This document shows positions 1 through 64,000 of a stretch of 64,000 nt of DNA, piece after piece. The notes beneath the pieces are model-generated. The model saw nothing but the letters and a program-made list of their open reading frames with translations. It searched no databases and was not told where the DNA came from. Both the position numbers and the translations under genes were made by a program. Position 1 is the first letter of the stretch; each line of letters starts with the position of its first letter. The DNA is from Methylocapsa sp. D3K7. Lineage in GTDB: Bacteria > Pseudomonadota > Alphaproteobacteria > Rhizobiales > Beijerinckiaceae. Where the stretch lies: NCBI RefSeq assembly GCF_029855125.1, contig NZ_CP123229.1:2710501-2774500 (forward strand), read 5' to 3'.

Positions 1-1
1 G

Positions 2-499
2 CCCTTCGGGGAGGTGGCGCGTGGCAATGAAGAGACCGCCCTGATCGAAACGATCCGCGAGGCGCTGCTCGAACTCAAGCACCCCGAGACGCGCGAGCCT
101 ATCGTCGTAAAATTCTACACGGCGCAAGAAGCCTTCGGGCCCGATCACCATCCAGACGTGCCCGACATCATGGTTGTGTTCCGCGATGATCTCGGGCCGC
201 TGGACGCCTGCTGGTCGGACCGGCTTGGTCTTATCAAACGGACCGTCTACCAGAATTGGCTGCCGCGAACCGGCGACCACACTCCGCATTCGACGCTTTG
301 GATGTTGAATGGTCCATTCCCGGCCGGGGCGCGGTTTGAGGGCGGCGATGTGCTCGACGTCGGTCCGACCGTGCTGGAGATGCTGGGTCTTCCTCTCGAT
401 GGCCAGACCGATGGCCAATCGCTGACGCGGTTTGTCACCGGCATTGAGGCCGCGCCGCGCGACCGCCGCACCGGTCCCCGCGCTGCGAGCCGATTTTGA
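2..499 (+). CDS. AlkP-superfamily phosphodiesterase/phosphatase, C-terminal part
   Basis: The reading frame is open to the left window edge, so the N-terminal part of this gene is missing. The visible 165 or so residues look like the end of a type I phosphodiesterase/alkaline-phosphatase-superfamily enzyme: a DHHPDVPDIMVVF-type stretch, then a segment rich in H-T-P-H and a GGDVLDVGPTVLEMLGLP segment, which is the usual metal-binding and closing region of these hydrolases. Such enzymes cleave phosphate or sulfate esters with two metal ions. The stop codon at 497-499 overlaps a possible TTG start of the next small gene. Family assignment is from recalled pattern only; the substrate cannot be told. 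Confidence 0.7.
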   Translation, partial: PFGEVARGNEETALIETIREALLELKHPETREPIVVKFYTAQEAFGPDHHPDVPDIMVVFRDDLGPLDACWSDRLGLIKRTVYQNWLPRTGDHTPHSTLWMLNGPFPAGARFEGGDVLDVGPTVLEMLGLPLDGQTDGQSLTRFVTGIEAAPRDRRTGPRAASRF

Positions 500-657
500 T
501 AGGCACCATCGGCGCGTGCCTCCTCCTCGCGAGCTGGCTGGTCAGCTCACAGGTCAAGCGCATCCAAAGCATCATGGCCCGCGTCAAGGCGGAGGAAGAG
601 GCCGCGCGGGGTGTTGAGGCGGGCGCCAGTGGTGCGGGAGAAACGCCACGGAGTTAG
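496..657 (+). CDS. Small single-pass membrane protein (hypothetical)
   Basis: A 53-residue frame begins with TTG at 496, overlapping the stop of the upstream phosphatase-like gene (TTGA), which suggests translational coupling. It opens with a hydrophobic stretch (IGTIGACLLLASWLV) that would span the membrane, followed by a charged tail with VKAEEEAARG. I see no Shine-Dalgarno sequence of its own. A near copy of the tail-coding DNA (GTCAAGGCGGAGG...GCCGCGCGGGG) recurs at about 948-976. No function is recognised. It is too short and its start too weak to be certain that it is translated. Confidence 0.35.
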   Translation: MIGTIGACLLLASWLVSSQVKRIQSIMARVKAEEEAARGVEAGASGAGETPRS

Positions 658-742
658 ACGGCAATCGTGTCTTTGTACAAAACCATTGCGCCCGGCTCGA
701 AAACAAGATCAATGACGGCAAATTCGCAAGGGAGGGCGAACG

Positions 743-931
743 ATGCTTTCTGAGATTTGGCAATTTCTGAGTGACAACGAGCCCATCATCAGCGCGGCCG
801 GGGCGATTTTGGCGACCGCCGTAGCGGTTTGGAAATTGGTCGGCTTGTATAAAGGAAAGGGCGCCAAAAGCTCCGCCCCCGTCAGTCCCCACTGGCAAAA
901 CACCACCTGGCAAAAGCGTCAGAAACGCTGA
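743..931 (+). CDS. Small single-pass membrane protein, possibly frameshifted at its 3' end
   Basis: ATG at 743 has a good Shine-Dalgarno sequence (GGGAGGG at about 730-736). The 62-residue product has one clear membrane segment, roughly residues 15-35 (ISAAGAILATAVAVWKLVGL), and a basic tail. In the other frame from about 882 to the TAA at 999-1001 the DNA reads on as PTGKTPPGKS...VKAEAARG, which resembles the tail of the small protein at 496-657. One surplus base in the C-rich stretch near 876-890 would explain this, giving an original product of about 86 residues. Whether that is a real mutation or a sequencing error cannot be decided here. Function unknown. Confidence 0.45.
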   Translation: MLSEIWQFLSDNEPIISAAGAILATAVAVWKLVGLYKGKGAKSSAPVSPHWQNTTWQKRQKR

Positions 932-1010
932 TACGACGATTCATGGCGTCAAGGCGGAGGCCGCGCGGGGCACCACCACAAGCGAGTCGCCGAAGGCTTA
1001 ACGGCGCTGG

Positions 1011-1070
1011 ACGACCTCACCCTGAGGAGGCGCCTAAGGCGCCGTCTCGAAGGGCTGGGTGGTGAGACGG
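1011..1070. repeat. Palindromic intergenic repeat of a type common in Rhizobiales
   Basis: The stretch has outer arms CTCACC (1016-1021) and GGTGAG (1061-1066) and an inner perfect inverted repeat GGCGCC-TAA-GGCGCC (1029-1043). The CTGAGG...CTCGAAGG layout matches a widespread class of intergenic palindromes I recall from Rhizobiales genomes. It lies after the small membrane protein genes and could fold into a hairpin in RNA from either strand. Confidence 0.6.
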
Positions 1071-1130
1071 TGAGTCTTTCCAGCGCGCATTTTGCGCGGA
1101 AAAACCCATTCATCGAACGGCGGCAGAAAA

Positions 1131-1197
1131 GCCTATCTTAACTTTGAACTCAAGGATCGAGACGGCCGGAGCGGTATTATGGCTCAACTGCCACAAG
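1131..1197 (+). repeat. Interspersed repeat, copy A (inverted partner at 2261-2338)
   Basis: The sequence begins GCCTATCT and ends CAACTGCCACAAG. It matches the reverse complement of 2261-2338 at both ends: GCCTATCT[T/G]AACTTTGAA[C/G]TCAAGGA on the left and GCGGTATTATGGC[T/G]CAACTGCCACAAG, with small differences, on the right. The middle differs by a length change of about a dozen bases. The two copies flank the orphan membrane gene at 1393-2193. It may be the remains of a mobile or duplicated element. Confidence 0.6.
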
Positions 1198-1230
1198 AAA
1201 TGAATCGGGGTCCGCCCCTAAATTCTTGGG

Positions 1231-1305
1231 ATGGAAAACGAACATGTTTTAGGCGTCCTGACCCGCAAACGCGCCGAGATTGCCGGTCAAATCGAGCATA
1301 TCTAA
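1231..1305 (+). pseudogene. 5' fragment of a conserved hypothetical gene
   Basis: ATG at 1231 opens a frame that starts MENEHVLGVLTRKRAEIAGQ and stops at TAA 1303-1305 after 24 codons. I recall this opening from a longer small protein often found near recombinase or transposon genes in Rhizobiales, where the frame continues past the IEH motif as a coiled coil. Here it is cut short. It lies directly after repeat copy A, which fits debris from a past rearrangement. Confidence 0.4.
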
Positions 1306-1392
1306 CAAGTTGGCGAGAGCTACAGAGCTAGCGTCTTTTTTTCTCGCATGTCTGGCGGCGTTAGAGCTTGATGGTATAAGATTGGAAGACCT

Positions 1393-2193
1393 TTAGTCTG
1401 TCTTTCTTGGCGTGTGGGTGGCGCTCCTTAGTGACGCATCAAACACCGCGAGTGGGTATGACCGGCTACGAAATTCCGGCTCCAATCCGTTCGTTTTATA
1501 GAGCGCTATCAGTTCAGCGCGCTGGGCGTCCGTCATGTCGCCTTCGTGATATACAAATATCCGGCCAGTGAATTTCAGCTCGGTACTCGACTTGGCTGCG
1601 TGGTCCGCGCTTGTGCGGACTGTCGTCTCAAAAGCATTCAATTGAGATTGATACAACCCAGCGATGAGCTTTGCTACTTCGTACGTTGGTACAGCAGATT
1701 CCGGAATATAGTAAACTAGGAAACGGGAATGGCTCCCAAAGTCTGTTATTATCCGCCATTCGAGTTTTAAGTCTTTGCCATTAGAAAGAGGAACAAGAGA
1801 GTAGCCGTCTAAACCCAATCCCACCCCTCCATTTCCGCGCGCAACAAAATCGATTTTAAAATGCTCATGCAATTCTAGTGGCTGTGTAATTAACGCGGTT
1901 GGCGAAATGGCGTGCCTGTCATCAACCGAGCTAATTGGCCAAAAATACCAACCGGCGCATAGGAAGAAGCTGGTAGTAGATATAATCATCCCAAATAGAG
2001 GAACCATGCGTCGCCTTCGTATCCACCTGAGGTGAAGCCCTTCAATTCGTATGCCGAAAATAAATACAAGCGCCGCTACACCGAGGAGCGCCGGGCCAAG
2101 GATGCTACCAGCCTCTGGCCACATCAAAGGAGCACCAGTGGCGGCAACACCGAGAGCCGCTACGATCCAGCTGGAATCGATCTTAATTCCCAT
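1393..2193 (-). CDS. Orphan membrane protein with soluble C-terminal domain (hypothetical)
   Basis: 266 residues. The N-terminal third holds hydrophobic segments at roughly 7-24, 30-47 and 65-86, separated by a very basic RWIRRRRM loop near residue 60, which should be cytoplasmic. The remaining 170 or so residues form a mixed alpha/beta soluble region without a motif I recognise; a stretch near residues 210-240 (GRIFVYHEGDMTDAQRAELIALYK) looks like a small alpha/beta unit. The DNA is more AT-rich than the surroundings and the gene is flanked by the inverted repeat at 1131-1197/2261-2338, which suggests it may have arrived as a unit. Function unknown. Confidence 0.6.
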   Translation of the reverse strand: MGIKIDSSWIVAALGVAATGAPLMWPEAGSILGPALLGVAALVFIFGIRIEGLHLRWIRRRRMVPLFGMIISTTSFFLCAGWYFWPISSVDDRHAISPTALITQPLELHEHFKIDFVARGNGGVGLGLDGYSLVPLSNGKDLKLEWRIITDFGSHSRFLVYYIPESAVPTYEVAKLIAGLYQSQLNAFETTVRTSADHAAKSSTELKFTGRIFVYHEGDMTDAQRAELIALYKTNGLEPEFRSRSYPLAVFDASLRSATHTPRKTD

Positions 2194-2260
2194 GAAGGAA
2201 ATTGTTTACATGAATAGAATGCCAAAACGCGAGTCGCAGCTATCGTAGTGAACCGAATGG

Positions 2261-2338
2261 CTTGTGGCAGTTGCGCCATAATACCGGCCGGAGGCCGCGC
2301 GCCTCTGGCGCGTCCTTGACTTCAAAGTTCAGATAGGC
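2261..2338 (-). repeat. Interspersed repeat, copy B (inverted partner of 1131-1197)
   Basis: Read on the minus strand it starts GCCTATCTGAACTTTGAAG and ends CAACTGCCACAAG, matching copy A at both ends. It carries a GCGCCAGAGGCGCGC internal segment that copy A lacks. It lies just upstream of the start of the orphan membrane gene at 1393-2193. Confidence 0.6.
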
Positions 2339-2487
2339 TCGGGTTGGCCGTGCGCTGAATAGGATCGTGTGGTCGGGGGGCCCATTATATACTTTATCTC
2401 ACCTTGGCGCTTACGAGAAATCCTGGATTTATACCAGGTAAAGCCTCCCAGAAAGTACGTTTACGCAGACCGCCAATCGTACCAAAA

Positions 2488-2503
2488 TGTTTCACGTGAA
2501 ACA
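2488..2503. promoter_or_regulatory. parS-like ParB binding site 1
   Basis: The 16 bases TGTTTCACGTGAAACA are a perfect palindrome and equal the well-known bacterial parS consensus bound by ParB/Spo0J. The site lies in the intergenic DNA upstream of gatC. The ATG within it opens short frames (MFHVKH), but these look incidental. Chromosomal parS sites cluster near the replication origin, so the window is probably origin-proximal. Seen directly in the sequence; ParB binding is inferred. Confidence 0.85.
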
Positions 2504-2619
2504 CTTTTGTCCGATTGGGCCGAATTTCCTTACAAAATTGATATCCAAAACCTCGCATTGCTTGCGCCAAGCCCCCGGTGCTATAGCCTCCCCCTGTTTC
2601 AGCAAACTGAAGGAACCCC

Positions 2620-2907
2620 ATGTCCGTCGATCAGGCGACCGTGCGGCGCATCGCGCATCTGGCGCGAATCAAGGTCAGCGAGCACGACGTGCCGCATCTG
2701 CAAGGCGAGCTTAACGCCATCCTCGCCTTCGTCGAGGAACTCTCCAGTGTCGATGTCGAGGGTGTCGAGCCGATGACCTCCGTCCAGCCGATGCCGATGA
2801 AAAAGCGCGAGGATGTGGTGACCGACGGCGCCATCGCGGACAAGATCGTCGCCAACGCGCCGGTCTCCGACGATCATTTCTTTGTCGTTCCCAAGGTGGT
2901 GGAGTGA
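2620..2907 (+). CDS. gatC: Aspartyl/glutamyl-tRNA amidotransferase subunit C
   Basis: 95 residues, the usual size for GatC. It starts [20 protein letters not shown] and ends with a [12 protein letters not shown] tail, both typical. GatC is the small clamp subunit of the GatCAB enzyme that converts Glu-tRNA(Gln) and often Asp-tRNA(Asn) to the amidated forms in the cytoplasm. The stop overlaps the GTG start of gatA, so the two are translationally coupled. gatB is not in this window. Confidence 0.95.
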
Positions 2908-4397
2908 GCGCACCCATGACCGGCCTCACGGACCTCACCCTCGCCAGCGCGCGCGATGGCCTTGCGCAAAAGCAATTTTCCGCCGTCGAGCTTGCCAAGG
3001 CGCATATCGCGGCGATCGAAAAAGCGCGGGCGCTCAATGCGTTCATCATCGAGACGCCGGAGAGGGCGCTGGCCATGGCCCGCCACTCCGATGCGCGGAT
3101 CGCCAAGGGAGAGGCGGGGCCGCTCGAGGGCATCCCGCTTGGCATCAAGGATCTCTATTGCACCGAGGGTGTGCAGACCACGGCAGGGAGCCACATCCTC
3201 GAAGGCTTTGTGCCGGCCTACGAATCGACCGTCACCGCCAATCTGTGGCGCGACGGCGCGGTGATGCTCGGCAAGCTCAATCTCGACGAATTCGCAATGG
3301 GCTCGTCGAATGAGACATCGTACTATGGCCCAGTGATTTCGCCCTGGCGGCGGCGCGGCTCCAACACCGCGCTGGTGCCTGGCGGCTCGTCGGGCGGATC
3401 GGCGGCGGCGGTCGCGGCGCGGCTGTGTTTTGGCGCGACGGCGACGGATACCGGCGGCTCGATCCGGCAGCCCGCAGCCTTCACCGGCACCACCGGCATT
3501 AAGCCGACCTATGGCCGCTGCTCACGCTGGGGCATTGTGGCGTTTGCCTCCTCGCTCGATCAGGCGGGCCCTATCGCCCGCAGCGTGCGCGACGCGGCGA
3601 TCCTCTTGCGCTCGATGGCCGGGCATGACCCGAAGGACACGACCTCCGTCGATATGCCGGTCCCCGATTTCGAGGCGGCGGCGGGACGCGGCGTCAAGGG
3701 CCTCAAAATCGGCATCCCCAAGGAATACCGCCTCGAAACCATGCCCGCCGAGATCGAAAAACTCTGGGCGCAAGGCATCGCCTGGATGAAGGACGCGGGC
3801 GCTGAGATTGCCGATATTTCGCTGCCGCACACGCGGCATGCGCTGCCCGCCTATTACATCGTCGCCCCGGCCGAGGCTTCGTCGAATCTCGCCCGCTACG
3901 ATGGCGTGCGCTATGGCTTGCGGGTGCCCGGCAAGGACATCGCCGGCATGTATGAGAATACCCGCGCTGCGGGGTTTGGCAAGGAAGTGCGCCGCCGAAT
4001 CATGATCGGCACCTATGTGCTTTCGGCCGGTTATTACGACGCCTATTATGTGCGGGCCCAAAAAATCAGAACCCTGATCAAGCGCGATTTCGAGACGGCC
4101 TTCGACTCGGGCATCGATGCGATCCTCACGCCCGCAACGCCCTCCGCCGCGTTTGGGCTTGGCGAAAAAGGCTCCGCCGATCCCGTCGAGATGTATCTCA
4201 ACGATATTTTCACGGTGACTGTGAACATGGCGGGGCTGCCGGGCATTGCGGTGCCGGCCGGAGTGTCCGCCGAGGGTCTGCCGCTGGGGCTGCAAGTGAT
4301 CGGCCGCGCCTTTGACGAAGAGACGCTGTTCTCCGTGGCGCAGGTCATCGAGCAAGCCGCGCCGAAAATCGATGCGCCGGAAAAATGGTGGGCGTGA
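2904..4397 (+). CDS. gatA: Glutamyl-tRNA amidotransferase subunit A
   Basis: 497 residues, normal for GatA. It contains the amidase signature with the Ser-cisSer-Lys triad: catalytic Lys in [11 protein letters not shown] (about residue 80), the [12 protein letters not shown] loop (about 155-166) and [12 protein letters not shown] (about 178-189). The enzyme frees ammonia from glutamine for the transamidation done with GatB. The GTG start at 2904 overlaps the gatC stop (GTGA); an ATG at 2916 is an alternative. Operon with gatC. Confidence 0.95.
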
Positions 4398-4408
4398 GCG
4401 CGGGTTGA

Positions 4409-5260
4409 TCAGAGCCGCTTGATCGACGTGATGCCCTGTAACGTCTTGCCGAGGATTCGATCCCGCGCGGTGCGCAGCGGCTCGCTGACGACCAGCATGT
4501 GATGCGCATTGGCATGGAGCAGATGGGTCTCGTCGCGCATGATGCCGACATGGCCGCGCCAGAAAACGACATCGCCGCGCCGCAAGCCTGTCAGATCGGC
4601 ATCGAACGCGAGCGGCACGCCGATTGACTTTTCCTGCATATAGGTGTCGCGCGGGGCCGCGAGTCCGGCGGCTTCGAGCGAGATCTGCACGAGACCCGAG
4701 CAATCGATGCCAAGGCTTGTCTTGCCGCCCCAGAGATAGGGCACGTGCAAAAACCGCTCGGCCACCGAGACGAAGTCTTTTTCGTAAGCGTCATACGGCT
4801 TCAGATGGTCGGCAAAGACAAAAGCACAGTCCCCGACTTGCGCGAAAGCCCCTTGAAACGCCCGGACGCGAACGGCGGCACCCAGCGGTGAAGAGCGGCG
4901 CGCCGGCATCTTGATGTCGGGACATTGGTACACGAAGGTCCGGGTTACCGTGACGCGATGGGTTGGCTCCGCCCATCCCTCCGCCAGCGCGGCCATGGCG
5001 ATATAGCCGACATAGCCGTCACGCGCGAGCTGCACCCAGCCCCAGCCTTCCTGATCCTCGTAAAGCGTGACCGCCTCGCCATAAATCGCTTGCGTGTCGA
5101 GCAGCGCCTCATGGGCGGGCTCGCGCCGCACATCGGCAATGCCGGTGACGACCTGCATCGCGCGGCCTTCGATGTAATCAGCGGCCTCGACGAGCCCGCG
5201 CAATTGTGCAGCTGCGAGATCGGGGCGGGCCGGGGTCTGGCGGGGATCGAACTGAGGCAT
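4409..5260 (-). CDS. NlpC/P60 cysteine peptidase with bacterial SH3 domains
   Basis: 283 residues from the ATG at 5260 (MPQFDPRQTP); a further start at 5317 is possible but adds a non-conserved tail. The first 150 residues or so look like bacterial SH3-type modules (WGWVQLARDGYVGYI). The C-terminal NlpC/P60 domain has the catalytic Cys in GIDCSGLVQ, the His in GHVGIM and a further His in LLHANAHH. Such enzymes cut peptide links in peptidoglycan stems. No signal peptide is evident. It is convergent with gatA and divergent from uspA. Confidence 0.85.
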   Translation of the reverse strand: MPQFDPRQTPARPDLAAAQLRGLVEAADYIEGRAMQVVTGIADVRREPAHEALLDTQAIYGEAVTLYEDQEGWGWVQLARDGYVGYIAMAALAEGWAEPTHRVTVTRTFVYQCPDIKMPARRSSPLGAAVRVRAFQGAFAQVGDCAFVFADHLKPYDAYEKDFVSVAERFLHVPYLWGGKTSLGIDCSGLVQISLEAAGLAAPRDTYMQEKSIGVPLAFDADLTGLRRGDVVFWRGHVGIMRDETHLLHANAHHMLVVSEPLRTARDRILGKTLQGITSIKRL

Positions 5261-5374
5261 GTCAAAGCCTGCTGCAGCGAAGATGTGGTAAATCCAACAG
5301 GAATCTTCCGTTGGCATTCAACCACTAGCGGCATATTCTGGAAATGCCAACTTAGGGCGCGGAGCCAAACTGTC

Positions 5375-5818
5375 ATGTACAAACATATTCTCATTCCCAC
5401 CGACGGCTCGGAATTGTCCAAGAAAGCCGTCGAGCATGGCATTTTGCTGGCCCGGACGCTGAAGGCGAAAGTGACGAGCATCACCGTTTTATCGCTGTCG
5501 CAAATCTTCGATTTGGACCCGGCCCTCTTCAAGGAACTGCCGGAGGAATATGGCTATCAGAAGCAGATGGAGGTCTTTGCCAGCAAATGCCTCGATCAAG
5601 TGAAGACCATGGCATTAGGGCAGGGCGTGAGCTGCGACGTAATGTATGTGGAGCATGAGCATGCGTATCAGGCGATCATTGATACCGCGACCAACGAGCA
5701 TTGCGATCTGATTGTCATGGCCTCGCATGGACGCCACGGGCTCTCCGCGATCGTGCTCGGCAGCGTCGCCGTCAAAGTGCTGACGCACAGCACGATCCCG
5801 GTGCTGATTTATCGTTAG
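5375..5818 (+). CDS. Universal stress protein (UspA family)
   Basis: 147 residues, the size of a single Usp domain. It starts MYKHILIPTDGSELSKKAV and ends with the nucleotide-binding motif region SHGRHGLSAIVLGSVAVKVL (G-x2-G-x9-G-[ST]-like), as in ATP-binding UspA members. Usp proteins are cytoplasmic and are linked to stress survival. The start at 5375 gives the standard N-terminus; the longer open frame upstream is an antisense shadow of the peptidase gene. Confidence 0.9.
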   Translation: MYKHILIPTDGSELSKKAVEHGILLARTLKAKVTSITVLSLSQIFDLDPALFKELPEEYGYQKQMEVFASKCLDQVKTMALGQGVSCDVMYVEHEHAYQAIIDTATNEHCDLIVMASHGRHGLSAIVLGSVAVKVLTHSTIPVLIYR

Positions 5819-6270
5819 GGCAAGGTCTTATCCGAAAAGTCTGAAACTTTAGGGAATATTTCAGTTTGAATTTCTGTTTTCGATCCAAAGCGAGATTCGG
5901 CTCACAGTTCTTGATAACGGGAGTTGACCCGGAGCGGACATTCGACAGAGTAAGTTACTGAACTCGAAAGCAGGCGCTGCTGATGTTCTGAAAACCAATA
6001 AACGGCTCGGTAAGTCGGTCGGGCCCGATGTCGAATATTGGTCGGTCGCCGAATTGGAGCCCCAACCTCGGGTACCGCTACACGGCGACTTCCTCGTTCA
6101 AATTGTCACGCATCAATGAATTTTACGCCGATATCGGCTATCGGAGCTTGGCACCGACCACAGCTGATATTGCAAAGATCCTCCTAATTCGACAATCTGT
6201 GCCTCGGCAAGGCCGTCGTCCGGCAAAGCCTGGAGGAAGCGTTTCTTTGGGCTCGAAATGGGAGCGCGTC
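5819..6270. other. Gene-poor stretch between uspA and the porin gene
   Basis: No convincing gene. The first 40 bases (GGTCTTATCCGAAAAGTCTGAAAC) resemble a common Rhizobiales intergenic repeat, but only in part. From 6028 a frame is open and in phase with the porin gene; its product (NWSPNLGYRYTATSSFK...) does not look like a signal peptide and may be old coding debris. Confidence 0.35.
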
Positions 6271-7680
6271 ATGATCAGGAAGACCCGTGCTCAGCTTGTG
6301 CCGTCCGTGAGAGCGCCGGGCTCGGCGGGACGCCAAATGGCATCAGCGGAAGCTTGTGCGGCGAGCGCCGCCTCCGTTGTTTCTGGCGCCAAAGTGACCT
6401 TTGCGACCTTAGTTCTCTTTGCCACATCGACGGGCTCCGTCTGCGCGGAAGACGTCCCGTCGTCATTACTCACGCAACCTTCGCTGACCGACACGCCCGA
6501 TGGCCCCAAAGAGCAATTGCAGAGCATCGGTATCATGCCCGACGTCTGGGTCACTCAGTTCTATCAGGGACAGACAGAAGGCGACGGCAGCAAGACTTGG
6601 CGTTACTGCGGTAAGCTCGACGTTTTCCTTAAGGTGGATGCAGAGAAACTTGGCCTTTGGCGGGGCTTCCACATCAATGTGCAATACGAGCATTACTTCG
6701 GTCAAAACATAAACAGGACGGATTTTGCGCTCATTCCTGTCAACACGGCGCTGGCCTATGTGGAACGAGACGGCTATCACTCCGCTCTCTCCGCCAGCGT
6801 CACGCAGGATTTCGGCGAGTCTATTTCCGTCAGCGCCGGAAAATTCGACATGATGACGCTCGCATCGAAGACCCCGTTGATCGGCGGTGGCGGCATCGAC
6901 ACTTTCATGAACAGAGCTTTCGCCCTGCCATCGACCGGGGTGGCCTATACAGCTTTCAGAGGAGGGGCCGGCGACAGGGTTGTTCTCTCGGCGCCATATC
7001 TTATCGGCGGAATAGTGGCGATTAAGACAGAGCCAATCAATTTCGCATTGATGATCGCCGATCCGCGTAGCGCGATCGATCCCAGGGTCATCGAGCATCC
7101 CTTCGAGAAGGGGCTGGCGGTGGGGGGTGCGGCGACTCTCAAAACGGAGATCGCCGGCCTTCGTGGTTTTCACACATGGCGCGCCGCCTATAGCAATGCG
7201 CGCGGCATCGATCTTGAAGACATCACCGACCTGTCCCGACGACCAGCGCCCGGCAGCTTAGTGACGACCAAGAAAGGATTTTGGTTCACATCTTACGCCA
7301 TCCAGCAGAACTTCGTACAAAGTGAACAGAATCCGGAGACCGGCTGGGGCCTGTTCACACTTGCGACCCTGTCAGACGGTAATCCCAGCCCCGTCAGATG
7401 GAGTGTCCTCGCGGGCCTCGGCGGGAACAATCTGTTGGCGGGCCGCGAGAACGATCGCTGGGGTATTGGGTTTTTCCACTTTGGGCTGACTGAGCCCTTG
7501 CTTTCCGGACTGGCCGCTCTTGACGTGAACCGACGCAGCGAAGGAGGGGTGGAGGGTTTCTACAATCTTGCGGTCACACCATGGCTGCGCCTCTCCGCCG
7601 ATCTGCAGGTGATCGATCCCTGGAATCCAAGCGCATCGCGAGCAACTTATGCAGCATTGCGCCTGCAAACAAAGTTCTAG
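6271..7680 (+). CDS. OprB-like carbohydrate-selective porin
   Basis: 469 residues from the ATG at 6271; the open frame reaches back to 6028, but 6271 gives a basic start followed by a hydrophobic segment ending SVCAED, a likely signal peptide with an unusually long leader. The mature part has many alternating aromatic beta-strand segments (GFHINVQYEHYFG, WGLFTLATLSDG, GIGFFHFGL) and ends in phenylalanine (YAALRLQTKF), as expected for an outer-membrane barrel. The GKFD segment and the closing strand fit the OprB/carbohydrate porin family. Substrate cannot be told. Confidence 0.75.
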   Translation: MIRKTRAQLVPSVRAPGSAGRQMASAEACAASAASVVSGAKVTFATLVLFATSTGSVCAEDVPSSLLTQPSLTDTPDGPKEQLQSIGIMPDVWVTQFYQGQTEGDGSKTWRYCGKLDVFLKVDAEKLGLWRGFHINVQYEHYFGQNINRTDFALIPVNTALAYVERDGYHSALSASVTQDFGESISVSAGKFDMMTLASKTPLIGGGGIDTFMNRAFALPSTGVAYTAFRGGAGDRVVLSAPYLIGGIVAIKTEPINFALMIADPRSAIDPRVIEHPFEKGLAVGGAATLKTEIAGLRGFHTWRAAYSNARGIDLEDITDLSRRPAPGSLVTTKKGFWFTSYAIQQNFVQSEQNPETGWGLFTLATLSDGNPSPVRWSVLAGLGGNNLLAGRENDRWGIGFFHFGLTEPLLSGLAALDVNRRSEGGVEGFYNLAVTPWLRLSADLQVIDPWNPSASRATYAALRLQTKF

Positions 7681-7728
7681 CCAATTCAATCCGACTGTTT
7701 TCGCCTACTGTTCATCGTGTTGGAACTG

Positions 7729-8922
7729 TCACATGCCGGCCAATTTGCTAAGGACCCTTTGGACCAGCTCCGCAATGGGATACTTGAACAGAAGTAGCGG
7801 CAACATCGGCAGCAACGCAGCGATCACGGCAGTTATCATCAGACGCGTGCTCACCGGGATCCAGCGCATATTGCGCACGATTCCGACGCTGTTGGACAAA
7901 TCAGCCAGTGACTGCAAATCGGCTGTGCCCAACAAGGGATCCGTCGGAATAGCGGACGTGTTCAGCCATTTCTTCTCAAAGTCGTTCACGTAACGCGCCG
8001 CAAAGACGATATAGTCGCTCAAACCCTTCTCCTGGCAGGCCCTAAGCCTGAAGGCGAAGACGCACGGGGGCAGAAGTATCAACGCCAAGTCCAGGATAAG
8101 AGTGACCATAAGCGCGGGGTAGACCACCTCGAAGAGCGCCCTCCCCGAGGAAATTTCCTCAGCGAAAGATGCGGACACAAGTATCGATATCGCCAGCACC
8201 AAGGCGGTAAAATGGCTCTGCACAACTTCCAGATATCCGAGCCCCGCGGCAGCGTCGGGATGAATCGGCACGAGGTGGAGATCCAGTTTCGCCAAACGCC
8301 AGAGGAAGCGGCACCAGAGGGCGATTCGCCAAATCCAGCGAAACATCAGAAAGCGAAAAAGCGGCAGGCAAACGATCCAATACCACAGACCTGCTAAGGG
8401 AACATCGCTTAGGGTTCGGGCCGGCTCGAGCGCCGCCGTTTTTCCCGAAATGTGCAACTGCGCGGCAAACAACGAAATCAGCACGGCAGCCAACAGGCAC
8501 ATTGCTTCTGGCAGCCAAGCGTCTTTCCATCGGACTGTACGTGCGATTTCGAAATTTAGGGCCGGCAGCATGTTGCCGGGTACCACCCCGGAACGCACGA
8601 TCGTGCTGACAAAGTCCTCCAACCGCGGGTCCAATGACGATTCGCACAAGAAGAGCAGCGGAATGACCACCAACAAGCGAACATGCCCGGCGATCATCGA
8701 AAGCGAAAACAACCTGTCACTGACGCCCTCGATGAGTGCTAACGCCAGAAAGATTGACCACAAGAACAAACCCAGGGCCAGCCCCAGCGCCACCGTGTTC
8801 GTTTCTCTGCGTACGAGGCCCAAGCGCCGTCCCAGTTGGTGAAGCGGGCCACCGAGTAGTGAGAATTTCTCAAGTCTTCCAGGTTCTTCCATACTTCGTG
8901 ACTCGACTGCCAACGAACTCAT
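7729..8922 (-). CDS. Polytopic inner-membrane protein (hypothetical)
   Basis: 397 residues from the ATG at 8922, chosen because AAGGA lies seven bases upstream; the open frame continues to 9054. Several membrane segments are visible: ALGLALGLFLWSIFLALALI, a stretch ending VVIPLLFLCES, AMCLLAAVLISLFAAQL, a segment around LAGLWYWIVCLPLFRFLMF, VLAISILVSASFA, LILDLALILLPP and a final AVIAALLPMLPLLLF. Between them lies a conserved-looking HPDAAAGLGYLEVVQ segment. I recall such proteins as uncharacterised membrane proteins of several hundred residues. Function unknown. Convergent with the porin gene. Confidence 0.7.
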   Translation of the reverse strand: MSSLAVESRSMEEPGRLEKFSLLGGPLHQLGRRLGLVRRETNTVALGLALGLFLWSIFLALALIEGVSDRLFSLSMIAGHVRLLVVIPLLFLCESSLDPRLEDFVSTIVRSGVVPGNMLPALNFEIARTVRWKDAWLPEAMCLLAAVLISLFAAQLHISGKTAALEPARTLSDVPLAGLWYWIVCLPLFRFLMFRWIWRIALWCRFLWRLAKLDLHLVPIHPDAAAGLGYLEVVQSHFTALVLAISILVSASFAEEISSGRALFEVVYPALMVTLILDLALILLPPCVFAFRLRACQEKGLSDYIVFAARYVNDFEKKWLNTSAIPTDPLLGTADLQSLADLSNSVGIVRNMRWIPVSTRLMITAVIAALLPMLPLLLFKYPIAELVQRVLSKLAGM

Positions 8923-9377
8923 GTTTTTCCTTCGTGACTTGACGCGTCGTCTGAACGGTTTCCCGCCAATGATAAAGGACCTCCTGCCGAAGGCGTCTGC
9001 GTGCTCCTCAAACGCGGCGGGAGCCACACGCAAATCGAGCGTCCGCGTCGCCAAGATAACGCATGTTATCCCATGTGCTTCGCGGCACGTCCAATAATCT
9101 GCACTGGGGACGATGATGACGGCTGCGCCTTAACGGATAATGATCCGACCCGTCGCGTATCATTGGGCAAATGGAATGTGCTTGCGCGGCTAGTGCCAGG
9201 GATCGGCGTTCACCCGGAGAACCCCTGGTAACTATTGATGCATGCCAACGTAGGTTTCCTGAGCAAGATTCGAGCATTCGCTTGTGCCGTGCAGCAAAAC
9301 CTAAAAGTTCGCATGGAACCTTCGTACCCGTTTCTAGTTACACTAAGTGTATCTCGGCTAAATTTTGGGAGGCTTCG
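8923..9377. other. Intergenic stretch without a convincing gene
   Basis: The bases between the membrane protein start and the Tat-signal protein hold overlapping short frames on both strands with arginine-rich, non-conserved products. I see no hairpin with a U-run and no recognised regulatory motif. Confidence 0.4.
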
Positions 9378-9662
9378 GTGGAACGACGCGCTTTCTTGAA
9401 ACTTCTCTGTATTGGAGCGGGTGTGGTGGCAGTTGCGGCGCCCGCGGAGGCTCTCACTTCATTTGCGCCACTCGCCGCGCCGGGCCGTGATCCGGAGCTT
9501 GCACCGCAGTCGGGCGTCGCCACCTCGAAAGACATGGAAAGCACGCAAGTCGAGAAGGCATGGTATGGTCATTGGCGTCGGGTTAATCGGCGTCATTGGC
9601 GCCGGGTCCGTCGCGTTAATCGGCGCCATTGGCGTCGGGTCGGTCGGCGCTATTATTGGTGA
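9378..9662 (+). CDS. Small Tat-signal protein with basic aromatic repeats
   Basis: 94 residues from GTG at 9378, with GGGAGG about 9 bases upstream. It starts with ERRAFLKLLCIGAGVVAVAA, a twin-arginine signal (RRAFLK) with a hydrophobic core, so the product should be exported by the Tat pathway. The C-terminal 35 residues repeat NRRHWRRV and end RRYYW, giving a very basic, tryptophan-rich tail. Similar short RR-signal proteins with HWRR repeats occur in Rhizobiales as hypothetical proteins; the role is unknown. The repeats are visible in the DNA as copies of CGGCGYCATTGGCG. Confidence 0.6.
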   Translation: MERRAFLKLLCIGAGVVAVAAPAEALTSFAPLAAPGRDPELAPQSGVATSKDMESTQVEKAWYGHWRRVNRRHWRRVRRVNRRHWRRVGRRYYW

Positions 9663-9784
9663 TCGCGGCCACGGAATCCGGGTCGATCATCATTTGTTAA
9701 GGCGATGAAATTGACGCTACTAAAAAAGCTGCTCGCATCGGCGCTCGACGTCGCGGTCCGGCGTGAAGTATGGGAGCGCACGCA

Positions 9785-10192
9785 ATGGCAACAGCCGGAT
9801 TGACCACCATACCGAGCAGCTTTGGGCCGAAGGACACAGCGGACCGGCTCGAGGCCGAGATCAAGGCCAAGGGCATGACCGTGTTCGCGCGAATCGATCA
9901 TGCGTCGGGGGCGGCGGAGGCGGGTTTGCCGCTGCGGCCCACCGAGCTCTTGATTTTCGGCAATGCCAAAGCGGGGACGCCGCTCATGCAGGCCAGCCAG
10001 GCCACCGGCATCGATTTGCCCTTGAAAGCGCTGGTTTTCGAGGATGCGGCGAGCAACGTCTGGCTGGCCTACAATGATCCGCGCTGGATCGCGCAACGGC
10101 ACGGACTCGCCGCTGCGGACATCCCGGCGGCCGTTGATGCCATGGCCGCCGCGCTCCATGCCGTTGCAGCCAAAGCAACGAAAACGCCCTAA
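9785..10192 (+). CDS. DUF302 family protein
   Basis: 135 residues from the ATG at 9785. It has the DUF302 layout: an opening SFGPKDTADRLEAEIKAKGM helix, then FARIDHASGAAEAG and LLIFGNAKAGTPLMQAS (the conserved FGNP/A-x2-GTPLM signature), and a final strand with PLKALVFEDAASNVWLAYND. The family is small and cytoplasmic or periplasmic, of unknown role. Its stop at 10190-10192 is in the same frame as the following glycosyltransferase-like gene. Confidence 0.85.
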   Translation: MATAGLTTIPSSFGPKDTADRLEAEIKAKGMTVFARIDHASGAAEAGLPLRPTELLIFGNAKAGTPLMQASQATGIDLPLKALVFEDAASNVWLAYNDPRWIAQRHGLAAADIPAAVDAMAAALHAVAAKATKTP

Positions 10193-10219
10193 TCGAAGCC
10201 GGCTTCACTGGCGCAAGAT

Positions 10220-11665
10220 TTGCTCCTTCTTGATGCCGCGTCCATGCGGCGAGTGGCGCGCGGCCCTTTTGTCGCAAAGACGACGAGCGGTTTGGCTGGC
10301 GCGATGAAGTCCTTCCACCGAAGCCGCGAAATGTGTGAATGGGACGACTTCGCCCAGGACGCGCAGTCGATGCGCGCTCGTCTCGCGGAAGGGTTGGCAG
10401 GTCAGCTTTCTCCGTTCCAGTTTTTGACAGTGCCCGGCGTCAGTGCCCGGGAGCAGCGGGACTGTTCCGAGCTTTGGACAAAGGATCGCCGCGCGCGGAG
10501 TGTTGCGATCCGCAACGATCTTGCTTTTTGTTTCGATGATGCCGCGCGCGAAAAAATTCGCATCGGCTATCTCTCGAACGATTTTCAGGATCATGCGACG
10601 CTGTTGCTGCTGATCGAGATGTTCGAGGCGCATGACCGGGCGCATTTCGAGCTGCATGGGTTTTCCTTCGGCGCCGATGACGGCAAAGCGATGCGCCGCC
10701 GCCTTAACGACGCTTTTCACACGGTGCATGATGTGTCGGTGATGAGCGACGTCGCGGCGGCGCGCGCCATCCATGCCGCGAACATCGATATTTTGGTCGA
10801 TCTCAAGGGATTTACGCAAGGGGCGCGGACCGGCATCCTGATGCTGCATCCCGCGCCCATTCAAGTGAATTATCTCGGCTATCCCGGAACCTTGGGCAGC
10901 GGCATCTGCGACTATATCGTCACCGACTCCTATATGACGCCGATGGAGGACGCAGCCGATTATTCGGAAGCCTTCGCCTATATGCCGCATTCCTATCAGC
11001 CGCATGGACGGACGGGCACGATTGGCCGCAGGCCGTCGCGATCGGAGGCTGGCTTACCTGACACGGGCTTCGTGTTTTGCTGCTTCAATCAGGCGTTCAA
11101 ATTGACGCCACCGGTTTTCGATCTCTGGTGCCGCATCCTCGAGGCGACGCCAGGAAGCGTGCTTTGGCTGCTCGCCGCGGAGCGAGCCGAAGGCAATTTG
11201 CGCGGCGAGGCGCTGCGGCGCGGGATTGCCATGAGCCGCCTCGTCTTCGCCCCCGATGTGGGGCAGAGCGATCATCTCGGCCGGCTCCAGCTCGCCGATT
11301 TGGTGCTCGATACGGCGCCCTATGGCGCGCATACCACGGCAAGCGACGCGCTGTTTGCCGGCGTGCCGGTTGTGACCCAGGCTGGCGACACCTTTGCCTC
11401 GCGCGTTGCCGGGAGTCTTCTGCACGCCGTCGGCCTTCCGGAATTGATCGCCGCGAATGCGGAGGACTATGTCACCCTGGCGGCGGGGCTCGCCGCCGGC
11501 CCGGCCCAGCTCAACGCATTGAAGGCAAAACTCCAGCGCGAACGGCTGACCGCGCCTTTGTTCAATGTGGCCGCCTATACAAGCGCGCTGGAAGATCTCT
11601 ACGAAACCATGTGGAGCCGCCGCATCAAGGATGCATGTAGCCCAATATGGGCTGCGGTGAAGTGA
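10220..11665 (+). CDS. O-GlcNAc-transferase-like (GT41/SPINDLY) protein lacking TPRs
   Basis: Up to 481 residues (TTG at 10220; ATGs at 10244 and 10304 are alternatives). From about residue 37 it has the GT41 catalytic region: EMCEWDDFAQD, IRIGYLSNDFQDHATLLLL, HAANIDILVDLKGFTQGAR, IQVNYLGYPGTLGSG, FCCFNQAFKLTPPVFDLW, and LADLVLDTAPYGAHTTASDAL followed by GVPVVT. These enzymes transfer a sugar from a nucleotide sugar to protein Ser/Thr. The tetratricopeptide array that normally comes before the catalytic part is missing; what lies upstream in the same frame is the unrelated DUF302 gene and a stop. It is either truncated or a stand-alone catalytic form. Confidence 0.8.
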   Translation: MLLLDAASMRRVARGPFVAKTTSGLAGAMKSFHRSREMCEWDDFAQDAQSMRARLAEGLAGQLSPFQFLTVPGVSAREQRDCSELWTKDRRARSVAIRNDLAFCFDDAAREKIRIGYLSNDFQDHATLLLLIEMFEAHDRAHFELHGFSFGADDGKAMRRRLNDAFHTVHDVSVMSDVAAARAIHAANIDILVDLKGFTQGARTGILMLHPAPIQVNYLGYPGTLGSGICDYIVTDSYMTPMEDAADYSEAFAYMPHSYQPHGRTGTIGRRPSRSEAGLPDTGFVFCCFNQAFKLTPPVFDLWCRILEATPGSVLWLLAAERAEGNLRGEALRRGIAMSRLVFAPDVGQSDHLGRLQLADLVLDTAPYGAHTTASDALFAGVPVVTQAGDTFASRVAGSLLHAVGLPELIAANAEDYVTLAAGLAAGPAQLNALKAKLQRERLTAPLFNVAAYTSALEDLYETMWSRRIKDACSPIWAAVK

Positions 11666-11808
11666 GCTTCTGCGCCCCTAAAGCACCATCGTCATCCGCG
11701 CCTTTCGTATGATCGTAATCAATTCTGCACAAAACCTACACATGGCCTGTCTAAGGGTCGTGCGGCTCCGCGCGCTTCGCGCAACAATGGCCATCTAGGG
11801 GGATATTC

Positions 11809-12906
11809 TTGAAAAGGCTTCTGCTTTCAACCGCGTTGCTTTCCGCAACGCTGACCGCCGGTCATTTGGCCATCGCTGACGAACGTCATGACAACAACAA
11901 GCTGACGGTCGCCGTCTTTGGCGATTGGCCTTACAATCAAAATCTGCTGACCAATGCGCCGCTTCTGATCAACTCGATTAACGCTGATTCAGATGTCAGC
12001 CAAGTAATCCATGTTGGGGACATTCATTCCGGCAGCTTTCCCTGCACGAGCGCCGGCATTCTGCCCCCGATCTCCACATCAAATCCGGGCTGGAATCAGG
12101 CGATCTATTATAATTTCCAGCAGTTCAAGGTGCCGTTCGTCTACACACTGGGTGACAACGAATGGACCGACTGCCACAAGACCAAGGAATTCAAAAGCGG
12201 CGCGCCGCTCAATGAATTGGCGAGTGTGCGGGGTCTGTTTTTCGCAAGGCCTGGCAAGACTCTCGGGCTCGAAGAGAAAGACGTGTTAAGTCAGTCAAAA
12301 TATTTCGATCCAGCCTTTCCCGCTGATGCCCAGTTTGTCGAAAACGTAATCTGGGAAGATGCGAAAGTGGTGTTCGTGACCGTGAACTTGCCGGGCTCGA
12401 ACAACGATACCGTGCCTTGGACAAATGGCTTCGAGAATCCGGCCGCTCAGGCGCAAGAAGTCGCCGATCGTACTGCCGCCGATATCCGGTGGCTGCAAGC
12501 CGCCTTCAAACTGGCGGCGACGGCACATGCGAAAGCCGTCGTTATTGCTCTGCAAGCCGATATGTGGGATCCGTCCGCCCTCGTTGCCGGCGGCGATGGG
12601 CTCTCCGCTTATACGCCCTTCGTGCAGCAATTGGCGACTTCCAGCATTAAGTTTGGCTTGCCTGTGCTTCTCCTCAATGGGGACTCGCATCTCTTCGAGG
12701 TGGATCACCCGCTCGCGGTTCCAACCAGTGCCACGGGCTTGATCCATAACACACCGCCTGTGCCGAATTTGACGCGCATCACAGTGCAAGGCTCGACGAA
12801 CAAGCCGGGCGAGTGGCTGCGCCTGACCATCGATACCCGCATGCCTGGCGTTTTCAGCTGGAAGAACGTTCCCTATTGCAACGATCCGCTGACCAGCTGC
12901 CAATAA
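11809..12906 (+). CDS. Secreted calcineurin-like phosphoesterase
   Basis: 365 residues from TTG at 11809, with GGGGGAT upstream. The N-terminus is a signal peptide (MKRLLLSTALLSATLTAGHLAIA). The metallophosphoesterase motifs are visible: VAVFGDWPY (first Asp), VIHVGDIHSG (GD), YTLGDNEWTDC (GDNE), and LLLNGDSHLF (GDSH). The product should be a periplasmic two-metal phosphatase or phosphodiesterase. Four cysteines (in FPCTS, TDCHK, YCNDPLTSCQ) could form disulfides. A strong terminator follows. Substrate unknown. Confidence 0.8.
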   Translation: MKRLLLSTALLSATLTAGHLAIADERHDNNKLTVAVFGDWPYNQNLLTNAPLLINSINADSDVSQVIHVGDIHSGSFPCTSAGILPPISTSNPGWNQAIYYNFQQFKVPFVYTLGDNEWTDCHKTKEFKSGAPLNELASVRGLFFARPGKTLGLEEKDVLSQSKYFDPAFPADAQFVENVIWEDAKVVFVTVNLPGSNNDTVPWTNGFENPAAQAQEVADRTAADIRWLQAAFKLAATAHAKAVVIALQADMWDPSALVAGGDGLSAYTPFVQQLATSSIKFGLPVLLLNGDSHLFEVDHPLAVPTSATGLIHNTPPVPNLTRITVQGSTNKPGEWLRLTIDTRMPGVFSWKNVPYCNDPLTSCQ

Positions 12907-12919
12907 CGGAAAACTTGGA

Positions 12920-12956
12920 CAGATCCGTTTTCAAAAGCGGATCTGCCTTCTTTTTT
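12920..12956 (+). terminator. Rho-independent terminator
   Basis: The 8-bp stem CAGATCCG (12920-12927) / CGGATCTG (12938-12945) is followed by CCTTC and six Ts ending at 12956. It comes right after the phosphoesterase gene and reaches the 3' end of the convergent serine hydrolase gene. Confidence 0.85.
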
Positions 12957-14074
12957 CAGCGCGTCACGAGATCGGCGATCATTCCGTTGGCGGCTGCGGT
13001 GAGGGCGAAAAACATGGCGAAATCGACGCGGTTGACGGCGACGAAGAGACCCACATCGCGGCCCGGTGCGAAAGCGATATAGCTCATGAAACCAGCGCCG
13101 CCGCCGCTTTTGGCGATAACCGTTGGATGGATGCCTTGCGCCGCGACGGAGACCCAGCCGAGCCCGAGGCCAGCCATAGGTCCCGCGTCGTCGAAGCCGA
13201 TCGCCGCCTTCAACGCCTGGCGCTGGCGATAGATGGCATGGCTCATGGCCAGCGGCCCGTCGGTGTCCTCGATGTTGTGGCGCAGCCAGCGAGCCATGTC
13301 ATTGCCGGTGCTGTAAAGGCCGCCGCTGCCGTCCGTGGCATGGGTATCGACGCAAGGGCCGGTGCCGCCAAGGCCACTGCCGGTCATGAGCCGGGCGCAT
13401 TGCTCAGGCGTTGGCGAAAAGCCGGTGTCCGCCATGCCGAGCGGGATTGTCACGCGCGCCCGCAAAAGATCGGGATAAGACTGCCCAGCGGCGGTTTCGA
13501 TGGCGTCGGCGAGGACATCGAAACTCACATTGGAATAGGAGGCGACGCTGCCGGGTTCCCAGGGGAGTTTGTAGCCTGGGAGCCATTTCCAGCGATCCGC
13601 CCGCGTCGGCCAGGCGCGCGCGAACACGCCGTCCGGCACGTCGCCCATCTCGCGCGGCAGGGCGGCGGTATGGGTCGCGAGATCCAGCAGTGTCACTGGG
13701 CGAGTGCCGAATGTGGGCAGTTTCGTTTTGCCCGCGTAGCGCTGCAGCGGATCGGTAAGGGCGAGCTTGCCGTCGGCGGCGAGCGAGGCCAGCACCTCGG
13801 TGGTGAAGACTTTGGTGATAGAGTTCAGACGCAGAAGGCTGTTGCCGTCCGGCGTGTGATTGTTGCCCTTCTCGGTTTCCCCATAGCCGAGCACGATGCT
13901 GTGGCCGCCGCGCACGAGGACAAGGACCATGCCCGGAGCGCCCGACATCATGAACATGACGGGACCGCCGAGATCGGTCACTGCGGCGAGGACCGGGTCG
14001 GCCGCAGCCGGATCGGCGCGGGTCGGTGCCGATGCTATGAGCGCGAAGATCAGCGAGAAGACAATGTGCCTCAT
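12956..14074 (-). CDS. Beta-lactamase-family serine hydrolase (AmpH-like DD-carboxypeptidase/endopeptidase)
   Basis: 372 residues with a signal peptide (MRHIVFSLIFALIASAPTRA). The penicillin-binding fold motifs are visible: S85-I-T-K88, Y180-S-N and K-S-G in VIAKSGGGAGF. The sequence between them (LLDLATHTAALPRE, YSNVSFDVLADAIE, GSGGLYSTGNDMARWL) is typical of class C-like esterases and the AmpH group, which trim peptidoglycan peptides in the periplasm. Its ATG overlaps the stop of the M17 aminopeptidase (ATGA), so the two form an operon. Confidence 0.85.
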   Translation of the reverse strand: MRHIVFSLIFALIASAPTRADPAAADPVLAAVTDLGGPVMFMMSGAPGMVLVLVRGGHSIVLGYGETEKGNNHTPDGNSLLRLNSITKVFTTEVLASLAADGKLALTDPLQRYAGKTKLPTFGTRPVTLLDLATHTAALPREMGDVPDGVFARAWPTRADRWKWLPGYKLPWEPGSVASYSNVSFDVLADAIETAAGQSYPDLLRARVTIPLGMADTGFSPTPEQCARLMTGSGLGGTGPCVDTHATDGSGGLYSTGNDMARWLRHNIEDTDGPLAMSHAIYRQRQALKAAIGFDDAGPMAGLGLGWVSVAAQGIHPTVIAKSGGGAGFMSYIAFAPGRDVGLFVAVNRVDFAMFFALTAAANGMIADLVTR

Positions 14075-15507
14075 GGAACTGTCTCCGCTGCTGATTTTTC
14101 CCAGTTGTCCGGCGTGCCCGCCGGAACGGTTGTTCCATAGCGTGCTTCGAGCAGATCATAAAGCAGCCGCGCCGCCTGGACTTCGCCGCCTTCCGGGCGG
14201 CCAGGCTTTGTTTTCGGGGTCCAAGCATAAATGTCGAAATGCACCCAGGACGCAGTGCGCTCGACGAAGCGGCGCAAGAACAGCGCCGCTGTGATCGAGC
14301 CCGCGAAAGGTCCGCCGGAAATATTGTTGAGGTCAGCGATCTTACTCTCAAGCAAGCTGTCGTAAGGGTCCCACAAAGGCAGCCGCCAGACGGGGTCCGC
14401 GGCGTCGGTGCCAAACCTCCCGATATCGGCGGCAAGCGCGTCATCCATCGTGTAGAATGGCGGCAAGTCAGGGCCGAGCGCGACCCGCGCCGCGCCTGTC
14501 AGAGTCGCGAAATCGATGAGAAGATCGGGCGACTCCTCGTCGGCCAGTGCCAGCGCGTCGGCAAGAATGAGCCGTCCCTCGGCGTCCGTGTTGCCGATTT
14601 CAATGGAGAGACCTTTGTGGCTCTCATAGACATCGCCCGGCCGGAATGCATTGGCGGAGATCGCGTTCTCGACGATCGGGATCAGCACCCGCAAGCGAAT
14701 GGGGAGTCCCGCCTCCATGATCATCGACGCCAATGCCAGTGCGGTGGCGGCGCCGCCCATATCTTTTTTCATGAGCAGCATGGCGGCGTCAGGTTTGATG
14801 TCGAGGCCACCCGAATCGAAACAGACGCCCTTGCCGACAAGGGTCACTTTCGGGGCCGATTCGTTGCCGAAGCTGAAATCGACCAGACGCGGCTCTTTTT
14901 CGGCGGCGCGCCCGACGGCGTGAATGAGCGGCAGATTTGCTTCGAGCAGGGCTTCGCCGCGTGTAACCCCGGCCTCGGCATGATGCTGCGCGGCGAGCGT
15001 TAAGGCGGCGGCTTCAAGCGTCTCGGGGTTCATATCGTTGGCGGGCGTGTTGATGAGATCGCGCCCGAGAATGACGCCGCGCGCGATGCGCTCGATCCGC
15101 GCGGCATCGACGCCATCAGGCGCACAAAGCCGCGGATGATCACCACTGCTGGTTTTGTAGCGATGGAAACGATAGGCCGAGAGGAGCCAAGAGAGCGCGG
15201 CAAGGGACGTATCATGCGGGCTGTTGGCGAAGCGGTAGAGGCCGGGCGGCAGCGACGCAGCCAGTTGGCCCGGAAGCAAAAAATCGCGGGTACGGGTCTC
15301 GACGCTTTCGATTGCAAAGAGGACAGCGGCGATCTCGCCATCTGGGCCGGGCAGGATTTGCGAGCGGCCGGGTTTTGGCTCGAAACCGCAGGCGCCCGCG
15401 AAACCTTGCGCGGATAGCGGGAGAGACTCGCGGATTCTTGGCCATGTCTCCTTGGTGACGAACCAGATGGGCACCGCAGCTTGGGCGGATTCAGACCGGA
15501 CCAGCAT
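14071..15507 (-). CDS. M17 leucyl aminopeptidase family protein
   Basis: 478 residues from the ATG at 15507, chosen because AGGAG lies upstream at the right distance; the open frame continues to 15654. The M17 signature NTDAEGRLILADAL is present, as are the metal-binding segments VGKGVCFDSGGLDIKP and LLMKKDMGGAATAL. These enzymes are cytoplasmic two-zinc exopeptidases. The N-terminal domain is divergent, as in the shorter PepA relatives of Alphaproteobacteria. The pairing with a peptidoglycan-trimming hydrolase suggests work on recycled cell-wall or dietary peptides, but that is inference. Confidence 0.9.
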   Translation of the reverse strand: MLVRSESAQAAVPIWFVTKETWPRIRESLPLSAQGFAGACGFEPKPGRSQILPGPDGEIAAVLFAIESVETRTRDFLLPGQLAASLPPGLYRFANSPHDTSLAALSWLLSAYRFHRYKTSSGDHPRLCAPDGVDAARIERIARGVILGRDLINTPANDMNPETLEAAALTLAAQHHAEAGVTRGEALLEANLPLIHAVGRAAEKEPRLVDFSFGNESAPKVTLVGKGVCFDSGGLDIKPDAAMLLMKKDMGGAATALALASMIMEAGLPIRLRVLIPIVENAISANAFRPGDVYESHKGLSIEIGNTDAEGRLILADALALADEESPDLLIDFATLTGAARVALGPDLPPFYTMDDALAADIGRFGTDAADPVWRLPLWDPYDSLLESKIADLNNISGGPFAGSITAALFLRRFVERTASWVHFDIYAWTPKTKPGRPEGGEVQAARLLYDLLEARYGTTVPAGTPDNWEKSAAETVP

Positions 15508-15620
15508 GGAAACTCCTAGAAAAACAGCAATTGGCGTAGCGTCAGCGCGACGCAAGCAAAGGGCAGGCTTAATAGCTGATTGGCTCTCGCGCAAACCGCA
15601 AATCGCAGCGCTCCGGGGGC

Positions 15621-16493
15621 ATGGCGGACCCAATGAACCTATGGCCTGACCCACGCCGCGATGAGTTTAAACAAAGCTGCCGCCCGGCCCGCGCCGCGGC
15701 CATCCTTTCGCGCGGGATGCTGCTTGTGGCCGCGCTCTGTTTGGCGGGCTGCCAGTCGACCGGCGAGCCGGATATCACGGGCGCGATCGGCGGTGCCTCC
15801 GAACCGGATCCGCGGCATGCGGCGGAGGACTGGGGACGCCGCTACGACCGCAGCCCAGATGATAAGGCGGTCGCGCTGAATTACGCGCGGGCGCTCCGAG
15901 ACTTGTCGGAACATGCGCAGGCGGCCGCGATTTTGCAGCGGCTTTCGATAAAATTTCCGCGCGACGTGGACGTGCTCGCGGCCTATGGCAAGGCGTTGGC
16001 GGATGCGGGACGGCCACGCGAGGCAGCGGAAGTCTTGGCGAATGCACATACGCCCGAGCGGCCGAATTGGTCGGTGCTGTCGGCGCAAGGCTCGGTCGCC
16101 GATCAACTCGGCGACCATGAGCGAGCCCAAGCCTATTATACGGCGGCGCTGAAAATCGTGCCGGCGCAGCCGCATGTTCTGTCCAATCTCGGGCTTTCCT
16201 ACGCGCTTTCCAAGAAATTGCCGGAGGCCGAAAAGGCATTGCAAGAAGCAGCGGCCGGGCCCGGCGCAGATCGGCCGGTGCGCCAAAATCTTGCTCTCGT
16301 GCTTGCGCTTGAAGGCAAATTTTCCAGCGCCGAGGAGGTGGCGCGGCGGGATCTCTCTCCTCAGGATGCAAGCACCAATGTGGCGGCGATCCGCCGGATG
16401 ATCGCCCAGTCGAACACCTGGAAGCAGATCCAGGCGCTCGACAGCAAGCCTGGTCCTGGCGCCAAGGCGCACATTGGCTTCATCCCTGAATAG
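15621..16493 (+). CDS. TPR lipoprotein, TadD-like
   Basis: Up to 290 residues; ATG at 15717 would begin directly at the signal sequence MLLVAALCLAGCQST, whose lipobox LAGC predicts a lipid-anchored protein. The rest is tetratricopeptide repeats (DDKAVALNYARALRDLSEHA, PHVLSNLGLSYALSKKLPEA), about five units. This is the layout of TadD, the pilotin-like part of the Flp pilus apparatus, but no other tad genes are in the window, so a general assembly role is as likely. It is divergent from the aminopeptidase, and the two starts lie within about 115 bases. Confidence 0.8.
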   Translation: MADPMNLWPDPRRDEFKQSCRPARAAAILSRGMLLVAALCLAGCQSTGEPDITGAIGGASEPDPRHAAEDWGRRYDRSPDDKAVALNYARALRDLSEHAQAAAILQRLSIKFPRDVDVLAAYGKALADAGRPREAAEVLANAHTPERPNWSVLSAQGSVADQLGDHERAQAYYTAALKIVPAQPHVLSNLGLSYALSKKLPEAEKALQEAAAGPGADRPVRQNLALVLALEGKFSSAEEVARRDLSPQDASTNVAAIRRMIAQSNTWKQIQALDSKPGPGAKAHIGFIPE

Positions 16494-16685
16494 CTGGTTC
16501 CGATACAAGTTTCAGCGAGTACAAAAAGTCAATTGGCTATAGGTTTATACTTAATAACGAGGCCTGATTTGTAGGATTGATACTTATAGCTGTTCCGCCA
16601 TAGCTTCATTGTTCCAAGTAATAACGTTAAATCGATTTGGGACTGATGCCATTTAAATACTTTAGATGGCCACACGCGAAGTTTG

Positions 16686-16713
16686 GCGGGCACCCGCAAG
16701 CCCGCTCTTTTTT
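16686..16713 (+). terminator. Rho-independent terminator, possible end of a small RNA
   Basis: Stem GCGGGC (16686-16691) / GCCCGC (16700-16705) with an 8-base loop, followed by TCTTTTTT. The upstream TPR gene ends 190 bases earlier and the DNA between is AT-rich, so the hairpin could end either that mRNA or an independent small RNA from about 16500-16713. Confidence 0.7.
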
Positions 16714-16726
16714 GGAAGGGAAAGGC

Positions 16727-16810
16727 ATGCATCTCATTGATTTGATGAGCTGGTTCGACGAAGGATTTACGATGATCGCCCTCTATGTGATGCCGTGGAT
16801 CCTCAAATAG
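16727..16810 (+). CDS. 27-residue ORF with ribosome binding site
   Basis: ATG at 16727 is preceded by GGAAGGGAAAGG. The frame gives a hydrophobic peptide (MHLIDLMSWFDEGF, then IALYVMPWILK) and a stop at 16808-16810. A long hairpin follows at once. It is too short to recognise; a small membrane peptide is possible. Evidence is only the Shine-Dalgarno sequence and the flanking terminators. Confidence 0.4.
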   Translation: MHLIDLMSWFDEGFTMIALYVMPWILK

Positions 16811-16838
16811 CCTCTGGTTCTCCCAGCACGCAAACCTG

Positions 16839-16867
16839 CCGCTGACTCCGCCGGGCGGTGTCAGCGG
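16839..16867. terminator. Long GC-rich hairpin between convergent genes
   Basis: CCGCTGACTCCGCC (16839-16852) pairs with GGCGGTGTCAGCGG (16854-16867) with one mismatch and almost no loop. It lies between the 27-residue frame and the 3' end of the leftward FAH-family gene, without a clear U-run on either side, and may stop transcription from both. Confidence 0.5.
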
Positions 16868-16893
16868 CGGATCAGTTCATTTGAACAGCGGGA

Positions 16894-17580
16894 TCAACCG
16901 ATCTTGATCGACAGCGTCTCCAGCCCGGCAATCGTCGCTTCGATCTTGTCGCCCTTGACGACAGGCCCGACCCCGGCGGGGGTGCCGGTAAAGATGAGAT
17001 CGCCCGCGCAGACTTCGACGAGCTGCGAGAGATAATGGACAATTTGCGGAACGCCCCAGATCATGTCGCCGACATCGGCGCTCTGACGCAAGGTTCCATT
17101 CACTTTGCATTGGATCGCGCCCTTGGCGACGACGCCGCTGTACATCTCCGGCGTAATCGAGGAACAGGGCGCCGAATGATCGAAAGCTTTCGCCATCTCC
17201 CAGGGCCGGCCCTTTTTCTTCGCCGCGTGCTGCACATCGCGTTTCGTCATATCGAGACCGACGGCATAGCCGAAGATCATATCGTTGACGTGTTCGGGCG
17301 GAATGTTTTTGCCGCCCATGGCCATCGCAACCACCAGTTCGACCTCATGCTGCAGATCTCTGGTGCCCGGCGGATAGGGCATGGTTTCGCCATTCTGCAG
17401 GATGGCGCTGGCGGGCTTCATGAAGAAGAACGGCGGGTCGGCCTCGGGATTGCCGCCCATTTCCACCGCGTGCTCGCGGTAATTCTGGCCGACGCAATAG
17501 ATCCGCCGCACCGGAAACGGTTTGGTGGACATTGACATGAGCGAGATGATCGGCGGCGTGGCGAAGGCATAATCGCCCAT
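16894..17580 (-). CDS. Fumarylacetoacetate hydrolase (FAH) family protein
   Basis: 228 residues, the size of single-domain FAH proteins such as fumarylpyruvate hydrolase. Motifs: VRRIYCVGQNYREHAVEMG, PPFFFMKPASAI, the metal-binding DLQHEVELVVAM (E-x-E) and LIFTGTPAGVGPV near the end. Family members cleave C-C bonds in 2,4-diketo or fumarylpyruvate-like acids, with Mg or Mn. It stands alone between convergent and AT-rich DNA, so its pathway cannot be inferred. Confidence 0.9.
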   Translation of the reverse strand: MGDYAFATPPIISLMSMSTKPFPVRRIYCVGQNYREHAVEMGGNPEADPPFFFMKPASAILQNGETMPYPPGTRDLQHEVELVVAMAMGGKNIPPEHVNDMIFGYAVGLDMTKRDVQHAAKKKGRPWEMAKAFDHSAPCSSITPEMYSGVVAKGAIQCKVNGTLRQSADVGDMIWGVPQIVHYLSQLVEVCAGDLIFTGTPAGVGPVVKGDKIEATIAGLETLSIKIG

Positions 17581-17697
17581 GGGGTCAAACCTCTGTTACG
17601 AAAATTTGGGGAAGATTTCGACTTGCCGTTGGGAAGCAAGCCGTCTGCCAAGCGGGGTCGCCCGCGAAATCTTTAGGCCGCAACAATCGCGTTCATT

Positions 17698-17949
17698 CTA
17701 TTTCCCGACCAATTCGACAATGCCCCCGTGGTTCGCACAAATATCCGGCCCGCGCGTTGCGTAGGAATACAACCCATCACGGCAAAGTGCTGTCGCACCT
17801 TGATGCGGAACCGCTGTTGGCTTGTGGACGCAAACACCCTCAGCGTTGAGATAATAGCCGTGCGCGCATGTCTGCGGGACATATTGTGCTTGTGCCAGCG
17901 CCGGGGTTGCGGCGGCAAACATAGCTGACGCGAGGAGAATATTTTTCAA
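17698..17949 (-). CDS. Small secreted DUF3761 protein
   Basis: 83 residues if translation begins at the TTG at 17949; the longer open frame begins at 18000. The N-terminus is a signal peptide (KNILLASAMFAAATPALAQA). The mature part has four cysteines and the DUF3761 pattern C-x-G-x(n)-C, then ALCRDGLYSYATRG...ICANHGGI. It should be an exported, disulfide-stabilised small protein. Role unknown. Confidence 0.7.
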   Translation of the reverse strand: MKNILLASAMFAAATPALAQAQYVPQTCAHGYYLNAEGVCVHKPTAVPHQGATALCRDGLYSYATRGPDICANHGGIVELVGK

Positions 17950-18044
17950 TTTTAAAACCCCTATTTGAAGATTTTCAGCCTGTCTAAAATCTGAAATCAA
18001 TAGGATTCCTCAACTCATTCTATGTCCACCCAAGTGTCCCGCGT

Positions 18045-18293
18045 TTACTCTACGTCGAGCGGTTCGGTACCGCTGGGGCGGCCATCGGCGGCAAATGTGA
18101 TTTTTTCGATTCGCTGCTCGGCGCTTTTGAGCAATTCGCTACAGTGCGCCTTCAAGGCCGCGCCGCGCGCATAGATCGCAATCGATTCCTCCAGTTCGAC
18201 GGTCCCTTTTTCGAGCCGATCGACAATTTGTTCGAGTTCCTTGAGCGCCGCCTCGAAGGACAGGGCAGCGATGTCTGGGTCGGTGGCGGGCAA
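18045..18293 (-). CDS. xseB: Exodeoxyribonuclease VII small subunit
   Basis: 82 residues from TTG at 18293, chosen because AAGAGG precedes it; the frame is open to 18386 but that part overlaps the phosphatase end and is not conserved. It has the XseB helical hairpin: [20 protein letters not shown] followed by [17 protein letters not shown]. Exonuclease VII degrades single-stranded DNA in repair; the large subunit gene xseA is not here. Last gene of the leftward run that begins with ygfZ. Confidence 0.9.
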
Positions 18294-18346
18294 AATCGCC
18301 TCTTTCTCTCGGCTACAACTAAAAATGCTGTAGACGCGGTTGAAAG

Positions 18347-18865
18347 TCAGCGCAACTCCAGAGCGAAAGGGGCGCCTTCGAAACAATTGCGCCCGCGGCC
18401 GATGTTCGTGATGGCTGCAACCATCCGTCCGTTGCGGCCAAGCTTGGCGTCGGCGATGGCAACAAGCCGGGAATTGGGCGTCGCGGTCGGCGAATTCATG
18501 CGCACGGCCCGGGCGATGTCGGCCTCATCGCGATCCGGGCGCAAGGCGCAAGCGGCGATGAAAGCCGCTGCGGTCGAGCGGCTGACGCCCGCCCAGCAAT
18601 GGATCAACAGAGGCTCCAGCTGGTCCCATGTCCGCACGAAATCCAGCAGACGTTCGACATGCGACTCGTTCGGCAGCGTATGGCCTGGCTCCTCGATGAC
18701 AATGTCGGAGAGAGTGACGACGAGATGTTTGTCGGCCGTGATTGCGGGCGGCCGCTTGACCGGCGTGCCTTCGTTGATCAGGGTGACGAGGCTGCGTGCC
18801 CCGCTCGCTTTGACCGTCTCCGGCAATCTGGAAAGGGGACACACATGAATGCGCGGGGCCACCAT
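18347..18865 (-). CDS. Protein tyrosine phosphatase-like protein
   Basis: 172 residues. The signature [14 protein letters not shown] gives the C-x5-R phosphate-binding loop with the trailing S-T of the cysteine phosphatase fold. A preceding Asp ([11 protein letters not shown]) could act as the general acid. The family is found in Alphaproteobacteria as a stand-alone cytoplasmic domain with unknown substrate. It lies between the HD hydrolase (63 bases) and xseB (53 bases), apparently co-transcribed. Confidence 0.8.
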
Positions 18866-18928
18866 CGTCCTCCAACTGACAAAGTTTGCCGCGAATCGAT
18901 TCGCGGCTTCTTTTGGCGCATTTAGGTG

Positions 18929-19576
18929 TCATTTTCGCGAATTTCGACCCAAATCCGCGTGATTTGCGGGTAATAGCTGTTCGAGTTCGGCCAAGAAACG
19001 CGCCGCGGCGACAGCTGGCGTCCACGGTTCCCAGGGTTTGCCGCCATAGATCGCGCACAGGGGATCGGCAGCCAGGACTTCATAGGGAATCCGCAACGTG
19101 TTGCGCACTTCGCTCTCCGTCCAGCCAACCACATGGACGGCCTCGGAGGCGGCGGCGATGCGGTCTGCCCGTTTGTGCGCCTTTCTTTCCCCCGGTGTCC
19201 AGGCGGTCAAGCCATAGCGGAGGGCAACAGCGTTTTCGAGCCTATCGGTCAAGGTGCGATAAGCCTCGCCCAGAAACGGCTTGATCACCGAAATACAATC
19301 GAAGCCGAGCAGGCCTTCATCGGCATCGTGCAGCAATTCGTGCAGCTCAGCTACGGGGTTTGCAACACCAGCAAACCGTTGCCGGTGCAAAGCCAGAACC
19401 AGAAGCGAATGCTGCGCCACCGAGAGCGGCAACGGCCACGCCGAGTGGCCGCCCCAGCGGTAGGTCCGCGCCAGCCCGAGAGCGAGGTCCTTGTCCTCCC
19501 AGTCAAAGGGCGTCGGGTTCAAAAGATCGAGGCGTTTGCCGGACGGCAAGCGAACCCACGCCCGGACTTTCTTCAT
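18929..19576 (-). CDS. HD-domain hydrolase, YfbR-like
   Basis: 215 residues from the ATG at 19576, which overlaps the tag stop codon (ATGA); the longer open frame within tag is a shadow. The HD motifs are clear: the first His in SVAQHSLLV, then ELLHDADEGLLGFD with the paired H-D. The layout resembles 5'-deoxynucleotidase YfbR and related nucleotide phosphohydrolases. Probably cytoplasmic and metal-dependent. Substrate unproven. Confidence 0.8.
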   Translation of the reverse strand: MKKVRAWVRLPSGKRLDLLNPTPFDWEDKDLALGLARTYRWGGHSAWPLPLSVAQHSLLVLALHRQRFAGVANPVAELHELLHDADEGLLGFDCISVIKPFLGEAYRTLTDRLENAVALRYGLTAWTPGERKAHKRADRIAAASEAVHVVGWTESEVRNTLRIPYEVLAADPLCAIYGGKPWEPWTPAVAAARFLAELEQLLPANHADLGRNSRK

Positions 19577-20184
19577 CGGCGGCTCGCATGTGCGTGGCAT
19601 TCCTTGTGCCGCCAGCAGCTGACGAGGTGGTCGTTCACCATGCCGGTCGCCTGACAAAAGGCGTAAACGACGGTCGGGCCGCAGAAATTGAAGCCGCGGC
19701 TTTTGAGATCCTTGGCGATACGCGCCGAAAGCGGTGTTTGCGCCGGGATTTCGCTCATGTCGCGATATTTGTTTTGAAGGGTCTTTCCCTCGAAAAACCC
19801 CCAGAGGTAGTTGGAAAAGCCCTCGGCGTCTTGGATTTTCAGATAAGCGCGAGCCGATGAGACGCTGCTTTCGATCTTTGCGCGATTGCGGATGATCCCC
19901 GCGTTTTGCATGAGCGTTTCGATTTTCACGCGGTCGTAGCGGGCGATTTTTTCAGGATCGAAATTGTCGAAGGCGATACGGAAAGCTTCACGCTTGCGCA
20001 GAATCGTGATCCAGGACAGCCCGGCCTGAAACCCATCAAGGATGAGTTTTTCATAGAGCGCCCGGCTGTCCCGCTCTGGTATCCCCCATTCCTCGTCGTG
20101 ATAGGCAAGATAGAGCGGATCAGTGCCGGGCCACGGGCAGCGCGGTTTGTCGGCGGCGGAAGAACGTGCGCGGGTTTCCTGCAT
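19573..20184 (-). CDS. tag: DNA-3-methyladenine glycosylase I
   Basis: 203 residues from ATG 20184 (a TTG at 20220 is also possible). Family features: RCPWPGTDPLYLAYHDEEWG at the start with the zinc-binding Cys, LILDGFQAGLSWITIL, NAGIIRNRAKIE (helix-hairpin region), and FNFCGPTVVYAFCQATGMVNDH with the closing HxxxC...H zinc ligands. Tag removes 3-methyladenine from alkylated DNA. It follows ygfZ by about 19 bases and overlaps the HD gene. Confidence 0.93.
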   Translation of the reverse strand: MQETRARSSAADKPRCPWPGTDPLYLAYHDEEWGIPERDSRALYEKLILDGFQAGLSWITILRKREAFRIAFDNFDPEKIARYDRVKIETLMQNAGIIRNRAKIESSVSSARAYLKIQDAEGFSNYLWGFFEGKTLQNKYRDMSEIPAQTPLSARIAKDLKSRGFNFCGPTVVYAFCQATGMVNDHLVSCWRHKECHAHASRR

Positions 20185-20203
20185 CCCGCTAGGAAAGTCA
20201 CAG

Positions 20204-21076
20204 CTAGGGCCGTTTTTCAACCCCGGCGGCGGCGGCGATGAATTCGGGCGGCACAGTCACGTCCACGATGGAGTCCCCGGCCGTGATCGCTGCGCCCGCC
20301 GCGCGTGCTTCTTCGAGCCGGTCAATCCGGAGCGTCGCCAGCCCCTCGGCTCCGGCGGTCGAGCTAAGCTGGCCGATGTTGGTGTCGCCGGCCATGACCG
20401 GGGCACCTGGCTTCGGCGCTTTACCCTCGAAATGGATCTTCACGATACGTTTGCGGGCCGATTTGCGGAAATGCACACGGGCGACGACCTCCTGCCCGAC
20501 ATAGCAGCCCTTTTTGAAATCGACGCCGTTCATCACATCGAGGTTGATGTCATGCACAAAGGCATCGCCATAGGTAAAATCGGCGCCGCCCTTTGGCACG
20601 CCCTGGGCAATCCGATGCGCCTCATAAGCGGCCTCGCCAGCGTCTTTAATCCGGGCCAGCTCTTCTCGGGATGCGATGATTCGCAGGCCCATGCCGGGTG
20701 CCCGCGGGTCGCGGTAAACAACACCTTCAACCTCTGCCGGTGCCTCGCCGCCTAAGGTGGCGGCCACGCCCAATTGTTCCGATTTGTCGTTAATCGCGAT
20801 TTTCGCCCGCATCTTATGGAGATTGAGGCGCTTGACGAGATCGCCCGCTTGCGCCCGCACGCAATCGAAGAGATAGCCGGCGTCCGGCCCCTCTGGCATC
20901 GGAACCACAAAGAAATCGAACAAAACTTTGCCTTGCGGCGACAAGAGCCCGGAATAGCGGCTTTCTCCTTGCGGAATATCGCGCACACTGTTGGTGATCA
21001 GCCTTTGCAGAAAACCCGTCGCCTCGGCGCCCGCCACTTCGATGACGCCGCGATCGCTCAAGAGACACAATTCCAT
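20204..21076 (-). CDS. ygfZ: YgfZ/GcvT-family folate-binding protein
   Basis: 290 residues from the ATG at 21076, preceded by GAGGAA. The longer open frame to 21673 is antisense to pyrC. The diagnostic motif KGCYVGQEVVAR (K-G-C-[YF]-x-G-Q-E) is present, as are FLQRLITNSVRDI and YSGLLSPQGKVLFDFF. YgfZ acts with tetrahydrofolate in the repair or assembly of some iron-sulfur enzymes. It heads the leftward run ygfZ-tag-HD-PTP-xseB and is divergent from pyrC. Confidence 0.92.
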   Translation of the reverse strand: MELCLLSDRGVIEVAGAEATGFLQRLITNSVRDIPQGESRYSGLLSPQGKVLFDFFVVPMPEGPDAGYLFDCVRAQAGDLVKRLNLHKMRAKIAINDKSEQLGVAATLGGEAPAEVEGVVYRDPRAPGMGLRIIASREELARIKDAGEAAYEAHRIAQGVPKGGADFTYGDAFVHDINLDVMNGVDFKKGCYVGQEVVARVHFRKSARKRIVKIHFEGKAPKPGAPVMAGDTNIGQLSSTAGAEGLATLRIDRLEEARAAGAAITAGDSIVDVTVPPEFIAAAAGVEKRP

Positions 21077-21152
21077 TCCGTTCCTCGACTTTCCGCCATA
21101 CCGTTTGTAGATAGTCCGACAATGAACAGGCGCAAGCCGAAGCCGCTTTGCA

Positions 21153-22490
21153 ATGGATGAGCCAGTGCCCCAAAGTTTCGATATCCTACTGAAGGGCGGC
21201 ACTGTCGTCGACCATACTGGCGAAAGCCCTCGCGATATCGGCATAAGGGCTGGAAAAATCTCCCAAATCGGCGATCTTTCCCACGCCAGCGCTGGCGAGA
21301 CCATCGACGCCACCGGCCTCCACATTTTGCCGGGCGTGATCGACACGCAGGTGCATTTCCGCGAGCCCGGCGCAACGCATAAGGAAGATTTGGAGACAGG
21401 CTCCCGCGCGGCGGTCATGGGCGGCGTCACGGCCGTTTTCGAAATGCCGAATACGAACCCCTTGACCACCGGCGATGCCGCGCTCGCCGACAAAGTGGCG
21501 CGCGCGACAGGCCGGATGCATTGCGATTTCGCCTTTTGGGTCGGCGGCACCCATGACAACGCCCGCGATATACCCGAACTCGAACGGCTGCCGGGCGCGG
21601 CGGGCATAAAAGTGTTCATGGGCTCTTCGACGGGTTCGCTTCTCGTCGCCGATGATGCCGGCGTTGCCAGCATTTTGAGTCAAACCCGGCGCCGCGCTGC
21701 GTTCCATAGCGAGGACGAATTTCGCCTTGAGGAACGCAAGGACCTGCGGATCGCCAACGACCCGTCCTCGCATCCCGTCTGGCGCGATGAAATCGTCGCG
21801 CTGCAATCGACGGAGCGTTTGTTGCGCATCGCGCGGGAACAGCACGCCTTGATCCATGTGCTGCATGTGTCGTGCGGCGAGGAAATGGATCTGTTGGCGG
21901 CACATAAAGACATTGCGAGCGTCGAGGTGACGCCCCATCATTTGACTCTCAGCGCGTCCGACTATGCGCGGCTCGGCACCAAATTGCAGATGAACCCGCC
22001 GGTCCGCGACAAGAGCCATCGCGACCGGATCTGGTTCGCGCTGACCCAAGGCATCGCCGATATTTTGGGCTCCGATCACGCGCCGCACACTTTGGAGGAG
22101 AAAGCAAAACCCTATCCGCAAAGCCCATCCGGCATGACGGGCGTGCAGACGCTCGTGCCCATCATGCTCGATCATGTGAACAAAGGGCGACTGTCGTTGT
22201 TGCGTTTTGTCGATATGACGAGCGCCGGTCCCGCGCGGCTGTTCGGGATTGCGGGCAAGGGACGGATCGCGGTGGGCTATGATGCCGATTTTACGATCGT
22301 CGATCTGAAGAGCCGCCAGACAATCGAGAATCGCTGGATCGCCTCGCGCTGCGGCTGGACGCCCTATGACGGCAAGGAAGTGACGGGCTGGCCGATTGGC
22401 ACCATCGTTCGTGGCAGGAAAGTCATGTGGGAAGGGGAGCTTGTGACTCCTGGGCAGGGTGAGGCGGTACGGTTTCTGCAGGCGCTATAA
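21153..22490 (+). CDS. pyrC: Dihydroorotase
   Basis: 445 residues, class I size. Zinc-binding and catalytic motifs: DTQVHFREPG (H-x-H), EMPNTNPLTT, HVLHVSC, TPHHL, and the Asp in LGSDHAPH. It interconverts carbamoyl-aspartate and dihydroorotate in pyrimidine synthesis. It is longer than the bare enzyme by the usual metal-dependent amidohydrolase ends and is not next to pyrB here. Followed by a hairpin. Confidence 0.92.
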   Translation: MDEPVPQSFDILLKGGTVVDHTGESPRDIGIRAGKISQIGDLSHASAGETIDATGLHILPGVIDTQVHFREPGATHKEDLETGSRAAVMGGVTAVFEMPNTNPLTTGDAALADKVARATGRMHCDFAFWVGGTHDNARDIPELERLPGAAGIKVFMGSSTGSLLVADDAGVASILSQTRRRAAFHSEDEFRLEERKDLRIANDPSSHPVWRDEIVALQSTERLLRIAREQHALIHVLHVSCGEEMDLLAAHKDIASVEVTPHHLTLSASDYARLGTKLQMNPPVRDKSHRDRIWFALTQGIADILGSDHAPHTLEEKAKPYPQSPSGMTGVQTLVPIMLDHVNKGRLSLLRFVDMTSAGPARLFGIAGKGRIAVGYDADFTIVDLKSRQTIENRWIASRCGWTPYDGKEVTGWPIGTIVRGRKVMWEGELVTPGQGEAVRFLQAL

Positions 22491-22524
22491 AAGGCGGATG
22501 ATAAATGTTCAGATGAGGCGATCA

Positions 22525-22551
22525 TTTCGCACCTGATTTTCGCAGGTGAAA
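22525..22551 (+). terminator. Weak hairpin after pyrC, overlapping the next start region
   Basis: CACCTG (22530-22535) pairs with CAGGTG (22543-22548), extended by TTTC/GAAA with one bulged G. The right arm also contains the AGGTG that could serve as ribosome binding site for the ATG at 22551. There is no U-run, so it may hinder translation of the HNH gene more than end transcription. Confidence 0.35.
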
Positions 22552-23339
22552 TGTCCATTTCGTTCAAGAAAATTTTGAATTACTCACTCTATTTCGATGA
22601 TCTTTATCAAATGCTACAAATGTTTCCTGGAAAAGGAACTAACGAGCAAATGCCGAGCAAAACAATTTCAGGCTTCGAACTCGACGACTTCCATAGAAAC
22701 GTTCCCGATGATGAGCTGATTGCTGATCTCGTTCGGACGTCGCAGCAGTTAGGCAAAAACAAAATTACGTTCCGCGAGTACAATGTGAATGGAAAGTATC
22801 ACAGCAGCACCGCGACCGTCAGATTTGGGTCGTGGCTCAATGCACTCAAGAAAGCTGGCCTGGAAAAAACGAAGAACCGAAATGTACCAAACGAGGATTT
22901 GTTTAGAAACGTCGTGGCTGTATGGAGCAAGCTTGGTCACCAGCCGAAATTCAGGGACCTCACTAGGGACACATCCGAATACAGCGCTACAACATATGCT
23001 AACAGATTTGGCAGTTGGACGAATGCGCTGCGGGAATTTGTTGCTTGGGCAAATGATGAAGGAGTAACGCCAGAACCTAGCGAATTCCCACAACCTAAAT
23101 CTCGAAAGACGCCGAGAAATGTGAATTGGAAACTGCGAGCACAAGTGTTGATGCGCGATGGCGCACAGTGCAAACTATGTGGTGCATCACCGAGGGACGG
23201 CGTTAAATTGCATGTGGATCACATCTATCCTTGGTCGAAGGGTGGGGAGACCACTATAGATAACCTCCAGATTCTTTGCGAGGTCTGCCATATCGGAAAA
23301 TGCGATATGGCTGACTCGCGCATTGCAGAAATCAAGTAG
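22551..23339 (+). CDS. HNH endonuclease with homing-type DNA-binding repeats
   Basis: 262 residues (ATG 22650 is an alternative start). Two tandem repeats of about 55 residues are visible: NVPDDELIADLV...RFGSWLNALKKAGL (about 50-105) and NVPNEDLFRNVV...RFGSWTNALREF (about 110-165). They match the homing-endonuclease-associated helix-turn-helix repeat. The C-terminus is an HNH nuclease: CKLCG, HVDHIYPWSKGG, NLQILCEVCHIGKC with paired Cys for zinc. The gene is AT-richer than its neighbours, stands alone and interrupts no visible gene. It may be a solitary mobile nuclease or a defence gene. Confidence 0.8.
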   Translation: MSISFKKILNYSLYFDDLYQMLQMFPGKGTNEQMPSKTISGFELDDFHRNVPDDELIADLVRTSQQLGKNKITFREYNVNGKYHSSTATVRFGSWLNALKKAGLEKTKNRNVPNEDLFRNVVAVWSKLGHQPKFRDLTRDTSEYSATTYANRFGSWTNALREFVAWANDEGVTPEPSEFPQPKSRKTPRNVNWKLRAQVLMRDGAQCKLCGASPRDGVKLHVDHIYPWSKGGETTIDNLQILCEVCHIGKCDMADSRIAEIK

Positions 23340-23587
23340 TTCCCGCGAACCTTTGTCTTTACGAAAGTGCCAGTCGCTCAAGGCTCCATCATGAAACGCG
23401 GCGTGTCGGCCAATCCGGGGTGACGCCTTAAGCGACAAGCCCTTCTCGCCGGCGGCTGTCTGGCATATTTGTACCAGAGCGACGATGCCTAAACGGCGCG
23501 CATCACTGTGAAGCCTGCGACTCGGGCGAGGCTTGGCCACCGCAGCAACGCGGGTTACTCTTCAACGATCAAGGAAAGGAGCGCATT

Positions 23588-24277
23588 ATGAAAGTCCTGA
23601 TGGTTCTTACCTCCCACGACCAGCTCGGCAACACGGGGCGCAAGACCGGCTTCTGGCTGGAGGAACTGGCGGCGCCCTATTATGTCTTCAAGGATGCAGG
23701 CGCCCAGATTACCCTCGCATCGCCCAAGGGTGGGCGCCCGCCGCTCGACCCCAAAAGCAACGAGCCGAACTTCCAGACCGACATCACCCGCCGGTTCGAG
23801 AAGGATGCCGGCGCCAACGCCCAGCTCGACAGGACGGCGCGCCTCGATAGCGTCAAGCAGGAAGACTACGATACTGTCTTCTACCCCGGCGGTCATGGGC
23901 CGATGTGGGATCTCGCCGAAGACAAGAACTCGGTCAAGCTGCTGGAATCCTTCCTGGCCGCCGGCAAGACCTTCGCAGTGGTCTGCCACTCAACCGGCGC
24001 GCTGCACCATGTCAAGACCCCAGACGGCAAGCTGCTCGTCGAGGGCAAGACCGTGACCGGCTTCACCAATGGCGAGGAAGAAGATGTTGGATTGACGAAG
24101 GTGGTGCCGTTCCTTGTCGAAGACGAACTGATGAGCCTCGGAGCCACCTTTTCCAAGGTCAAAAACTGGGGCGTTCACACGGTCGCCGACGGCCAGCTGA
24201 TCACTGGCCAGAATCCGGCCTCGTCGGGTCCGGCTGCCAAGCTTCTGATCGAGACGCTGAACAAGAAGGCGAAATAG
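23588..24277 (+). CDS. DJ-1/PfpI family protein (type 1 glutamine amidotransferase-like)
   Basis: 229 residues with AAGGAAAGGAG just upstream of the ATG. The nucleophile elbow is AVVCHSTGALHH (Cys133), with Glu26 in GFWLEELAAPYY in the place of the conserved acid of Hsp31/DJ-1 proteins, and YPGGHGPMWDL before it. Members act as protein or glyoxal deglycases, chaperones or glyoxalases III in the cytoplasm. Standing just before parS2. Exact activity unknown. Confidence 0.88.
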   Translation: MKVLMVLTSHDQLGNTGRKTGFWLEELAAPYYVFKDAGAQITLASPKGGRPPLDPKSNEPNFQTDITRRFEKDAGANAQLDRTARLDSVKQEDYDTVFYPGGHGPMWDLAEDKNSVKLLESFLAAGKTFAVVCHSTGALHHVKTPDGKLLVEGKTVTGFTNGEEEDVGLTKVVPFLVEDELMSLGATFSKVKNWGVHTVADGQLITGQNPASSGPAAKLLIETLNKKAK

Positions 24278-24391
24278 TCAGGCCAACTGAACTCGCGGGG
24301 CCGCTGCGCGCAATAGGACAAGGTTTTTTCGCCATTCCACAAATAAAAGGCCGTACTTTGTATGCGGGCTTGTAAGATTTTCCGGCCCGAC

Positions 24392-24427
24392 CTTACAAAA
24401 ACGTTTCACGTGAAACATTTTTGTAAG
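24392..24427. promoter_or_regulatory. parS-like ParB binding site 2 within a 36-bp palindrome
   Basis: The core CGTTTCACGTGAAACA (24402-24417) differs from the parS consensus at the first base only. It is flanked by perfect arms CTTACAAAAA (24392-24401) and TTTTTGTAAG (24418-24427), giving a 36-bp palindrome with a single mismatched pair. It sits between two convergent genes. Together with the site at 2488 it marks a likely ParB loading zone; binding is inferred. Confidence 0.8.
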
Positions 24428-24468
24428 ATTGCGAGGCAAAACCGGACAAAACTGATGGCTGAAACATC

Positions 24469-25032
24469 TCACAGCGTCTTCAAAAATCCGGCAAAACGCA
24501 TGAGGCCTTCCGGCCAGGGCCCGTGACCGCTTTCGATATTGATGTGGCCGGAATGGCCTGCGTCGGCCAGCTCCGAACCCAGCACCCGCGCGAGATCCTC
24601 GCTGTCGGCAAAGGAGGCATAAGGATCGTCCCGGCTTGCGATGATTAGCGAAGGGAAAGGGAGAGGTTCGGCGGGTGGAGTCAAGAACGCCGGATCGATG
24701 GCATCAAAGGTTTCGAGCACCTTGGCCGAGGGCGGGGCGACAAAAAAGCCGCCCTTGACCTTGCCGTTCACAGCTCCTTTCGCCAAAAGAGGCGCGGTAT
24801 GCGCGACCGCGAGCACGCCAAGGCTGTGAGCGACGAGAATGACCGGGCGCTCCGCGCGCGCGACCTCCTCGACGATGCGGTCCCGCCAGGCATCAAGACT
24901 CGGGTTCTCCCAATCGGCTTGCGCGACGCGGCGCACCGCGGGGATCTTGGCTTCCCAGCGGCTTTGCCAATGATCGGGACCGGACCCCCCGTGCCCGGGT
25001 ATAATCAGAATGTCGGCGTCGGATGAGCGCAT
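24469..25032 (-). CDS. RBBP9/YdeN-family alpha/beta hydrolase
   Basis: 187 residues, the usual size for this short hydrolase family. Motifs: LIIPGHGGSGPDHWQSRWE at the start, nucleophile Ser in LVAHSLGVLA, Asp in IIASRDDPYAS, and His in ESGHGPWPEG. These small serine hydrolases have no known common substrate. The start lies 3 bases after the stop of the ferritin-like gene, so it is the last gene of the purB run. Confidence 0.9.
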   Translation of the reverse strand: MRSSDADILIIPGHGGSGPDHWQSRWEAKIPAVRRVAQADWENPSLDAWRDRIVEEVARAERPVILVAHSLGVLAVAHTAPLLAKGAVNGKVKGGFFVAPPSAKVLETFDAIDPAFLTPPAEPLPFPSLIIASRDDPYASFADSEDLARVLGSELADAGHSGHINIESGHGPWPEGLMRFAGFLKTL

Positions 25033-25035
25033 GGG

Positions 25036-25677
25036 TTAGCCGGCAACCGCTGCCCCGGCGGGTGCTCGCGCGAGTTCCTTGGTCAAGGCGACAAGGAAGG
25101 TCTCGTAGAGCGAGGTTTCGACCGTTTCGAACTCTTTCGATTTTGTTGCAAAATCCGGATCGCCAGCTTGCAGGAAAGCCTCGATATCGGAGAGATGCTT
25201 GGTCTCCTCGGCCAAGAGGCCGCCAAGCTTTCGGGCGATTTCCGATTCGCCGAGCGCGTTCTTATAGATCCCATAAACGTCGAGCGCCCGCCGCTCGACA
25301 AGCCATGTCACATAGCCGTAGGCGAGAGAGACGCGCTCCTCCGGCGAGCGGTCCGCGAAGGCTTCATCGCAAAACTGGTCGAGGTCTTGAAAATAATCAT
25401 TGGCCTCTTCGCCGCAGAGCAGAACTTCGGGAGCGTAGGAATCAAAAGCGGCGCCGCCCAATTTGATCGCCAGTTTTTTCAGACCGAGCGCATGGCGGCC
25501 TTCTTCGCAAGCATGGCCAAGGATCGCGGCAGTCAGAGCCTCGGCATTTTGGCTTTTCACGATCTTGCGGAAGCCGACATATTCCAAATAGGAAAATGTG
25601 TTGAGCCAGCGCGCGTGCAGTCCCGGCTCCGCGACGATTGTGGCGACCAAATCTTCCAGACGATTGTTCGTTTGCAT
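25036..25677 (-). CDS. Ferritin-like di-iron protein (hypothetical)
   Basis: 213 residues, mainly helical. The residues that would form a carboxylate-bridged di-iron site are in place: E32 in LEYVG, E59-x-x-H62 in CEEGRHALG, E128 in LVERRALD and E158-x-x-H161 in AEETKHLSD, one set per half of a four-helix bundle. This is the ligand pattern of ferritin-like oxidases and rubrerythrin relatives, but I do not recognise the subfamily. It lies between purB (33 bases) and the RBBP9 hydrolase (3 bases). It could be an oxidase, a peroxidase or an iron-handling protein. Confidence 0.7.
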   Translation of the reverse strand: MQTNNRLEDLVATIVAEPGLHARWLNTFSYLEYVGFRKIVKSQNAEALTAAILGHACEEGRHALGLKKLAIKLGGAAFDSYAPEVLLCGEEANDYFQDLDQFCDEAFADRSPEERVSLAYGYVTWLVERRALDVYGIYKNALGESEIARKLGGLLAEETKHLSDIEAFLQAGDPDFATKSKEFETVETSLYETFLVALTKELARAPAGAAVAG

Positions 25678-25710
25678 GAGAGGCTTTCCACTTGGGTGAC
25701 GCTGCGGCCT

Positions 25711-27018
25711 TCAACTCTCGCCGAAGACACGCTCAAAAATGAAATCGATATTTTTCAGATGATAGGCAAGATCGAATAGCTCTTCGAGTTTGGGCGCGGC
25801 AAGCACCTTGCGCACCTCCGTGTCGTTTTTCAAGAGCGTCAGAAAATCGCCTTCGCCGCGCCACACCGGCATGGCGTTGCGCTGAACCAGCGCATACGCT
25901 TCCTCGCGGCTCACGCCCTTTTGAGTTAGGGCAAGCAACACGCGCTGCGAATGAATGAGACCGCCAAGGCGCTCCAGATTTTTTTTCATATTGGCAGGAT
26001 AGACGACGAGCTTATCGATCACTTGGGTCAGCCGCGCGAGCGCGAAATCGAGTGTGACCGTCGCGTCCGGCGCGATCATCCGCTCGACCGAGGAGTGTGA
26101 AATATCGCGCTCGTGCCAAAGCGCGACATTTTCCATGGCAGGCATAGCCATGCCGCGCACGAGGCGCGCCAGCCCGGTGACGTTTTCGCTGAGCACCGGA
26201 TTGCGCTTATGGGGCATGGCGGACGAGCCTTTCTGCCCTTCCGAAAAAAACTCCTCCGCTTCCAGCACTTCGGTGCGCTGCAGATGCCGAATCTCGGTCG
26301 CCAGCCGTTCCATCGATGAGGCGATCACGCCGAGTGTTGCGAAGAACATCGCATGCCGGTCGCGCGGAATGATCTGCGTCGAGGCGGGCTCGACGGCAAG
26401 GCCGAGCTTTTTAGCGACATGGGCTTCGACGCGCGGATCGATGTTCGCAAAGGTGCCGACGGCGCCGGAAATCGCGCAGGTCGCGATCTCTTTCCTTGCG
26501 TGGACGAGACGCTCGCGGGCGCGGGAAAACTCCGCATAGGCTTGCGCGAGTTTAAAGCCAAATGTCATCGGCTCCGCATGGATGCCATGCGAGCGGCCGA
26601 TCATCGGTGTTAATTTATGTTCGAACGCGCGGCGTTTCAGCGCCGCCAGCAAAGCGTCGATGTCCGATAAAAGAATGTCGGAGGCTCGCGCGAGCTGGAC
26701 GGCGAGACATGTGTCCAGCACGTCCGACGAGGTCATGCCTTGATGGACAAAACGCGACTCCGGCCCGATGAATTCGGCAAGATGGGTCAAAAAGGCGACG
26801 ACATCGTGATGCGTGACCTTCTCGATCGCATCGATCCTCGCCACATCGAACGTCACATGGCCAGCCTTCTCCCAGATCGCCTTGGCAGCCTCCTTTGGGA
26901 TGACACCAATTTCGGCCAGCGCATCGCAGGCATGTGCCTCGATCTCGAACCAAATGCGAAAGCGGGTTTGCGCTTCCCACAGGGCGGCCATTTCGGGACG
27001 GGAATAGCGGGGGATCAT
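25711..27018 (-). CDS. purB: Adenylosuccinate lyase
   Basis: 435 residues. The fumarase/aspartase signature SSAMPHKRNPVLSE is intact, and the two other active-site segments (TSSDVLDTCLA and GRSHGIHAEP) are present. PurB acts twice in purine synthesis: on SAICAR and on adenylosuccinate. It heads a leftward run with the ferritin-like protein and RBBP9 hydrolase. Confidence 0.95.
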   Translation of the reverse strand: MIPRYSRPEMAALWEAQTRFRIWFEIEAHACDALAEIGVIPKEAAKAIWEKAGHVTFDVARIDAIEKVTHHDVVAFLTHLAEFIGPESRFVHQGMTSSDVLDTCLAVQLARASDILLSDIDALLAALKRRAFEHKLTPMIGRSHGIHAEPMTFGFKLAQAYAEFSRARERLVHARKEIATCAISGAVGTFANIDPRVEAHVAKKLGLAVEPASTQIIPRDRHAMFFATLGVIASSMERLATEIRHLQRTEVLEAEEFFSEGQKGSSAMPHKRNPVLSENVTGLARLVRGMAMPAMENVALWHERDISHSSVERMIAPDATVTLDFALARLTQVIDKLVVYPANMKKNLERLGGLIHSQRVLLALTQKGVSREEAYALVQRNAMPVWRGEGDFLTLLKNDTEVRKVLAAPKLEELFDLAYHLKNIDFIFERVFGES

Positions 27019-27210
27019 ACAACGCGCTCATTGGATTGAAGATCCGGCTGGCCTAGCATGGCGGAGCGGCCGGAGCAAAACAGGTGAGGATCCTGCAATG
27101 TCTTAGTTTAAAGTTCTGCTGCGGGCAAAGAACGGAGATTTGCCCCTGATTTCTGCACCCAATAAGTAGATGATATGATTGACACAACTTTGAGGTGTAA
27201 TATTTTCGAA

Positions 27211-28098
27211 TTATGCAGTATTCGGGAAGAAAAGAATCCGTTGCCATTTTAGCGGCATGCCATTCCAGCCCACCGGAGCAGAATTTTCTTTGAACAGATC
27301 CCAATTTCGTCCGTCATGAAATCGGCTCGCCTCGTTTGTAATTTCTCTAAATGCAAACCTATGCCTCAGCATGTTATCGCCAGACTCAAGATGTGAGACA
27401 TAAAACTTGATGGACACGATGCGATCCGTGTTCCGCATAAACTTGAGGCCAATGTCCACCATTTGAACAGCCATTGCGACGTCGGCTACCCAGCTCTGGG
27501 GCACTTTCATGAATATGATGCTGGGGCGGTCATCAGGAAGCTGCTTTCGTGCCTTCTCCAGCGAATTTAGGATACTCTGTGGATTGATCTCCGTCGTCTC
27601 GCATTTGCATTTCGCGTCCGCAGGTACCGCAAGTCCATCTGGGTAAAACAACTCAATATCGTAATCCTTCCCCTTCGTCTGTTGCGGAATGACAAATTGG
27701 AAATGGATGTCGTTGATATACAAGAACCGTCCGAAGTCCAGTTCGGCGCACGTTGACTCTATTTTCCCTGCTGCTGTTTTCATCTGCGCTATACAAGCAT
27801 CGAAGCCTTCAATGTGTTGAAGATTAAACAATATCTCAGCAAGGTCGATTACGCGGAAGACTGTAGCTGCTCGACGGCGGTCAGACGAAAAGTCCATGCG
27901 CAGAAAGCTGGACTTTGGAGCATCATAACGTATGTGTGATTCGCACCATTTTCGTCCAAGAAAATGCGCAATGACTGTATTTGCGATGGAAATCGTCCGC
28001 TCGTTGTCGTTACTTCTGACGTCATCCCGCAAGGTCGAGACTAGCTTATGTAGGTCATCCACATTGATCCTTCGTGGTACGTCGATCATGGGGTTCAA
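27211..28098 (-). CDS. Orphan protein with PD-(D/E)xK-nuclease-like motif
   Basis: 295 residues, not recognised as a named family. The middle contains YDIELFYPDGLAVPADAKCK (about residues 145-165), where a strand with Asp is followed by D-A-K, the spacing of a PD-(D/E)xK nuclease core; an upstream Glu in CAELDFGRFL could supply the first acid. The N-terminal 90 residues are helical and basic. The DNA is AT-rich for this genome and both flanks are gene-poor, so transfer is likely. A restriction or anti-phage nuclease is one idea, unproven. Confidence 0.5.
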   Translation of the reverse strand: MNPMIDVPRRINVDDLHKLVSTLRDDVRSNDNERTISIANTVIAHFLGRKWCESHIRYDAPKSSFLRMDFSSDRRRAATVFRVIDLAEILFNLQHIEGFDACIAQMKTAAGKIESTCAELDFGRFLYINDIHFQFVIPQQTKGKDYDIELFYPDGLAVPADAKCKCETTEINPQSILNSLEKARKQLPDDRPSIIFMKVPQSWVADVAMAVQMVDIGLKFMRNTDRIVSIKFYVSHLESGDNMLRHRFAFREITNEASRFHDGRNWDLFKENSAPVGWNGMPLKWQRILFFPNTA

Positions 28099-28393
28099 TG
28101 CGTTTTGCGCCGAGCGTTTGCCTTCTCCAGCGATGGGCGCTCAAAGCCGGGCGGCGATGCTATACCATCACAACACGTGGGCACAGACCGAGAAGATTTC
28201 AATATCTGTCGCTCGTCGCTTGCCCGCATGAGGATTGCTTCAAACGTGAAGGGGCGGACGCATACAATGGAGGAGCCACGACAATCCAGCTACGTCATCG
28301 CTTACATCAGCGTCAACGGCTTAATTCTTGTTGTTGGGCATTTTCTGCAATTGGATTTTGTTGCGTTCGTACTGGTGAGAATGTTCGCGGGAG

Positions 28394-28723
28394 GTGATGC
28401 GCGTGCTTCTTGACCGGAAGCCGACATCACCCAGTCAGCTAGCGAACGACATGGGCATGACGCGAGGAGCGATCACCAAGCTGGCTGACCGGCTTCTCGC
28501 CAAGGGACTAATCGACCGGGAGGCCAGCCCGGATGACGGGCGTTCGCACACTCTTCGCCTGACTGCACAAGGCGCGGATTTGGTGCCCAAACTGGCGGCG
28601 CTCGCTGATGAGAACGGTGAAGAGTGCTTCGGCCACCTATCTGACAGAGACCGCAGCGCCATGCTGCGAATTCTCAAAGAAGCAGTCACCCGGCTGGGCC
28701 TCACCGCCATACCGATTGACTGA
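28394..28723 (+). CDS. MarR-family regulator, N-terminally short
   Basis: At most 109 residues, compared with the usual 140-150. The winged helix is clear: TSPSQLANDMGMTRGAITKLADRL as recognition region and LIDREASPDDGRSHTLRLT as the wing. The first dimerisation helix is missing, and the frame is closed at 28376-28378. GTG at 28403 would have the best spacing to GGGAGG. It may be a decayed regulator. It is followed by the DUF1398 and DUF6790 genes, a common trio, which it probably once controlled. Confidence 0.6.
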   Translation: MMRVLLDRKPTSPSQLANDMGMTRGAITKLADRLLAKGLIDREASPDDGRSHTLRLTAQGADLVPKLAALADENGEECFGHLSDRDRSAMLRILKEAVTRLGLTAIPID

Positions 28724-28751
28724 CAAGTCCTACAATCAGGAGCAACCCAAA

Positions 28752-29151
28752 ATGAACGACCACCTTACCAAGATTGCCCAGACGTGTCTCGACGGGGCGG
28801 AGAACAACACCATGACCTTCCCCGAAATTGTCGGAACGCTGATGCAGGAAGGCTTCGAAAGCTATGCGATCGACTACCGCCGTGCGACGGCAACCTACTT
28901 CTTGCCAGACGGCGACAGCATTTTGCTCCCAACGCGGAAGCAGCGGCCTAATCGCACCAGCTCTAAACACCGCCGCTATTCAGGCCGCCATCAAAGAGGC
29001 GCAACAGCTTGTGCCGGGCTACACTTACGCGGGTTTCTGCACGAAAGTCATGGCGGGAGGATGTGCGGGCTACATCGTCTCCTTTACCGGCAGGCGTGCT
29101 GTCTACTTCGGTCGCACCGCCGAAATTCACGTCGAACATTTCCCTCAGTAG
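28752..29151 (+). pseudogene. DUF1398 family gene with frameshift
   Basis: The first half reads MNDHLTKIAQTCLDGAENN...TFPEIVGTLMQEGFE...ATYFLPDGDSILLP from 28752. The second half continues in another frame as IQAAIKEAQQLVPGYTYAGF...GCAGYIVSFTGRRAVYFGRTAE to the stop at 29151. The two parts together make one full DUF1398 protein of about 130 residues, so a single frameshift lies near 28925-28945. It could be a real mutation or a sequencing error. Confidence 0.75.
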
Positions 29152-29162
29152 GAGCTAGTGTT

Positions 29163-29660
29163 ATGGTCGCCCACATCATCAGCTTTGTGCTTCAAAACCT
29201 TCCCGCTCTGCTGTTTGTCGTTGCCCTCTTGGTCGCGGCGGCTCGCCGTCGTCACGGGCCTGCCGCTGAGCGTTTCCTGTCGTGGGTCCTATTGCTACCC
29301 ATTGGCGTAACAGGGCTTTGGGCCGGGGCTTTTCATGTCTTTTTTCCCGCCACCGCTGCAAGGCTCATTGGCTGGGACGTGAGCCCGTTTCAGTTCGAAG
29401 TCGGCATGGCCGATTTAGCCATCGGCGCGACCGCCGTGATCGCCTTTTGGCGCGACCTGAACTTCAAGGCGGCGGCTGTATGCGCCGCATCCATTTTCCT
29501 GCTCGGCGATGCCGTCGGACATGTCAAGCAGATGCTAATTGCGGGCAACTTTGAACCCGGCAACGCGGGCGTCCCATTCTACACTGACATCATTTGCCCC
29601 GTGCTGGCCATTGCTCTTTTGATCATCGCCAAACAGCGGATTGCGTTGCAGAAGTCTTAA
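29163..29660 (+). CDS. DUF6790-like small membrane protein
   Basis: 165 residues with about five hydrophobic segments: HIISFVLQNLPALLFVVALL near the start, then WVLLLPIGVTGLWAGAFHV, MADLAIGATAVIAFW, AAAVCAASIFLLGDAVGHV and a last one around CPVLAIALLIIAK. The FHVFFPATAARLIGW and SPFQFEVGMADL loops are family-like. Such genes commonly follow MarR and DUF1398 genes. Inner membrane, function unknown. It begins 11 bases after the DUF1398 stop. Confidence 0.75.
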   Translation: MVAHIISFVLQNLPALLFVVALLVAAARRRHGPAAERFLSWVLLLPIGVTGLWAGAFHVFFPATAARLIGWDVSPFQFEVGMADLAIGATAVIAFWRDLNFKAAAVCAASIFLLGDAVGHVKQMLIAGNFEPGNAGVPFYTDIICPVLAIALLIIAKQRIALQKS

Positions 29661-29744
29661 TTTTTGCACTACTGGACAACCCATTTCGACTCGAAATCTG
29701 AAAATGCAAATTGAGGCCATACCGTTGGCGCTATGTAGCCACTA

Positions 29745-30796
29745 GAGCAATAGCCGATCATGTTGCATCGTATCCTGCGGCGGCGAAGTAGTTTTTGCAT
29801 TCCGCTGGAGCGAACAGATCGATGATGCGGCCGATGGCGTCCCAGAGGCCGCCGACGGTTCGCTCGGCAGCCTTACGCAGATGAGCCTTCAGCTTGGAGA
29901 AGGCATTCTCGATCGGGTTGAAGTCCGGACTGTAAGGCGGCAGGTAGAGAAGGCTGGCGTCCGCCGCCGCGATCATCTCCCGCACTCTTGGCCCCTTATG
30001 GCTCGACAGATTGTCCATGACGACGATGTCGCCCGGCCGCAGGTCTGGAACGAGGGCCTTGTCGACATAGGTCTCGAAAGCGTCGCGGTTGATCGGCCCG
30101 TCCAGCACCCACGGCGCGATCATGCCGCGCGTCGTGAGGGCGGCGACAAAAGTCGTGGTCTTCCAGTGGCCATGGGGCACGCCGACGCGCAGGCGTTCGC
30201 CGCGCCGGCAACGGCCATGCGTGCGGGCCATCTTCGTCGAGGCCCAGGTCTCGTCGATGAAGACGAGGCGGTCAGGGTCGAGATCGATCTGCCCGTCGAA
30301 CCAGTCCTCGCGCCGTTTCAGGACGTCGGGGCGATCCTGCTCGCTGGCGTGCGCAGTCTTTTTTTGCGCGTGATCGCATGACGCGCGAAGAAGCGGCGGA
30401 TCGTGCCATAGCCGACGACAAGCCCCTTGTCCGCCAGCGTTTGGCGTAACTCCTCGATGGTGATGTCGGGCGTCGCCTCGAGCACGCAGAGGACTGTGTC
30501 CTTATGGGCGTCGATCCGGCCCGACCGACGATCCCCGCCGAGCGCCTTCGGACGCGCGTCACCCCGTTCCCGCGCAAGCTTTCGCCAGCGGCTGACGCTC
30601 GATGCGCTGACCGCGAACCGCGCGCCGGCTTCGCGATGGCTTAGACCCTGCGCAACCGCGGACAGTACACGAACCCGAAGATCGAGAGACAAGGCTTTCG
30701 ACATGCCTGCCGGCCTCCTTGCTCCGGCAGACAGTTTGAATCACCTCAAGCCCGATTCGGGAATCCCTTCAGATTCATTCAGGTCGGATACTGCTC
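29745..30796 (-). mobile_element. IS630-family insertion sequence, complete
   Basis: The element is bounded by imperfect terminal inverted repeats: GAGCAATAGCCGATC on the left (from 29745) and, read inward on the minus strand, GAGCAGTATCCGACC on the right (to 30796), three mismatches over the 15 bases. A TA duplication flanks it (29743-29744 and 30797-30798), as is typical for IS630/Tc1 elements. It carries a two-frame transposase. The insertion lies between the DUF6790 gene and the 3' end of the cytochrome gene without breaking either. Confidence 0.85.
29758..30704 (-). CDS. IS630 transposase made by -1 frameshifting
   Basis: The first frame (30704-30318) gives a helix-turn-helix protein: MSKALSLDLRVRVLSAVAQG, SHREAGARFAVSASSVSRW. 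The second (to 29758) carries the DDE triad: VFIDETWAST, VVMDNLSSHKG and NPIENAFSKLK. They overlap at a seven-A run read on the minus strand (complement of 30359-30365, A-AAA-AAG). A -1 slip turns RKKRLRTP into RKKKTAHASEQDRPDVLKRR and joins them to one transposase of about 315 residues. All motifs are intact. Confidence 0.85.
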
Positions 30797-30811
30797 TAGT
30801 CGAGGCCGTCA

Positions 30812-31816
30812 TTATCTGGCTTTATCTTTGTCGGCCTTCAAACGCTCGATCTCGGCGCGGATTGGTTGGAAGGGGCCATATTTATGCTGGGCCTCAGAAA
30901 AATGATCGGCGTAAGGCCCATAGGCGGCATCGACTGGTTTATCGAGCAGATCCGGCGAAAAGTCGTTCTCGAGCCCGGTTTTGTGCGGCCGCGCTTGCGA
31001 TTCGACATAGGCCGCCACATCCCAGGCCTCTTCGATGGAGAGCATCGGGTTCCGGTAATCGGCCCCATGCGGCATGTTGGAATGAAGAAAATCCGTCAGC
31101 GTGATGAGCCTTGCCATCCCGGCGCCATCGTTGAAACTGTCGTCTCCCCAGAGGGGCGGAACGGCGTAACCAAGGCTCAACGCTTGCGGGCTTCGCGCGA
31201 TGCCTGAGCCATTGGTATTGTGGCAATCGAGACAGGCGCGGGTATAGACGAGCTTTCCATGTTTGGGATCGGCGGGGCGATCGAGTTCGGGAATCGTGCC
31301 CGCGCCATGCCCCGGAACGTGCTCGCCTGGCGTGAGACCGGTCGAGAGGAACGTGATGTAAGCTTTGAGCGCTTGCATTTCCGGAGACGGGACCGGCAGC
31401 GGGCGCCCGTTCATGCTCCGCGTCATGCAGGAATTCACGCGGTCTTCAATCGAGATCTCGGCGCCCATCCGAGCGCTGTAGCGCGGGAAATCCGAGGAGA
31501 GCCCGTAAATCGGCAGGCCAAATTTTTTCGTTCCCGCTTCAAGATGGCAATTGCCGCAGGCGAGGTTGTTTCCGGCGAAGCGCGTGTCCCTGTCGGGCGC
31601 GTGCGGTCCGAGAAAAGCATAGGTCATCAGAATAAGGTCGCGGCCGTGCCGCACGAGCTGGCCATGCGGATCATCGGGCAAAGCATCAATGTCGGGGATG
31701 GTCCAGACAGGGAGAGGTTCCTGGTCCTTTGCTTGACCCTTCTCGATGGCGGCGGCAGCGATAATGAGCGCGCAAAACCCCGCCAGGGCCACGAGGCCGA
31801 CGCGGACGATTCTCAT
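30812..31816 (-). CDS. Dihaem cytochrome c, TsdA-like
   Basis: 334 residues from the ATG at 31816, with a signal-anchor (VGLVALAGFCALIIAAAAIE). There are two CxxCH haem sites, CGNCH (about residue 87) and CLDCH (about residue 199). The region around RVNSCMTRSMNGRPLP places a Cys where thiosulfate dehydrogenase TsdA has its unusual axial haem ligand, and NNLACGNCHLEAGT and SSDFPRYSARMG also fit. TsdA oxidises thiosulfate to tetrathionate in the periplasm, or reduces it. The family fit is good; activity is inferred. Confidence 0.75.
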   Translation of the reverse strand: MRIVRVGLVALAGFCALIIAAAAIEKGQAKDQEPLPVWTIPDIDALPDDPHGQLVRHGRDLILMTYAFLGPHAPDRDTRFAGNNLACGNCHLEAGTKKFGLPIYGLSSDFPRYSARMGAEISIEDRVNSCMTRSMNGRPLPVPSPEMQALKAYITFLSTGLTPGEHVPGHGAGTIPELDRPADPKHGKLVYTRACLDCHNTNGSGIARSPQALSLGYAVPPLWGDDSFNDGAGMARLITLTDFLHSNMPHGADYRNPMLSIEEAWDVAAYVESQARPHKTGLENDFSPDLLDKPVDAAYGPYADHFSEAQHKYGPFQPIRAEIERLKADKDKAR

Positions 31817-31864
31817 TGAAATTCTGACCTTCGAATCGAACTGTGGCAAGGGTCCAAGGAAATC

Positions 31865-32890
31865 TCACCGTATTCTAGCGAGTTGATGCCGCCTTTGCCA
31901 GCTTGGCAAAGCACCGGGAAAGGGCAGGGGCGTTGCCTCGTAAACCGCGCGGGCGATGGCCCGCGCCAGACAGCCGCTCGCGCAATGACCGATCTCGGTC
32001 TTGTCGATGATCGTTGCAGCGGTTGCCGAACTTCCTGTCGCGGCAGCAAAAATCGTGTCGCCATCCATCGGCGCATGCGAAGGGTGCAACGCGCGGGCCA
32101 TGCCGTCATGCGCCATGATGGCGAGGCGTTTGGACTCGGCTTTGGTCAGCGCCGCGTCGGTCGCGACAATGGCAATTGTGGTATTTTGCGGCGCGCCGCC
32201 CTTGATACGAAATGCGAGCGCGTCAGCGGGCCAGGGCGAGGGCAAACCAAGGCCGCCAAATTCACGATTTTGTTCATAAGGGGCGGCCCAGAAATGCGGG
32301 CCTTCGCCGATGGTGGCCCGGCCAACCGCATTGACCGCAACGAGGGCGCCAACGACAAAACCGCCGGAGGTCATCGCGCTCGCCGAGCCGAGGCCTCCCT
32401 TGAGATCGACGGTGGTGGCGCCAAAACCCGCGCCTGCGGTGCCCAGAGCGAAACTTTCGGCGGCGGCGGCGGCCGCCTGGTATCCCAAATGCCAGTACAC
32501 CGGCTCGCGCCCAAAATTTTTATCACCGCCATTCAAAAGATCGAAAAGCGCCGCCCCCGGCACGATCGGCGCTTTGATCTCCAGCACCGGGAAGCCGCGG
32601 CCGATCTCACGCAAAAAAGCGATGACGCCACCCATCGAATCGAGGCCAAAGATGGAGCCCCCCGAAAGAACCAACGCATCGACACGGTCAACCGTCATCT
32701 CGGGTTCGAGCAAAGCGGTGTCACGCAAGCCCGGTGCGCCGCCATGGATCGCAATCGAGGCGACAGCGGGAGAGTCGAAAATTAGCGCCGTGACGCCGGA
32801 CGCAATCTGTTCGTCATGCGCATGACCCACGCGAAGGCCGGGTACATCGGTGATGAGATTTTTCAATCTTGCCGCACAGCAACAGAGCAA
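31865..32890 (-). CDS. P1 (S58) family peptidase, DmpA/BapA-like
   Basis: About 341 residues; TTG at 32866 is a possible shorter start (MKNLITDVPGLRVGH). Family motifs: VPGLRVGHAHDEQ, VLSGGSIFGLD, PIVPGAALFDL, DLKGGLGSAS, and NTTIAIVATDAALTK before the processed nucleophile region. P1 peptidases self-cleave and remove N-terminal residues from beta- or D-peptides and amides. No signal peptide is visible. It lies 49 bases upstream of the cytochrome gene on the same strand. Confidence 0.88.
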   Translation of the reverse strand: MLCCCAARLKNLITDVPGLRVGHAHDEQIASGVTALIFDSPAVASIAIHGGAPGLRDTALLEPEMTVDRVDALVLSGGSIFGLDSMGGVIAFLREIGRGFPVLEIKAPIVPGAALFDLLNGGDKNFGREPVYWHLGYQAAAAAAESFALGTAGAGFGATTVDLKGGLGSASAMTSGGFVVGALVAVNAVGRATIGEGPHFWAAPYEQNREFGGLGLPSPWPADALAFRIKGGAPQNTTIAIVATDAALTKAESKRLAIMAHDGMARALHPSHAPMDGDTIFAAATGSSATAATIIDKTEIGHCASGCLARAIARAVYEATPLPFPGALPSWQRRHQLARIR

Positions 32891-33163
32891 TTGTATTTTC
32901 GAGTATCGAAATTTCCCCCGGCAAGGTCAATGGTTGTACCGCAAAGTTGCATGATGCTTAACAGAGAGTTTGTGTGTTCGCTGCTATGTACGCTGTTCAA
33001 TCATTTTACATAGCGCACGCTTCATAATGTCTCGGCGCGATAGCTTGACCATCACTTGCACGGATGTCTATGGTCGCCGCGTTTTCAATCCTCGCTGAAG
33101 CGCGGCGAGGCTCTCTGCTACGCGCTCATAAAACGCTAACCTACCAAGAAGAGGCGGCGGACA

Positions 33164-33463
33164 ATGGTACGAGAATTTCAATATCGCGGGGAAACGTTCA
33201 GGGTCAACGCACATGGCATCGCAGGCCATGAAGAAGTCTTCATCATCTATCTCGTTGACGGTGAAGAGTTGGAAGAAACCTCGATCGATCGCATGACCGA
33301 GGAAAACGACACGAGTGCCCCGCTCGAAGACATTTGCGTCATGCTCTGCGACCGTCTCATCGATGAGCGGGAGATCGTTTGTTCCGCTCCCGAATCCGGG
33401 TTCATCTGGGTCGAAGGAAAAGTTCTCGCCCAGGTTCACAACGGCATTCAGGACCATCATTGA
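33164..33463 (+). CDS. Hypothetical small acidic protein
   Basis: 99 residues with GAGGCGGCGG before the ATG. It has a beta-rich opening (FQYRGETFRVNAHGIAG, EEVFIIYLVDGEEL) and a helical middle, and no membrane segment. Not recognised. The coding bias is good and the 240 bases after it are gene-free, with a GGCGCCGGCGCC palindrome. Confidence 0.55.
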   Translation: MVREFQYRGETFRVNAHGIAGHEEVFIIYLVDGEELEETSIDRMTEENDTSAPLEDICVMLCDRLIDEREIVCSAPESGFIWVEGKVLAQVHNGIQDHH

Positions 33464-33704
33464 TTGATGGAACACAGAGACCAGCGCCGGCGATCTAGCA
33501 AGGCTGCTGGCGCCGGCGCCTTCTTGCACCTCCATTGAAAGGCCAAGGGACAGTGTGCGCTTGCCGCCCATGCTTTTGGGCGGCCGGGTGTCCTTGGCAT
33601 TTTTCTTGCGGTAATTCCTCGAATCTGCTCCCGGACGCTTGTCCTGTTGTCGGTTTCCCGACCCTCCGTTGACACAACCGCACTGACGCGTCTGGGACAT
33701 ATTC

Positions 33705-34457
33705 ATGACGGATATGGAAGAGCTGAAAAAGCGCAAGATGCCACTCAATCTGGCCATCGTGCATGTGGATCCCGATGCGTTCATTGAACATTTCATGGGC
33801 TGGCTGGAAATTACCGCGTTTATAACCGCGCAACGGGCTGGCGAAGCTGACATCCCCGCGGATGGGATCACCCCGAAATTGCCGCCGGAAAAGCTGAGAA
33901 ACGGCGGTGTCCATAATGTCGGGAACGATGCAATCTTCGCATTTTGTATGACAGCGGCGATGCAGGGCGACAAACCCGCCGTCGACAAAGTGGAGGCTGC
34001 TCTGACCGAGTCGATGGGGAAAGAATTCCCCGGATCTTTCGGTCTATGGCATTTTCGCGGGGTGATCGACGCGCCGGTGACGTTGGAAGATTTTGTGGGC
34101 CAGGCGGGCAAGAAATTGCTGTCTGGCGATCCGCCGCCGCCGCCGCTTCGCGCAAAGGAAAATTGGAATACGAGTTTGCGATTCTTCGAAAAGGCCCGCA
34201 AAACCAATTTCGTTCACGAAGTCATGTATCCCCTGGCGAGATGGACCCGCGAGCGCTGGACAGAAACCCAAGAAAAAGGTGTGGCGTTCCTTCATCACAT
34301 TGAAGACAATCTTCCCGTCGTGCGGGAGGTCTTGGAAGACAGCCGCAACGATGAGCCCTTCGTTGCCAACCTATTGTTGAAAGTCGCTCCCGCCGTGGAT
34401 ATGGAGCTCAACGAAGAATATCAGGGATATCTGCGATCCTTGGCGCGCCGGGCTTAG
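33705..34457 (+). CDS. Hypothetical cytoplasmic protein
   Basis: 250 residues, mainly helical and charged, with a proline run SGDPPPPPLR in the middle (about residues 140-150) that probably links two halves. The N-terminal half begins MTDMEELKKRKMPLNLAI and includes HFMGWLEITAFITAQRAGEAD; the second half has WTRERWTETQEKGVAFLHHIED. No recognised motif, signal or membrane segment. Same strand as the preceding 99-residue protein, but a 241-base gap argues against tight coupling. Confidence 0.6.
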   Translation: MTDMEELKKRKMPLNLAIVHVDPDAFIEHFMGWLEITAFITAQRAGEADIPADGITPKLPPEKLRNGGVHNVGNDAIFAFCMTAAMQGDKPAVDKVEAALTESMGKEFPGSFGLWHFRGVIDAPVTLEDFVGQAGKKLLSGDPPPPPLRAKENWNTSLRFFEKARKTNFVHEVMYPLARWTRERWTETQEKGVAFLHHIEDNLPVVREVLEDSRNDEPFVANLLLKVAPAVDMELNEEYQGYLRSLARRA

Positions 34458-34466
34458 GTTTGATAC

Positions 34467-35069
34467 TCACGACGACCCATAGCGATTGACCACCTCGTGC
34501 GCGATCTTGCCGCCCTCGGCGAGAAACCGGCTGATGACGGCTTGGGCGTTCTGAGTGCAGACATGATAGGTACGCTCATAGTCATGAAAGCCCCGGTTGT
34601 AGCTGCCCGCCAGCCGCTCTTTCTTGGCGGTGGTCTTGGCTTCGGCTTCGAGGAGCGTCTGCATCTTCGCGCGCCAATCGCCGGAAGGCTTGGAGCCGCA
34701 GAGGTCATCGAGATAGGTCAAGGCGCCGAGGATTTCGGCGAGCCTTAGCATTTCGGGATCATAGGGAGCCGGCGGGCCCTCCACCGCTGTCGCGGGAGCC
34801 CCGCTTGGTGTGTTGGGCGCGGGTGTCGCCGCGATCGCTTTTTTGGGCTTGGGCTTGCTGGGCTTGGCTTTGCTCGTTTGGGATTTATGGGGCGCCCCGG
34901 ATGGCGCCGCCGCAGGCGGCGGCGATGGCTTGCCGAACCCGAAAAGAAAATCGAATTGGGCATTTCCCGGCGTTGGCGCAATCCCCGCGCAAAAGGTGGC
35001 CACCACGATGGCGCTAAGGGCGTGGCGGGATTTGGTGCGGACACCCGCGAAGATCATGGCTGCCTTCAT
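34467..35069 (-). CDS. TIGR02301 family exported protein
   Basis: 200 residues with a signal-like segment (ALSAIVVATFCAGIAPTPGNA), a long low-complexity Pro/Lys/Ala linker (about 50-95), and a conserved helical C-terminus (LAEILGALTYLDDLCGSKPSGDWR, AGSYNRGFHDYERTY). This is the layout of the TIGR02301 family of Rhizobiales, of unknown role, found next to a NUDIX gene as here. Its start overlaps the stop of the NUDIX gene. Two Cys in the C-terminal half may pair in the periplasm. Confidence 0.8.
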   Translation of the reverse strand: MKAAMIFAGVRTKSRHALSAIVVATFCAGIAPTPGNAQFDFLFGFGKPSPPPAAAPSGAPHKSQTSKAKPSKPKPKKAIAATPAPNTPSGAPATAVEGPPAPYDPEMLRLAEILGALTYLDDLCGSKPSGDWRAKMQTLLEAEAKTTAKKERLAGSYNRGFHDYERTYHVCTQNAQAVISRFLAEGGKIAHEVVNRYGSS

Positions 35070-35566
35070 TGGCTCGGTCTCAAATGTGGCGCACGCGGGC
35101 GCGCGAGCAATTTTTCCGCCGCGTCCACCACAGTGGCGAGCCCCGGTGTGCAGTCGAGAGCGGCGAGCCGTGATGGCGCGGCCCAGATGGTCTCATTTGC
35201 TTCCGCTCCCGGCGTGGCGTCCCCAGCGATCCATTCGCCCGCGAATGAGGCGATCACATAATGATGGCGGATTTGGCCCAAACTGTCGCGATCGATCGAT
35301 TCCACAAGTTGATTGAACGCGGCGATCCGCGCTTCAATCCGCACTTCCTCACGCAATTCGCGCAGCGCGGCGTCTTCCAAGGTTTCACCGGCCTCGACGA
35401 GGCCGCCGGGCAATGAAAAAACTCCCGTGAAGGGCGGGCGGACGCGTCTGGCAAGAAGCACAAGGCCATCCCGGAACACGGCCAAGCTCACGCCAAGGCA
35501 CGGGCGCGTAGGATATTCCCGCGCGGAGCCGGACGCATCAGAGGGGCGCGAACGAGCGGGGGTCAT
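35066..35566 (-). CDS. NUDIX hydrolase
   Basis: 166 residues. The Nudix box is complete: [20 protein letters not shown] followed by EV (G-x5-E-x7-R-E-U-x-E-E pattern). It hydrolyses a nucleoside diphosphate linked to some group; the FSLPGG and [13 protein letters not shown] segments suggest the ADP-ribose or small-substrate type. Starts and stops overlap both neighbours, so pdxH, this gene and the TIGR02301 gene form one operon. Confidence 0.9.
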
Positions 35567-36177
35567 GGATAAAGGCGCTCCTTATGCCAGGCAGTTTGCT
35601 CCGTTTGCCGCCGGAAGACGATACGGTCGTGCAGCCGGAAGGCCCCCTCCGACCAGAATTCGAGATAGAGGGGCGAAATCCTGTAGCCGAACCAATGGGG
35701 CGGCCTTGGAACTTCGCTGAGGGCGAATTTCGCGGCGAATTTGGCCGCCGCGGTCTCCAGGGCGAACCGGCTTTCGAGCGGCCGCGATTGCTGGCTTGCC
35801 CAGGCGCCAATCTTGCTCTGCAAAGGCCGGCTGGCGAAATAGGCATCCACCTCGGCGCCACCCACAAGGGTCACCGGGCCGCGCAAACGAACCTGCCGCC
35901 GCAGTGATTTCCAGTGAAAAACCGCCGCCGCGTGCATGTTTGCCTGCAGCTCCTGTCCCTTGGCGCTCTCCGAGTTCGTATAAAAGACAAATCCGGCGGG
36001 TGTTGCGTCCTTGAGCAGGACCATGCGCACATCCGGCAGCCCATCGGCGCCGGCCGTCGCCAGCGCCATTGCGTCCGCATCGCTCGGCTCGCTTTTTTTG
36101 GCGTCTTCGAACCAGGAGGCGAACAAAGCAAATGGCTCGGCGGAGCCGGTAAAGTCACCACTCGTTAACTCGTTCAA
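35563..36177 (-). CDS. pdxH: Pyridoxamine 5'-phosphate oxidase
   Basis: 204 residues from TTG at 36177, chosen because GGAGG stands nine bases upstream; the open frame reaches 36255 but the extra part is not family-like. Motifs: [21 protein letters not shown] (FMN-binding), [31 protein letters not shown] and the C-terminal [13 protein letters not shown] with the closing WHKERLYP. The enzyme makes pyridoxal phosphate from the phosphorylated amine or alcohol. Divergent from the lipoprotein and dnaJ-like genes. Confidence 0.93.
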
Positions 36178-36228
36178 CGTACCCTCCAGAAGAGCCAATT
36201 TTAGCAGGCAGCGGACTTGTGACAGTAT

Positions 36229-36753
36229 ATGAAATTCGCCGCGAAACGACGGCATCCGCTTGGGGCGAGGCCTTTTAGCATGGCTTGCGGGGGTCGAACC
36301 ATTGTTTGGTATTCCTGGTTGCGGGCCGTGCCGCTCGTCCGCGCCGGCGGCCTTGGCTGTGCGCTGGCTGTCCTCGCCGGATGTTCCATGTCGTTTCCCA
36401 TTTCACCCTTGATGACGCCGTCCTCCAAGGAGGATGTCACCGGGACCATTACGAAGGCATCGATTGCCAATCTTCTCGAGCCCGAGGATTGGCGCCGCGC
36501 CAAGGCGGCGTTGTCGACCGCCCTCGACCCGCAAGGCAATGGGTCGCTCGTCGGTTGGGACAATCCGGAATCGGGCAACAAAGGTTCGTTTATCCCGGTT
36601 GGCAAACCCTATCCGTTGGAGTCCGGGATTTGCCGGGTCTTCCTTGCCGAGCTTGACCGGAAGGGGGCCGAACAATCCATCCAAGGCACCGCTTGCGCGG
36701 ACACCAAGGGCGAATGGACGATCGCCGAAGCCAAACCCTGGAAAAAGGCGTGA
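36229..36753 (+). CDS. Small lipoprotein (RT0821/Lpp0805-like)
   Basis: Up to 174 residues; the part from [10 protein letters not shown] (36283) onward contains the signal peptide, whose lipobox LAVLAGCSM predicts a lipid anchor. The mature part is a short surface-protein-type domain: [20 protein letters not shown], then [21 protein letters not shown] and [13 protein letters not shown] with two Cys. Similar genes stand between pdxH and a dnaJ-like gene in other Rhizobiales. Outer-membrane or periplasmic, function unknown. Confidence 0.7.
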
Positions 36754-36879
36754 ACGCCGATTGGCTTCCGCAAGGGCCAAGTTTCCAATAAAAACCTTGC
36801 GGCGGCCGCGCCGCCATCCCAAGTTGAGGGAGCACACTTGCGCTCGTGCCAGCGGGCGAGCGCGACAATGGGATGATCG

Positions 36880-37857
36880 ATGCGTGATCCGTATGTGGTT
36901 CTGGGAGTTGAGAAATCCGCCAGCCTGGCCGATGTCAAAAAGGCTTTTCGCAAGCTCGCCAAGAAGTATCATCCAGATCAGAGCAAGGAGCCAAAGGCGA
37001 AGGAGAAATTCGCCGAGGCAAACTCTGCCTATGAAATTTTGGGCGACGAGAAAAAGCGTGCTGCTTTCGACCGGGGCGAGATTGATGCGGAAGGCAAACC
37101 GCGTTTCCACGGGTTTGAGGGGTTTGGCGCGGAGGGGCCGGGCTTTGGCCGCCGCGCGCAAGCCGGCGGCCCCGGGTTCCAGCATTTTGAGTTCAATTTC
37201 GGTGGCGGTCAGCCGGGTGGAGCGGCGGAAGGATTGAACCCGGGCGATATTTTCTCCGAGCTCTTTAGTGCGGGGGCAGCCGCCGGGCGCCGGCGTGGCG
37301 GGCGTGGCGCCGCCGGGCCTCCGCCACGCGGCGAAGATGTGAGCGCGGTCGTAACGATCACTCTTGCCGAAGCGGTCAAGGGGACCACCGCGCGCGTCAC
37401 TTTGCCGACGGGCCGCACTTTGGAAGTGACCGTCCCGGCCGGGATTGAGGATGGCAAGCAAATCCGCCTGAAACGGCAAGGTCATCAAAGCCCTCTCGGC
37501 GGCGAACCGGGCGATGCCATGGTCACAGTGCAGATCGCCAAGCACCCCTATTTCCGGATCGAGGGGCGCGATCTGCGGCTTGAGTTGCCGGTAACCCTCT
37601 ACGAGGTGGTTGTCGGTGCCAAGGTTAACGCGCCGACCCTCGACGGCACGGTGGAACTGACGGTTCCTCCCGGGTCGAATGGCGGGCGCACTCTGCGGCT
37701 GCGCGGCAAGGGACTGCCGAATCCCCAAGGGCCGGCTGGAGATCTTCTGGTGACCTTGAAAATCGTTCTGCCCGATGAGACGGACAGCGAACTTGCGGGC
37801 TTGATGCGCAAATGGGAAAGCCAAAAGCCCTATAATCCACGCGCCGGCATGAAGTAA
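36880..37857 (+). CDS. DnaJ-like co-chaperone without zinc finger (CbpA type)
   Basis: 325 residues. The J-domain fills the first 65 residues with the HPD motif in [10 protein letters not shown], which stimulates DnaK. A Gly/Phe-rich linker follows (about 75-145). The C-terminal part has the two beta substrate-binding domains ([39 protein letters not shown]) but no CxxCxGxG zinc motifs, so it is class II like CbpA. Cytoplasmic protein folding. Starts 126 bases after the lipoprotein gene. Confidence 0.9.
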
Positions 37858-37928
37858 CCACGACACCAAGCCGCGCGGCGGGACAACCGACGAGCCGCGA
37901 AGATGCGCTGCGTAAGGGGATATTGCTC

Positions 37929-38699
37929 ATGACGCAAACCGGGGCGGACGAGGCCATCCGAGAACCGTTTGATGCGCTGGCCCTGGCGAAGGAGCTTTTG
38001 CGCTCAGTCCGCGCCGGGGCGCTGGCGACCGTGGTTCCGGGTCAAGCGTCCCCCTTCGTCAGTCTCGTGAACGTTGCGACGGCGCCGGACGCAAGCCCCA
38101 TTCTGTTGCTGTCGGAACTTGCCGCCCATACGAGGCATCTTGCCGCCGATCCTCGCGTTTCGCTGCTTCTTGCGCGAACCGGTCCCGGCGATCCTCTCGC
38201 GCATCCGCGTATCACCCTCGTAGGGAAGGCCGGGCGTATCGACGATCCAGAACGCCGCGCGGCCCTGAAGGAGCGCTTTTTGGCGAAACATCCCAAATCG
38301 GCGCTTTATGCGGATTTCGCCGATTTTTCCTTTTGGCTGATGGCCATGGATGAGGCGCATTTGAACGGCGGTTTTGGGCGTGCCGGCCGTTTCGAGGCCA
38401 AGTCTCTCGTGACTTCCCTTGATGGGGCGGGAGCTTTGGTCGCGAATGAGGCGCAGGGGCTTGGGCAACTGAATGCCAGCCATCAAAGCGCACTCGCGCG
38501 GTTGGCGGCCACGCGCGCTGGCAAGTCCAATGGGGACTGGCATGCAACCGGGATAGATCCCGAAGGCCTCGATCTCGCTTGTGGCGATCGAACCGCTCGC
38601 GTCGTGTTTCCGGGCCGCGCCCAAAGCCTCCAGGAAGTTTTCGACATTGTGCCTCTTCTTGCGGAGCGGAACGCGAACAGCCTGGAGCCAGGCGCTTGA
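37929..38699 (+). CDS. HugZ-like pyridoxamine-phosphate-oxidase-fold protein
   Basis: 256 residues from the ATG at 37929 (GGGGATAT upstream). The N-terminal split-barrel FMN-type domain shows LRSVRAGALATVVPGQASPF, FVSLVNVA and LLLSELAAHTRHLAADPRVS, followed by the C-terminal domain of the DUF2470 type (GDWHATGIDPEGLDLACGDR). Such two-domain proteins bind haem or FMN, and HugZ degrades haem. The His residues that would bind haem cannot be judged here. Confidence 0.8.
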   Translation: MTQTGADEAIREPFDALALAKELLRSVRAGALATVVPGQASPFVSLVNVATAPDASPILLLSELAAHTRHLAADPRVSLLLARTGPGDPLAHPRITLVGKAGRIDDPERRAALKERFLAKHPKSALYADFADFSFWLMAMDEAHLNGGFGRAGRFEAKSLVTSLDGAGALVANEAQGLGQLNASHQSALARLAATRAGKSNGDWHATGIDPEGLDLACGDRTARVVFPGRAQSLQEVFDIVPLLAERNANSLEPGA

Positions 38700-38815
38700 A
38701 GTCATTGTGCCGCGCGGCGATTGGCGCTTTTTTGAGCTCTAATTCTGTCACCAGTGTCGTATAAGATTTGCGCTACAGTTCATAGCAACGCGCCCTTCTC
38801 GCCGGCGCATCGAAA

Positions 38816-40435
38816 GTGAAGACGATGTTCCAAACCGGTCCTTTCAATCCGGCGTTTGGAGCCGGGACTTTCGGCCTCAAAGACCTCCGCCGCATTTCGT
38901 ATAATCTCGAGGCCCCGCGCCTTGTTGAAGAGACGATACGGCGCGGCGAAGCCGCGATTGCCAAGGGCGGCGCCCTTTGCGCCGATACGGGTGCCCATAC
39001 TGGCCGCTCGCCCAACGACAAATATATTGTGCGCGATGTTCTCACGGATCAGACGGTGTGGTGGGACAACAACAACGCCATGACGCCGCGAGCTTTCGAT
39101 ACGCTTTATGCCGACATGCTTGCCCATGCCAAGGGAATGGAACTTTTCGCGCAAGACCTTTATGGAGGCGCCGACCCCGCGCATCGGGTAAATGTGCGTG
39201 TGTTCACGGAATTTGCGTGGCACTCGCTGTTCATTCGCAATTTGCTGATCCGCCCGTCCAGCGAAGAGCTGGCAAAATTTACCGCCGATTTGACGATCCT
39301 CGATCTGCCCTCTTTCAAGGCGGACCCTGCGCGCCATGGCTGCCGGACGCAGACGGTCATCGCGATGGATTTCAGCCGGAAAATCGTGCTGATCGGCGGG
39401 ACGAGCTATGCCGGTGAGATGAAGAAGTCGGTTTTCACTTACCTCAACTTCGTGCTTCCGGAAAGCGGCGTCATGCCGATGCATTGCTCGGCGAATGCGG
39501 GCCCGGGTGGTGATAGCGCGCTCTTCTTCGGCCTCTCCGGCACCGGCAAGACAACGCTTTCGGCCGATGCGTCGCGCACCTTGATCGGCGATGACGAGCA
39601 TGGCTGGAGCCCGCGCGGCATTTTCAATTTCGAGGGCGGCTGCTATGCGAAAGCAATCAAATTGTCGCGTGAAGCCGAACCCGAAATCTATGGGACATCG
39701 GAACGGTTCGGCACGATTATGGAAAATGTCGTGCTCGATCCGCTGACACGCATGCCCGATTTTAACGACGGTTCAAAGACCGAAAACACCCGCATTGCCT
39801 ATCCGCTCGATTTTATTCCCAACGCCTCGGCAAGCGGGCACGCCGGCCATCCCAAAAACGTTGTGATGCTCACTTGCGATGCTTTTGGCGTTTTGCCGCC
39901 GATCGCCAAACTCGACGCAGCGCAAGCGATGTATCATTTTCTGTCCGGTTACACGGCGAAGGTTGCCGGAACGGAAACCGGGGTGAGCGAACCGCAAGCG
40001 ACGTTCTCGACCTGCTTTGGCGCGCCGTTCATGCCGCGCAACGCGTCTGTTTATGGCAATCTCTTGCGCGACTTCATCGCCAAGCATCAAGTTGATTGCT
40101 GGCTCGTCAATACGGGTTGGACGGGTGGCAAATATGGAATCGGCAGACGCATGCCGATCCGTGTCACGCGCAGGCTCCTGGCCGCTGCTCTTGATGGGTC
40201 GCTTTCGAAGGTCAGCTTCCGCATGGATCCTTATTTTGGCATTTCGGTGCCGCGCGATGTCCCAGGCCTTGAAGAAGATTTGCTCGATCCCGCCAAGACC
40301 TGGGCCGACCAAGCCGACTTCGAAGCGACCGCCCTAAAATTGGTCGGCATGTTCCGCGCGAATTTCGTTAAATACGAGGAGCATGTCGATAGCGAGGTCA
40401 AGGCCGCGCAACCTGCCGTCGTGGCGGTAGTCTAG
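38816..40435 (+). CDS. pckA: Phosphoenolpyruvate carboxykinase (ATP)
   Basis: 539 residues (GTG 38816; ATG 38825 gives the same family start). The kinase loop [14 protein letters not shown] and the substrate region [12 protein letters not shown] and [20 protein letters not shown] are intact, with the further metal-binding segment [20 protein letters not shown]. It converts oxaloacetate to PEP in gluconeogenesis. Transcribed toward ctrA, which is convergent. Confidence 0.95.
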
Positions 40436-40507
40436 CCGCTGAACTGTCTTGCCATTGCGAATGAAATCCCGAAACGGAACGATTTAGGAGGAACTGGGCC
40501 CCAAAGC

Positions 40508-41209
40508 TCAGGCGGTGATTCGTTCTTCCTGGTCGCTGGGCTCGCGAAGGACATAGCCGCGTCCCCAGACCGTTTCGATATAGTTACGGCCATCGCTCGC
40601 ATTGGCGAGCTTTTTGCGCAGCTTGCAGATAAACACGTCGATGATCTTGAGCTCGGGCTCATCCATCCCGCCGTAGAGATGGTTGAGGAACATTTCCTTT
40701 GTCAAAGTCGTGCCTTTGCGCAAGGAGAGCAACTCCAGCATTTGATATTCCTTGCCGGTCAAATGCACCCGCGCGCCGGCGACCTCGACGGTTTTCTGAT
40801 CGAGATTGACGATGAGATCGCCCGTCGCGATGACGGACTGGGCATGGCCTTTCGAGCGCCGCACGATGGCTTGGATGCGCGCGACAAGTTCGTCCTTATG
40901 GAAAGGCTTGGTCAAATAATCGTCGGCGCCAAATCCCAGGCCCTTGACCTTATCTTCGATCGCGGCGAGCCCGGAAAGAATGAGGATCGGCGTTTTGACC
41001 TTGGCGACTCGCAGGGTTCGCAGAACCTCATAACCCGACATGTCGGGAAGGTTCAGATCGAGCAATATAATGTCATAGTCGTAGAGCTTGCCGAGATCGA
41101 TGCCCTCCTCGCCGAGATCTGTCGTATAGACATTGAAATTCTCGGATTTGAGCATCAGCTCTATGCTTTGCGCTGTCGCGCTATCGTCTTCAATCAGTAA
41201 AACGCGCAT
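40508..41209 (-). CDS. ctrA: Cell-cycle response regulator CtrA
   Basis: 233 residues. Receiver domain with phosphorylated D51 in [16 protein letters not shown] and conserved K in TKPFHKDEL; the C-terminal OmpR-type winged helix has [20 protein letters not shown] and [14 protein letters not shown], matching the CtrA group closely. CtrA is the master regulator of the alphaproteobacterial cell cycle, repressing origin firing and activating division and motility genes. The C-terminus ends ERITA, with a degradation-like hydrophobic tail weaker than the classic AA end. Confidence 0.95.
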
Positions 41210-41761
41210 GTGAGGTCCCAGCCTTCCCCCCGTCGGTCGCCTTGCCGTCGCGCAAGATCGCTTGAAGTCCCGCGCGGTGGCTATCTTGGCCAGTGCTCCG
41301 CGATGAGGACTTCGCTACGAATTTCGTAACCTTAACGGGCATTGGTTAACAAAAACATTCCACCGAAATCCAGATCGTTGCTGGCGGCCGCGCCACGGGC
41401 GCCAGCTGATTCGTTTTTCCGTCTCGAGAGTTTAATCCTGCCGGCGCAAGCTTGCGCGACGAAGGACACGCCGCGTGGCCGAATGTGCGCAGAAATTTTC
41501 GCAATTTGGGGTCACAAGCGTTGAGCAAGCTCTCCCGCAGGTAAAAAATGGGCCACCTCGTCGGGCCAGGGGAGGGAAAACTTGTGAGCTTTTTCGTGGG
41601 GGTAACGAATGGGCAACTTTACTCAGGCAAAGTGGTGATCGCACGGGGCCTTGGGCTCGCCGTGCCATGCCGACCGCGTTGGAGCAGGCCGTTGTTGAAA
41701 AGTCCGGCATCTTTTTTCGGATCCGCCTTTGAGGTCCAGCCCGCGTCTTGGAGTTGAAACA
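41210..41761. other. ctrA-fliJ divergent region
   Basis: No solid gene. Two TTAA half-sites (41332-41335 and 41346-41349) are 10 bases apart, not the canonical 7, so a CtrA box is only weakly supported. One GANTC site (GATTC, 41408-41412) could be methylated by CcrM and could affect the ctrA promoter. Short frames on the plus strand from 41475 are not protein-like. Confidence 0.4.
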
Positions 41762-42166
41762 ATGAAATCGCGGGATACATTGGCGCGTCTCAGGCGTTTT
41801 CAGGTTGATGAAACCCGCCGCCGGGTCACCCAAATCGAAACGATGATCGCCGAATTTTCCAAGATGGCCCGCGATCTCGACCGGGAAATCGCGCTTGAAG
41901 AACAACGGTCTGGAATATCCGATATTTCCCACTTCGCCTATCCGACGTATGCCCGCGCGGCGCGAACGCGGCGGGACAATTTGCAGCGATCGGCTGGGGA
42001 ACTGACGGTTCAGCTCGAAGAGGCGCGCCAGTTTCTTGAGGAAACCCTCGCCGATCCCAGCAATGCACGCATCCTCGATAGCGGGAAGCTTATTGGCCCA
42101 GTCAATGGCACGGGGGCCGGGACAAACGGAACGTTGGGGATAACCGCGCGGCGCGTGCAAGTTTAA
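41762..42166 (+). CDS. fliJ: FliJ-like coiled-coil protein
   Basis: 134 residues, almost wholly helical with heptads: LARLRRFQVDETRRRVTQIE, then IALEEQRSG and NLQRSAGELTVQLEEARQFL. This is the FliJ pattern seen next to ctrA in Rhizobiales. FliJ helps the flagellar export ATPase FliI. No other flagellar gene lies in this window, so the gene could be a relic, or its partner genes could lie elsewhere. Confidence 0.7.
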   Translation: MKSRDTLARLRRFQVDETRRRVTQIETMIAEFSKMARDLDREIALEEQRSGISDISHFAYPTYARAARTRRDNLQRSAGELTVQLEEARQFLEETLADPSNARILDSGKLIGPVNGTGAGTNGTLGITARRVQV

Positions 42167-42352
42167 CCGACTTTGATCATATACGGGCGCGCCGGGGGCG
42201 GGCGGAGGATTGCAGCAATCGTCCATTTTCATCAAGTTTCCGACAGACCAAGTTCCGCTTGCCATAGCGGCACGCATCGTGCAGGGATGCCGCCGGACAT
42301 GGCGGCCGGTGCACGCGCGGCGGCGCGGCGGGGCATGGTTGTCCGGAGAGCG

Positions 42353-43390
42353 ATGAAGCGCATTCTCGATTTTTTCTGGCCGTTGGTCGGCTTTGCCGCG
42401 GTCGCCGTTTCACTTTGGCTTCTCCACAGGGAGTTCAAAGGCGAAGCTGTAGGCCCGGAAGTCTGGGAACACCTCAAGTCGATTTCCCTTGGGCATTATT
42501 TGCTGGCGATGCTGTCGACGCTTGTCGCCTACGCGGCGCTGGCTTGGTATGACCGGATCGCGCTCCTCCATCTTGGCATCAAGAATATCTCATGGGTGTT
42601 TATTTCGCTTTGTTCCTTCACGACTTACGCACTCGCACATAATATCGGAGCGACGGTTTTCTCAGGCGGGATGGTTCGCTACCGGGCCTATCACTCGAAA
42701 GGCCTCAGCGCGGCGCAAGTTGCGGTTCTCGTCGCCATTTGTTCTTTGACATTCGCCCTCGGCACGGTGTTGCTCGGGGGCATCATTTCCGTGTTGGAAC
42801 CAGAACAACTCAGCCGGTTTCGCGGTAAATTGCCGGAATATCTGCGGTCTCTCACCGATCCCACGACCGCCCGGCTGATCGGCGTCGTGTTCCTCAGCGG
42901 CGTTGCAATCTATGTGATCGGTTCGATTCTCCGCTTTAAACCGCTCATTATAAGAGGGTTCCGGCTCGAATATCCGAAGCCGGGAATCACCGTCCGGCAA
43001 TTGCTGGCGGCGCCGCTGGAACTTCTAGGGGCGGCCGGCATCATCTTTTTTTCGCTTCCGGATGCGGGCAATCCTGGTTATTTTGCTGTGCTGGCGGTGT
43101 TTATCGCTTCGTTTTCGGCGGCGCTTTGGTCGAATGCGCCGGGCGGATTGGGCGTTTTCGAATGGTTTTTCATCAGCGCCATGCCCGAAATGCCCAAAAC
43201 GCAGGTGCTGGCGGCATTGCTTGTCTTCCGTTTTTTTTATCTGCTCATTCCGTTTTTCCTGTCGATTTTCGTTGTCATTGCGTTCGAGCGCAACCGGCTG
43301 AAGGAAGTGCTGCACACCGAGAGCCATCATCCCCTTGCCAGTGGTGAGATAAAACAAACGTCTGATCGCAACCGTGCCGGGATCCCTTAG
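42353..43390 (+). CDS. Lysylphosphatidylglycerol-synthase-like membrane protein (UPF0104)
   Basis: 345 residues from ATG 42353, chosen because GGAGAG precedes it; the open frame starts at 42173. It has eight or so hydrophobic segments (LVGFAAVAVSLWLLHREF, LLAMLSTLVAYAALAWYDRI, LVAICSLTFALGTVLLGG and others) and the family loops HNIGATVFSGGMVRYRAY and WSNAPGGLGVFEWFF. It matches the flippase/synthase-like TM region of MprF but lacks the aminoacyl-transferase domain. Inner membrane; lipid transport is possible, not shown. Confidence 0.8.
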   Translation: MKRILDFFWPLVGFAAVAVSLWLLHREFKGEAVGPEVWEHLKSISLGHYLLAMLSTLVAYAALAWYDRIALLHLGIKNISWVFISLCSFTTYALAHNIGATVFSGGMVRYRAYHSKGLSAAQVAVLVAICSLTFALGTVLLGGIISVLEPEQLSRFRGKLPEYLRSLTDPTTARLIGVVFLSGVAIYVIGSILRFKPLIIRGFRLEYPKPGITVRQLLAAPLELLGAAGIIFFSLPDAGNPGYFAVLAVFIASFSAALWSNAPGGLGVFEWFFISAMPEMPKTQVLAALLVFRFFYLLIPFFLSIFVVIAFERNRLKEVLHTESHHPLASGEIKQTSDRNRAGIP

Positions 43391-43540
43391 CCATCGCTTT
43401 GCTATCCTCGCGCGCGAATGGCAGTCCGTTGTACTGAGCGGCGCTTCCTTTTCCCGCTACCAGCTATGCCTTGCAGGAACGTGCAAGATATTCCTGTGCT
43501 GATTCCGGCTAGGGTGCTGCTGTTCGTACAAAATCACATC

Positions 43541-43720
43541 TATGTCAAGGATAATTGGCTTTTGTAGACAATACTCTTGATCTATTTGTTAGCTTTTCGA
43601 TATTATAAAGTATTTCTGTATCTTCAATTATAAATAAAGCTTTTGTCTTGTAGAAATAGATATACATAGAATATAAAAGTTTTTTAATTTATCAATTAAG
43701 ATATGAATATATTGCCGCCG
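43541..43720. other. Very AT-rich intergenic island
   Basis: By my count 43561-43620 has 15 G/C of 60 and 43621-43680 has 12 of 60, in a genome that is otherwise strongly GC-rich. There are no frames of note. It lies in the 407-base gap upstream of rlpA and may hold a nucleoid-protein (MucR/Ros- or HU-type) target or a curved promoter region. Confidence 0.6.
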
Positions 43721-43797
43721 TTTCATCACAATAGCCATGCAACCATTGTCATGCTCAGCAGATTGAGCTTGAAATGTCACGGCATGGAGTGTGAATT

Positions 43798-44109
43798 GTG
43801 AGAAAAATTATCATGGCTGGTCTTGCGTTATTTGCGTCTTGTTGCATCGCGCAAGCGCAAAGCTGGACAGGCAAGGCGTCTTATTATGGCGGCCGCGGCC
43901 ATATGGCCTGCGCGCATCGCTCGTTGCCGTTTGGAACGCATGTCCGGGTGACCAATCTCGCCAACCACAAAACAGCAGTGCTCGTGGTCAATGACCGGGG
44001 GCCGTACATTCAGGGCCGGATCATCGATGTCTCGACTGGTGCCGCCGATATTCTTGGGTTTCGCCACGCCGGTGTGGCGCAGGTGATGGTCGAGACGGTG
44101 ACCGACTAG
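43798..44109 (+). CDS. RlpA-family septal lytic transglycosylase-like protein
   Basis: 103 residues from GTG 43798. Signal peptide MRKIIMAGLALFASCCIAQA; then a compact double-psi beta-barrel: WTGKASYYGGRGHMACAHRS, FGTHVRVTNLAN, VVNDRGPYIQGRIIDVS. These carry the typical Asp of the RlpA barrel. It has no SPOR domain, so it is the short form of the family. Periplasmic cell-wall enzyme or binder. Preceded by the AT-rich island. Confidence 0.85.
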   Translation: MRKIIMAGLALFASCCIAQAQSWTGKASYYGGRGHMACAHRSLPFGTHVRVTNLANHKTAVLVVNDRGPYIQGRIIDVSTGAADILGFRHAGVAQVMVETVTD

Positions 44110-44183
44110 GCAGCCGCGGGCCACCAAATTCTTCCAATCCCTACGAGTTGAAGACCCGGAACCTCAGCCGGATTGCGCCCACA

Positions 44184-45104
44184 TCACAGTATCAGAGGGC
44201 CAAGGTCGCCGACGACCATGGTCCCCGGCAAAAGTCCCCGCGCGCGGCCGGTAATTTTGCAATCGCCGCCGCCGCCGGAAATCTCGAAAAGGTGGTATCC
44301 GGCGCGGTGGCGCGGTTTCCCGCGAATGGCGGATGCCGAGGGCACGCCAATGACCGGCACGAGACCGCCGGGGCCTTGGAGCCGGGTCGTGCAAAGTTTG
44401 TGGTTATGACCATGAATGATGAGTTCGGCGCCTGCGCGGCCGATCAGGGCGCCAAAGCGCCGGGCATCAGTGAGACCGCGCCCGATACGGGACGCCGAGG
44501 CTTCGGGCGGATGGTGCAGCATCACGACCCGGACAAGACCGCTCCGGGCTGTTTCGACGAGAAGTTTTTCCGCGGCGTCCAACTGGCGCTCGCCCAAATA
44601 ACCGGAAGCAATGAATAAGGGAGTCGGGATACCCGAGGATAGGCCGATGAAGGCCACATTCTCCCGAACCCGCAGATAGGGGAATTGTTGGGCGCCGCGC
44701 GTCTCGCCCGTCGTCCAGGGCGCGAAAATGCGGGCAAGACCAGGCAAGGAGCCGCGCACATAGGCATCGTGATTGCCCGGCACGAAACTGACGTCTTCGG
44801 GGTCTCCCAAGGTCTCCAGCCAAGTGCGGGCGAGATGAAATTCCGCTGGAAGACCGATATTGGCGATGTCCCCGGTGACCGCGATATGGCTTGGATGATG
44901 GGCTCGCAGATCCGCCACGATTTGCGCAAGGACACCCATATCATGGGCGCGGGAGCGGGAGCGTTTCCAGTTCAAATAGCCGGTCACCCGCTTGCCGATG
45001 AGGTCACGCCGGCGCAAACTTGGCAAGGGCCCGATATGCGGGTCGGACAAATGGGCAAGAAGAATTTTCACGCGGCCAATGTGCTGCTCTTCGCGGCGCG
45101 TCAA
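44184..45104 (-). CDS. Metallophosphoesterase, CpdA-like
   Basis: 306 residues (GTG at 45071 would give the usual start MKILLAHLSDPHIG). All five motifs are present: HLSDPHIG, AVTGDIANIG, FVPGNHDAYV, VMLHHPPE and IIHGHNHK. This is the class III cyclic nucleotide phosphodiesterase/ICC fold; the substrate may be cAMP or another phosphodiester. No signal peptide. It is convergent with rlpA. Confidence 0.85.
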   Translation of the reverse strand: MTRREEQHIGRVKILLAHLSDPHIGPLPSLRRRDLIGKRVTGYLNWKRSRSRAHDMGVLAQIVADLRAHHPSHIAVTGDIANIGLPAEFHLARTWLETLGDPEDVSFVPGNHDAYVRGSLPGLARIFAPWTTGETRGAQQFPYLRVRENVAFIGLSSGIPTPLFIASGYLGERQLDAAEKLLVETARSGLVRVVMLHHPPEASASRIGRGLTDARRFGALIGRAGAELIIHGHNHKLCTTRLQGPGGLVPVIGVPSASAIRGKPRHRAGYHLFEISGGGGDCKITGRARGLLPGTMVVGDLGPLIL

Positions 45105-45344
45105 GCGGCGACGCGGAAATTTCCAACAAGGACATTTAGCAAATCCAAGGCCAGCGGCAAAACGAATTGCAAGCGGCCACGAAGAAGTGACCTCTCCCGG
45201 CGGCCCTGGCGGCCTACCAGTTGATATTCCTCAAGTCAGACGGTGGGACTTTCTGCGATAAACATGAATTGACTCGCGCCTCCCAACCGTTTGTCTAAAC
45301 TCAGCAAACATCCGTCAGCACTGCAAACTCGATGGTTTTCCCGA

Positions 45345-46094
45345 ATGGTTCCCCACTCTCGTTTGATATTTACGGTCTCCGCCCGCGCTGCGGCAATTCT
45401 GCTTGCTTGCGGCAGCCTTGGCGCCGGACAATTCTCTTCTGGAAAGGCCGATTACGTCATTGAGCTGTTCACGAGCCAAGGCTGCTCTTTTTGTCCGCGG
45501 GCCGACCAAATGCTCGCCACGATGGCGCGGGAGCCAGGTGTTGTCGCGTTGTCCTTCCCGGTTGATTATTGGGATTATATCGGCTGGCGGGATACACTCG
45601 CTTCGCCAGTATTTACGACGCGGCAAAGGGCTTATGCTTTGGCGCATGGCGAGGCGCAAGTCTATACACCGCAGATTGTCGTAAACGGGCTTGCCAGTGC
45701 GGCTGGCGGCGACCATGAGGAAATCCAACAGGCGATCAAATCGGCGAAGGATGCCGATGGCGCTATGACGGTGCCGATGCATTTGTCGCAAGCGGATGGC
45801 CATTACTCGATCGAGGTCGCCAGCGGCGGCGGCGGCCCAGCGGGAGTTTTCGTGCTCCGGGTCGCGCGCTCTAGCACGGTTCACATTCAACGTGGAGAGA
45901 ATGCCGGCCGAGTCGTGACCTATACCAATGTCGTCCGCGCGATAGATAAGGTCGGGGAGTGGAACGGTCAGACCGCGACATTCGACATGCCGCGCACGCC
46001 TCCATCGGGCGAGGGCTTTGTGGTGCTGATCCAAAAAGGTACGCCGGAACGCCCAGGCGCAATTCTTGCCGCGGCGAAGACCGAGGGGCTTTGA
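45345..46094 (+). CDS. DUF1223 secreted thioredoxin-like protein
   Basis: 249 residues from ATG 45345 (TTG 45291 is an alternative). A signal segment (AAAILLACGSLGAGQF) is followed by the DUF1223 core: YVIELFTSQGCSFCPRADQM with a CxxC-type pair, VALSFPVDYWDYIGWRDTLA and YTPQIVVNG. The family has a thioredoxin-like fold and is common in Rhizobiales; its role is unknown. A periplasmic disulfide activity is possible. Confidence 0.85.
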   Translation: MVPHSRLIFTVSARAAAILLACGSLGAGQFSSGKADYVIELFTSQGCSFCPRADQMLATMAREPGVVALSFPVDYWDYIGWRDTLASPVFTTRQRAYALAHGEAQVYTPQIVVNGLASAAGGDHEEIQQAIKSAKDADGAMTVPMHLSQADGHYSIEVASGGGGPAGVFVLRVARSSTVHIQRGENAGRVVTYTNVVRAIDKVGEWNGQTATFDMPRTPPSGEGFVVLIQKGTPERPGAILAAAKTEGL

Positions 46095-46263
46095 GGTCAT
46101 CGGCCGCGAATGGCCACGGCTTCGCTTCCGCCTAAAATTTCCGGATTGGCCGGGACTGTCCAAATTTCAGCGGCGACCCTGTAGGTGGCTTCCACCGGCC
46201 GTGCTCACGGCCTATAGAGAAGGCAAGCAGTTCGCGCGAAGCGGCCAGGAGCAACGATCCGCC

Positions 46264-46896
46264 ATGTATTTTCCAAATATGTCTTTTCCCAACATGTCTT
46301 GTCGACTCATTCGCGGTTTAACCTTTGTTTTCACCCTTGTCCTTGGGGCCGTACTCGTTTGCACCAGTCCAGCGTCCGCAAGGAGGAGGCATAAGGAGGC
46401 AAAACCCGCGAAGATCGAACAGCCCTCTCCCGCGAACACGGACACGAAGAACGCCGGGAAGCCGTCGCAGTTGGCGAGTTACGGCGACTGGGGCGTTTTT
46501 CTCGCCCAGGGGGACAAGTCGAAGACCTGCTACGCGTTGGCTTCGCCGAAAGATAGGGCTCCCTCGGGCCTGAAACGCGACCCCGCCTATGTGTTCATCT
46601 CCAACCGGCCCGGCGAAAAGGTGCGGGGGGAGGTTTCCATCATCATGGGATTTTCCGTGAAGGATGGGGCCGCCGCTCATGCGGACATCGGGGGAACTGG
46701 CTTCGATCTGGTCGCCAAGGGGGCCAATGCCTGGATCAAGAACCAGGCTCAGGAGCCGCAATTCGTCGATGCTTTGAAGAAGGGATCGAAACTGATCGTT
46801 AAGGCACCCTCGTCCAAGGGGCGCTTGACGGTTGACAGCTATTCGCTCGCCGGCCTGGCGCAAGCGCTCGACAGGATCGAGAAGGAATGCCCCTGA
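46264..46896 (+). CDS. Invasion-associated locus B (IalB) family protein
   Basis: 210 residues from ATG 46264, with GGAGC upstream. The signal peptide ends near PASARRRH. The mature domain starts YGDWGVFLAQGDKSKTCYAL and includes VFISNRPGEKVRGEVSIIMG and KGSKLIVKAPSSKGRLTVDS, the IalB/invasion-associated pattern with paired Cys. Members are periplasmic or outer-membrane proteins; one was linked to host-cell entry in Bartonella, but they are common in free-living Rhizobiales too. Confidence 0.85.
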   Translation: MYFPNMSFPNMSCRLIRGLTFVFTLVLGAVLVCTSPASARRRHKEAKPAKIEQPSPANTDTKNAGKPSQLASYGDWGVFLAQGDKSKTCYALASPKDRAPSGLKRDPAYVFISNRPGEKVRGEVSIIMGFSVKDGAAAHADIGGTGFDLVAKGANAWIKNQAQEPQFVDALKKGSKLIVKAPSSKGRLTVDSYSLAGLAQALDRIEKECP

Positions 46897-46982
46897 GACG
46901 TTGCTTGCGCGAAGGACCATGCTGGCGGTAGCATATCGCCAAATGGAAACGCGCACTGAGGCGATGCTCGCGGGGGGAACAC

Positions 46983-48920
46983 ATGTCCGATAAAATCTAT
47001 CCCGTCACGCCTGACTGGGAGCAGCGGGCCTTTATCGACAACGCGAAATACCGCGAACTTTATGCAAGTTCGATCGCCGATACCGAGAGCTTTTGGGCCA
47101 GGGAAGCTGGCCGAATCGATTGGATCAGACCCTTTACGCAGGTCAAGAACGCGTCGTTTGGTCCGGGCACCGTGTCGATCAAATGGTTCGAGGACGGCAC
47201 CACCAATATCACGCAAAATTGCATCGACCGGCATCTGTTGCGGCTCAAAAACCGGACGGCGATCATTTGGGAAGCCGACGACCCTAAAGAATCGAGACAT
47301 ATCACCTACCAGCAATTGCATGATGAAGTCTGCCGCCTCGCCAATGTCCTTAAGGCGCATGGAGTCGGAAAAGGCGACACGGTCACGATCTATCTGCCGA
47401 TGATTCCCGAGGCGGCCTATGCGATGCTGGCCTGCGCGCGGATTGGCGCGGTCCATTCGGTGGTCTTTGGCGGCTTCTCGGCGGATTCGCTCGCTGGACG
47501 GATCGAGGATTGCCGCTCAAAACTCCTCATCACCGCCGACGAAGGGCGGCGCGGCGGCCGCGCGACGCCCCTAAAGGCACATGCCGACGAAGCGGTCGCG
47601 AAAACGGCTGGAATCGTCGAGACGATGCTCGTCGTCCGGCATACCGGCGGCGCTGTTGACTGGGTGGACGGCCGCGATGTCTGGTATCACGAGGCTGCGG
47701 CAAACGTTTCGACCGAATGCCTTTATGCCGAGATGAACGCGGAAGACCCGCTCTTTATCCTTTATACGTCCGGCTCAACCGGAACCCCGAAGGGCGTGGT
47801 CCATACGACGGCGGGCTATCTTGTCTATGCCTCGATGACGCATCAATATGTGTTCGATTATCACGACGGCGATATTTATTGGTGCACCGCCGATGTCGGC
47901 TGGGTCACCGGACACAGCTACATCGTCTATGGTCCGCTCGCCAATGGCGCGACGACGCTGATGTTCGAAGGCATCCCGACCTACCCGGACGCATCCCGCT
48001 TTTGGCAAATCATCGACAAACATCAGGTCAATATTTTTTATACCGCGCCAACCGCGATCCGCGCCCTTATGCGCGCGGGCGACGCGCCGGTTAAAACGAC
48101 GAGCCGGGCCTCGCTGCGGCTTCTGGGTTCGGTCGGCGAGCCGATCAATCCGGAAGCTTGGGAATGGTACTATCATGTCGTCGGCGACGGCCGCTGTCCG
48201 GTCGTCGATACCTGGTGGCAGACGGAGACCGGCGGCATCCTCATCACGCCGCTTCCGGGCGCGACGGAGCTGAAGCCCGGCTCGGCGACCCAGCCCTTCT
48301 TCGGGATCAAGCCGGAAGTGGTCGATGCCGAAGGCAAGGTGCTTGACGGCGCTTGTTCGGGCAATCTGGTGATCGCCGACTCCTGGCCTGGCCAGATGCG
48401 GACGGTCTATGGAGACCATGAGCGCTTTGTGAAGACCTATTTTTCCGCCTATCCGGGCAAATATTTTACCGGCGATGGCTGCCGCCGCGACGCCGACGGC
48501 GACTACTGGATCACCGGCCGGGTCGACGATGTCATCAATGTCTCCGGACACCGCCTCGGCACAGCGGAAGTGGAGAGTTCCCTCGTCGCCCACGAAAAGG
48601 TCGCGGAGGCCGCCGTCGTCGGCTATCCGCACGACATCAAGGGCCAGGGCATCTATGCCTATGTCACCTTGATGATCGGCGCCGAGCAGAACGAGGAGCT
48701 GCGCGCCGAACTCGTCGCCTGGGTGCGCAAGGATATTGGGCCGATCGCCAGCCCCGATGTGATTCATTTCGCGCCGGGATTGCCGAAGACCCGTTCCGGC
48801 AAGATCATGCGCCGCATCCTCCGCAAGATCGCTGAAAAGGAGTTTGATGCGCTCGGAGATATTTCGACGCTCGCCGATCCCGCGGTGGTCGAGGAATTGA
48901 TACGCAACCGAATCGGTTGA
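46983..48920 (+). CDS. acs: Acetyl-CoA synthetase
   Basis: 645 residues, full length. AMP-binding motif [15 protein letters not shown], acetate-pocket region [12 protein letters not shown], hinge [20 protein letters not shown], and the C-terminal [10 protein letters not shown] with the acetylatable lysine. Makes acetyl-CoA from acetate, ATP and CoA. It precedes the lipid island but is the ordinary acetate enzyme, not a long-chain acyl-CoA synthetase. Confidence 0.95.
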
Positions 48921-49067
48921 TATGCATTTAGTAAATGAGGCAGATCGACCATAGTTAGGCCGTATGACAGCCATATTTTAACCATATTTGGTGATTTTGC
49001 CCCGATAGAGCCTATCCCTTGGTATTATTGGATTTCCAAGGTATTTCAAAAGCCGGTGGGCAGTGCG

Positions 49068-49628
49068 ATGAGCAAGCGTAACACAGGCGTCCGTCATTTT
49101 TTTGACAAATTTTCGACAAGGTTAATAGGTTTCGGAAGACTGGCTCTTTTGGCGGGTGGATGCGTGGCGGCATCCGGGGCAAACGCCAGGGAACATGTCG
49201 CGTTTTCGGCGGGCTATGCCGCCGGAACGATCATCATCAAGCAAAGCGAGCGGGCGCTCTATTTCACGACCGGATCTGGGACGGCCATCCGCTATCCGAT
49301 CGCGATCGGCCGGGCCGGAAAGGCCTGGCAGGGGGAGACCTCGGTTCAGGGCAAATATTTTTCGCCCGCATGGTCGGCGCCTGATGTCGTGCGGCATGAC
49401 CATCCCGAACTGTCGTCGGTCATCCCTGGCGGTTCTCCCCGCAATCCGATGGGCGCGGCGGCGATTACCTTAAGTCTTTCTGAAGTCGCGATCCACGGGA
49501 CCACGGCCAGGATGCGCAGATCCGTCGGCACGGCCGCCTCCTACGGCTGTATTCGGATGTACAATGAAGATGTGATAGACCTGTTTCACCGGGTCCAGGT
49601 CGGAACTCCGGTCGTCTCTATTCCCTGA
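49068..49628 (+). CDS. L,D-transpeptidase (YkuD)
   Basis: 186 residues from ATG 49068. A signal anchor (RLALLAGGCVAASGANA) precedes a YkuD domain: IKQSERALYFTTGSG, YPIAIGRAGKAWQG, then the catalytic site AIHGTTARMRRSVGTAASYG followed by CIRM (H-x(n)-S-x-G-C-I-R-M). The enzyme cross-links peptidoglycan by 3-3 bonds or links proteins to it. Periplasmic. Confidence 0.9.
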   Translation: MSKRNTGVRHFFDKFSTRLIGFGRLALLAGGCVAASGANAREHVAFSAGYAAGTIIIKQSERALYFTTGSGTAIRYPIAIGRAGKAWQGETSVQGKYFSPAWSAPDVVRHDHPELSSVIPGGSPRNPMGAAAITLSLSEVAIHGTTARMRRSVGTAASYGCIRMYNEDVIDLFHRVQVGTPVVSIP

Positions 49629-49924
49629 TTGGTCAGATTTCCTGTCCGCGGCCTCGAGTCCCACAGCGCCAGCGGGCGGGTCACGCAGCGGAAACTGCCG
49701 GTGCACTGCTGCGTGCGGGGTCTTTATTTCCGTCTTGGATTGGTCTAACCAATCTCTTCAGCGTGGTCTTCCCGGCGGCCGGGAGTGAGCCAGATGGGGT
49801 TGAGCCAATAGCCGGCGGGCAGTGCTGGCGAGTTGCGGTTGATTGGCGTAGAGTTCTGCGTTGCGGCATAGCTCCGTCACGCGATCCGCAGGAGCTTAGC
49901 GGTCATTTTCTCAGGGAGTAACTG

Positions 49925-50194
49925 GTGGAAACGAAAGCCCTCGAGCAAACCGAGCTTGCCAATCAGATCATCGACGTGATCGTCAAGGAAGGAATGGTTG
50001 ACCGCGAAAAAGCCACTTTAGACGCGACGATCGAGAGTCTGGATTTGAAATCGATCGACATTGTGATGATCTTGACCGCCATTGAAGAAAAATTCGACGT
50101 CTATATTCCCATGGATGGGCCTTTCCATGAGGCAAAAAGCGTCGGCGATTTGATCGACGCCATTGCCGCCTACATTATCAAAGAAAAAAACTGA
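49925..50194 (+). CDS. Specialised acyl carrier protein
   Basis: 89 residues from GTG 49925 with AGGGAG upstream. A four-helix ACP: the 4'-phosphopantetheine serine is S43 in IESLDLKSIDIVMILTAIEE, where the usual D-S-L is K-S-I. This is therefore not the general fatty-acid ACP but a dedicated one, as in special lipid or polyketide pathways. It ends one base before the ketosynthase ATG, so the two are co-translated. It heads the rightward lipid operon. Confidence 0.85.
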   Translation: METKALEQTELANQIIDVIVKEGMVDREKATLDATIESLDLKSIDIVMILTAIEEKFDVYIPMDGPFHEAKSVGDLIDAIAAYIIKEKN

Positions 50195-51412
50195 ATGGCT
50201 GACACGCGGCGTATTGTCGTCACCGGCATGGGTGCTGTGTCCGCCGCAGGCGTTGGCGCGGCAGCTCTTTGGCAGGCGGCGCGCGATGGCCGTTCCTGCG
50301 CGCGCGAGACCCAATTTGCACGGCCCTACCGGGGACGCATAAGGATTTCCGCGCAGGTCCAGAATTTCGACGCAGCCGCCTATCTCACCTCCAGTGAATT
50401 GCCCTTCTGCGATCCGGTCGCGCAATATCTGCTTGTCGCCGCCGACGAAGCGATGGCCCAGGCGGGGCTGGCATCGGCCAAACCCATGGGGCCGCGCACC
50501 GCCACCATCATCGGCACGGGTGTCGGCGGCATGCACACTTTGGAAAACGGGCTTTATCTGACGCTGGTCGAGCAAGGACGCCCGGATCCCTTGACGATTC
50601 CGCGTCTCATTCCCAGCGCCTGTCCCTCGTTGCTGAGCATCCGTTATGGTTCGACCGGGCCCTGTTTCGCGGTGGCGAGCGCCTGCTCCTCGGCAACGCA
50701 GGCGATCGGCCTCGGGGTCCAGCTCATACGTTCCGGGCTCGCAGATCGCGCCATCGTTGGCGGGACCGAGGATTGCGTGACCAACAGTGCCATGCTGGCT
50801 TGGGAAGCGCTGCGAGTTCTGACACCGGACGCCTGCCGGCCTTTCTCCAAGGGCCGCAATGGCATGATCCTTGGCGCGGGCGCCGCGGTGTTCATCCTGG
50901 AAGAATCGGAACTCGCGCGGGCCCGGGGCGCCGAAGCGCTCGTTGAAATCTCTGGCTACGGAACCTCGGCGGATGCCAAAGATCCCGTCCGCCCCGATGT
51001 CGATGGAGCCGCCGCCTGCATGCGCAATGCCTTGGCCGACGCTGGCGTCGATGCTGAGGAAATCGACTACGTCAACGCGCATGGAACCGGGACGACCGCG
51101 AACGACGCGACGGAATCGGCGGCCCTGGGCCTCGTCTTCGGCGGCCGGCCTCTGCCGGTGTCCTCGACAAAACCCGTGCATGGTCATGCGCTTGGTGCGG
51201 CCGGGGCGCTCGAACTCGTCGTTACGATCGGCGCGGTTCGCGAGAGTGTGGCGCCGCCGACCATCAATTGGCGTGAGGCCGACGTCAAATGCCCTGTCGA
51301 TCCCGTGCCGAATGAGGCGCGCCCCATGCCGATCAGGACCGCGTTGACCAATTCCTTCGCTTTTGGCGGCATCAATGCCAGCCTCATCGTCCGGCGCGCC
51401 GCCGCGGCATGA
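50195..51412 (+). CDS. FabF-like beta-ketoacyl-ACP synthase
   Basis: 405 residues. The Cys-His-His triad is complete: C164 in AVASACSSATQAIG, His in VNAHGTGTTANDATES and His in KPVHGHALGAAGALE. It should extend an acyl chain held by the dedicated ACP with malonyl units. The stop overlaps the ATG of the hot-dog gene (ATGA). The sequence is FabF/NodE-like rather than the housekeeping form, fitting a side pathway. Confidence 0.9.
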   Translation: MADTRRIVVTGMGAVSAAGVGAAALWQAARDGRSCARETQFARPYRGRIRISAQVQNFDAAAYLTSSELPFCDPVAQYLLVAADEAMAQAGLASAKPMGPRTATIIGTGVGGMHTLENGLYLTLVEQGRPDPLTIPRLIPSACPSLLSIRYGSTGPCFAVASACSSATQAIGLGVQLIRSGLADRAIVGGTEDCVTNSAMLAWEALRVLTPDACRPFSKGRNGMILGAGAAVFILEESELARARGAEALVEISGYGTSADAKDPVRPDVDGAAACMRNALADAGVDAEEIDYVNAHGTGTTANDATESAALGLVFGGRPLPVSSTKPVHGHALGAAGALELVVTIGAVRESVAPPTINWREADVKCPVDPVPNEARPMPIRTALTNSFAFGGINASLIVRRAAAA

Positions 51413-51852
51413 CCACGCGGGATCCTGCGCAAGCCGCCGCCCAGCCAGGGGAGCTGGGCGCGGCCGGCCCGGTGCGCCTGCCCGCGATCCGGGTCCGGAC
51501 CGAACCCAATGAAGTGGCGGCGTTTTCGCGCGAGACCTTCGCCGCTGGGACCGGTGATTTCGTCCCGCTCACCTTCCCCTTCCGCTGGTTCACGCTTCCC
51601 CCCGTCCGCGCCTTGATCATGCAATTGAGCGGCGGCGAGGAGTTTCTGCCGGTCCATGAGGCACAGAGTTTCGTCTATGAGCGGAGCCTGCGGACAGGCG
51701 CCGATTATGTCCTCGACATCGCGATCGAAACTTCTGAAACGCCGCCGCGTCTGACGTTGAAAATGACGGTCGCGGCCTTGCAAGGGGAGATTTGCGCCCG
51801 GCTCGAAACAATTTTGAGGATTGTCCGCCTCAAAGGGGAGACGCTTTCGTGA
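51409..51852 (+). CDS. Hot-dog-fold protein, non-catalytic half of a split hydratase
   Basis: 147 residues. The pattern FVPLTFPFRWFTLPPVRALI and VHEAQSFVYERSLRTG resembles the first half of MaoC-type double hot-dog enzymes (FAS1-like dehydratase domain). It lacks the D-x-N-P-x-H catalytic motif found in the next gene. Overlapping starts and stops (GTGA) link it to that gene, which suggests a heterodimer as with mycobacterial HadAB/HadBC. Confidence 0.65.
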   Translation: MTTRDPAQAAAQPGELGAAGPVRLPAIRVRTEPNEVAAFSRETFAAGTGDFVPLTFPFRWFTLPPVRALIMQLSGGEEFLPVHEAQSFVYERSLRTGADYVLDIAIETSETPPRLTLKMTVAALQGEICARLETILRIVRLKGETLS

Positions 51853-52283
51853 CAGAAGCCGGGTATGCGCTGCCGCCGGATTGGCCAAGCGCCGGTGCTG
51901 AGATCGGCGCGCAAAATTTTGGTCCGTTCGGGCATGACGCGCTCGTCCGTTATGCTGCGGTCTCTGGCGACGACAATCCTTTGCATCTTGATCCCGCTGC
52001 GGCAACGGCGGCGGGTCTCGCCGGGCCACCCGTGCATGGGATGCTGATGCTGGCATGTTTCGAGCCTCTCATCATGAGATGGCGGACGGATCTTTTCATT
52101 GCCCGGCTTTCCGCCAAGTTTTTGCGGCCCGTGCTGGTGGAGGAGGGCATTCGCGTTTTGGGGCGGGTCCTGCGCAGCCGCGGGGCGCCGAGGCCAGAAC
52201 TCATGTTGCGGCTTACTGCGCGGGGTCCCGGTGAGGCCCTAGTGATCTTGGCGGAAGCCGAGGTCTTGTACAGAACCAGCTGA
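51849..52283 (+). CDS. MaoC-like dehydratase/hydratase, catalytic half
   Basis: 144 residues from GTG 51849. The hydratase-2 motif YAAVSGDDNPLHLDPAAA with the D-N-P-x-H core is followed by GLAGPPVHGMLMLACFEP. It should remove or add water at a 3-hydroxyacyl/enoyl-ACP. It overlaps the upstream hot-dog gene and ends one base before the SDR gene. Confidence 0.8.
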   Translation: MTEAGYALPPDWPSAGAEIGAQNFGPFGHDALVRYAAVSGDDNPLHLDPAAATAAGLAGPPVHGMLMLACFEPLIMRWRTDLFIARLSAKFLRPVLVEEGIRVLGRVLRSRGAPRPELMLRLTARGPGEALVILAEAEVLYRTS

Positions 52284-52284
52284 C

Positions 52285-53073
52285 ATGCAGCCCCGCTCCA
52301 TCCTCATCACCGGCGCGTCGAGCGGCATCGGCCGGGCTCTGGCGCTGGTTTATGCGCGCCCCGGGACGTCGCTGTCCCTGATCGGGCGCGACCGCGAACG
52401 GCTGGAGGATGCCGCTGCCGCTGCCCGCGCGCAAGGGGCCGAAGTCGGCCTTGGTGTCCTCGACGTGCGCGATCAGGGCACAATGGCACAATGGATCGAG
52501 GCGGCCGACGCCCGCCAGCCCTTCGATCTTGTCATTGCCAATGCGGGGATTACGACGGGTCTCTCGCCGGGCGAGATCGCCGAGGACCCAAGCGCGGTCC
52601 GCGCCATCATCGGCATCAATCTGATTGGCGTCTTAAATACTGTCGAACCTTTGATCAGACCGATGTGCGCGCGGGGCGCCGGCCAAATCGCCTTCATCGG
52701 ATCGATCGCGGGGCTGCGCGGATTGCCTTATTCGCCGTCCTATTGCGCGACCAAGGCGGCGGTCCACGCCTACAGTGAATCCCTGCGCGGCCGTCTCGCC
52801 GCGAGCGGTGTGCAAGTCGCTCTCGTGATCCCTGGCTTTGTGAAGACCCCGTTGAATGATGGCATCGATGCCACAAAACCGCTCCAAATCACCGCTAGCC
52901 AGGCAGCAGCACGTATTCAAAAGGGTCTCCAACAGCGTAAGGCAGTAATCGCGTTTCCATTCCCACTTTACTTTGCGGCTCGCCTCTCCCGCATCCTGCC
53001 AATTTGGCTTGTGGATAAAGTTATGGCGTGCTTCAGGGTTAAGATTCCCCAAACACACGAGCGTATTCGTTAA
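52285..53073 (+). CDS. Short-chain dehydrogenase/reductase
   Basis: 262 residues. NAD(P) motif ITGASSGIGRALAL (9-16), NNAG-like IANAGIT, catalytic S140, Y153 and K157 in SPSYCATKAAVHAYSES. The C-terminal 50 residues (FPFPLYFAARLSRILPIWLV) are hydrophobic and probably touch the membrane or a long acyl chain. It could reduce the 3-ketoacyl-ACP made by the ketosynthase or 3-ketosphinganine. Last gene of the ACP operon; 244 bases then separate it from the GT2. Confidence 0.85.
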   Translation: MQPRSILITGASSGIGRALALVYARPGTSLSLIGRDRERLEDAAAAARAQGAEVGLGVLDVRDQGTMAQWIEAADARQPFDLVIANAGITTGLSPGEIAEDPSAVRAIIGINLIGVLNTVEPLIRPMCARGAGQIAFIGSIAGLRGLPYSPSYCATKAAVHAYSESLRGRLAASGVQVALVIPGFVKTPLNDGIDATKPLQITASQAAARIQKGLQQRKAVIAFPFPLYFAARLSRILPIWLVDKVMACFRVKIPQTHERIR

Positions 53074-53317
53074 CGAATTCTTACAATTTCCAGTTTTCTG
53101 GGAAGGTTCTTCGCTCGTCCTTACAGTCAAATCTCTCATTCACTCAATTTCTGAAACAAATTGTTGCAATTTGTTTGTTGTTGAAACCGTTCTTTTGGAG
53201 TTCAAAGCTTGAGTAGAGTGTATCCTTATGGCCTGCATTAAGGGACTCGTTGCTTGCATCGACCTGCCGTGCGGCCGCCCGGGCTGCATGTGACCGCATC
53301 ACAGGGGTAATGGACCA

Positions 53318-54664
53318 GTGAGTTTTGTGGAACTCTTCAGGGTTTTATGCGAAATCGGCTTGGTCGCCGCCTTTTGCGGGCTCTTGTTCGTCGGCGGCGG
53401 CTTTTTGATCCTGATCGGGATCAATATTTTCGAGCAGGCCTCCGGCTTCCTGCTCGGCAAGCGGCTTTACGCTCCGGTTCTCCAAGACGCGGACTTGCCC
53501 CATGTTTTGGTGCAAATCCCGGTTTTCAATGAGCCTGCCATGGTGGCCGATTGCTTGCGCTCTGCCGCCGCGCTGGATTGGCCGAAAGACCGGCTTCATA
53601 TTCAGCTTCTCGATGACAGCACCGACGGCACGGCGGCGATTGCCGATGTTGCTGTCCGCGCCTTGCGGGGTCAGGGTTTCGATATTTCGCATCTTCACCG
53701 GATGGCGCGGCGTGGCTACAAGGCGGGCGCCTTGGATGCGGGCCTGGCGCAATCCAGTGCTCCTTTTGTCGCCATTCTCGACGCCGACTTCCGGCCGCCC
53801 GCCAATTGGTTACGGGCCGTCATCCCGGCATTGATCGCCGATCCAAATGCGAGCTTCGTGCAATCGCGCTGTGAATTCGCCAATTACCGGACAAATTGGC
53901 TCACCCGCGCGCAAGGCCTCATGTTCGATGCACATTTCGTGATGGAACAGGCGACGCGCTTCCGGGCCGGGTGGCTATTTCAATTCAACGGCACTGGCGG
54001 GGTCTGGCGGCGCGCCGCGATAACGGCGGCGGGGGGCTGGTCGGCGGATTCTCTCTGCGAGGATCTTGATCTGACCATTCGCGCCGAAATCGCCGGATGG
54101 CACGGACTTTTTTCGATGGAACCGGCGGTCCCTGGCCTGGTTCCGGACAAGGTCTCGCATTGGCAAGTGCAACAGAGGCGCTGGTCCAACGGCTTTGTGC
54201 AGGTCGCCCGCAAGCTGTTGAGCGAGGTCTGGGCGGCCGAATGGCCGGTATGGCGCAAGCTCTCGGCGGCCTTCCTTATTCTGATCCAGACATTCTATCC
54301 GTGTGTCGCGCTTGCCTGCATCACCCTGGCACTTTGCGCCTTTATTCGCGGCGGCGACCTCGCCCCTTACGCGCCGATTGTCGAGACGATCGCAGCGTTG
54401 ATCCTCATCGTCGGCATCGGCATGACGTTTGTTCCCTATGTCATTTTGGGGCGAGGTTCGGTTTGGCGCTATCTTGCGACCCTCGGATCGCTGGTGCCCT
54501 TGATGATCTATCTCAGCGTCTCAAATGCGCCATCCATTTTGAAGACGGTTTTCGGGGCCTCCGAAACCTGGAAACGCACGCCGAAGACGACGCCTTTCCT
54601 CGATGTTCTGCCAGCGAACGACCAGCAGCTCAATGAGGCGCAATCCGGTTCCGCGTTGATTTGA
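53318..54664 (+). CDS. GT2 membrane glycosyltransferase, CslA/processive-like
   Basis: 448 residues. One N-terminal membrane segment (about 14-38), then the GT-A domain: LVQIPVFNE, LLDDSTDGT (99-100), AILDADFRPP (155-157), SLCEDLDLTIRAE and QVQQRRWSNGFVQVA (QxxRW). Two or more C-terminal membrane segments follow (LILIQTFYPCVALACITLALC, LILIVGIGMTFVPYVILGRG). This is the cellulose/glucomannan-synthase type that works on the cytoplasmic face. In this context it may glycosylate a lipid. Acceptor unknown. Confidence 0.85.
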   Translation: MSFVELFRVLCEIGLVAAFCGLLFVGGGFLILIGINIFEQASGFLLGKRLYAPVLQDADLPHVLVQIPVFNEPAMVADCLRSAAALDWPKDRLHIQLLDDSTDGTAAIADVAVRALRGQGFDISHLHRMARRGYKAGALDAGLAQSSAPFVAILDADFRPPANWLRAVIPALIADPNASFVQSRCEFANYRTNWLTRAQGLMFDAHFVMEQATRFRAGWLFQFNGTGGVWRRAAITAAGGWSADSLCEDLDLTIRAEIAGWHGLFSMEPAVPGLVPDKVSHWQVQQRRWSNGFVQVARKLLSEVWAAEWPVWRKLSAAFLILIQTFYPCVALACITLALCAFIRGGDLAPYAPIVETIAALILIVGIGMTFVPYVILGRGSVWRYLATLGSLVPLMIYLSVSNAPSILKTVFGASETWKRTPKTTPFLDVLPANDQQLNEAQSGSALI

Positions 54665-54675
54665 TCGCTGTCGCC

Positions 54676-54699
54676 GCCCGCCCCTGGTGGCGGGCCGTT
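54676..54699. terminator. Hairpin between the GT2 and desaturase genes
   Basis: GCCCGCC (54676-54682) pairs with GGCGGGC (54689-54695) over a 6-base loop, then CGTTT. The U-run is short, so termination is uncertain. It lies just after the GT2 stop in a convergent position. Confidence 0.45.
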
Positions 54700-54929
54700 T
54701 CCGTTGTGTCATCAGCCCTACCCAATTCAGAAAGCAGCAACAGCTTCAACGCCCCTCTCTGATTGGCGATTGGCATCGGCCTTAGCCTGGGGCTTCGTCT
54801 TGACCAAGCGTTCGTGACCCATCAAAAAATCCGCAAGGATATCGGCGGCATCGAAAAGGCGCGGCGTGCCGAGGCGTTTCGGGCAAGCTCGGGCAGAACG
54901 AAAAGTGCGACCGGCAAGCCCAGCCGTTC

Positions 54930-55937
54930 TCAGCGCCCGGCGCTGCGATCGACCCGCGTGTACAATGTAAATTGCGGGTCGAAGATGAACGTAAGCAATA
55001 AATTGGCCCAGGATTTGTGGGTTTTCAGCCCATCGTAATATTCCGGCGCCATCCGCTTTAGCTGCGGCAAGCGCGACCATGGCACATCGGGAAAATCATG
55101 ATGCTCGTTGTGATAGCCGATGTTGAGCGCGATGAGGTTCAACGGGCCATAATAGCCAAAGGTTTCTTGGGCAGGATCGGAGGTGAAATGCTCCTGCAGC
55201 CAGCGGGCGCCGAGGGGGTGCAAGCCGCCAACCGAGAACCAGAATGACGCAAAGAGATAGAAAAGCGCATTCGGGCCGAAACACATCAAAATGATGAGGT
55301 CGAAAAGGAACACGCAGCCGGCATTGATGAAGGTCCAGCGGCTCCACATCGGCACCGTGCCCTTCAGGCGGCCAAGACGGGTGAGTTGGAAGACAGGGAA
55401 AAGAAACATCCAGGCCGCTTTGCCCAGTACGCTTTTGCCAAACAGATTGGCTTCCCAGCGGCTCGGCAAATCCGCGTCGTAATTGTAATCTCCAAGATGC
55501 GAATGGTGCTTCATGTGATAGCAGCGAAAGCCCATCGCGGTCGGAAAAGTGTTCGGCAAGTCGGCAAGAATTGCGACCCATTTGTTCGCGTCATTGGCTT
55601 TAAAGATGCAATTGTGGGTCGCGTCATGGATGACGACGAACATGGCGTGATTGGCGAAGGCGCCAATGCAAAAAGCAGCGATGAGCGCCGCCCACCAATA
55701 GGAGAAACCAAGGTAGCCGAACACTGCCGCGATCAAGACTTGCCCAATGACAACCGCGAGGGTGATTGCCGCCGTGAGCGGGTCGTGCCCGATCAAAGTT
55801 CCGACTTCCGGGTGGGCTGCCAAGATCGCCCGCCGGCGCAGCGGGTGCGGACGCGGCAAATCGGTTGGAATGAACCAGTTCTGTGCGCTGGAGCCGATCC
55901 GGCCAGCAGGCCTTCGTTCAACTGCTTCTATGCGCAT
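54930..55937 (-). CDS. Sphingolipid (dihydroceramide) delta-4 desaturase, DES1-like
   Basis: 335 residues. It has the three-His-box membrane desaturase core: H104-DAT-H108, H141-MK-H144-H145 and H276-NE-H279-H280. The surroundings match eukaryotic DES1/DEGS over the whole length as I recall it: an N-terminal LRRRAILAAHPEVGTLIG, the loop QETFGYYGPLNLIALNIGYH, then NEHHDFPDVPWSRLPQLKRM, and PEYYDGLKTHKSW. DES enzymes insert the 4,5-double bond (some add a C4 hydroxyl) in dihydroceramide. Acting in the inner membrane with an electron donor. It follows the candidate ceramide synthase by 24 bases. Family assignment strong; substrate inferred. Confidence 0.88.
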   Translation of the reverse strand: MRIEAVERRPAGRIGSSAQNWFIPTDLPRPHPLRRRAILAAHPEVGTLIGHDPLTAAITLAVVIGQVLIAAVFGYLGFSYWWAALIAAFCIGAFANHAMFVVIHDATHNCIFKANDANKWVAILADLPNTFPTAMGFRCYHMKHHSHLGDYNYDADLPSRWEANLFGKSVLGKAAWMFLFPVFQLTRLGRLKGTVPMWSRWTFINAGCVFLFDLIILMCFGPNALFYLFASFWFSVGGLHPLGARWLQEHFTSDPAQETFGYYGPLNLIALNIGYHNEHHDFPDVPWSRLPQLKRMAPEYYDGLKTHKSWANLLLTFIFDPQFTLYTRVDRSAGR

Positions 55938-55961
55938 GTGCCGTCTTTCCTTCTCAAAGCA

Positions 55962-57116
55962 TTACGCCGCGAGACTCTTCTCATAGATGCGATGAATCTT
56001 ATCAATTTTCGCACCGGACAGTTCGATCGGCCGCCGCATGCCGAAATTGTCCTCCAAAACCCAGCCGAATTCGACATGTTCGAACGAACTCGATTTGCTG
56101 CGATGGCGCATTTCCTCGATGAATGCCAGAATGACCGCTCCGCCCGCCGCCTTGCGGTGCAAGGCGCGGCGGATGCCAAATAGGGCAAGCCGCCCAGAGA
56201 CAAAGCTGTGATTCCTGATCCTTGATATAAGACGCGGAAGGCCAAACGGGAACAAGCGGCCGCCGAGATCACCCGTCACCTCATGCAGGTTCGGCAAGAT
56301 AATGCCGAAGGACTGCGGCACCCCATCAAGTTCGATCATGAAACCGCCCTCCGGCGGCATCACCATTTTCAGCGCATCGGCACTCGACATGAACTCGGCG
56401 AGCGTAAAAGGCACAAATCCCCAATTCTCGCTCCAGGCATCGTTGAAGATATCGATGATAATCTCTGCTTCCTTGCGGATGTTCTTCAAGTCGAGCGCCC
56501 GGATGTTGAGCCGCTCGCGCCATTCGGGCCGCTCAGCAATTCTTGGGCTTGCCTTCCGGTCTTTCTCACCGACGTCATAGCGGTAGGAAATGAGGTCTCG
56601 CGCTTTTGTGTAGCCTTGGCGCTCCAAGGAATTGACCAAATAGGCCGGAGTCCAGGGCATGAACACCATGGGGGCGGCTTCAAACCCTTGCACGAGCAAT
56701 CCGCATTCGCTCCAGATGGAGGGCGAAAACGGCCCATGCACAACCGCCGCGCCGCGTTGGCGCAGCCAATTTTCGGCGGCTCTTATCAAAGCCGCGACAA
56801 CTGCGTCGTCGTCGATGGCGTCGAGGCAGCCGAATTGCGCGCGGGACGCCCCAAGCGGCGTATAGGCTTCGTTGTAGATCTGAGCCGAAATCCGTCCCGC
56901 AAGTTTGCCATTTTTGCGGGCGAGCCAGGCTTGCGATTCGACAAGCTTGAAATGCGGATTGAGCTTGTGCGCGAACATGGTCCAGCGTTCGGCATCGAGG
57001 GGGGGCGCGAAGCCTGGCTGATCGCCATAAATGAGCCGGGGAAGACGGCAGAACGCGAAAAAGTTTGCCAGCCCATTGACTGGAATGATCTCGATCTCGT
57101 CTCTATTTCCGTCCAT
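55962..57116 (-). CDS. Candidate bacterial ceramide synthase (GNAT-like acyltransferase)
   Basis: 384 residues from ATG 57116 (TTG 57176 adds 20). The N-terminal half has PVNGLANFFAFCRLPRLIYG and FAPPLDAERW, then LARKNGKLAGRISAQIYNEA, FGCLDAIDDD, and VVHGPFSPSIWSECGLLVQG, in a GNAT-like acyltransferase fold of the kind I recall beside serine palmitoyltransferase genes in Alphaproteobacteria, including the Caulobacter ceramide synthase. It would N-acylate the sphingoid base. No membrane segment is obvious. Lies between spt and the desaturase. Function inferred. Confidence 0.7.
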   Translation of the reverse strand: MDGNRDEIEIIPVNGLANFFAFCRLPRLIYGDQPGFAPPLDAERWTMFAHKLNPHFKLVESQAWLARKNGKLAGRISAQIYNEAYTPLGASRAQFGCLDAIDDDAVVAALIRAAENWLRQRGAAVVHGPFSPSIWSECGLLVQGFEAAPMVFMPWTPAYLVNSLERQGYTKARDLISYRYDVGEKDRKASPRIAERPEWRERLNIRALDLKNIRKEAEIIIDIFNDAWSENWGFVPFTLAEFMSSADALKMVMPPEGGFMIELDGVPQSFGIILPNLHEVTGDLGGRLFPFGLPRLISRIRNHSFVSGRLALFGIRRALHRKAAGGAVILAFIEEMRHRSKSSSFEHVEFGWVLEDNFGMRRPIELSGAKIDKIHRIYEKSLAA

Positions 57117-57237
57117 TGGCCTGGCCTTGTTTCGAGCCCGCGCGCCACGCCGAGGTCCGGGTGTAACTTCGAGCAAAGTGCATCAAGAAAGCATGGATGC
57201 GGTTGAGGCGGCGCCCAACTGTAACGAAGCGCCGCCG

Positions 57238-58548
57238 TCAGCTGGCCGCGCTGAGCGAACGTGCCGGAGCCTCGCGCTGGGTTGGCCGCTTTGCCAGCAG
57301 TTCCGTCACACCCCTGATCTCTGCTTCCGTGTGCTTGGCCGAAATGAAAAAACGTAGACGCGGCTGATCCTTTGGCACACCGATTTGGATGATCGGCGGC
57401 ACGTAATAGCCATTGTCCATCAAATGGCTGGACGCCGCCAGCGTCTCAAGGCTGTCGGAGAAAAGGATCGGCACGACACCGCGTCCGATGGCAGGTCCGG
57501 TATCGAGCCCCGCGTCATGCGCGAAATCGATGAACAGTTCGGCATTGTGGCGCAGCCGTTCGATGCGCCACGTCTCTTCTTGCATCAATTGGAGAGCGGT
57601 CTCCGCCGCCGCCGAGATGACCGGCGAGAGGCCGACGCTATAAACGAACCCAGGCAAAGTATAGCGCAGCCAATTGATCACCGGTTGCTTACCGGCGACG
57701 AACCCTCCACAAGAGACGAGGGTCTTCGATAATGTGCCGATAATCAGATCGATTTGCTGCGGATCAACCCCCGCATGTTCCCAAAGACCGCGCCCCTCGT
57801 TCCCCAAGACACCGATCGAGTGGGCCTCGTCGATCAACAGCCAGGCCTTATGCCGTTCCTTGAGACTGACCAGCCCCGCAAGGTCGGCGACATCGCCATC
57901 CATGCTGTAGAGGCCTTCGGCGACGATCAGCGTATTGCGGTAGTTGGCGCGCTTTTCGCGCAGAAGAAAATCCAGATGGTCGAGATCATTGTGGCGAAAA
58001 ACGATGGTTTCGGCCGTTGTGCTTTTGGCCCCGCTCACAATGCTATTGTGCGACAATTCGTCGATGAACAGCGCATCATGCGATCCAAGGATATGCGAAA
58101 TGGTCGTCACATTGGTGAGATAGCCGCTGACCAGCGTCAAAGCCTCCTCGACGCCGAGGAATTTGGCGAGGCCCGTCTCCAAATTATGATGCGAGGAACG
58201 CTCGCCGCCAACGAGGCGTGAGCCGAGGGCACCGATCCCCAGGGTGTTCATCGCTGTCGCCGCCGCCGCGACGATCGAGGGGTGCGAGGCGAGCCCGAGA
58301 TAGTCATAATTGGCGAAACTGACGAATCGACGGCCGTTTAACTCAGCTTCACGCCGCAAAGTGTCTATTGGCGCAAAAAACGGGTCGCCGAGGTCGAGAT
58401 ACGCCTTTCCGGCGAGCCGGAATCGCTTCGTTGCATAATCGGCGAGGCTGTGGGTCTTTTGCACTTGCGTATTCGGAGGTCCAGATGGGGTCACGAATTT
58501 ATAAAGTCTGGCATAGAGACGGCTGCGTTTGGTGCGGCGCAGCCGCAT
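57238..58548 (-). CDS. Serine palmitoyltransferase
   Basis: 436 residues (GTG 58494 could be the true start). PLP-dependent alpha-oxoamine synthase: FANYDYLGLASHP, H167 in IDELSHNSIVSG, D240 and H243 in LLIDEAHSIGVLG, and PLP-Lys K275 in GTLSKTLVSCGGF. The neighbours (a ceramide-synthase-like gene and DES) favour serine palmitoyltransferase over 8-amino-7-oxononanoate or aminolevulinate synthase. It condenses serine with acyl-CoA or acyl-ACP to 3-ketosphinganine in the cytoplasm. First gene of the leftward sphingolipid run. Confidence 0.85.
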   Translation of the reverse strand: MRLRRTKRSRLYARLYKFVTPSGPPNTQVQKTHSLADYATKRFRLAGKAYLDLGDPFFAPIDTLRREAELNGRRFVSFANYDYLGLASHPSIVAAAATAMNTLGIGALGSRLVGGERSSHHNLETGLAKFLGVEEALTLVSGYLTNVTTISHILGSHDALFIDELSHNSIVSGAKSTTAETIVFRHNDLDHLDFLLREKRANYRNTLIVAEGLYSMDGDVADLAGLVSLKERHKAWLLIDEAHSIGVLGNEGRGLWEHAGVDPQQIDLIIGTLSKTLVSCGGFVAGKQPVINWLRYTLPGFVYSVGLSPVISAAAETALQLMQEETWRIERLRHNAELFIDFAHDAGLDTGPAIGRGVVPILFSDSLETLAASSHLMDNGYYVPPIIQIGVPKDQPRLRFFISAKHTEAEIRGVTELLAKRPTQREAPARSLSAAS

Positions 58549-58846
58549 TCAGTTAAGCAATAGGCGAATCGTGGCATAGCATCATGCGCCGCGTCGAGCA
58601 AAAGGGGATCGGTACATAACTCCGCAAAACACTCGGAGCAGCCTGTTGGGGAATACAATACCCACTTTCTTATCAAAAGCTTACCGCATTCTTTCAATTC
58701 CGGTTACAAACCGTAACAATGACTGCTTCGTGGCCCGGCAAGTGCCGCGCAAGGAGATCGTGTTTTGCGGGTCGGATGCCTCCGAATCACCAAGATGAGG
58801 ATGTGAGGCAATTCATGACGGACGGATAGCCCGCCAAAGTCCAGCG

Positions 58847-59671
58847 TCAAGCGTTCCCTGGGACCGCATCGAGGGCTGGTATCCCCGCGCCTTCTGCTTG
58901 GTCCGGTTCGGGCACGCGCGTCTTGGAGGCGAGCATCAAGGCGACCGCCGAGGCGGCGCGGCTGGCCGCAATTTTGCGGTCATCTCCCCGTTCATAGGGG
59001 AATGGCTTGCCGAAGATGAGATCGCAGCGGATTGGCTCGCCCTTCAAGACCGACCAAATGTGCGGAAGCAAGGTCGCATCCCCAAACCATGCCGCTGCCG
59101 GTGTCGAATAGCGGATCGCGACCGGCTGCACCAAGACTCTTTCAACGCCGCTCGCGGCCGAGAGAAGATCGCGCGCGGCGGCGAAATGCGAGCTATGAAA
59201 TTTGCGAAGCGCCGTGCCGTCGCCGGTCGTGGCCTCCGGGAAGAGCAGCATGGGGCGGCCCGAAAGCATTCTTTGCGCCATCGCCGCATTGGTGCTGGGG
59301 ATCGCGCGGCGTCGCTGACGATCGACGAACACGGTTTCCTGCAGCCGTGCGAAAGTGGAAATGAGCGGCCACGCGCCGATCTCGCGCTTGGCCAAAAAAC
59401 AGACCGGCTCGACGCTGCAAAATGCCAGAATGTCAAGCCAAGAGACGTGATTGGCGGCGATAAGACGGGGGTCTTGCGGATGCGATTCCGGCGGCGCCGC
59501 GCACTGGGCGCAAACATCTAGCCGCAGCAAATTGGTGAGCGTTCGGCCGAAGGCGACCGGAAACCAGCGGCGCAGCGGCCAGCGCCGCCGCAGCGCGACC
59601 CACTGCAAAGGCGTAAGACACAAGAACACGAGCATGGCGAGCAGGATTGCCGTGACGCGAAGATATGCCAT
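58847..59671 (-). CDS. olsA: Lysophospholipid/O-acyltransferase, OlsA-like
   Basis: 274 residues. N-terminal membrane segment (VTAILLAMLVFLCLTPLQWV), then the PlsC motifs: NHVSWLD (H75-x4-D80), and LLFPEATTGDGTALRKFH as the PEGT-like block. Next to an OlsB-like gene in divergent orientation, it is likely OlsA, which O-acylates lyso-ornithine lipid, though a general PlsC role (lysophosphatidate acyltransferase) cannot be excluded. Confidence 0.75.
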   Translation of the reverse strand: MAYLRVTAILLAMLVFLCLTPLQWVALRRRWPLRRWFPVAFGRTLTNLLRLDVCAQCAAPPESHPQDPRLIAANHVSWLDILAFCSVEPVCFLAKREIGAWPLISTFARLQETVFVDRQRRRAIPSTNAAMAQRMLSGRPMLLFPEATTGDGTALRKFHSSHFAAARDLLSAASGVERVLVQPVAIRYSTPAAAWFGDATLLPHIWSVLKGEPIRCDLIFGKPFPYERGDDRKIAASRAASAVALMLASKTRVPEPDQAEGAGIPALDAVPGNA

Positions 59672-59860
59672 GATGTGCCGCAGGTTGGCCAGCTTGGTCA
59701 GATTGCGATTCGCCCCTTTGTAGAATCGCTTGCCTGCAGTTTGATGACAGCGCCGCAGCGGGTTTTTGCATCGGGAGCTTTCCCCAAATCGTCATCAAAC
59801 CTTCGTGTCTAGTTTTTAGATTCGAAACACACGCAGCTCCCTTCAGAGATTCGACGGTTC

Positions 59861-60778
59861 ATGTGGAACATAGCGACGCCTTCCGGTTTCGGCGAGGCCA
59901 TCCGGCACACGGCTTCCTTCATCAGACCCCGCCGCATGGCGCGCGATTTGTCCGGCTTGCCAGCGGTGCTGGGGCGATTTGGTCCTTACGAAATCCGGCT
60001 GGCGGTGGCGAACCGGGACATCCGTAAAGCGCAACGGCTTCGCTATAAGGTCTTTTACGAAGAAGGTGAGGCCATTCCTTACCAAACTGCCGCGCTGACA
60101 CGCAGGGACATCTGTCCCTTTGATAAATACTGCGATCATCTACTTGTTATCGACAAAGAAAAGCTTAATCGCCTTGGCCGCAAAAAACCGAAAGTCGTTG
60201 GCGTGTACCGTCTGCTTCGCGGGGACACCGCAGCCCGCCATCAAGGCTTTTACAGCCAAACCGAGTTCGATATCGCGCCTTTGCTCGCACGCCATCCCGG
60301 CAAGAAATTCTTAGAACTCGGCCGCTCGTGCGTCCATCCGGAGTACCGATCGAAGCGCGTCATCGAGCTGTTGTGGCGCGGCTTATGGGCTTATGCGAAA
60401 CATCATCGTATCGACGTGCTCATTGGCTGCGCCAGCCTGCCGGGGGTCGATCCGCATGCGCTCGCAACGCCTTTGGGTTTCCTGCACCGCCACGCCCTGG
60501 CGTCGGGGGTATGGAGAGTCCGCCCGCTCAAGGGGCGGGGGGTCCACATGACATTCGCGGAAGGCCACGCGATCGACGCACGCAAAGGCGTGGCGGCGCT
60601 GCCGCCGCTTCTCAAGGCTTATCTGCGGGCAGGGGCGAAATTCGGTGATGGTGCGGTAGTCGACGCGCAGTTCCGGACCACCGACGTCTTCACGATTTTG
60701 CCCCTGGCCGATTTGGAAGAACGCTATATCGACTATTATGGAGGCCCAATGGAGATGCCGGATAGTTATGTTGCGTGA
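59861..60778 (+). CDS. olsB: L-ornithine N-alpha-acyltransferase, OlsB-like
   Basis: 305 residues. Family features: LGRFGPYEIRLAVANRDIRK, AQRLRYKVFYEEGEA, CDHLLVID, VVGVYRLLRGD, FLELGRSCVHPEYRSKRVIE (acyl-donor binding) and IGCASLPGVDPHALATPL. OlsB transfers a 3-hydroxyacyl chain from ACP to ornithine in the first step of ornithine-lipid synthesis. Divergent from the OlsA-like gene, sharing about 190 bases of promoter region. Confidence 0.85.
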   Translation: MWNIATPSGFGEAIRHTASFIRPRRMARDLSGLPAVLGRFGPYEIRLAVANRDIRKAQRLRYKVFYEEGEAIPYQTAALTRRDICPFDKYCDHLLVIDKEKLNRLGRKKPKVVGVYRLLRGDTAARHQGFYSQTEFDIAPLLARHPGKKFLELGRSCVHPEYRSKRVIELLWRGLWAYAKHHRIDVLIGCASLPGVDPHALATPLGFLHRHALASGVWRVRPLKGRGVHMTFAEGHAIDARKGVAALPPLLKAYLRAGAKFGDGAVVDAQFRTTDVFTILPLADLEERYIDYYGGPMEMPDSYVA

Positions 60779-60782
60779 GCCG

Positions 60783-61442
60783 CTAAGACCGGGATTGCGC
60801 TCGACCGAAAATAAGCATGAAATTGTTGGCGGGCAAAGCCAACTGTTGTGTCAAGACAAGGCCGTGATTGCGGGCGGCTTTCTCAACATCCCGGACGTCC
60901 TTTAATCCCCATTCGAGAGCGTTCGACGCGCGAAGCTCTTGATCAAAAGCCTCGTTGGACGGCGCGGTGTATTTTCCATCGACATTGAACGGCCCATAAA
61001 TCGCAAGAAATCCAGTATTCTTGAGAACACGCGCGGCGATTTGCATCACGCCATCGGCGACCGAGATAGGCGCGACTTGAAACAGATTGATGGCAAAGAT
61101 GACATCGTAGCGATGCAACTTCGCGTCCGGCCAAGACTCGGGGCGAGTGAGGTCGATATGGACGGGGTCCCAGACATTGGCGTTGGCACTGTCGGCTTGC
61201 ATTTGGCGGACCGCCGCAAACACGCCTTTGTCGTAATCGGATGGTTGAAACCGGATATGCGGAAAATGTGGCGCGAAATAATTGATATGTACGCCGCTGC
61301 CGGTCGCGAGTTCGAGAACGTCGCCAGAGGGTGGAAAAAGTTGCTTGAAGACATCCAAAATTGGGTCGCGGTTGCGCTTTGCGGCCCAATCCACGTAGGA
61401 GCTTAGAGGATAAAGGTCGATAAAGGACCGCACGCCCGTCAT
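60783..61442 (-). CDS. DUF938 SAM-dependent methyltransferase-like protein
   Basis: 219 residues from ATG 61442, chosen because GGAG is seven bases upstream. The SAM-binding loop is VLELATGSGVHINYFAPHFP, followed by FQPSDYDKG and YDVIFAINLFQVAPIS. Substrate unknown for the family. Convergent with olsB with 4 bases between. Confidence 0.8.
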   Translation of the reverse strand: MTGVRSFIDLYPLSSYVDWAAKRNRDPILDVFKQLFPPSGDVLELATGSGVHINYFAPHFPHIRFQPSDYDKGVFAAVRQMQADSANANVWDPVHIDLTRPESWPDAKLHRYDVIFAINLFQVAPISVADGVMQIAARVLKNTGFLAIYGPFNVDGKYTAPSNEAFDQELRASNALEWGLKDVRDVEKAARNHGLVLTQQLALPANNFMLIFGRAQSRS

Positions 61443-61623
61443 GAAGTACTCCAATTAACGTTTGATATTATCTCATAGCCAAAGATGAAGAGCCACCGCA
61501 AGCTCGGGCGCGAGCGGTAACTTGGCCAAAATCGTCGTTCTTAGATTCCAGCCGACTGGAATCTAGTATTAGTCTATAGAAACCGTCAATTATTCTACCA
61601 TATTCTAAGCTGCGGGAGATGGA

Positions 61624-62046
61624 TCATAAATGATCCATCTCAACGTCTGAGCAAGATAAGCCGAACTGCGCCAAGGCTTCCTCCAAATAATCAGCGAGGA
61701 GGGGAATACCGAGCAAGTAGGCGGCCGTGCGTTTGTTATGGGCCCGCGCGGCTTCGCCACGGAGTTCATCCCAATCACCGATGGTTCCATCGCCGCGCCC
61801 GAGCCAGGAGAGAGCGACGAGATCAATTTGTTCATCCTCGTTCATCGCGCCAATCATCCCCCGGATCTCGTCGCCAGCGGGATCGTCGCCGTGATCTTCG
61901 AGGACGGATATCATGCCGTCGTCCGTCGCGTTGGATCCATCATCGGGATCTGTGACGGCATCCTTCACATCGAATTCGCGGGCCTTGATGATCAGGAAAC
62001 ATATTTTTTCGGTTGCGATCGTCAAACTGGGAGGAGGTTTTGACAT
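61624..62046 (-). CDS. DUF3775 family protein
   Basis: 140 residues, acidic. Typical parts: LTIATEKICFLIIKAREFDV at the start, then an Asp-rich middle (DDGSNATDDG), and QIDLVALSWLGRGDG followed by KRTAAYLLGIPLLADYLEE. Members are found in Alphaproteobacteria; no function is known. Small cytoplasmic protein. Confidence 0.8.
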   Translation of the reverse strand: MSKPPPSLTIATEKICFLIIKAREFDVKDAVTDPDDGSNATDDGMISVLEDHGDDPAGDEIRGMIGAMNEDEQIDLVALSWLGRGDGTIGDWDELRGEAARAHNKRTAAYLLGIPLLADYLEEALAQFGLSCSDVEMDHL

Positions 62047-62245
62047 CGTTCACCTCAACCGGAAGCACGGCAAAAACGCTTATGCGGGCAGCGGCATGGA
62101 CAGCGCCGGTCCCCTCAAAAGAGCCAGGTCATATCTGGGACGCTTTTCGGGATTGTCGAGTCCGCTGAGCGGACTTGGGAGTGGGGTGTTTGGCGTATCT
62201 AACCGGATGGGACGGCGATTGGCCGCCGTCCGCCGCGGGTTTCGA

Positions 62246-62959
62246 TTAGGGATTACCGCCGGTTTCCGTGCTTAGCCGGCGAATCAGCGCGGGGGTCAAA
62301 ATGCCGTGCACCGGAAGCCCGTGATCACGCTCGTAGCGCTCGACCGCCCGCTGTGTTGCTGGCCCGGCCACACCGTCAGGGGTAAGCACAAAGCCTAATT
62401 TGACGAGCGCGCGCTGGGCCGCCATCACCGGCTTGCTGGGGCTGACGGGCGTGTGGTCCGCCGTAGCCGGTTGAGCGCGCGGAACAGGTTGAGATTTCGC
62501 TGCGGGTGGTGCGCTCAAGAGTTCTGTAATTTCATCATGCGGCGTGACGGGCGGCGTATTGGCATGAGCTTGGTGAGGCTGCCCTGTTTCAAGCGATGGC
62601 TTTTCCATAGGCTTTTCACGCGGCGGGGCGACGGATGCGGCTGGCTGCGGCCGCGCTGGGGGAATTGCGCTCATCTCAATCACCCTTGGCTCCTTCGCGG
62701 GGACCGCCGGGCGGGCGTGCGAGAAAAGCGGTGCCGGATGGCGGCTCTTCTGCCAGGCGAGCGCATTTAAGAGAACGGCAACCATGGTTCCGCCGAGACA
62801 GATAGCGGCGAGAATGCCCATATAGCGCCGGCCGCGCCGTGCAGTCCGCCTGAAATGGCCTCCTCGCACCTTCCGGAGGGCATCCCGGATGCGATGCTGC
62901 TTCGCCGGCGGTTCGCGCAAAACAAAGTCGTGATCGGCGGTGGCCAAGGCTTCACGCAA
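62246..62959 (-). CDS. Membrane-anchored peptidoglycan-binding protein
   Basis: 237 residues. A basic cytoplasmic N-terminus (FRRTARRGRRY), one membrane segment (IGLAAICLGGTMVAVLLNAL-like, about 48-68), a long Pro/Ala-rich linker (70-165) that can cross the periplasm, and a PG_binding_1 domain at the end (AAQRALVKLGFVLTPDGVAG, RAVERYERDHGLP). It likely senses or anchors to the wall. It starts 8 bases inside the end of the histidine kinase gene, so the two are coupled. Confidence 0.8.
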   Translation of the reverse strand: MREALATADHDFVLREPPAKQHRIRDALRKVRGGHFRRTARRGRRYMGILAAICLGGTMVAVLLNALAWQKSRHPAPLFSHARPAVPAKEPRVIEMSAIPPARPQPAASVAPPREKPMEKPSLETGQPHQAHANTPPVTPHDEITELLSAPPAAKSQPVPRAQPATADHTPVSPSKPVMAAQRALVKLGFVLTPDGVAGPATQRAVERYERDHGLPVHGILTPALIRRLSTETGGNP

Positions 62960-64000
62960 TTTTCTGCACCGTCATGTGATTGTGCGGGTCGTGCCTGTCT
63001 GATCTGGGCAAATCCGCGACAGTTTGTATTTTGGCGGGCATGCCGCTCTTGGCGGCAACCCCGTCGAGCGGCAGAAGGATATGAACACTCGTTCCCTTGT
63101 CCGGCTTGCTCGCCACCGCGATTGTGCCCCCCTGAAGTCCGACGAGGCCGCGCACGATGGACAGACCAAGGCCGGAACCGTTCTGAGTCCGGCCGGAAGT
63201 TTTGGCTTGAAAGAAGGGATCGCCAAGGCGGGCGAGATCATGTTCGGCGATACCTATGCCGGTATCTGCGACCACAATCTGGAGGGCTTGTGGCTGGGGC
63301 CGGACACTGATTGTCACGGTGCCATTGGGAGGGGTGAACTTGATCGCATTGGAGAGCAGATTGACGAGGATCTGTGCGCAAGCACGTCTATCGCCAGTGA
63401 TCTCGGCGAGATTTTCCGGATAGGCGCGAAGCAGCTCGACCCCGCTTTTTTGGGCATGCAGTTTCACCATGTCGCAACACAGATCGATCAGCGGCGCGAC
63501 GGCGAAGGGCTCGCGCTCGACCGCCAAACAGTTGGACTGGATTTTCGATATGTTCGAGATCGAATTGACGACATCCAGAAGATGCAGTCCCGACTGGTGA
63601 ATGATTCTTGCGTATTCGCGTTGCTTTTCAATATCGGGCAGTGACAAGGGCGGATTGGCGAGCAACTCAGAAAATCCGACAATCGCGTTAAGTGGCGTGC
63701 GCAATTCGTGGCCCGCGTGAGCCAGGAAATAGTCCTTGCCGAGTGCTGCTTCCTGGGCCGCGGCGAGGGCTTCATCGCGTTCCGCCTCGGTTTGCTTTTC
63801 CTGTGTCACGTCGCGGATGATCGCGATGGCGTCATCGATCCCATGCCCTCCTCCGGCGGCAAGGTCACCGCCACGGCGTGCCCGCAGCTCGAGGCATAGG
63901 AAAACAGGTTCGGCGTAATCCCCACGATCGACGCGCACGGCACCGCGCCAGCGCAAAGCCGCGCTGACTGTAACAGCGCCCGCCCGGGCGTCCGAAATCG
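62952..64000 (-). CDS. Sensor histidine kinase, partial (cut by window end)
   Basis: The frame is open to the right edge, so the N-terminus is missing. The visible 349 residues include a PAS-like tail (DDAIAIIRDVTQEKQTEAER), the H-box HAGHELRTPLNAIVGFSELL, the N-box LVNLLSNAIKFTPPNG, and the G1/G2 boxes VVADTGIGIAEHDLARLGDP and GSGLGLSIVRGLVGLQGG. No receiver domain is seen. It would phosphorylate an unknown response regulator. It is coupled to the peptidoglycan-binding gene downstream. Confidence 0.88.
   Translation of the reverse strand, partial: ISDARAGAVTVSAALRWRGAVRVDRGDYAEPVFLCLELRARRGGDLAAGGGHGIDDAIAIIRDVTQEKQTEAERDEALAAAQEAALGKDYFLAHAGHELRTPLNAIVGFSELLANPPLSLPDIEKQREYARIIHQSGLHLLDVVNSISNISKIQSNCLAVEREPFAVAPLIDLCCDMVKLHAQKSGVELLRAYPENLAEITGDRRACAQILVNLLSNAIKFTPPNGTVTISVRPQPQALQIVVADTGIGIAEHDLARLGDPFFQAKTSGRTQNGSGLGLSIVRGLVGLQGGTIAVASKPDKGTSVHILLPLDGVAAKSGMPAKIQTVADLPRSDRHDPHNHMTVQKIA

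Follow-up and report, generated by a model that had tools for sequence, protein, structure and literature searches.

The three-gene locus considered here raises the question of whether an alphaproteobacterium of the Methylocella group encodes a ceramide-type pathway that ends in a 4,5-unsaturated or C4-hydroxylated base. Bacterial sphingolipids have been described mostly with saturated bases. The whole stretch of DNA analysed, 64,000 nucleotides in length, is referred to as the window.

Gene content and conservation of the locus

The ORF list of the window contains three minus-strand ORFs at 54930 to 58548, in the tandem arrangement claimed by the initial annotation. They encode a candidate DES-family sphingolipid delta-4 desaturase/C4-hydroxylase (54930..55937; 335 aa), a tandem-GNAT N-acyltransferase that is a candidate CerS-type ceramide synthase (55962..57116; 384 aa), and an alpha-oxoamine synthase (AOS) of an RkpG-like clade, a candidate enzyme for condensing an amino acid, possibly serine, with an acyl-ACP (57238..58548; 436 aa). 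The GNAT ORF extends from 55962 to 57176, but translation more likely begins at the ATG at 57116 than at the TTG at 57176, giving a length (384 aa) that is common in related proteins. The intergenic gaps are 24 bp between the DES and GNAT genes and 121 bp, counted from 57116, between the GNAT and AOS genes. The AOS-GNAT-DES order on one strand was found in 17 of the 18 Beijerinckiaceae trio loci examined (the exception being L052), which represent 18 of the 36 DES-bearing genomes of this family, and the DES and GNAT genes are neighbours by coordinates in 34 of the 36 (exceptions, G003 and G045); the arrangement is thus not due to chance. In addition, DES and a trio-type GNAT (>500 bits) are present in an identical set of 36 out of 149 Beijerinckiaceae genomes. 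The trio genes form one conserved set.

The pathway set is larger than the trio. At lower coordinates, on the plus strand, are genes for an acyl carrier protein (49925..50194; PF00550, 23.4 bits; cut-off, 20.8), a dedicated FabF-like beta-ketoacyl-ACP synthase (50195..51412), a small protein designated DH1 (51409..51852), a MaoC-like dehydratase (51792..52283; PF01575, 58.6 bits; cut-off, 27), a short-chain dehydrogenase/reductase (SDR) that is a candidate 3-keto reductase (52285..53073), and a GT2 glycosyltransferase that is a candidate ceramide glycosyltransferase (53318..54664; PF13641, 73.6 bits; PF13506 [GT21], 36.5 bits). The carrier protein, DH1, and GT2 are conserved in the block, and copies of the ketosynthase with 60 to 80% identity were present in all 11 DES-bearing genomes tested. 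DH1 had no family match in the Pfam search and is dehydratase-like by position only. The SDR is 43 to 47% identical (BLASTP, 151 to 213 bits) to SDRs located beside DES, AOS, or CerS-type genes at five other loci. Its best paralogue in its own genome scored 85.9 bits (HMMER) and the Sinorhizobium meliloti SDR was no closer (84.6 bits); no KDSR-named chain was seen among the best 60 of 75 PDB matches.

The search detected no block adjacent to the trio at 10 of the 18 Beijerinckiaceae loci examined. A locus without DES (L212 in genome G062) has MaoC, ketosynthase, carrier protein, CerS-type GNAT, AOS, and SDR genes within one stretch, which ties the block to the AOS. In another stretch (L211 in G022), the GNAT, carrier protein, ketosynthase, and MaoC genes occur and AOS is absent. 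A metagenome-assembled genome labelled Rickettsiales (L129) has DES, an ACP-like gene, a ketosynthase, a FabA-like dehydratase, SDR, GNAT, and a serine palmitoyltransferase (SPT) together, the last scoring barely over a curated cut-off (641 versus 640).

The alpha-oxoamine synthase and its relation to capsule loci

The AOS had been annotated as an SPT. Its membership in the alpha-oxoamine synthases stood, as H167, D240, H243, K275, and R399 are conserved in the 12 aligned rows; we take these residues to be the stacking histidine, the aspartate, the second histidine, the PLP lysine, and the carboxylate arginine, respectively. The narrower name did not: the protein scored under every SPT cut-off, including that of the proteobacterial SPT profile NF047599 (297.7 bits; cut-off, 500), and the trees placed it outside the canonical SPT clade, in another AOS clade that is not of the Caulobacter type. 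Nor is it a mislabelled BioF or ALAS. This genome has its BioF-like gene, which at 423.6 bits narrowly misses the 426.45-bit cut-off, and its ALAS gene at other positions, so that the window AOS is a third enzyme. Its amino acid substrate would most likely be serine.

The trees assign the clade as RkpG-like, common to rhizobial capsule loci; the rhizobial capsule lipid genes of the rkp-1 type go by the names RkpA, RkpG, RkpH, and RkpJ. The superclade (support, 100/99) includes the AOS proteins of S. meliloti, Shinella, and Acidisoma, and in the wider clade most members are linked to PKS genes and some to capsule genes. We consider it unlikely that the locus specifies an Rkp-type surface-polysaccharide lipid, in which an alpha-oxoamine lipid made by the AOS and SDR would prime or anchor a capsule or another glycan, GT2 would add the first sugar, and the CerS-type and DES proteins would tailor the anchor. 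Besides the Shinella AOS in the same superclade, such a role is suggested by the S. meliloti AOS gene, which has a gene for a PKS-like protein of 2502 aa on one side and an SDR gene, followed by capsule genes, on the other; by Acidisoma, in which AOS, SDR, CerS-type GNAT, and hydroxylase genes adjoin capsule export genes; and by a PKS-AOS-GNAT set in G452 that adjoins a gene for a capsule-type protein. In the window, however, nine capsule, export, and glycosyltransferase queries gave no match, and a type I PKS (RkpA) is absent among the ORFs at 48000 to 64000. One KpsT-like ABC match was detected in the 18 trio loci, with two more in 12 block stretches, and the PKS-AOS loci are themselves partly capsule-linked, with a capsule or export match in 5 of 14 stretches. 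Moreover, the window AOS belongs to a 13-row part of the tree in which most members are CerS-partnered and not to the mostly PKS-adjacent part.

The candidate ceramide synthase

The window GNAT protein has a GNAT fold and is 35 to 40% identical to GNATs encoded near canonical SPT genes. Among 240 genomes of the class, canonical SPT is present in 31, of which 30 also have the GNAT homologue, and the GNAT profile matches 32, of which 30 carry canonical SPT; in the other two (G000 and G564), a sub-cut-off AOS gene adjoins the GNAT gene. A CerS-type GNAT was found in 7 of 15 canonical SPT stretches, one of them cut. Being a homologue of a GNAT that is co-inherited with canonical SPT, the window protein is a candidate CerS-type ceramide synthase, as had been proposed.

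The desaturase and its probable substrate

The desaturase scored 101 bits against PF00487 (cut-off, 29.7) and 35.9 bits against the Lipid_DES family PF08557, over the curated cut-off of 23. All three di-iron histidine boxes are present, and the eight histidines of the DES1/DEGS signature named earlier (H104, H108, H141, H144, H145, H276, H279, and H280) were all found and are invariant across 21 aligned sequences, including three insect rows. The proposed comparison with ordinary desaturases also placed the protein in the DES family: DES-type proteins grouped apart from three outgroup desaturases, whose branches are so long (6 to 10) that only this gross split is meaningful. We conclude from these profiles, residues, and trees that the window desaturase belongs to the DES family. 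A search against the PDB gave no match up to E = 1.

Bifunctional enzymes exist among DES family members, and some relatives of the window protein carry the JGI name 4-desaturase/C4-monooxygenase. A DES2-like C4-hydroxylase yielding a phytosphingosine-type base is accordingly possible, although less likely than not; it is a version of the ceramide-pathway explanation and shares in its probability, and the sequence holds nothing to decide between hydroxylase and desaturase.

It is quite unlikely that the enzyme leaves the base unmodified and acts instead on the N-acyl chain of a ceramide or on a different lipid (an acyl lipid, a hopanoid, or a carotenoid). A precedent is CC_0202, a sphingolipid-linked DesA-family desaturase/hydroxylase of Caulobacter that, in the consulted part of the report, is stated to hydroxylate the amide-linked acyl chain and not the base (PMC11324152). 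CrtW/CrtR/DesA-type profiles also matched the window protein, but weakly and far under their cut-offs, and the outgroup desaturases fall far outside DES. PF08557, over cut-off in the window protein, was not found in 14 control genomes including Caulobacter, in which PF00487 was found. Among 80 named bacterial DES loci, with at most 7 kb of flank and often less, AOS occurred at four, a GNAT homologue at two, and an SDR of at least 200 bits at four, so that DES is usually unlinked to these genes; this would suit another substrate, whereas the identical distribution of DES and the trio GNAT in the 149 Beijerinckiaceae genomes argues for the base.

Distribution and origin of the desaturase

Relatives of the desaturase are encoded in at least 561 stretches of named bacterial and archaeal genomes; by homology, DES-type genes are common in bacteria, and the window case is not a lone one. 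In the class sample, DES was found only in the genome of the window and in no genome with canonical SPT. A PF08557 match in G194 (L051) was rejected as spurious, covering 17 positions within a 682-aa open frame where tblastn with the window DES was negative. The DES of G389 (L049) was retained; its tree position is unsure, and no AOS or GNAT match was present within its 19.5-kb stretch. Viral carriage was likewise rejected, as 41 pattern matches in viral contigs included no relative.

The sampled eukaryotic DES enzymes group with those of Myxococcota and Bdellovibrionota, and the window clade is separate from this eukaryote-containing clade; forcing it together with the sampled eukaryotes was rejected (AU test, P = 0.0005). 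The initial annotation had offered either a horizontal acquisition or a bacterial root of the eukaryotic enzyme. Neither recent transfer from a eukaryote, which the tree and AU test reject, nor a root of DES1 fits the window gene. The GC content of the operon (0.56 to 0.59 per kb) is inside the range of its flanks (0.54 to 0.65). The gene set also supplies a bacterial context for tracing where the eukaryotic delta-4 desaturase came from. A bacterial DES-type enzyme is not described in the consulted parts of the papers examined, and among the listed titles and abstract openings of the open-licence literature we found no paper on such an enzyme or on Beijerinckiaceae sphingolipids.

Proposed pathway

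From the observed gene content, homology, conserved gene order, co-occurrence, and separate phylogeny, we infer a pathway, including its catalytic steps, amino acid, step order, and lipid. It is probably a ceramide-type pathway distinct from that of Caulobacter, with its own acyl carrier and a 4,5-unsaturated or C4-hydroxylated, probably glycosylated product. The carrier protein, ketosynthase, and MaoC protein would assemble or supply an acyl chain bound to a dedicated carrier; the RkpG-like AOS would join it to an amino acid, most likely serine, yielding a 3-keto long-chain base; and the SDR would reduce the ketone. The CerS-type GNAT would carry out N-acylation, the DES protein would use O2 and electrons from a donor encoded elsewhere to introduce the 4,5 double bond or C4 hydroxyl into the base, and GT2 would probably glycosylate the product. 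With its predicted 4,5-unsaturated or 4-hydroxylated base, this defined gene set allows the presence of sphingosine- or phytosphingosine-type lipids to be tested in bacteria related to cultured Methylocella. G040, a relative of Methylocella silvestris, has both DES and GNAT.

The locus also links ceramide-type genes to the rhizobial capsule lipid genes, for which we know of no established product. More speculatively, and with more doubt than confidence, bacteria of the Methylocella type may have a second ceramide pathway, based on an RkpG-like AOS with a carrier of its own, that yields true sphingosine-type (4,5-unsaturated) glycosylceramides. On the same view, this chemistry may give rhizobial capsule loci a sphingoid lipid anchor that has escaped recognition, and the delta-4 desaturase of eukaryotes may derive from a myxobacterial or bdellovibrio-like donor inside a bacterial radiation and not from alphaproteobacteria.

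Comparison with known systems

The window genes share some features with four systems and differ in others: (i) the Legionella gratiana and Legionella parisiensis locus (L133 and L134) also has AOS, SDR, and DES at one locus, in L133 together with a fatty acid hydroxylase, but its AOS is fused to FAAL and ACP (FAAL-ACP-AOS), its DES is in the eukaryote-side clade, and no CerS-type GNAT was found within the stretch examined; (ii) eukaryotic DES1/DEGS1 shares PF08557, PF00487, the three histidine boxes, and the GYHNEHHDFP motif with the window DES, which is, however, 36 to 39% identical to three insect enzymes, belongs to another clade, and lacks the MGxxxS start of the insect rows; and (iii) the Caulobacter-type system likewise includes a CerS-type GNAT, an ACP, and an AOS, but the window AOS is from another clade, none of the annotated window genes was assigned as AasR, and when the ORFs of 15 stretches with canonical SPT were compared with the window SDR, no close match was found (highest score, 61.7 bits). 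The Caulobacter-type ceramide genes are aasR, cerR, acpR, spt, and cerS, of which cerS is always in a different operon from the other four, as given in the consulted part of PMC11324152, whereas the window CerS-type gene adjoins that of the AOS.

The fourth system, the rkp-1 type, has the AOS superclade in common with the window, and an SDR and chain-building genes accompany the AOS in both. However, the window SDR matched that of S. meliloti at only the 84.6 bits noted above, and the nine capsule-related queries located no capsule genes near the trio in the window. The window also has discrete ACP, ketosynthase, and MaoC proteins in place of the ~2500-aa PKS of the rkp-1 type, and it adds the CerS-type GNAT, DES, and GT2.

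The alpha-oxoamine synthase and its CerS-type partner

The genome carrying the window is a single contig of 4.15 Mb. Its alpha-oxoamine synthase (AOS) gene (57238 to 58548, minus strand) scored 297.7 bits on the serine palmitoyltransferase (SPT) model NF047599 (cut-off, 500) and 343.9 bits on the BioF model (cut-off, 426.45). In a tree of 42 rows, this AOS and its family relatives formed a clade separate from canonical SPT, BioF, and ALAS, and the SPT of the initial annotation is not supported as an enzyme of the canonical type. Elsewhere in the genome are a BioF-like gene (423.6 bits, just below the cut-off of 426.45) and an ALAS (638.7 bits versus a cut-off of 338.55).

A second tree (41 rows) placed the window AOS inside a 32-row superclade (support, 100/99). 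The part containing the window has 13 rows (support, 100/99), in 10 of which a CerS-type GNAT gene adjoins the AOS; Acidisoma, also in this part, likewise has such a GNAT (308 bits), and no GNAT was found within stretches L225 and L227. The other part (19 rows; support, 95/76) is mostly adjacent to polyketide synthase (PKS) genes and includes Sinorhizobium meliloti and the Legionella fusions. Two of its loci, L184 and L230, carry a GNAT homologue, so this partner is not exclusive to the 13-row part. The window-type AOS was detected in 25 of 398 phylum genomes (survey, E ≤ 1e-85). Since a PKS of 2,231 to 2,588 amino acids lies close to the AOS in 14 of 18 stretches drawn from 16 of these genomes, and a GNAT homologue in only 2, membership in this AOS clade does not in itself mark a ceramide pathway; the pointer to ceramide is the CerS-type partner.

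The window GNAT (55962 to 57116, minus strand) is assigned as a CerS-type candidate from the co-occurrence of its homologues with canonical SPT. Canonical SPT exceeded the curated cut-off in 31 of 240 class genomes and GNAT was found in 32 (profile, E ≤ 1e-20), 30 genomes having both, which agrees with the initial proposal of a GNAT-like candidate ceramide synthase. The one genome with SPT and no GNAT (G593) is 82% complete, and in G000 and G564 the GNAT adjoins an AOS scoring under the SPT cut-off. A profile of the window GNAT found homologues in 7 of 15 stretches fetched around canonical SPT genes, each from a different one of the 31 SPT genomes.

Conservation of the facing gene block

Facing the trio of AOS, GNAT, and desaturase (DES) genes on the plus strand is a block (49925 to 54664) encoding an acyl carrier protein (ACP), a beta-ketoacyl-ACP synthase (KAS), the small protein DH1, a MaoC dehydratase, an SDR, and a GT2 glycosyltransferase. 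It adjoins the trio in 7 of 18 family loci, two of which (L044 and L046) lack the SDR; in L052, MaoC, SDR, and GT2 adjoin DES, and GNAT copies are located elsewhere in that genome. For the remaining 10 genomes, KAS regions were fetched: seven have ACP, KAS, DH1, MaoC, and SDR together and G126 has ACP, KAS, and DH1, while only KAS was found in the stretches fetched from G114 and G146, further KAS copies of both lying outside the comparison.

A KAS copy at 60% to 80% identity was present in all 11 DES genomes tested. Among 12 genomes without DES, nine had copies at only ~40% and three (G010, G022, and G062) at 53% to 55%. The copies of G022 and G062 adjoin a CerS-type GNAT; in G062, MaoC, KAS, ACP, GNAT, AOS, and SDR are joined without DES, and in G022 no AOS was found within the stretch. 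The window SDR is 43% to 47% identical (BLASTP, 151 to 213 bits) to SDRs of two Legionella loci, a gammaproteobacterial MAG, G564, and G062. Its best paralogue in its own genome scored 85.9 bits (HMMER), and the SDRs of S. meliloti, Shinella, and Acidisoma only 77 to 122 bits.

Both flanks hold further genes. Adjoining the trio, within 58847 to 60778, are ornithine-lipid genes: an OlsA-like acyltransferase (204.1 bits on the lyso-ornithine lipid O-acyltransferase model; cut-off, 300) and OlsB (338.4 bits; cut-off, 320). Ahead of ACP, at 46983 to 49628, are genes that we name acetyl-CoA-synthetase-like and (a small one) ykuD-like; four further loci (L044, L046, L199, and L200) show this gene order next to their block, and G452 has a close homologue of the former gene in the vicinity of its second AOS cluster.

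Distribution and origin of the desaturase

DES (54930 to 55937, minus strand) was found in 36 of 149 family genomes, in 9 of 43 genera, and these are exactly the genomes with a trio-type GNAT above 500 bits; eight other family genomes have weaker GNAT matches (79 to 299 bits) and no DES. DES matches occurred in 5 of 398 phylum genomes, one judged spurious, and in 1 of 240 class genomes, the window's own. As the DES draw matches the SPT draw in size and tallies, DES is presumably absent from all 31 class genomes with canonical SPT. A divergent DES (41% to 44% identical; motif GFHVEHHDL) is present in another class member (L049, 9682 to 10731; family code f13), whose stretch yielded neither an AOS nor a GNAT match.

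Named genomes were scanned for DES relatives, ranked by similarity to a fly DES1 sequence, and at least 561 stretches encode one. The 80 loci kept for their likeness to the fly enzyme come from Bacteroidota, Myxococcota, a Bacteriovoracaceae MAG, Ignavibacteria, Legionella, and others, although MAG labels may be wrong. Within the fetched flanks, AOS occurred in 4, a GNAT homologue in 2, and an SDR of at least 200 bits in 4, so DES is unlinked in most of them.

The DES tree comprised 72 rows, including 43 of the 80 loci, with eukaryotes represented by five insects and one Arabidopsis row and with an outgroup on very long branches. The window's DES falls in a 19-row clade (support, 100/100) outside a 31-row clade (100/99) of eukaryotes, Myxococcota, Bdellovibrionota, part of the Bacteroidota, and Legionella. 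Eukaryotic DES groups with four Myxococcota/Bdellovibrionota rows at 97/92, or 99/96 without the outgroup. Constraining the window's clade to join the sampled eukaryotes was rejected (p-AU = 0.0005), so the earlier suggestion of a horizontal acquisition or a bacterial root of the eukaryotic enzyme is not supported for this gene.

A predicted ceramide-type pathway and related loci

We consider it probable that the set encodes a pathway of the ceramide type, supplied with acyl chains by its own genes and closing with DES and probably a glycosylation. The AOS would use serine or another amino acid, and DES would act by delta-4 desaturation or C4 hydroxylation. That DES acts on the N-acyl chain rather than the base seems unlikely: such action is reported for the Caulobacter desaturase-family protein CC_0202 (PMC11324152), but PF08557 (Lipid_DES) was not found in the Caulobacter control genome. 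A capsule-lipid pathway resembling the rhizobial Rkp system is a serious alternative because of the kinship of the AOS with Rkp-type enzymes, and in Acidisoma and G452 the two ideas are combined in one locus; however, nine queries for capsule, export, and glycosyltransferase genes matched nothing in the window, and the 18 trio loci yielded a single KpsT-like ABC match.

Several loci resemble the predicted ceramide-type set in part. L242 (4427 to 17237), L229, L231, and L244, from rhizobia and one same-family genome, have an AOS of the same superclade adjoining PKS-like proteins of ~2,500 amino acids and carry capsule or polysaccharide-export genes; their lipid may be sphingoid. On an Acidisoma plasmid (L243, 9891 to 24043), a CerS-type GNAT, SDR, AOS, and sterol-desaturase-type hydroxylase adjoin capsule export genes, and G452 (L184, 2439 to 14890) has canonical SPT plus a second cluster of PKS, AOS, and GNAT adjoining a capsule-type gene. 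In Legionella gratiana (L133, 311 to 7924), an FAAL-ACP-AOS fusion, a fatty acid hydroxylase, an SDR, and DES share one locus and form a predicted sphingoid pathway, and Legionella parisiensis (L134) likewise has AOS, SDR, and DES. A search of open-licence papers by title and abstract opening found no work on this gene set; relatives of its DES are already called "sphingolipid delta-4 desaturase" by automatic annotation.
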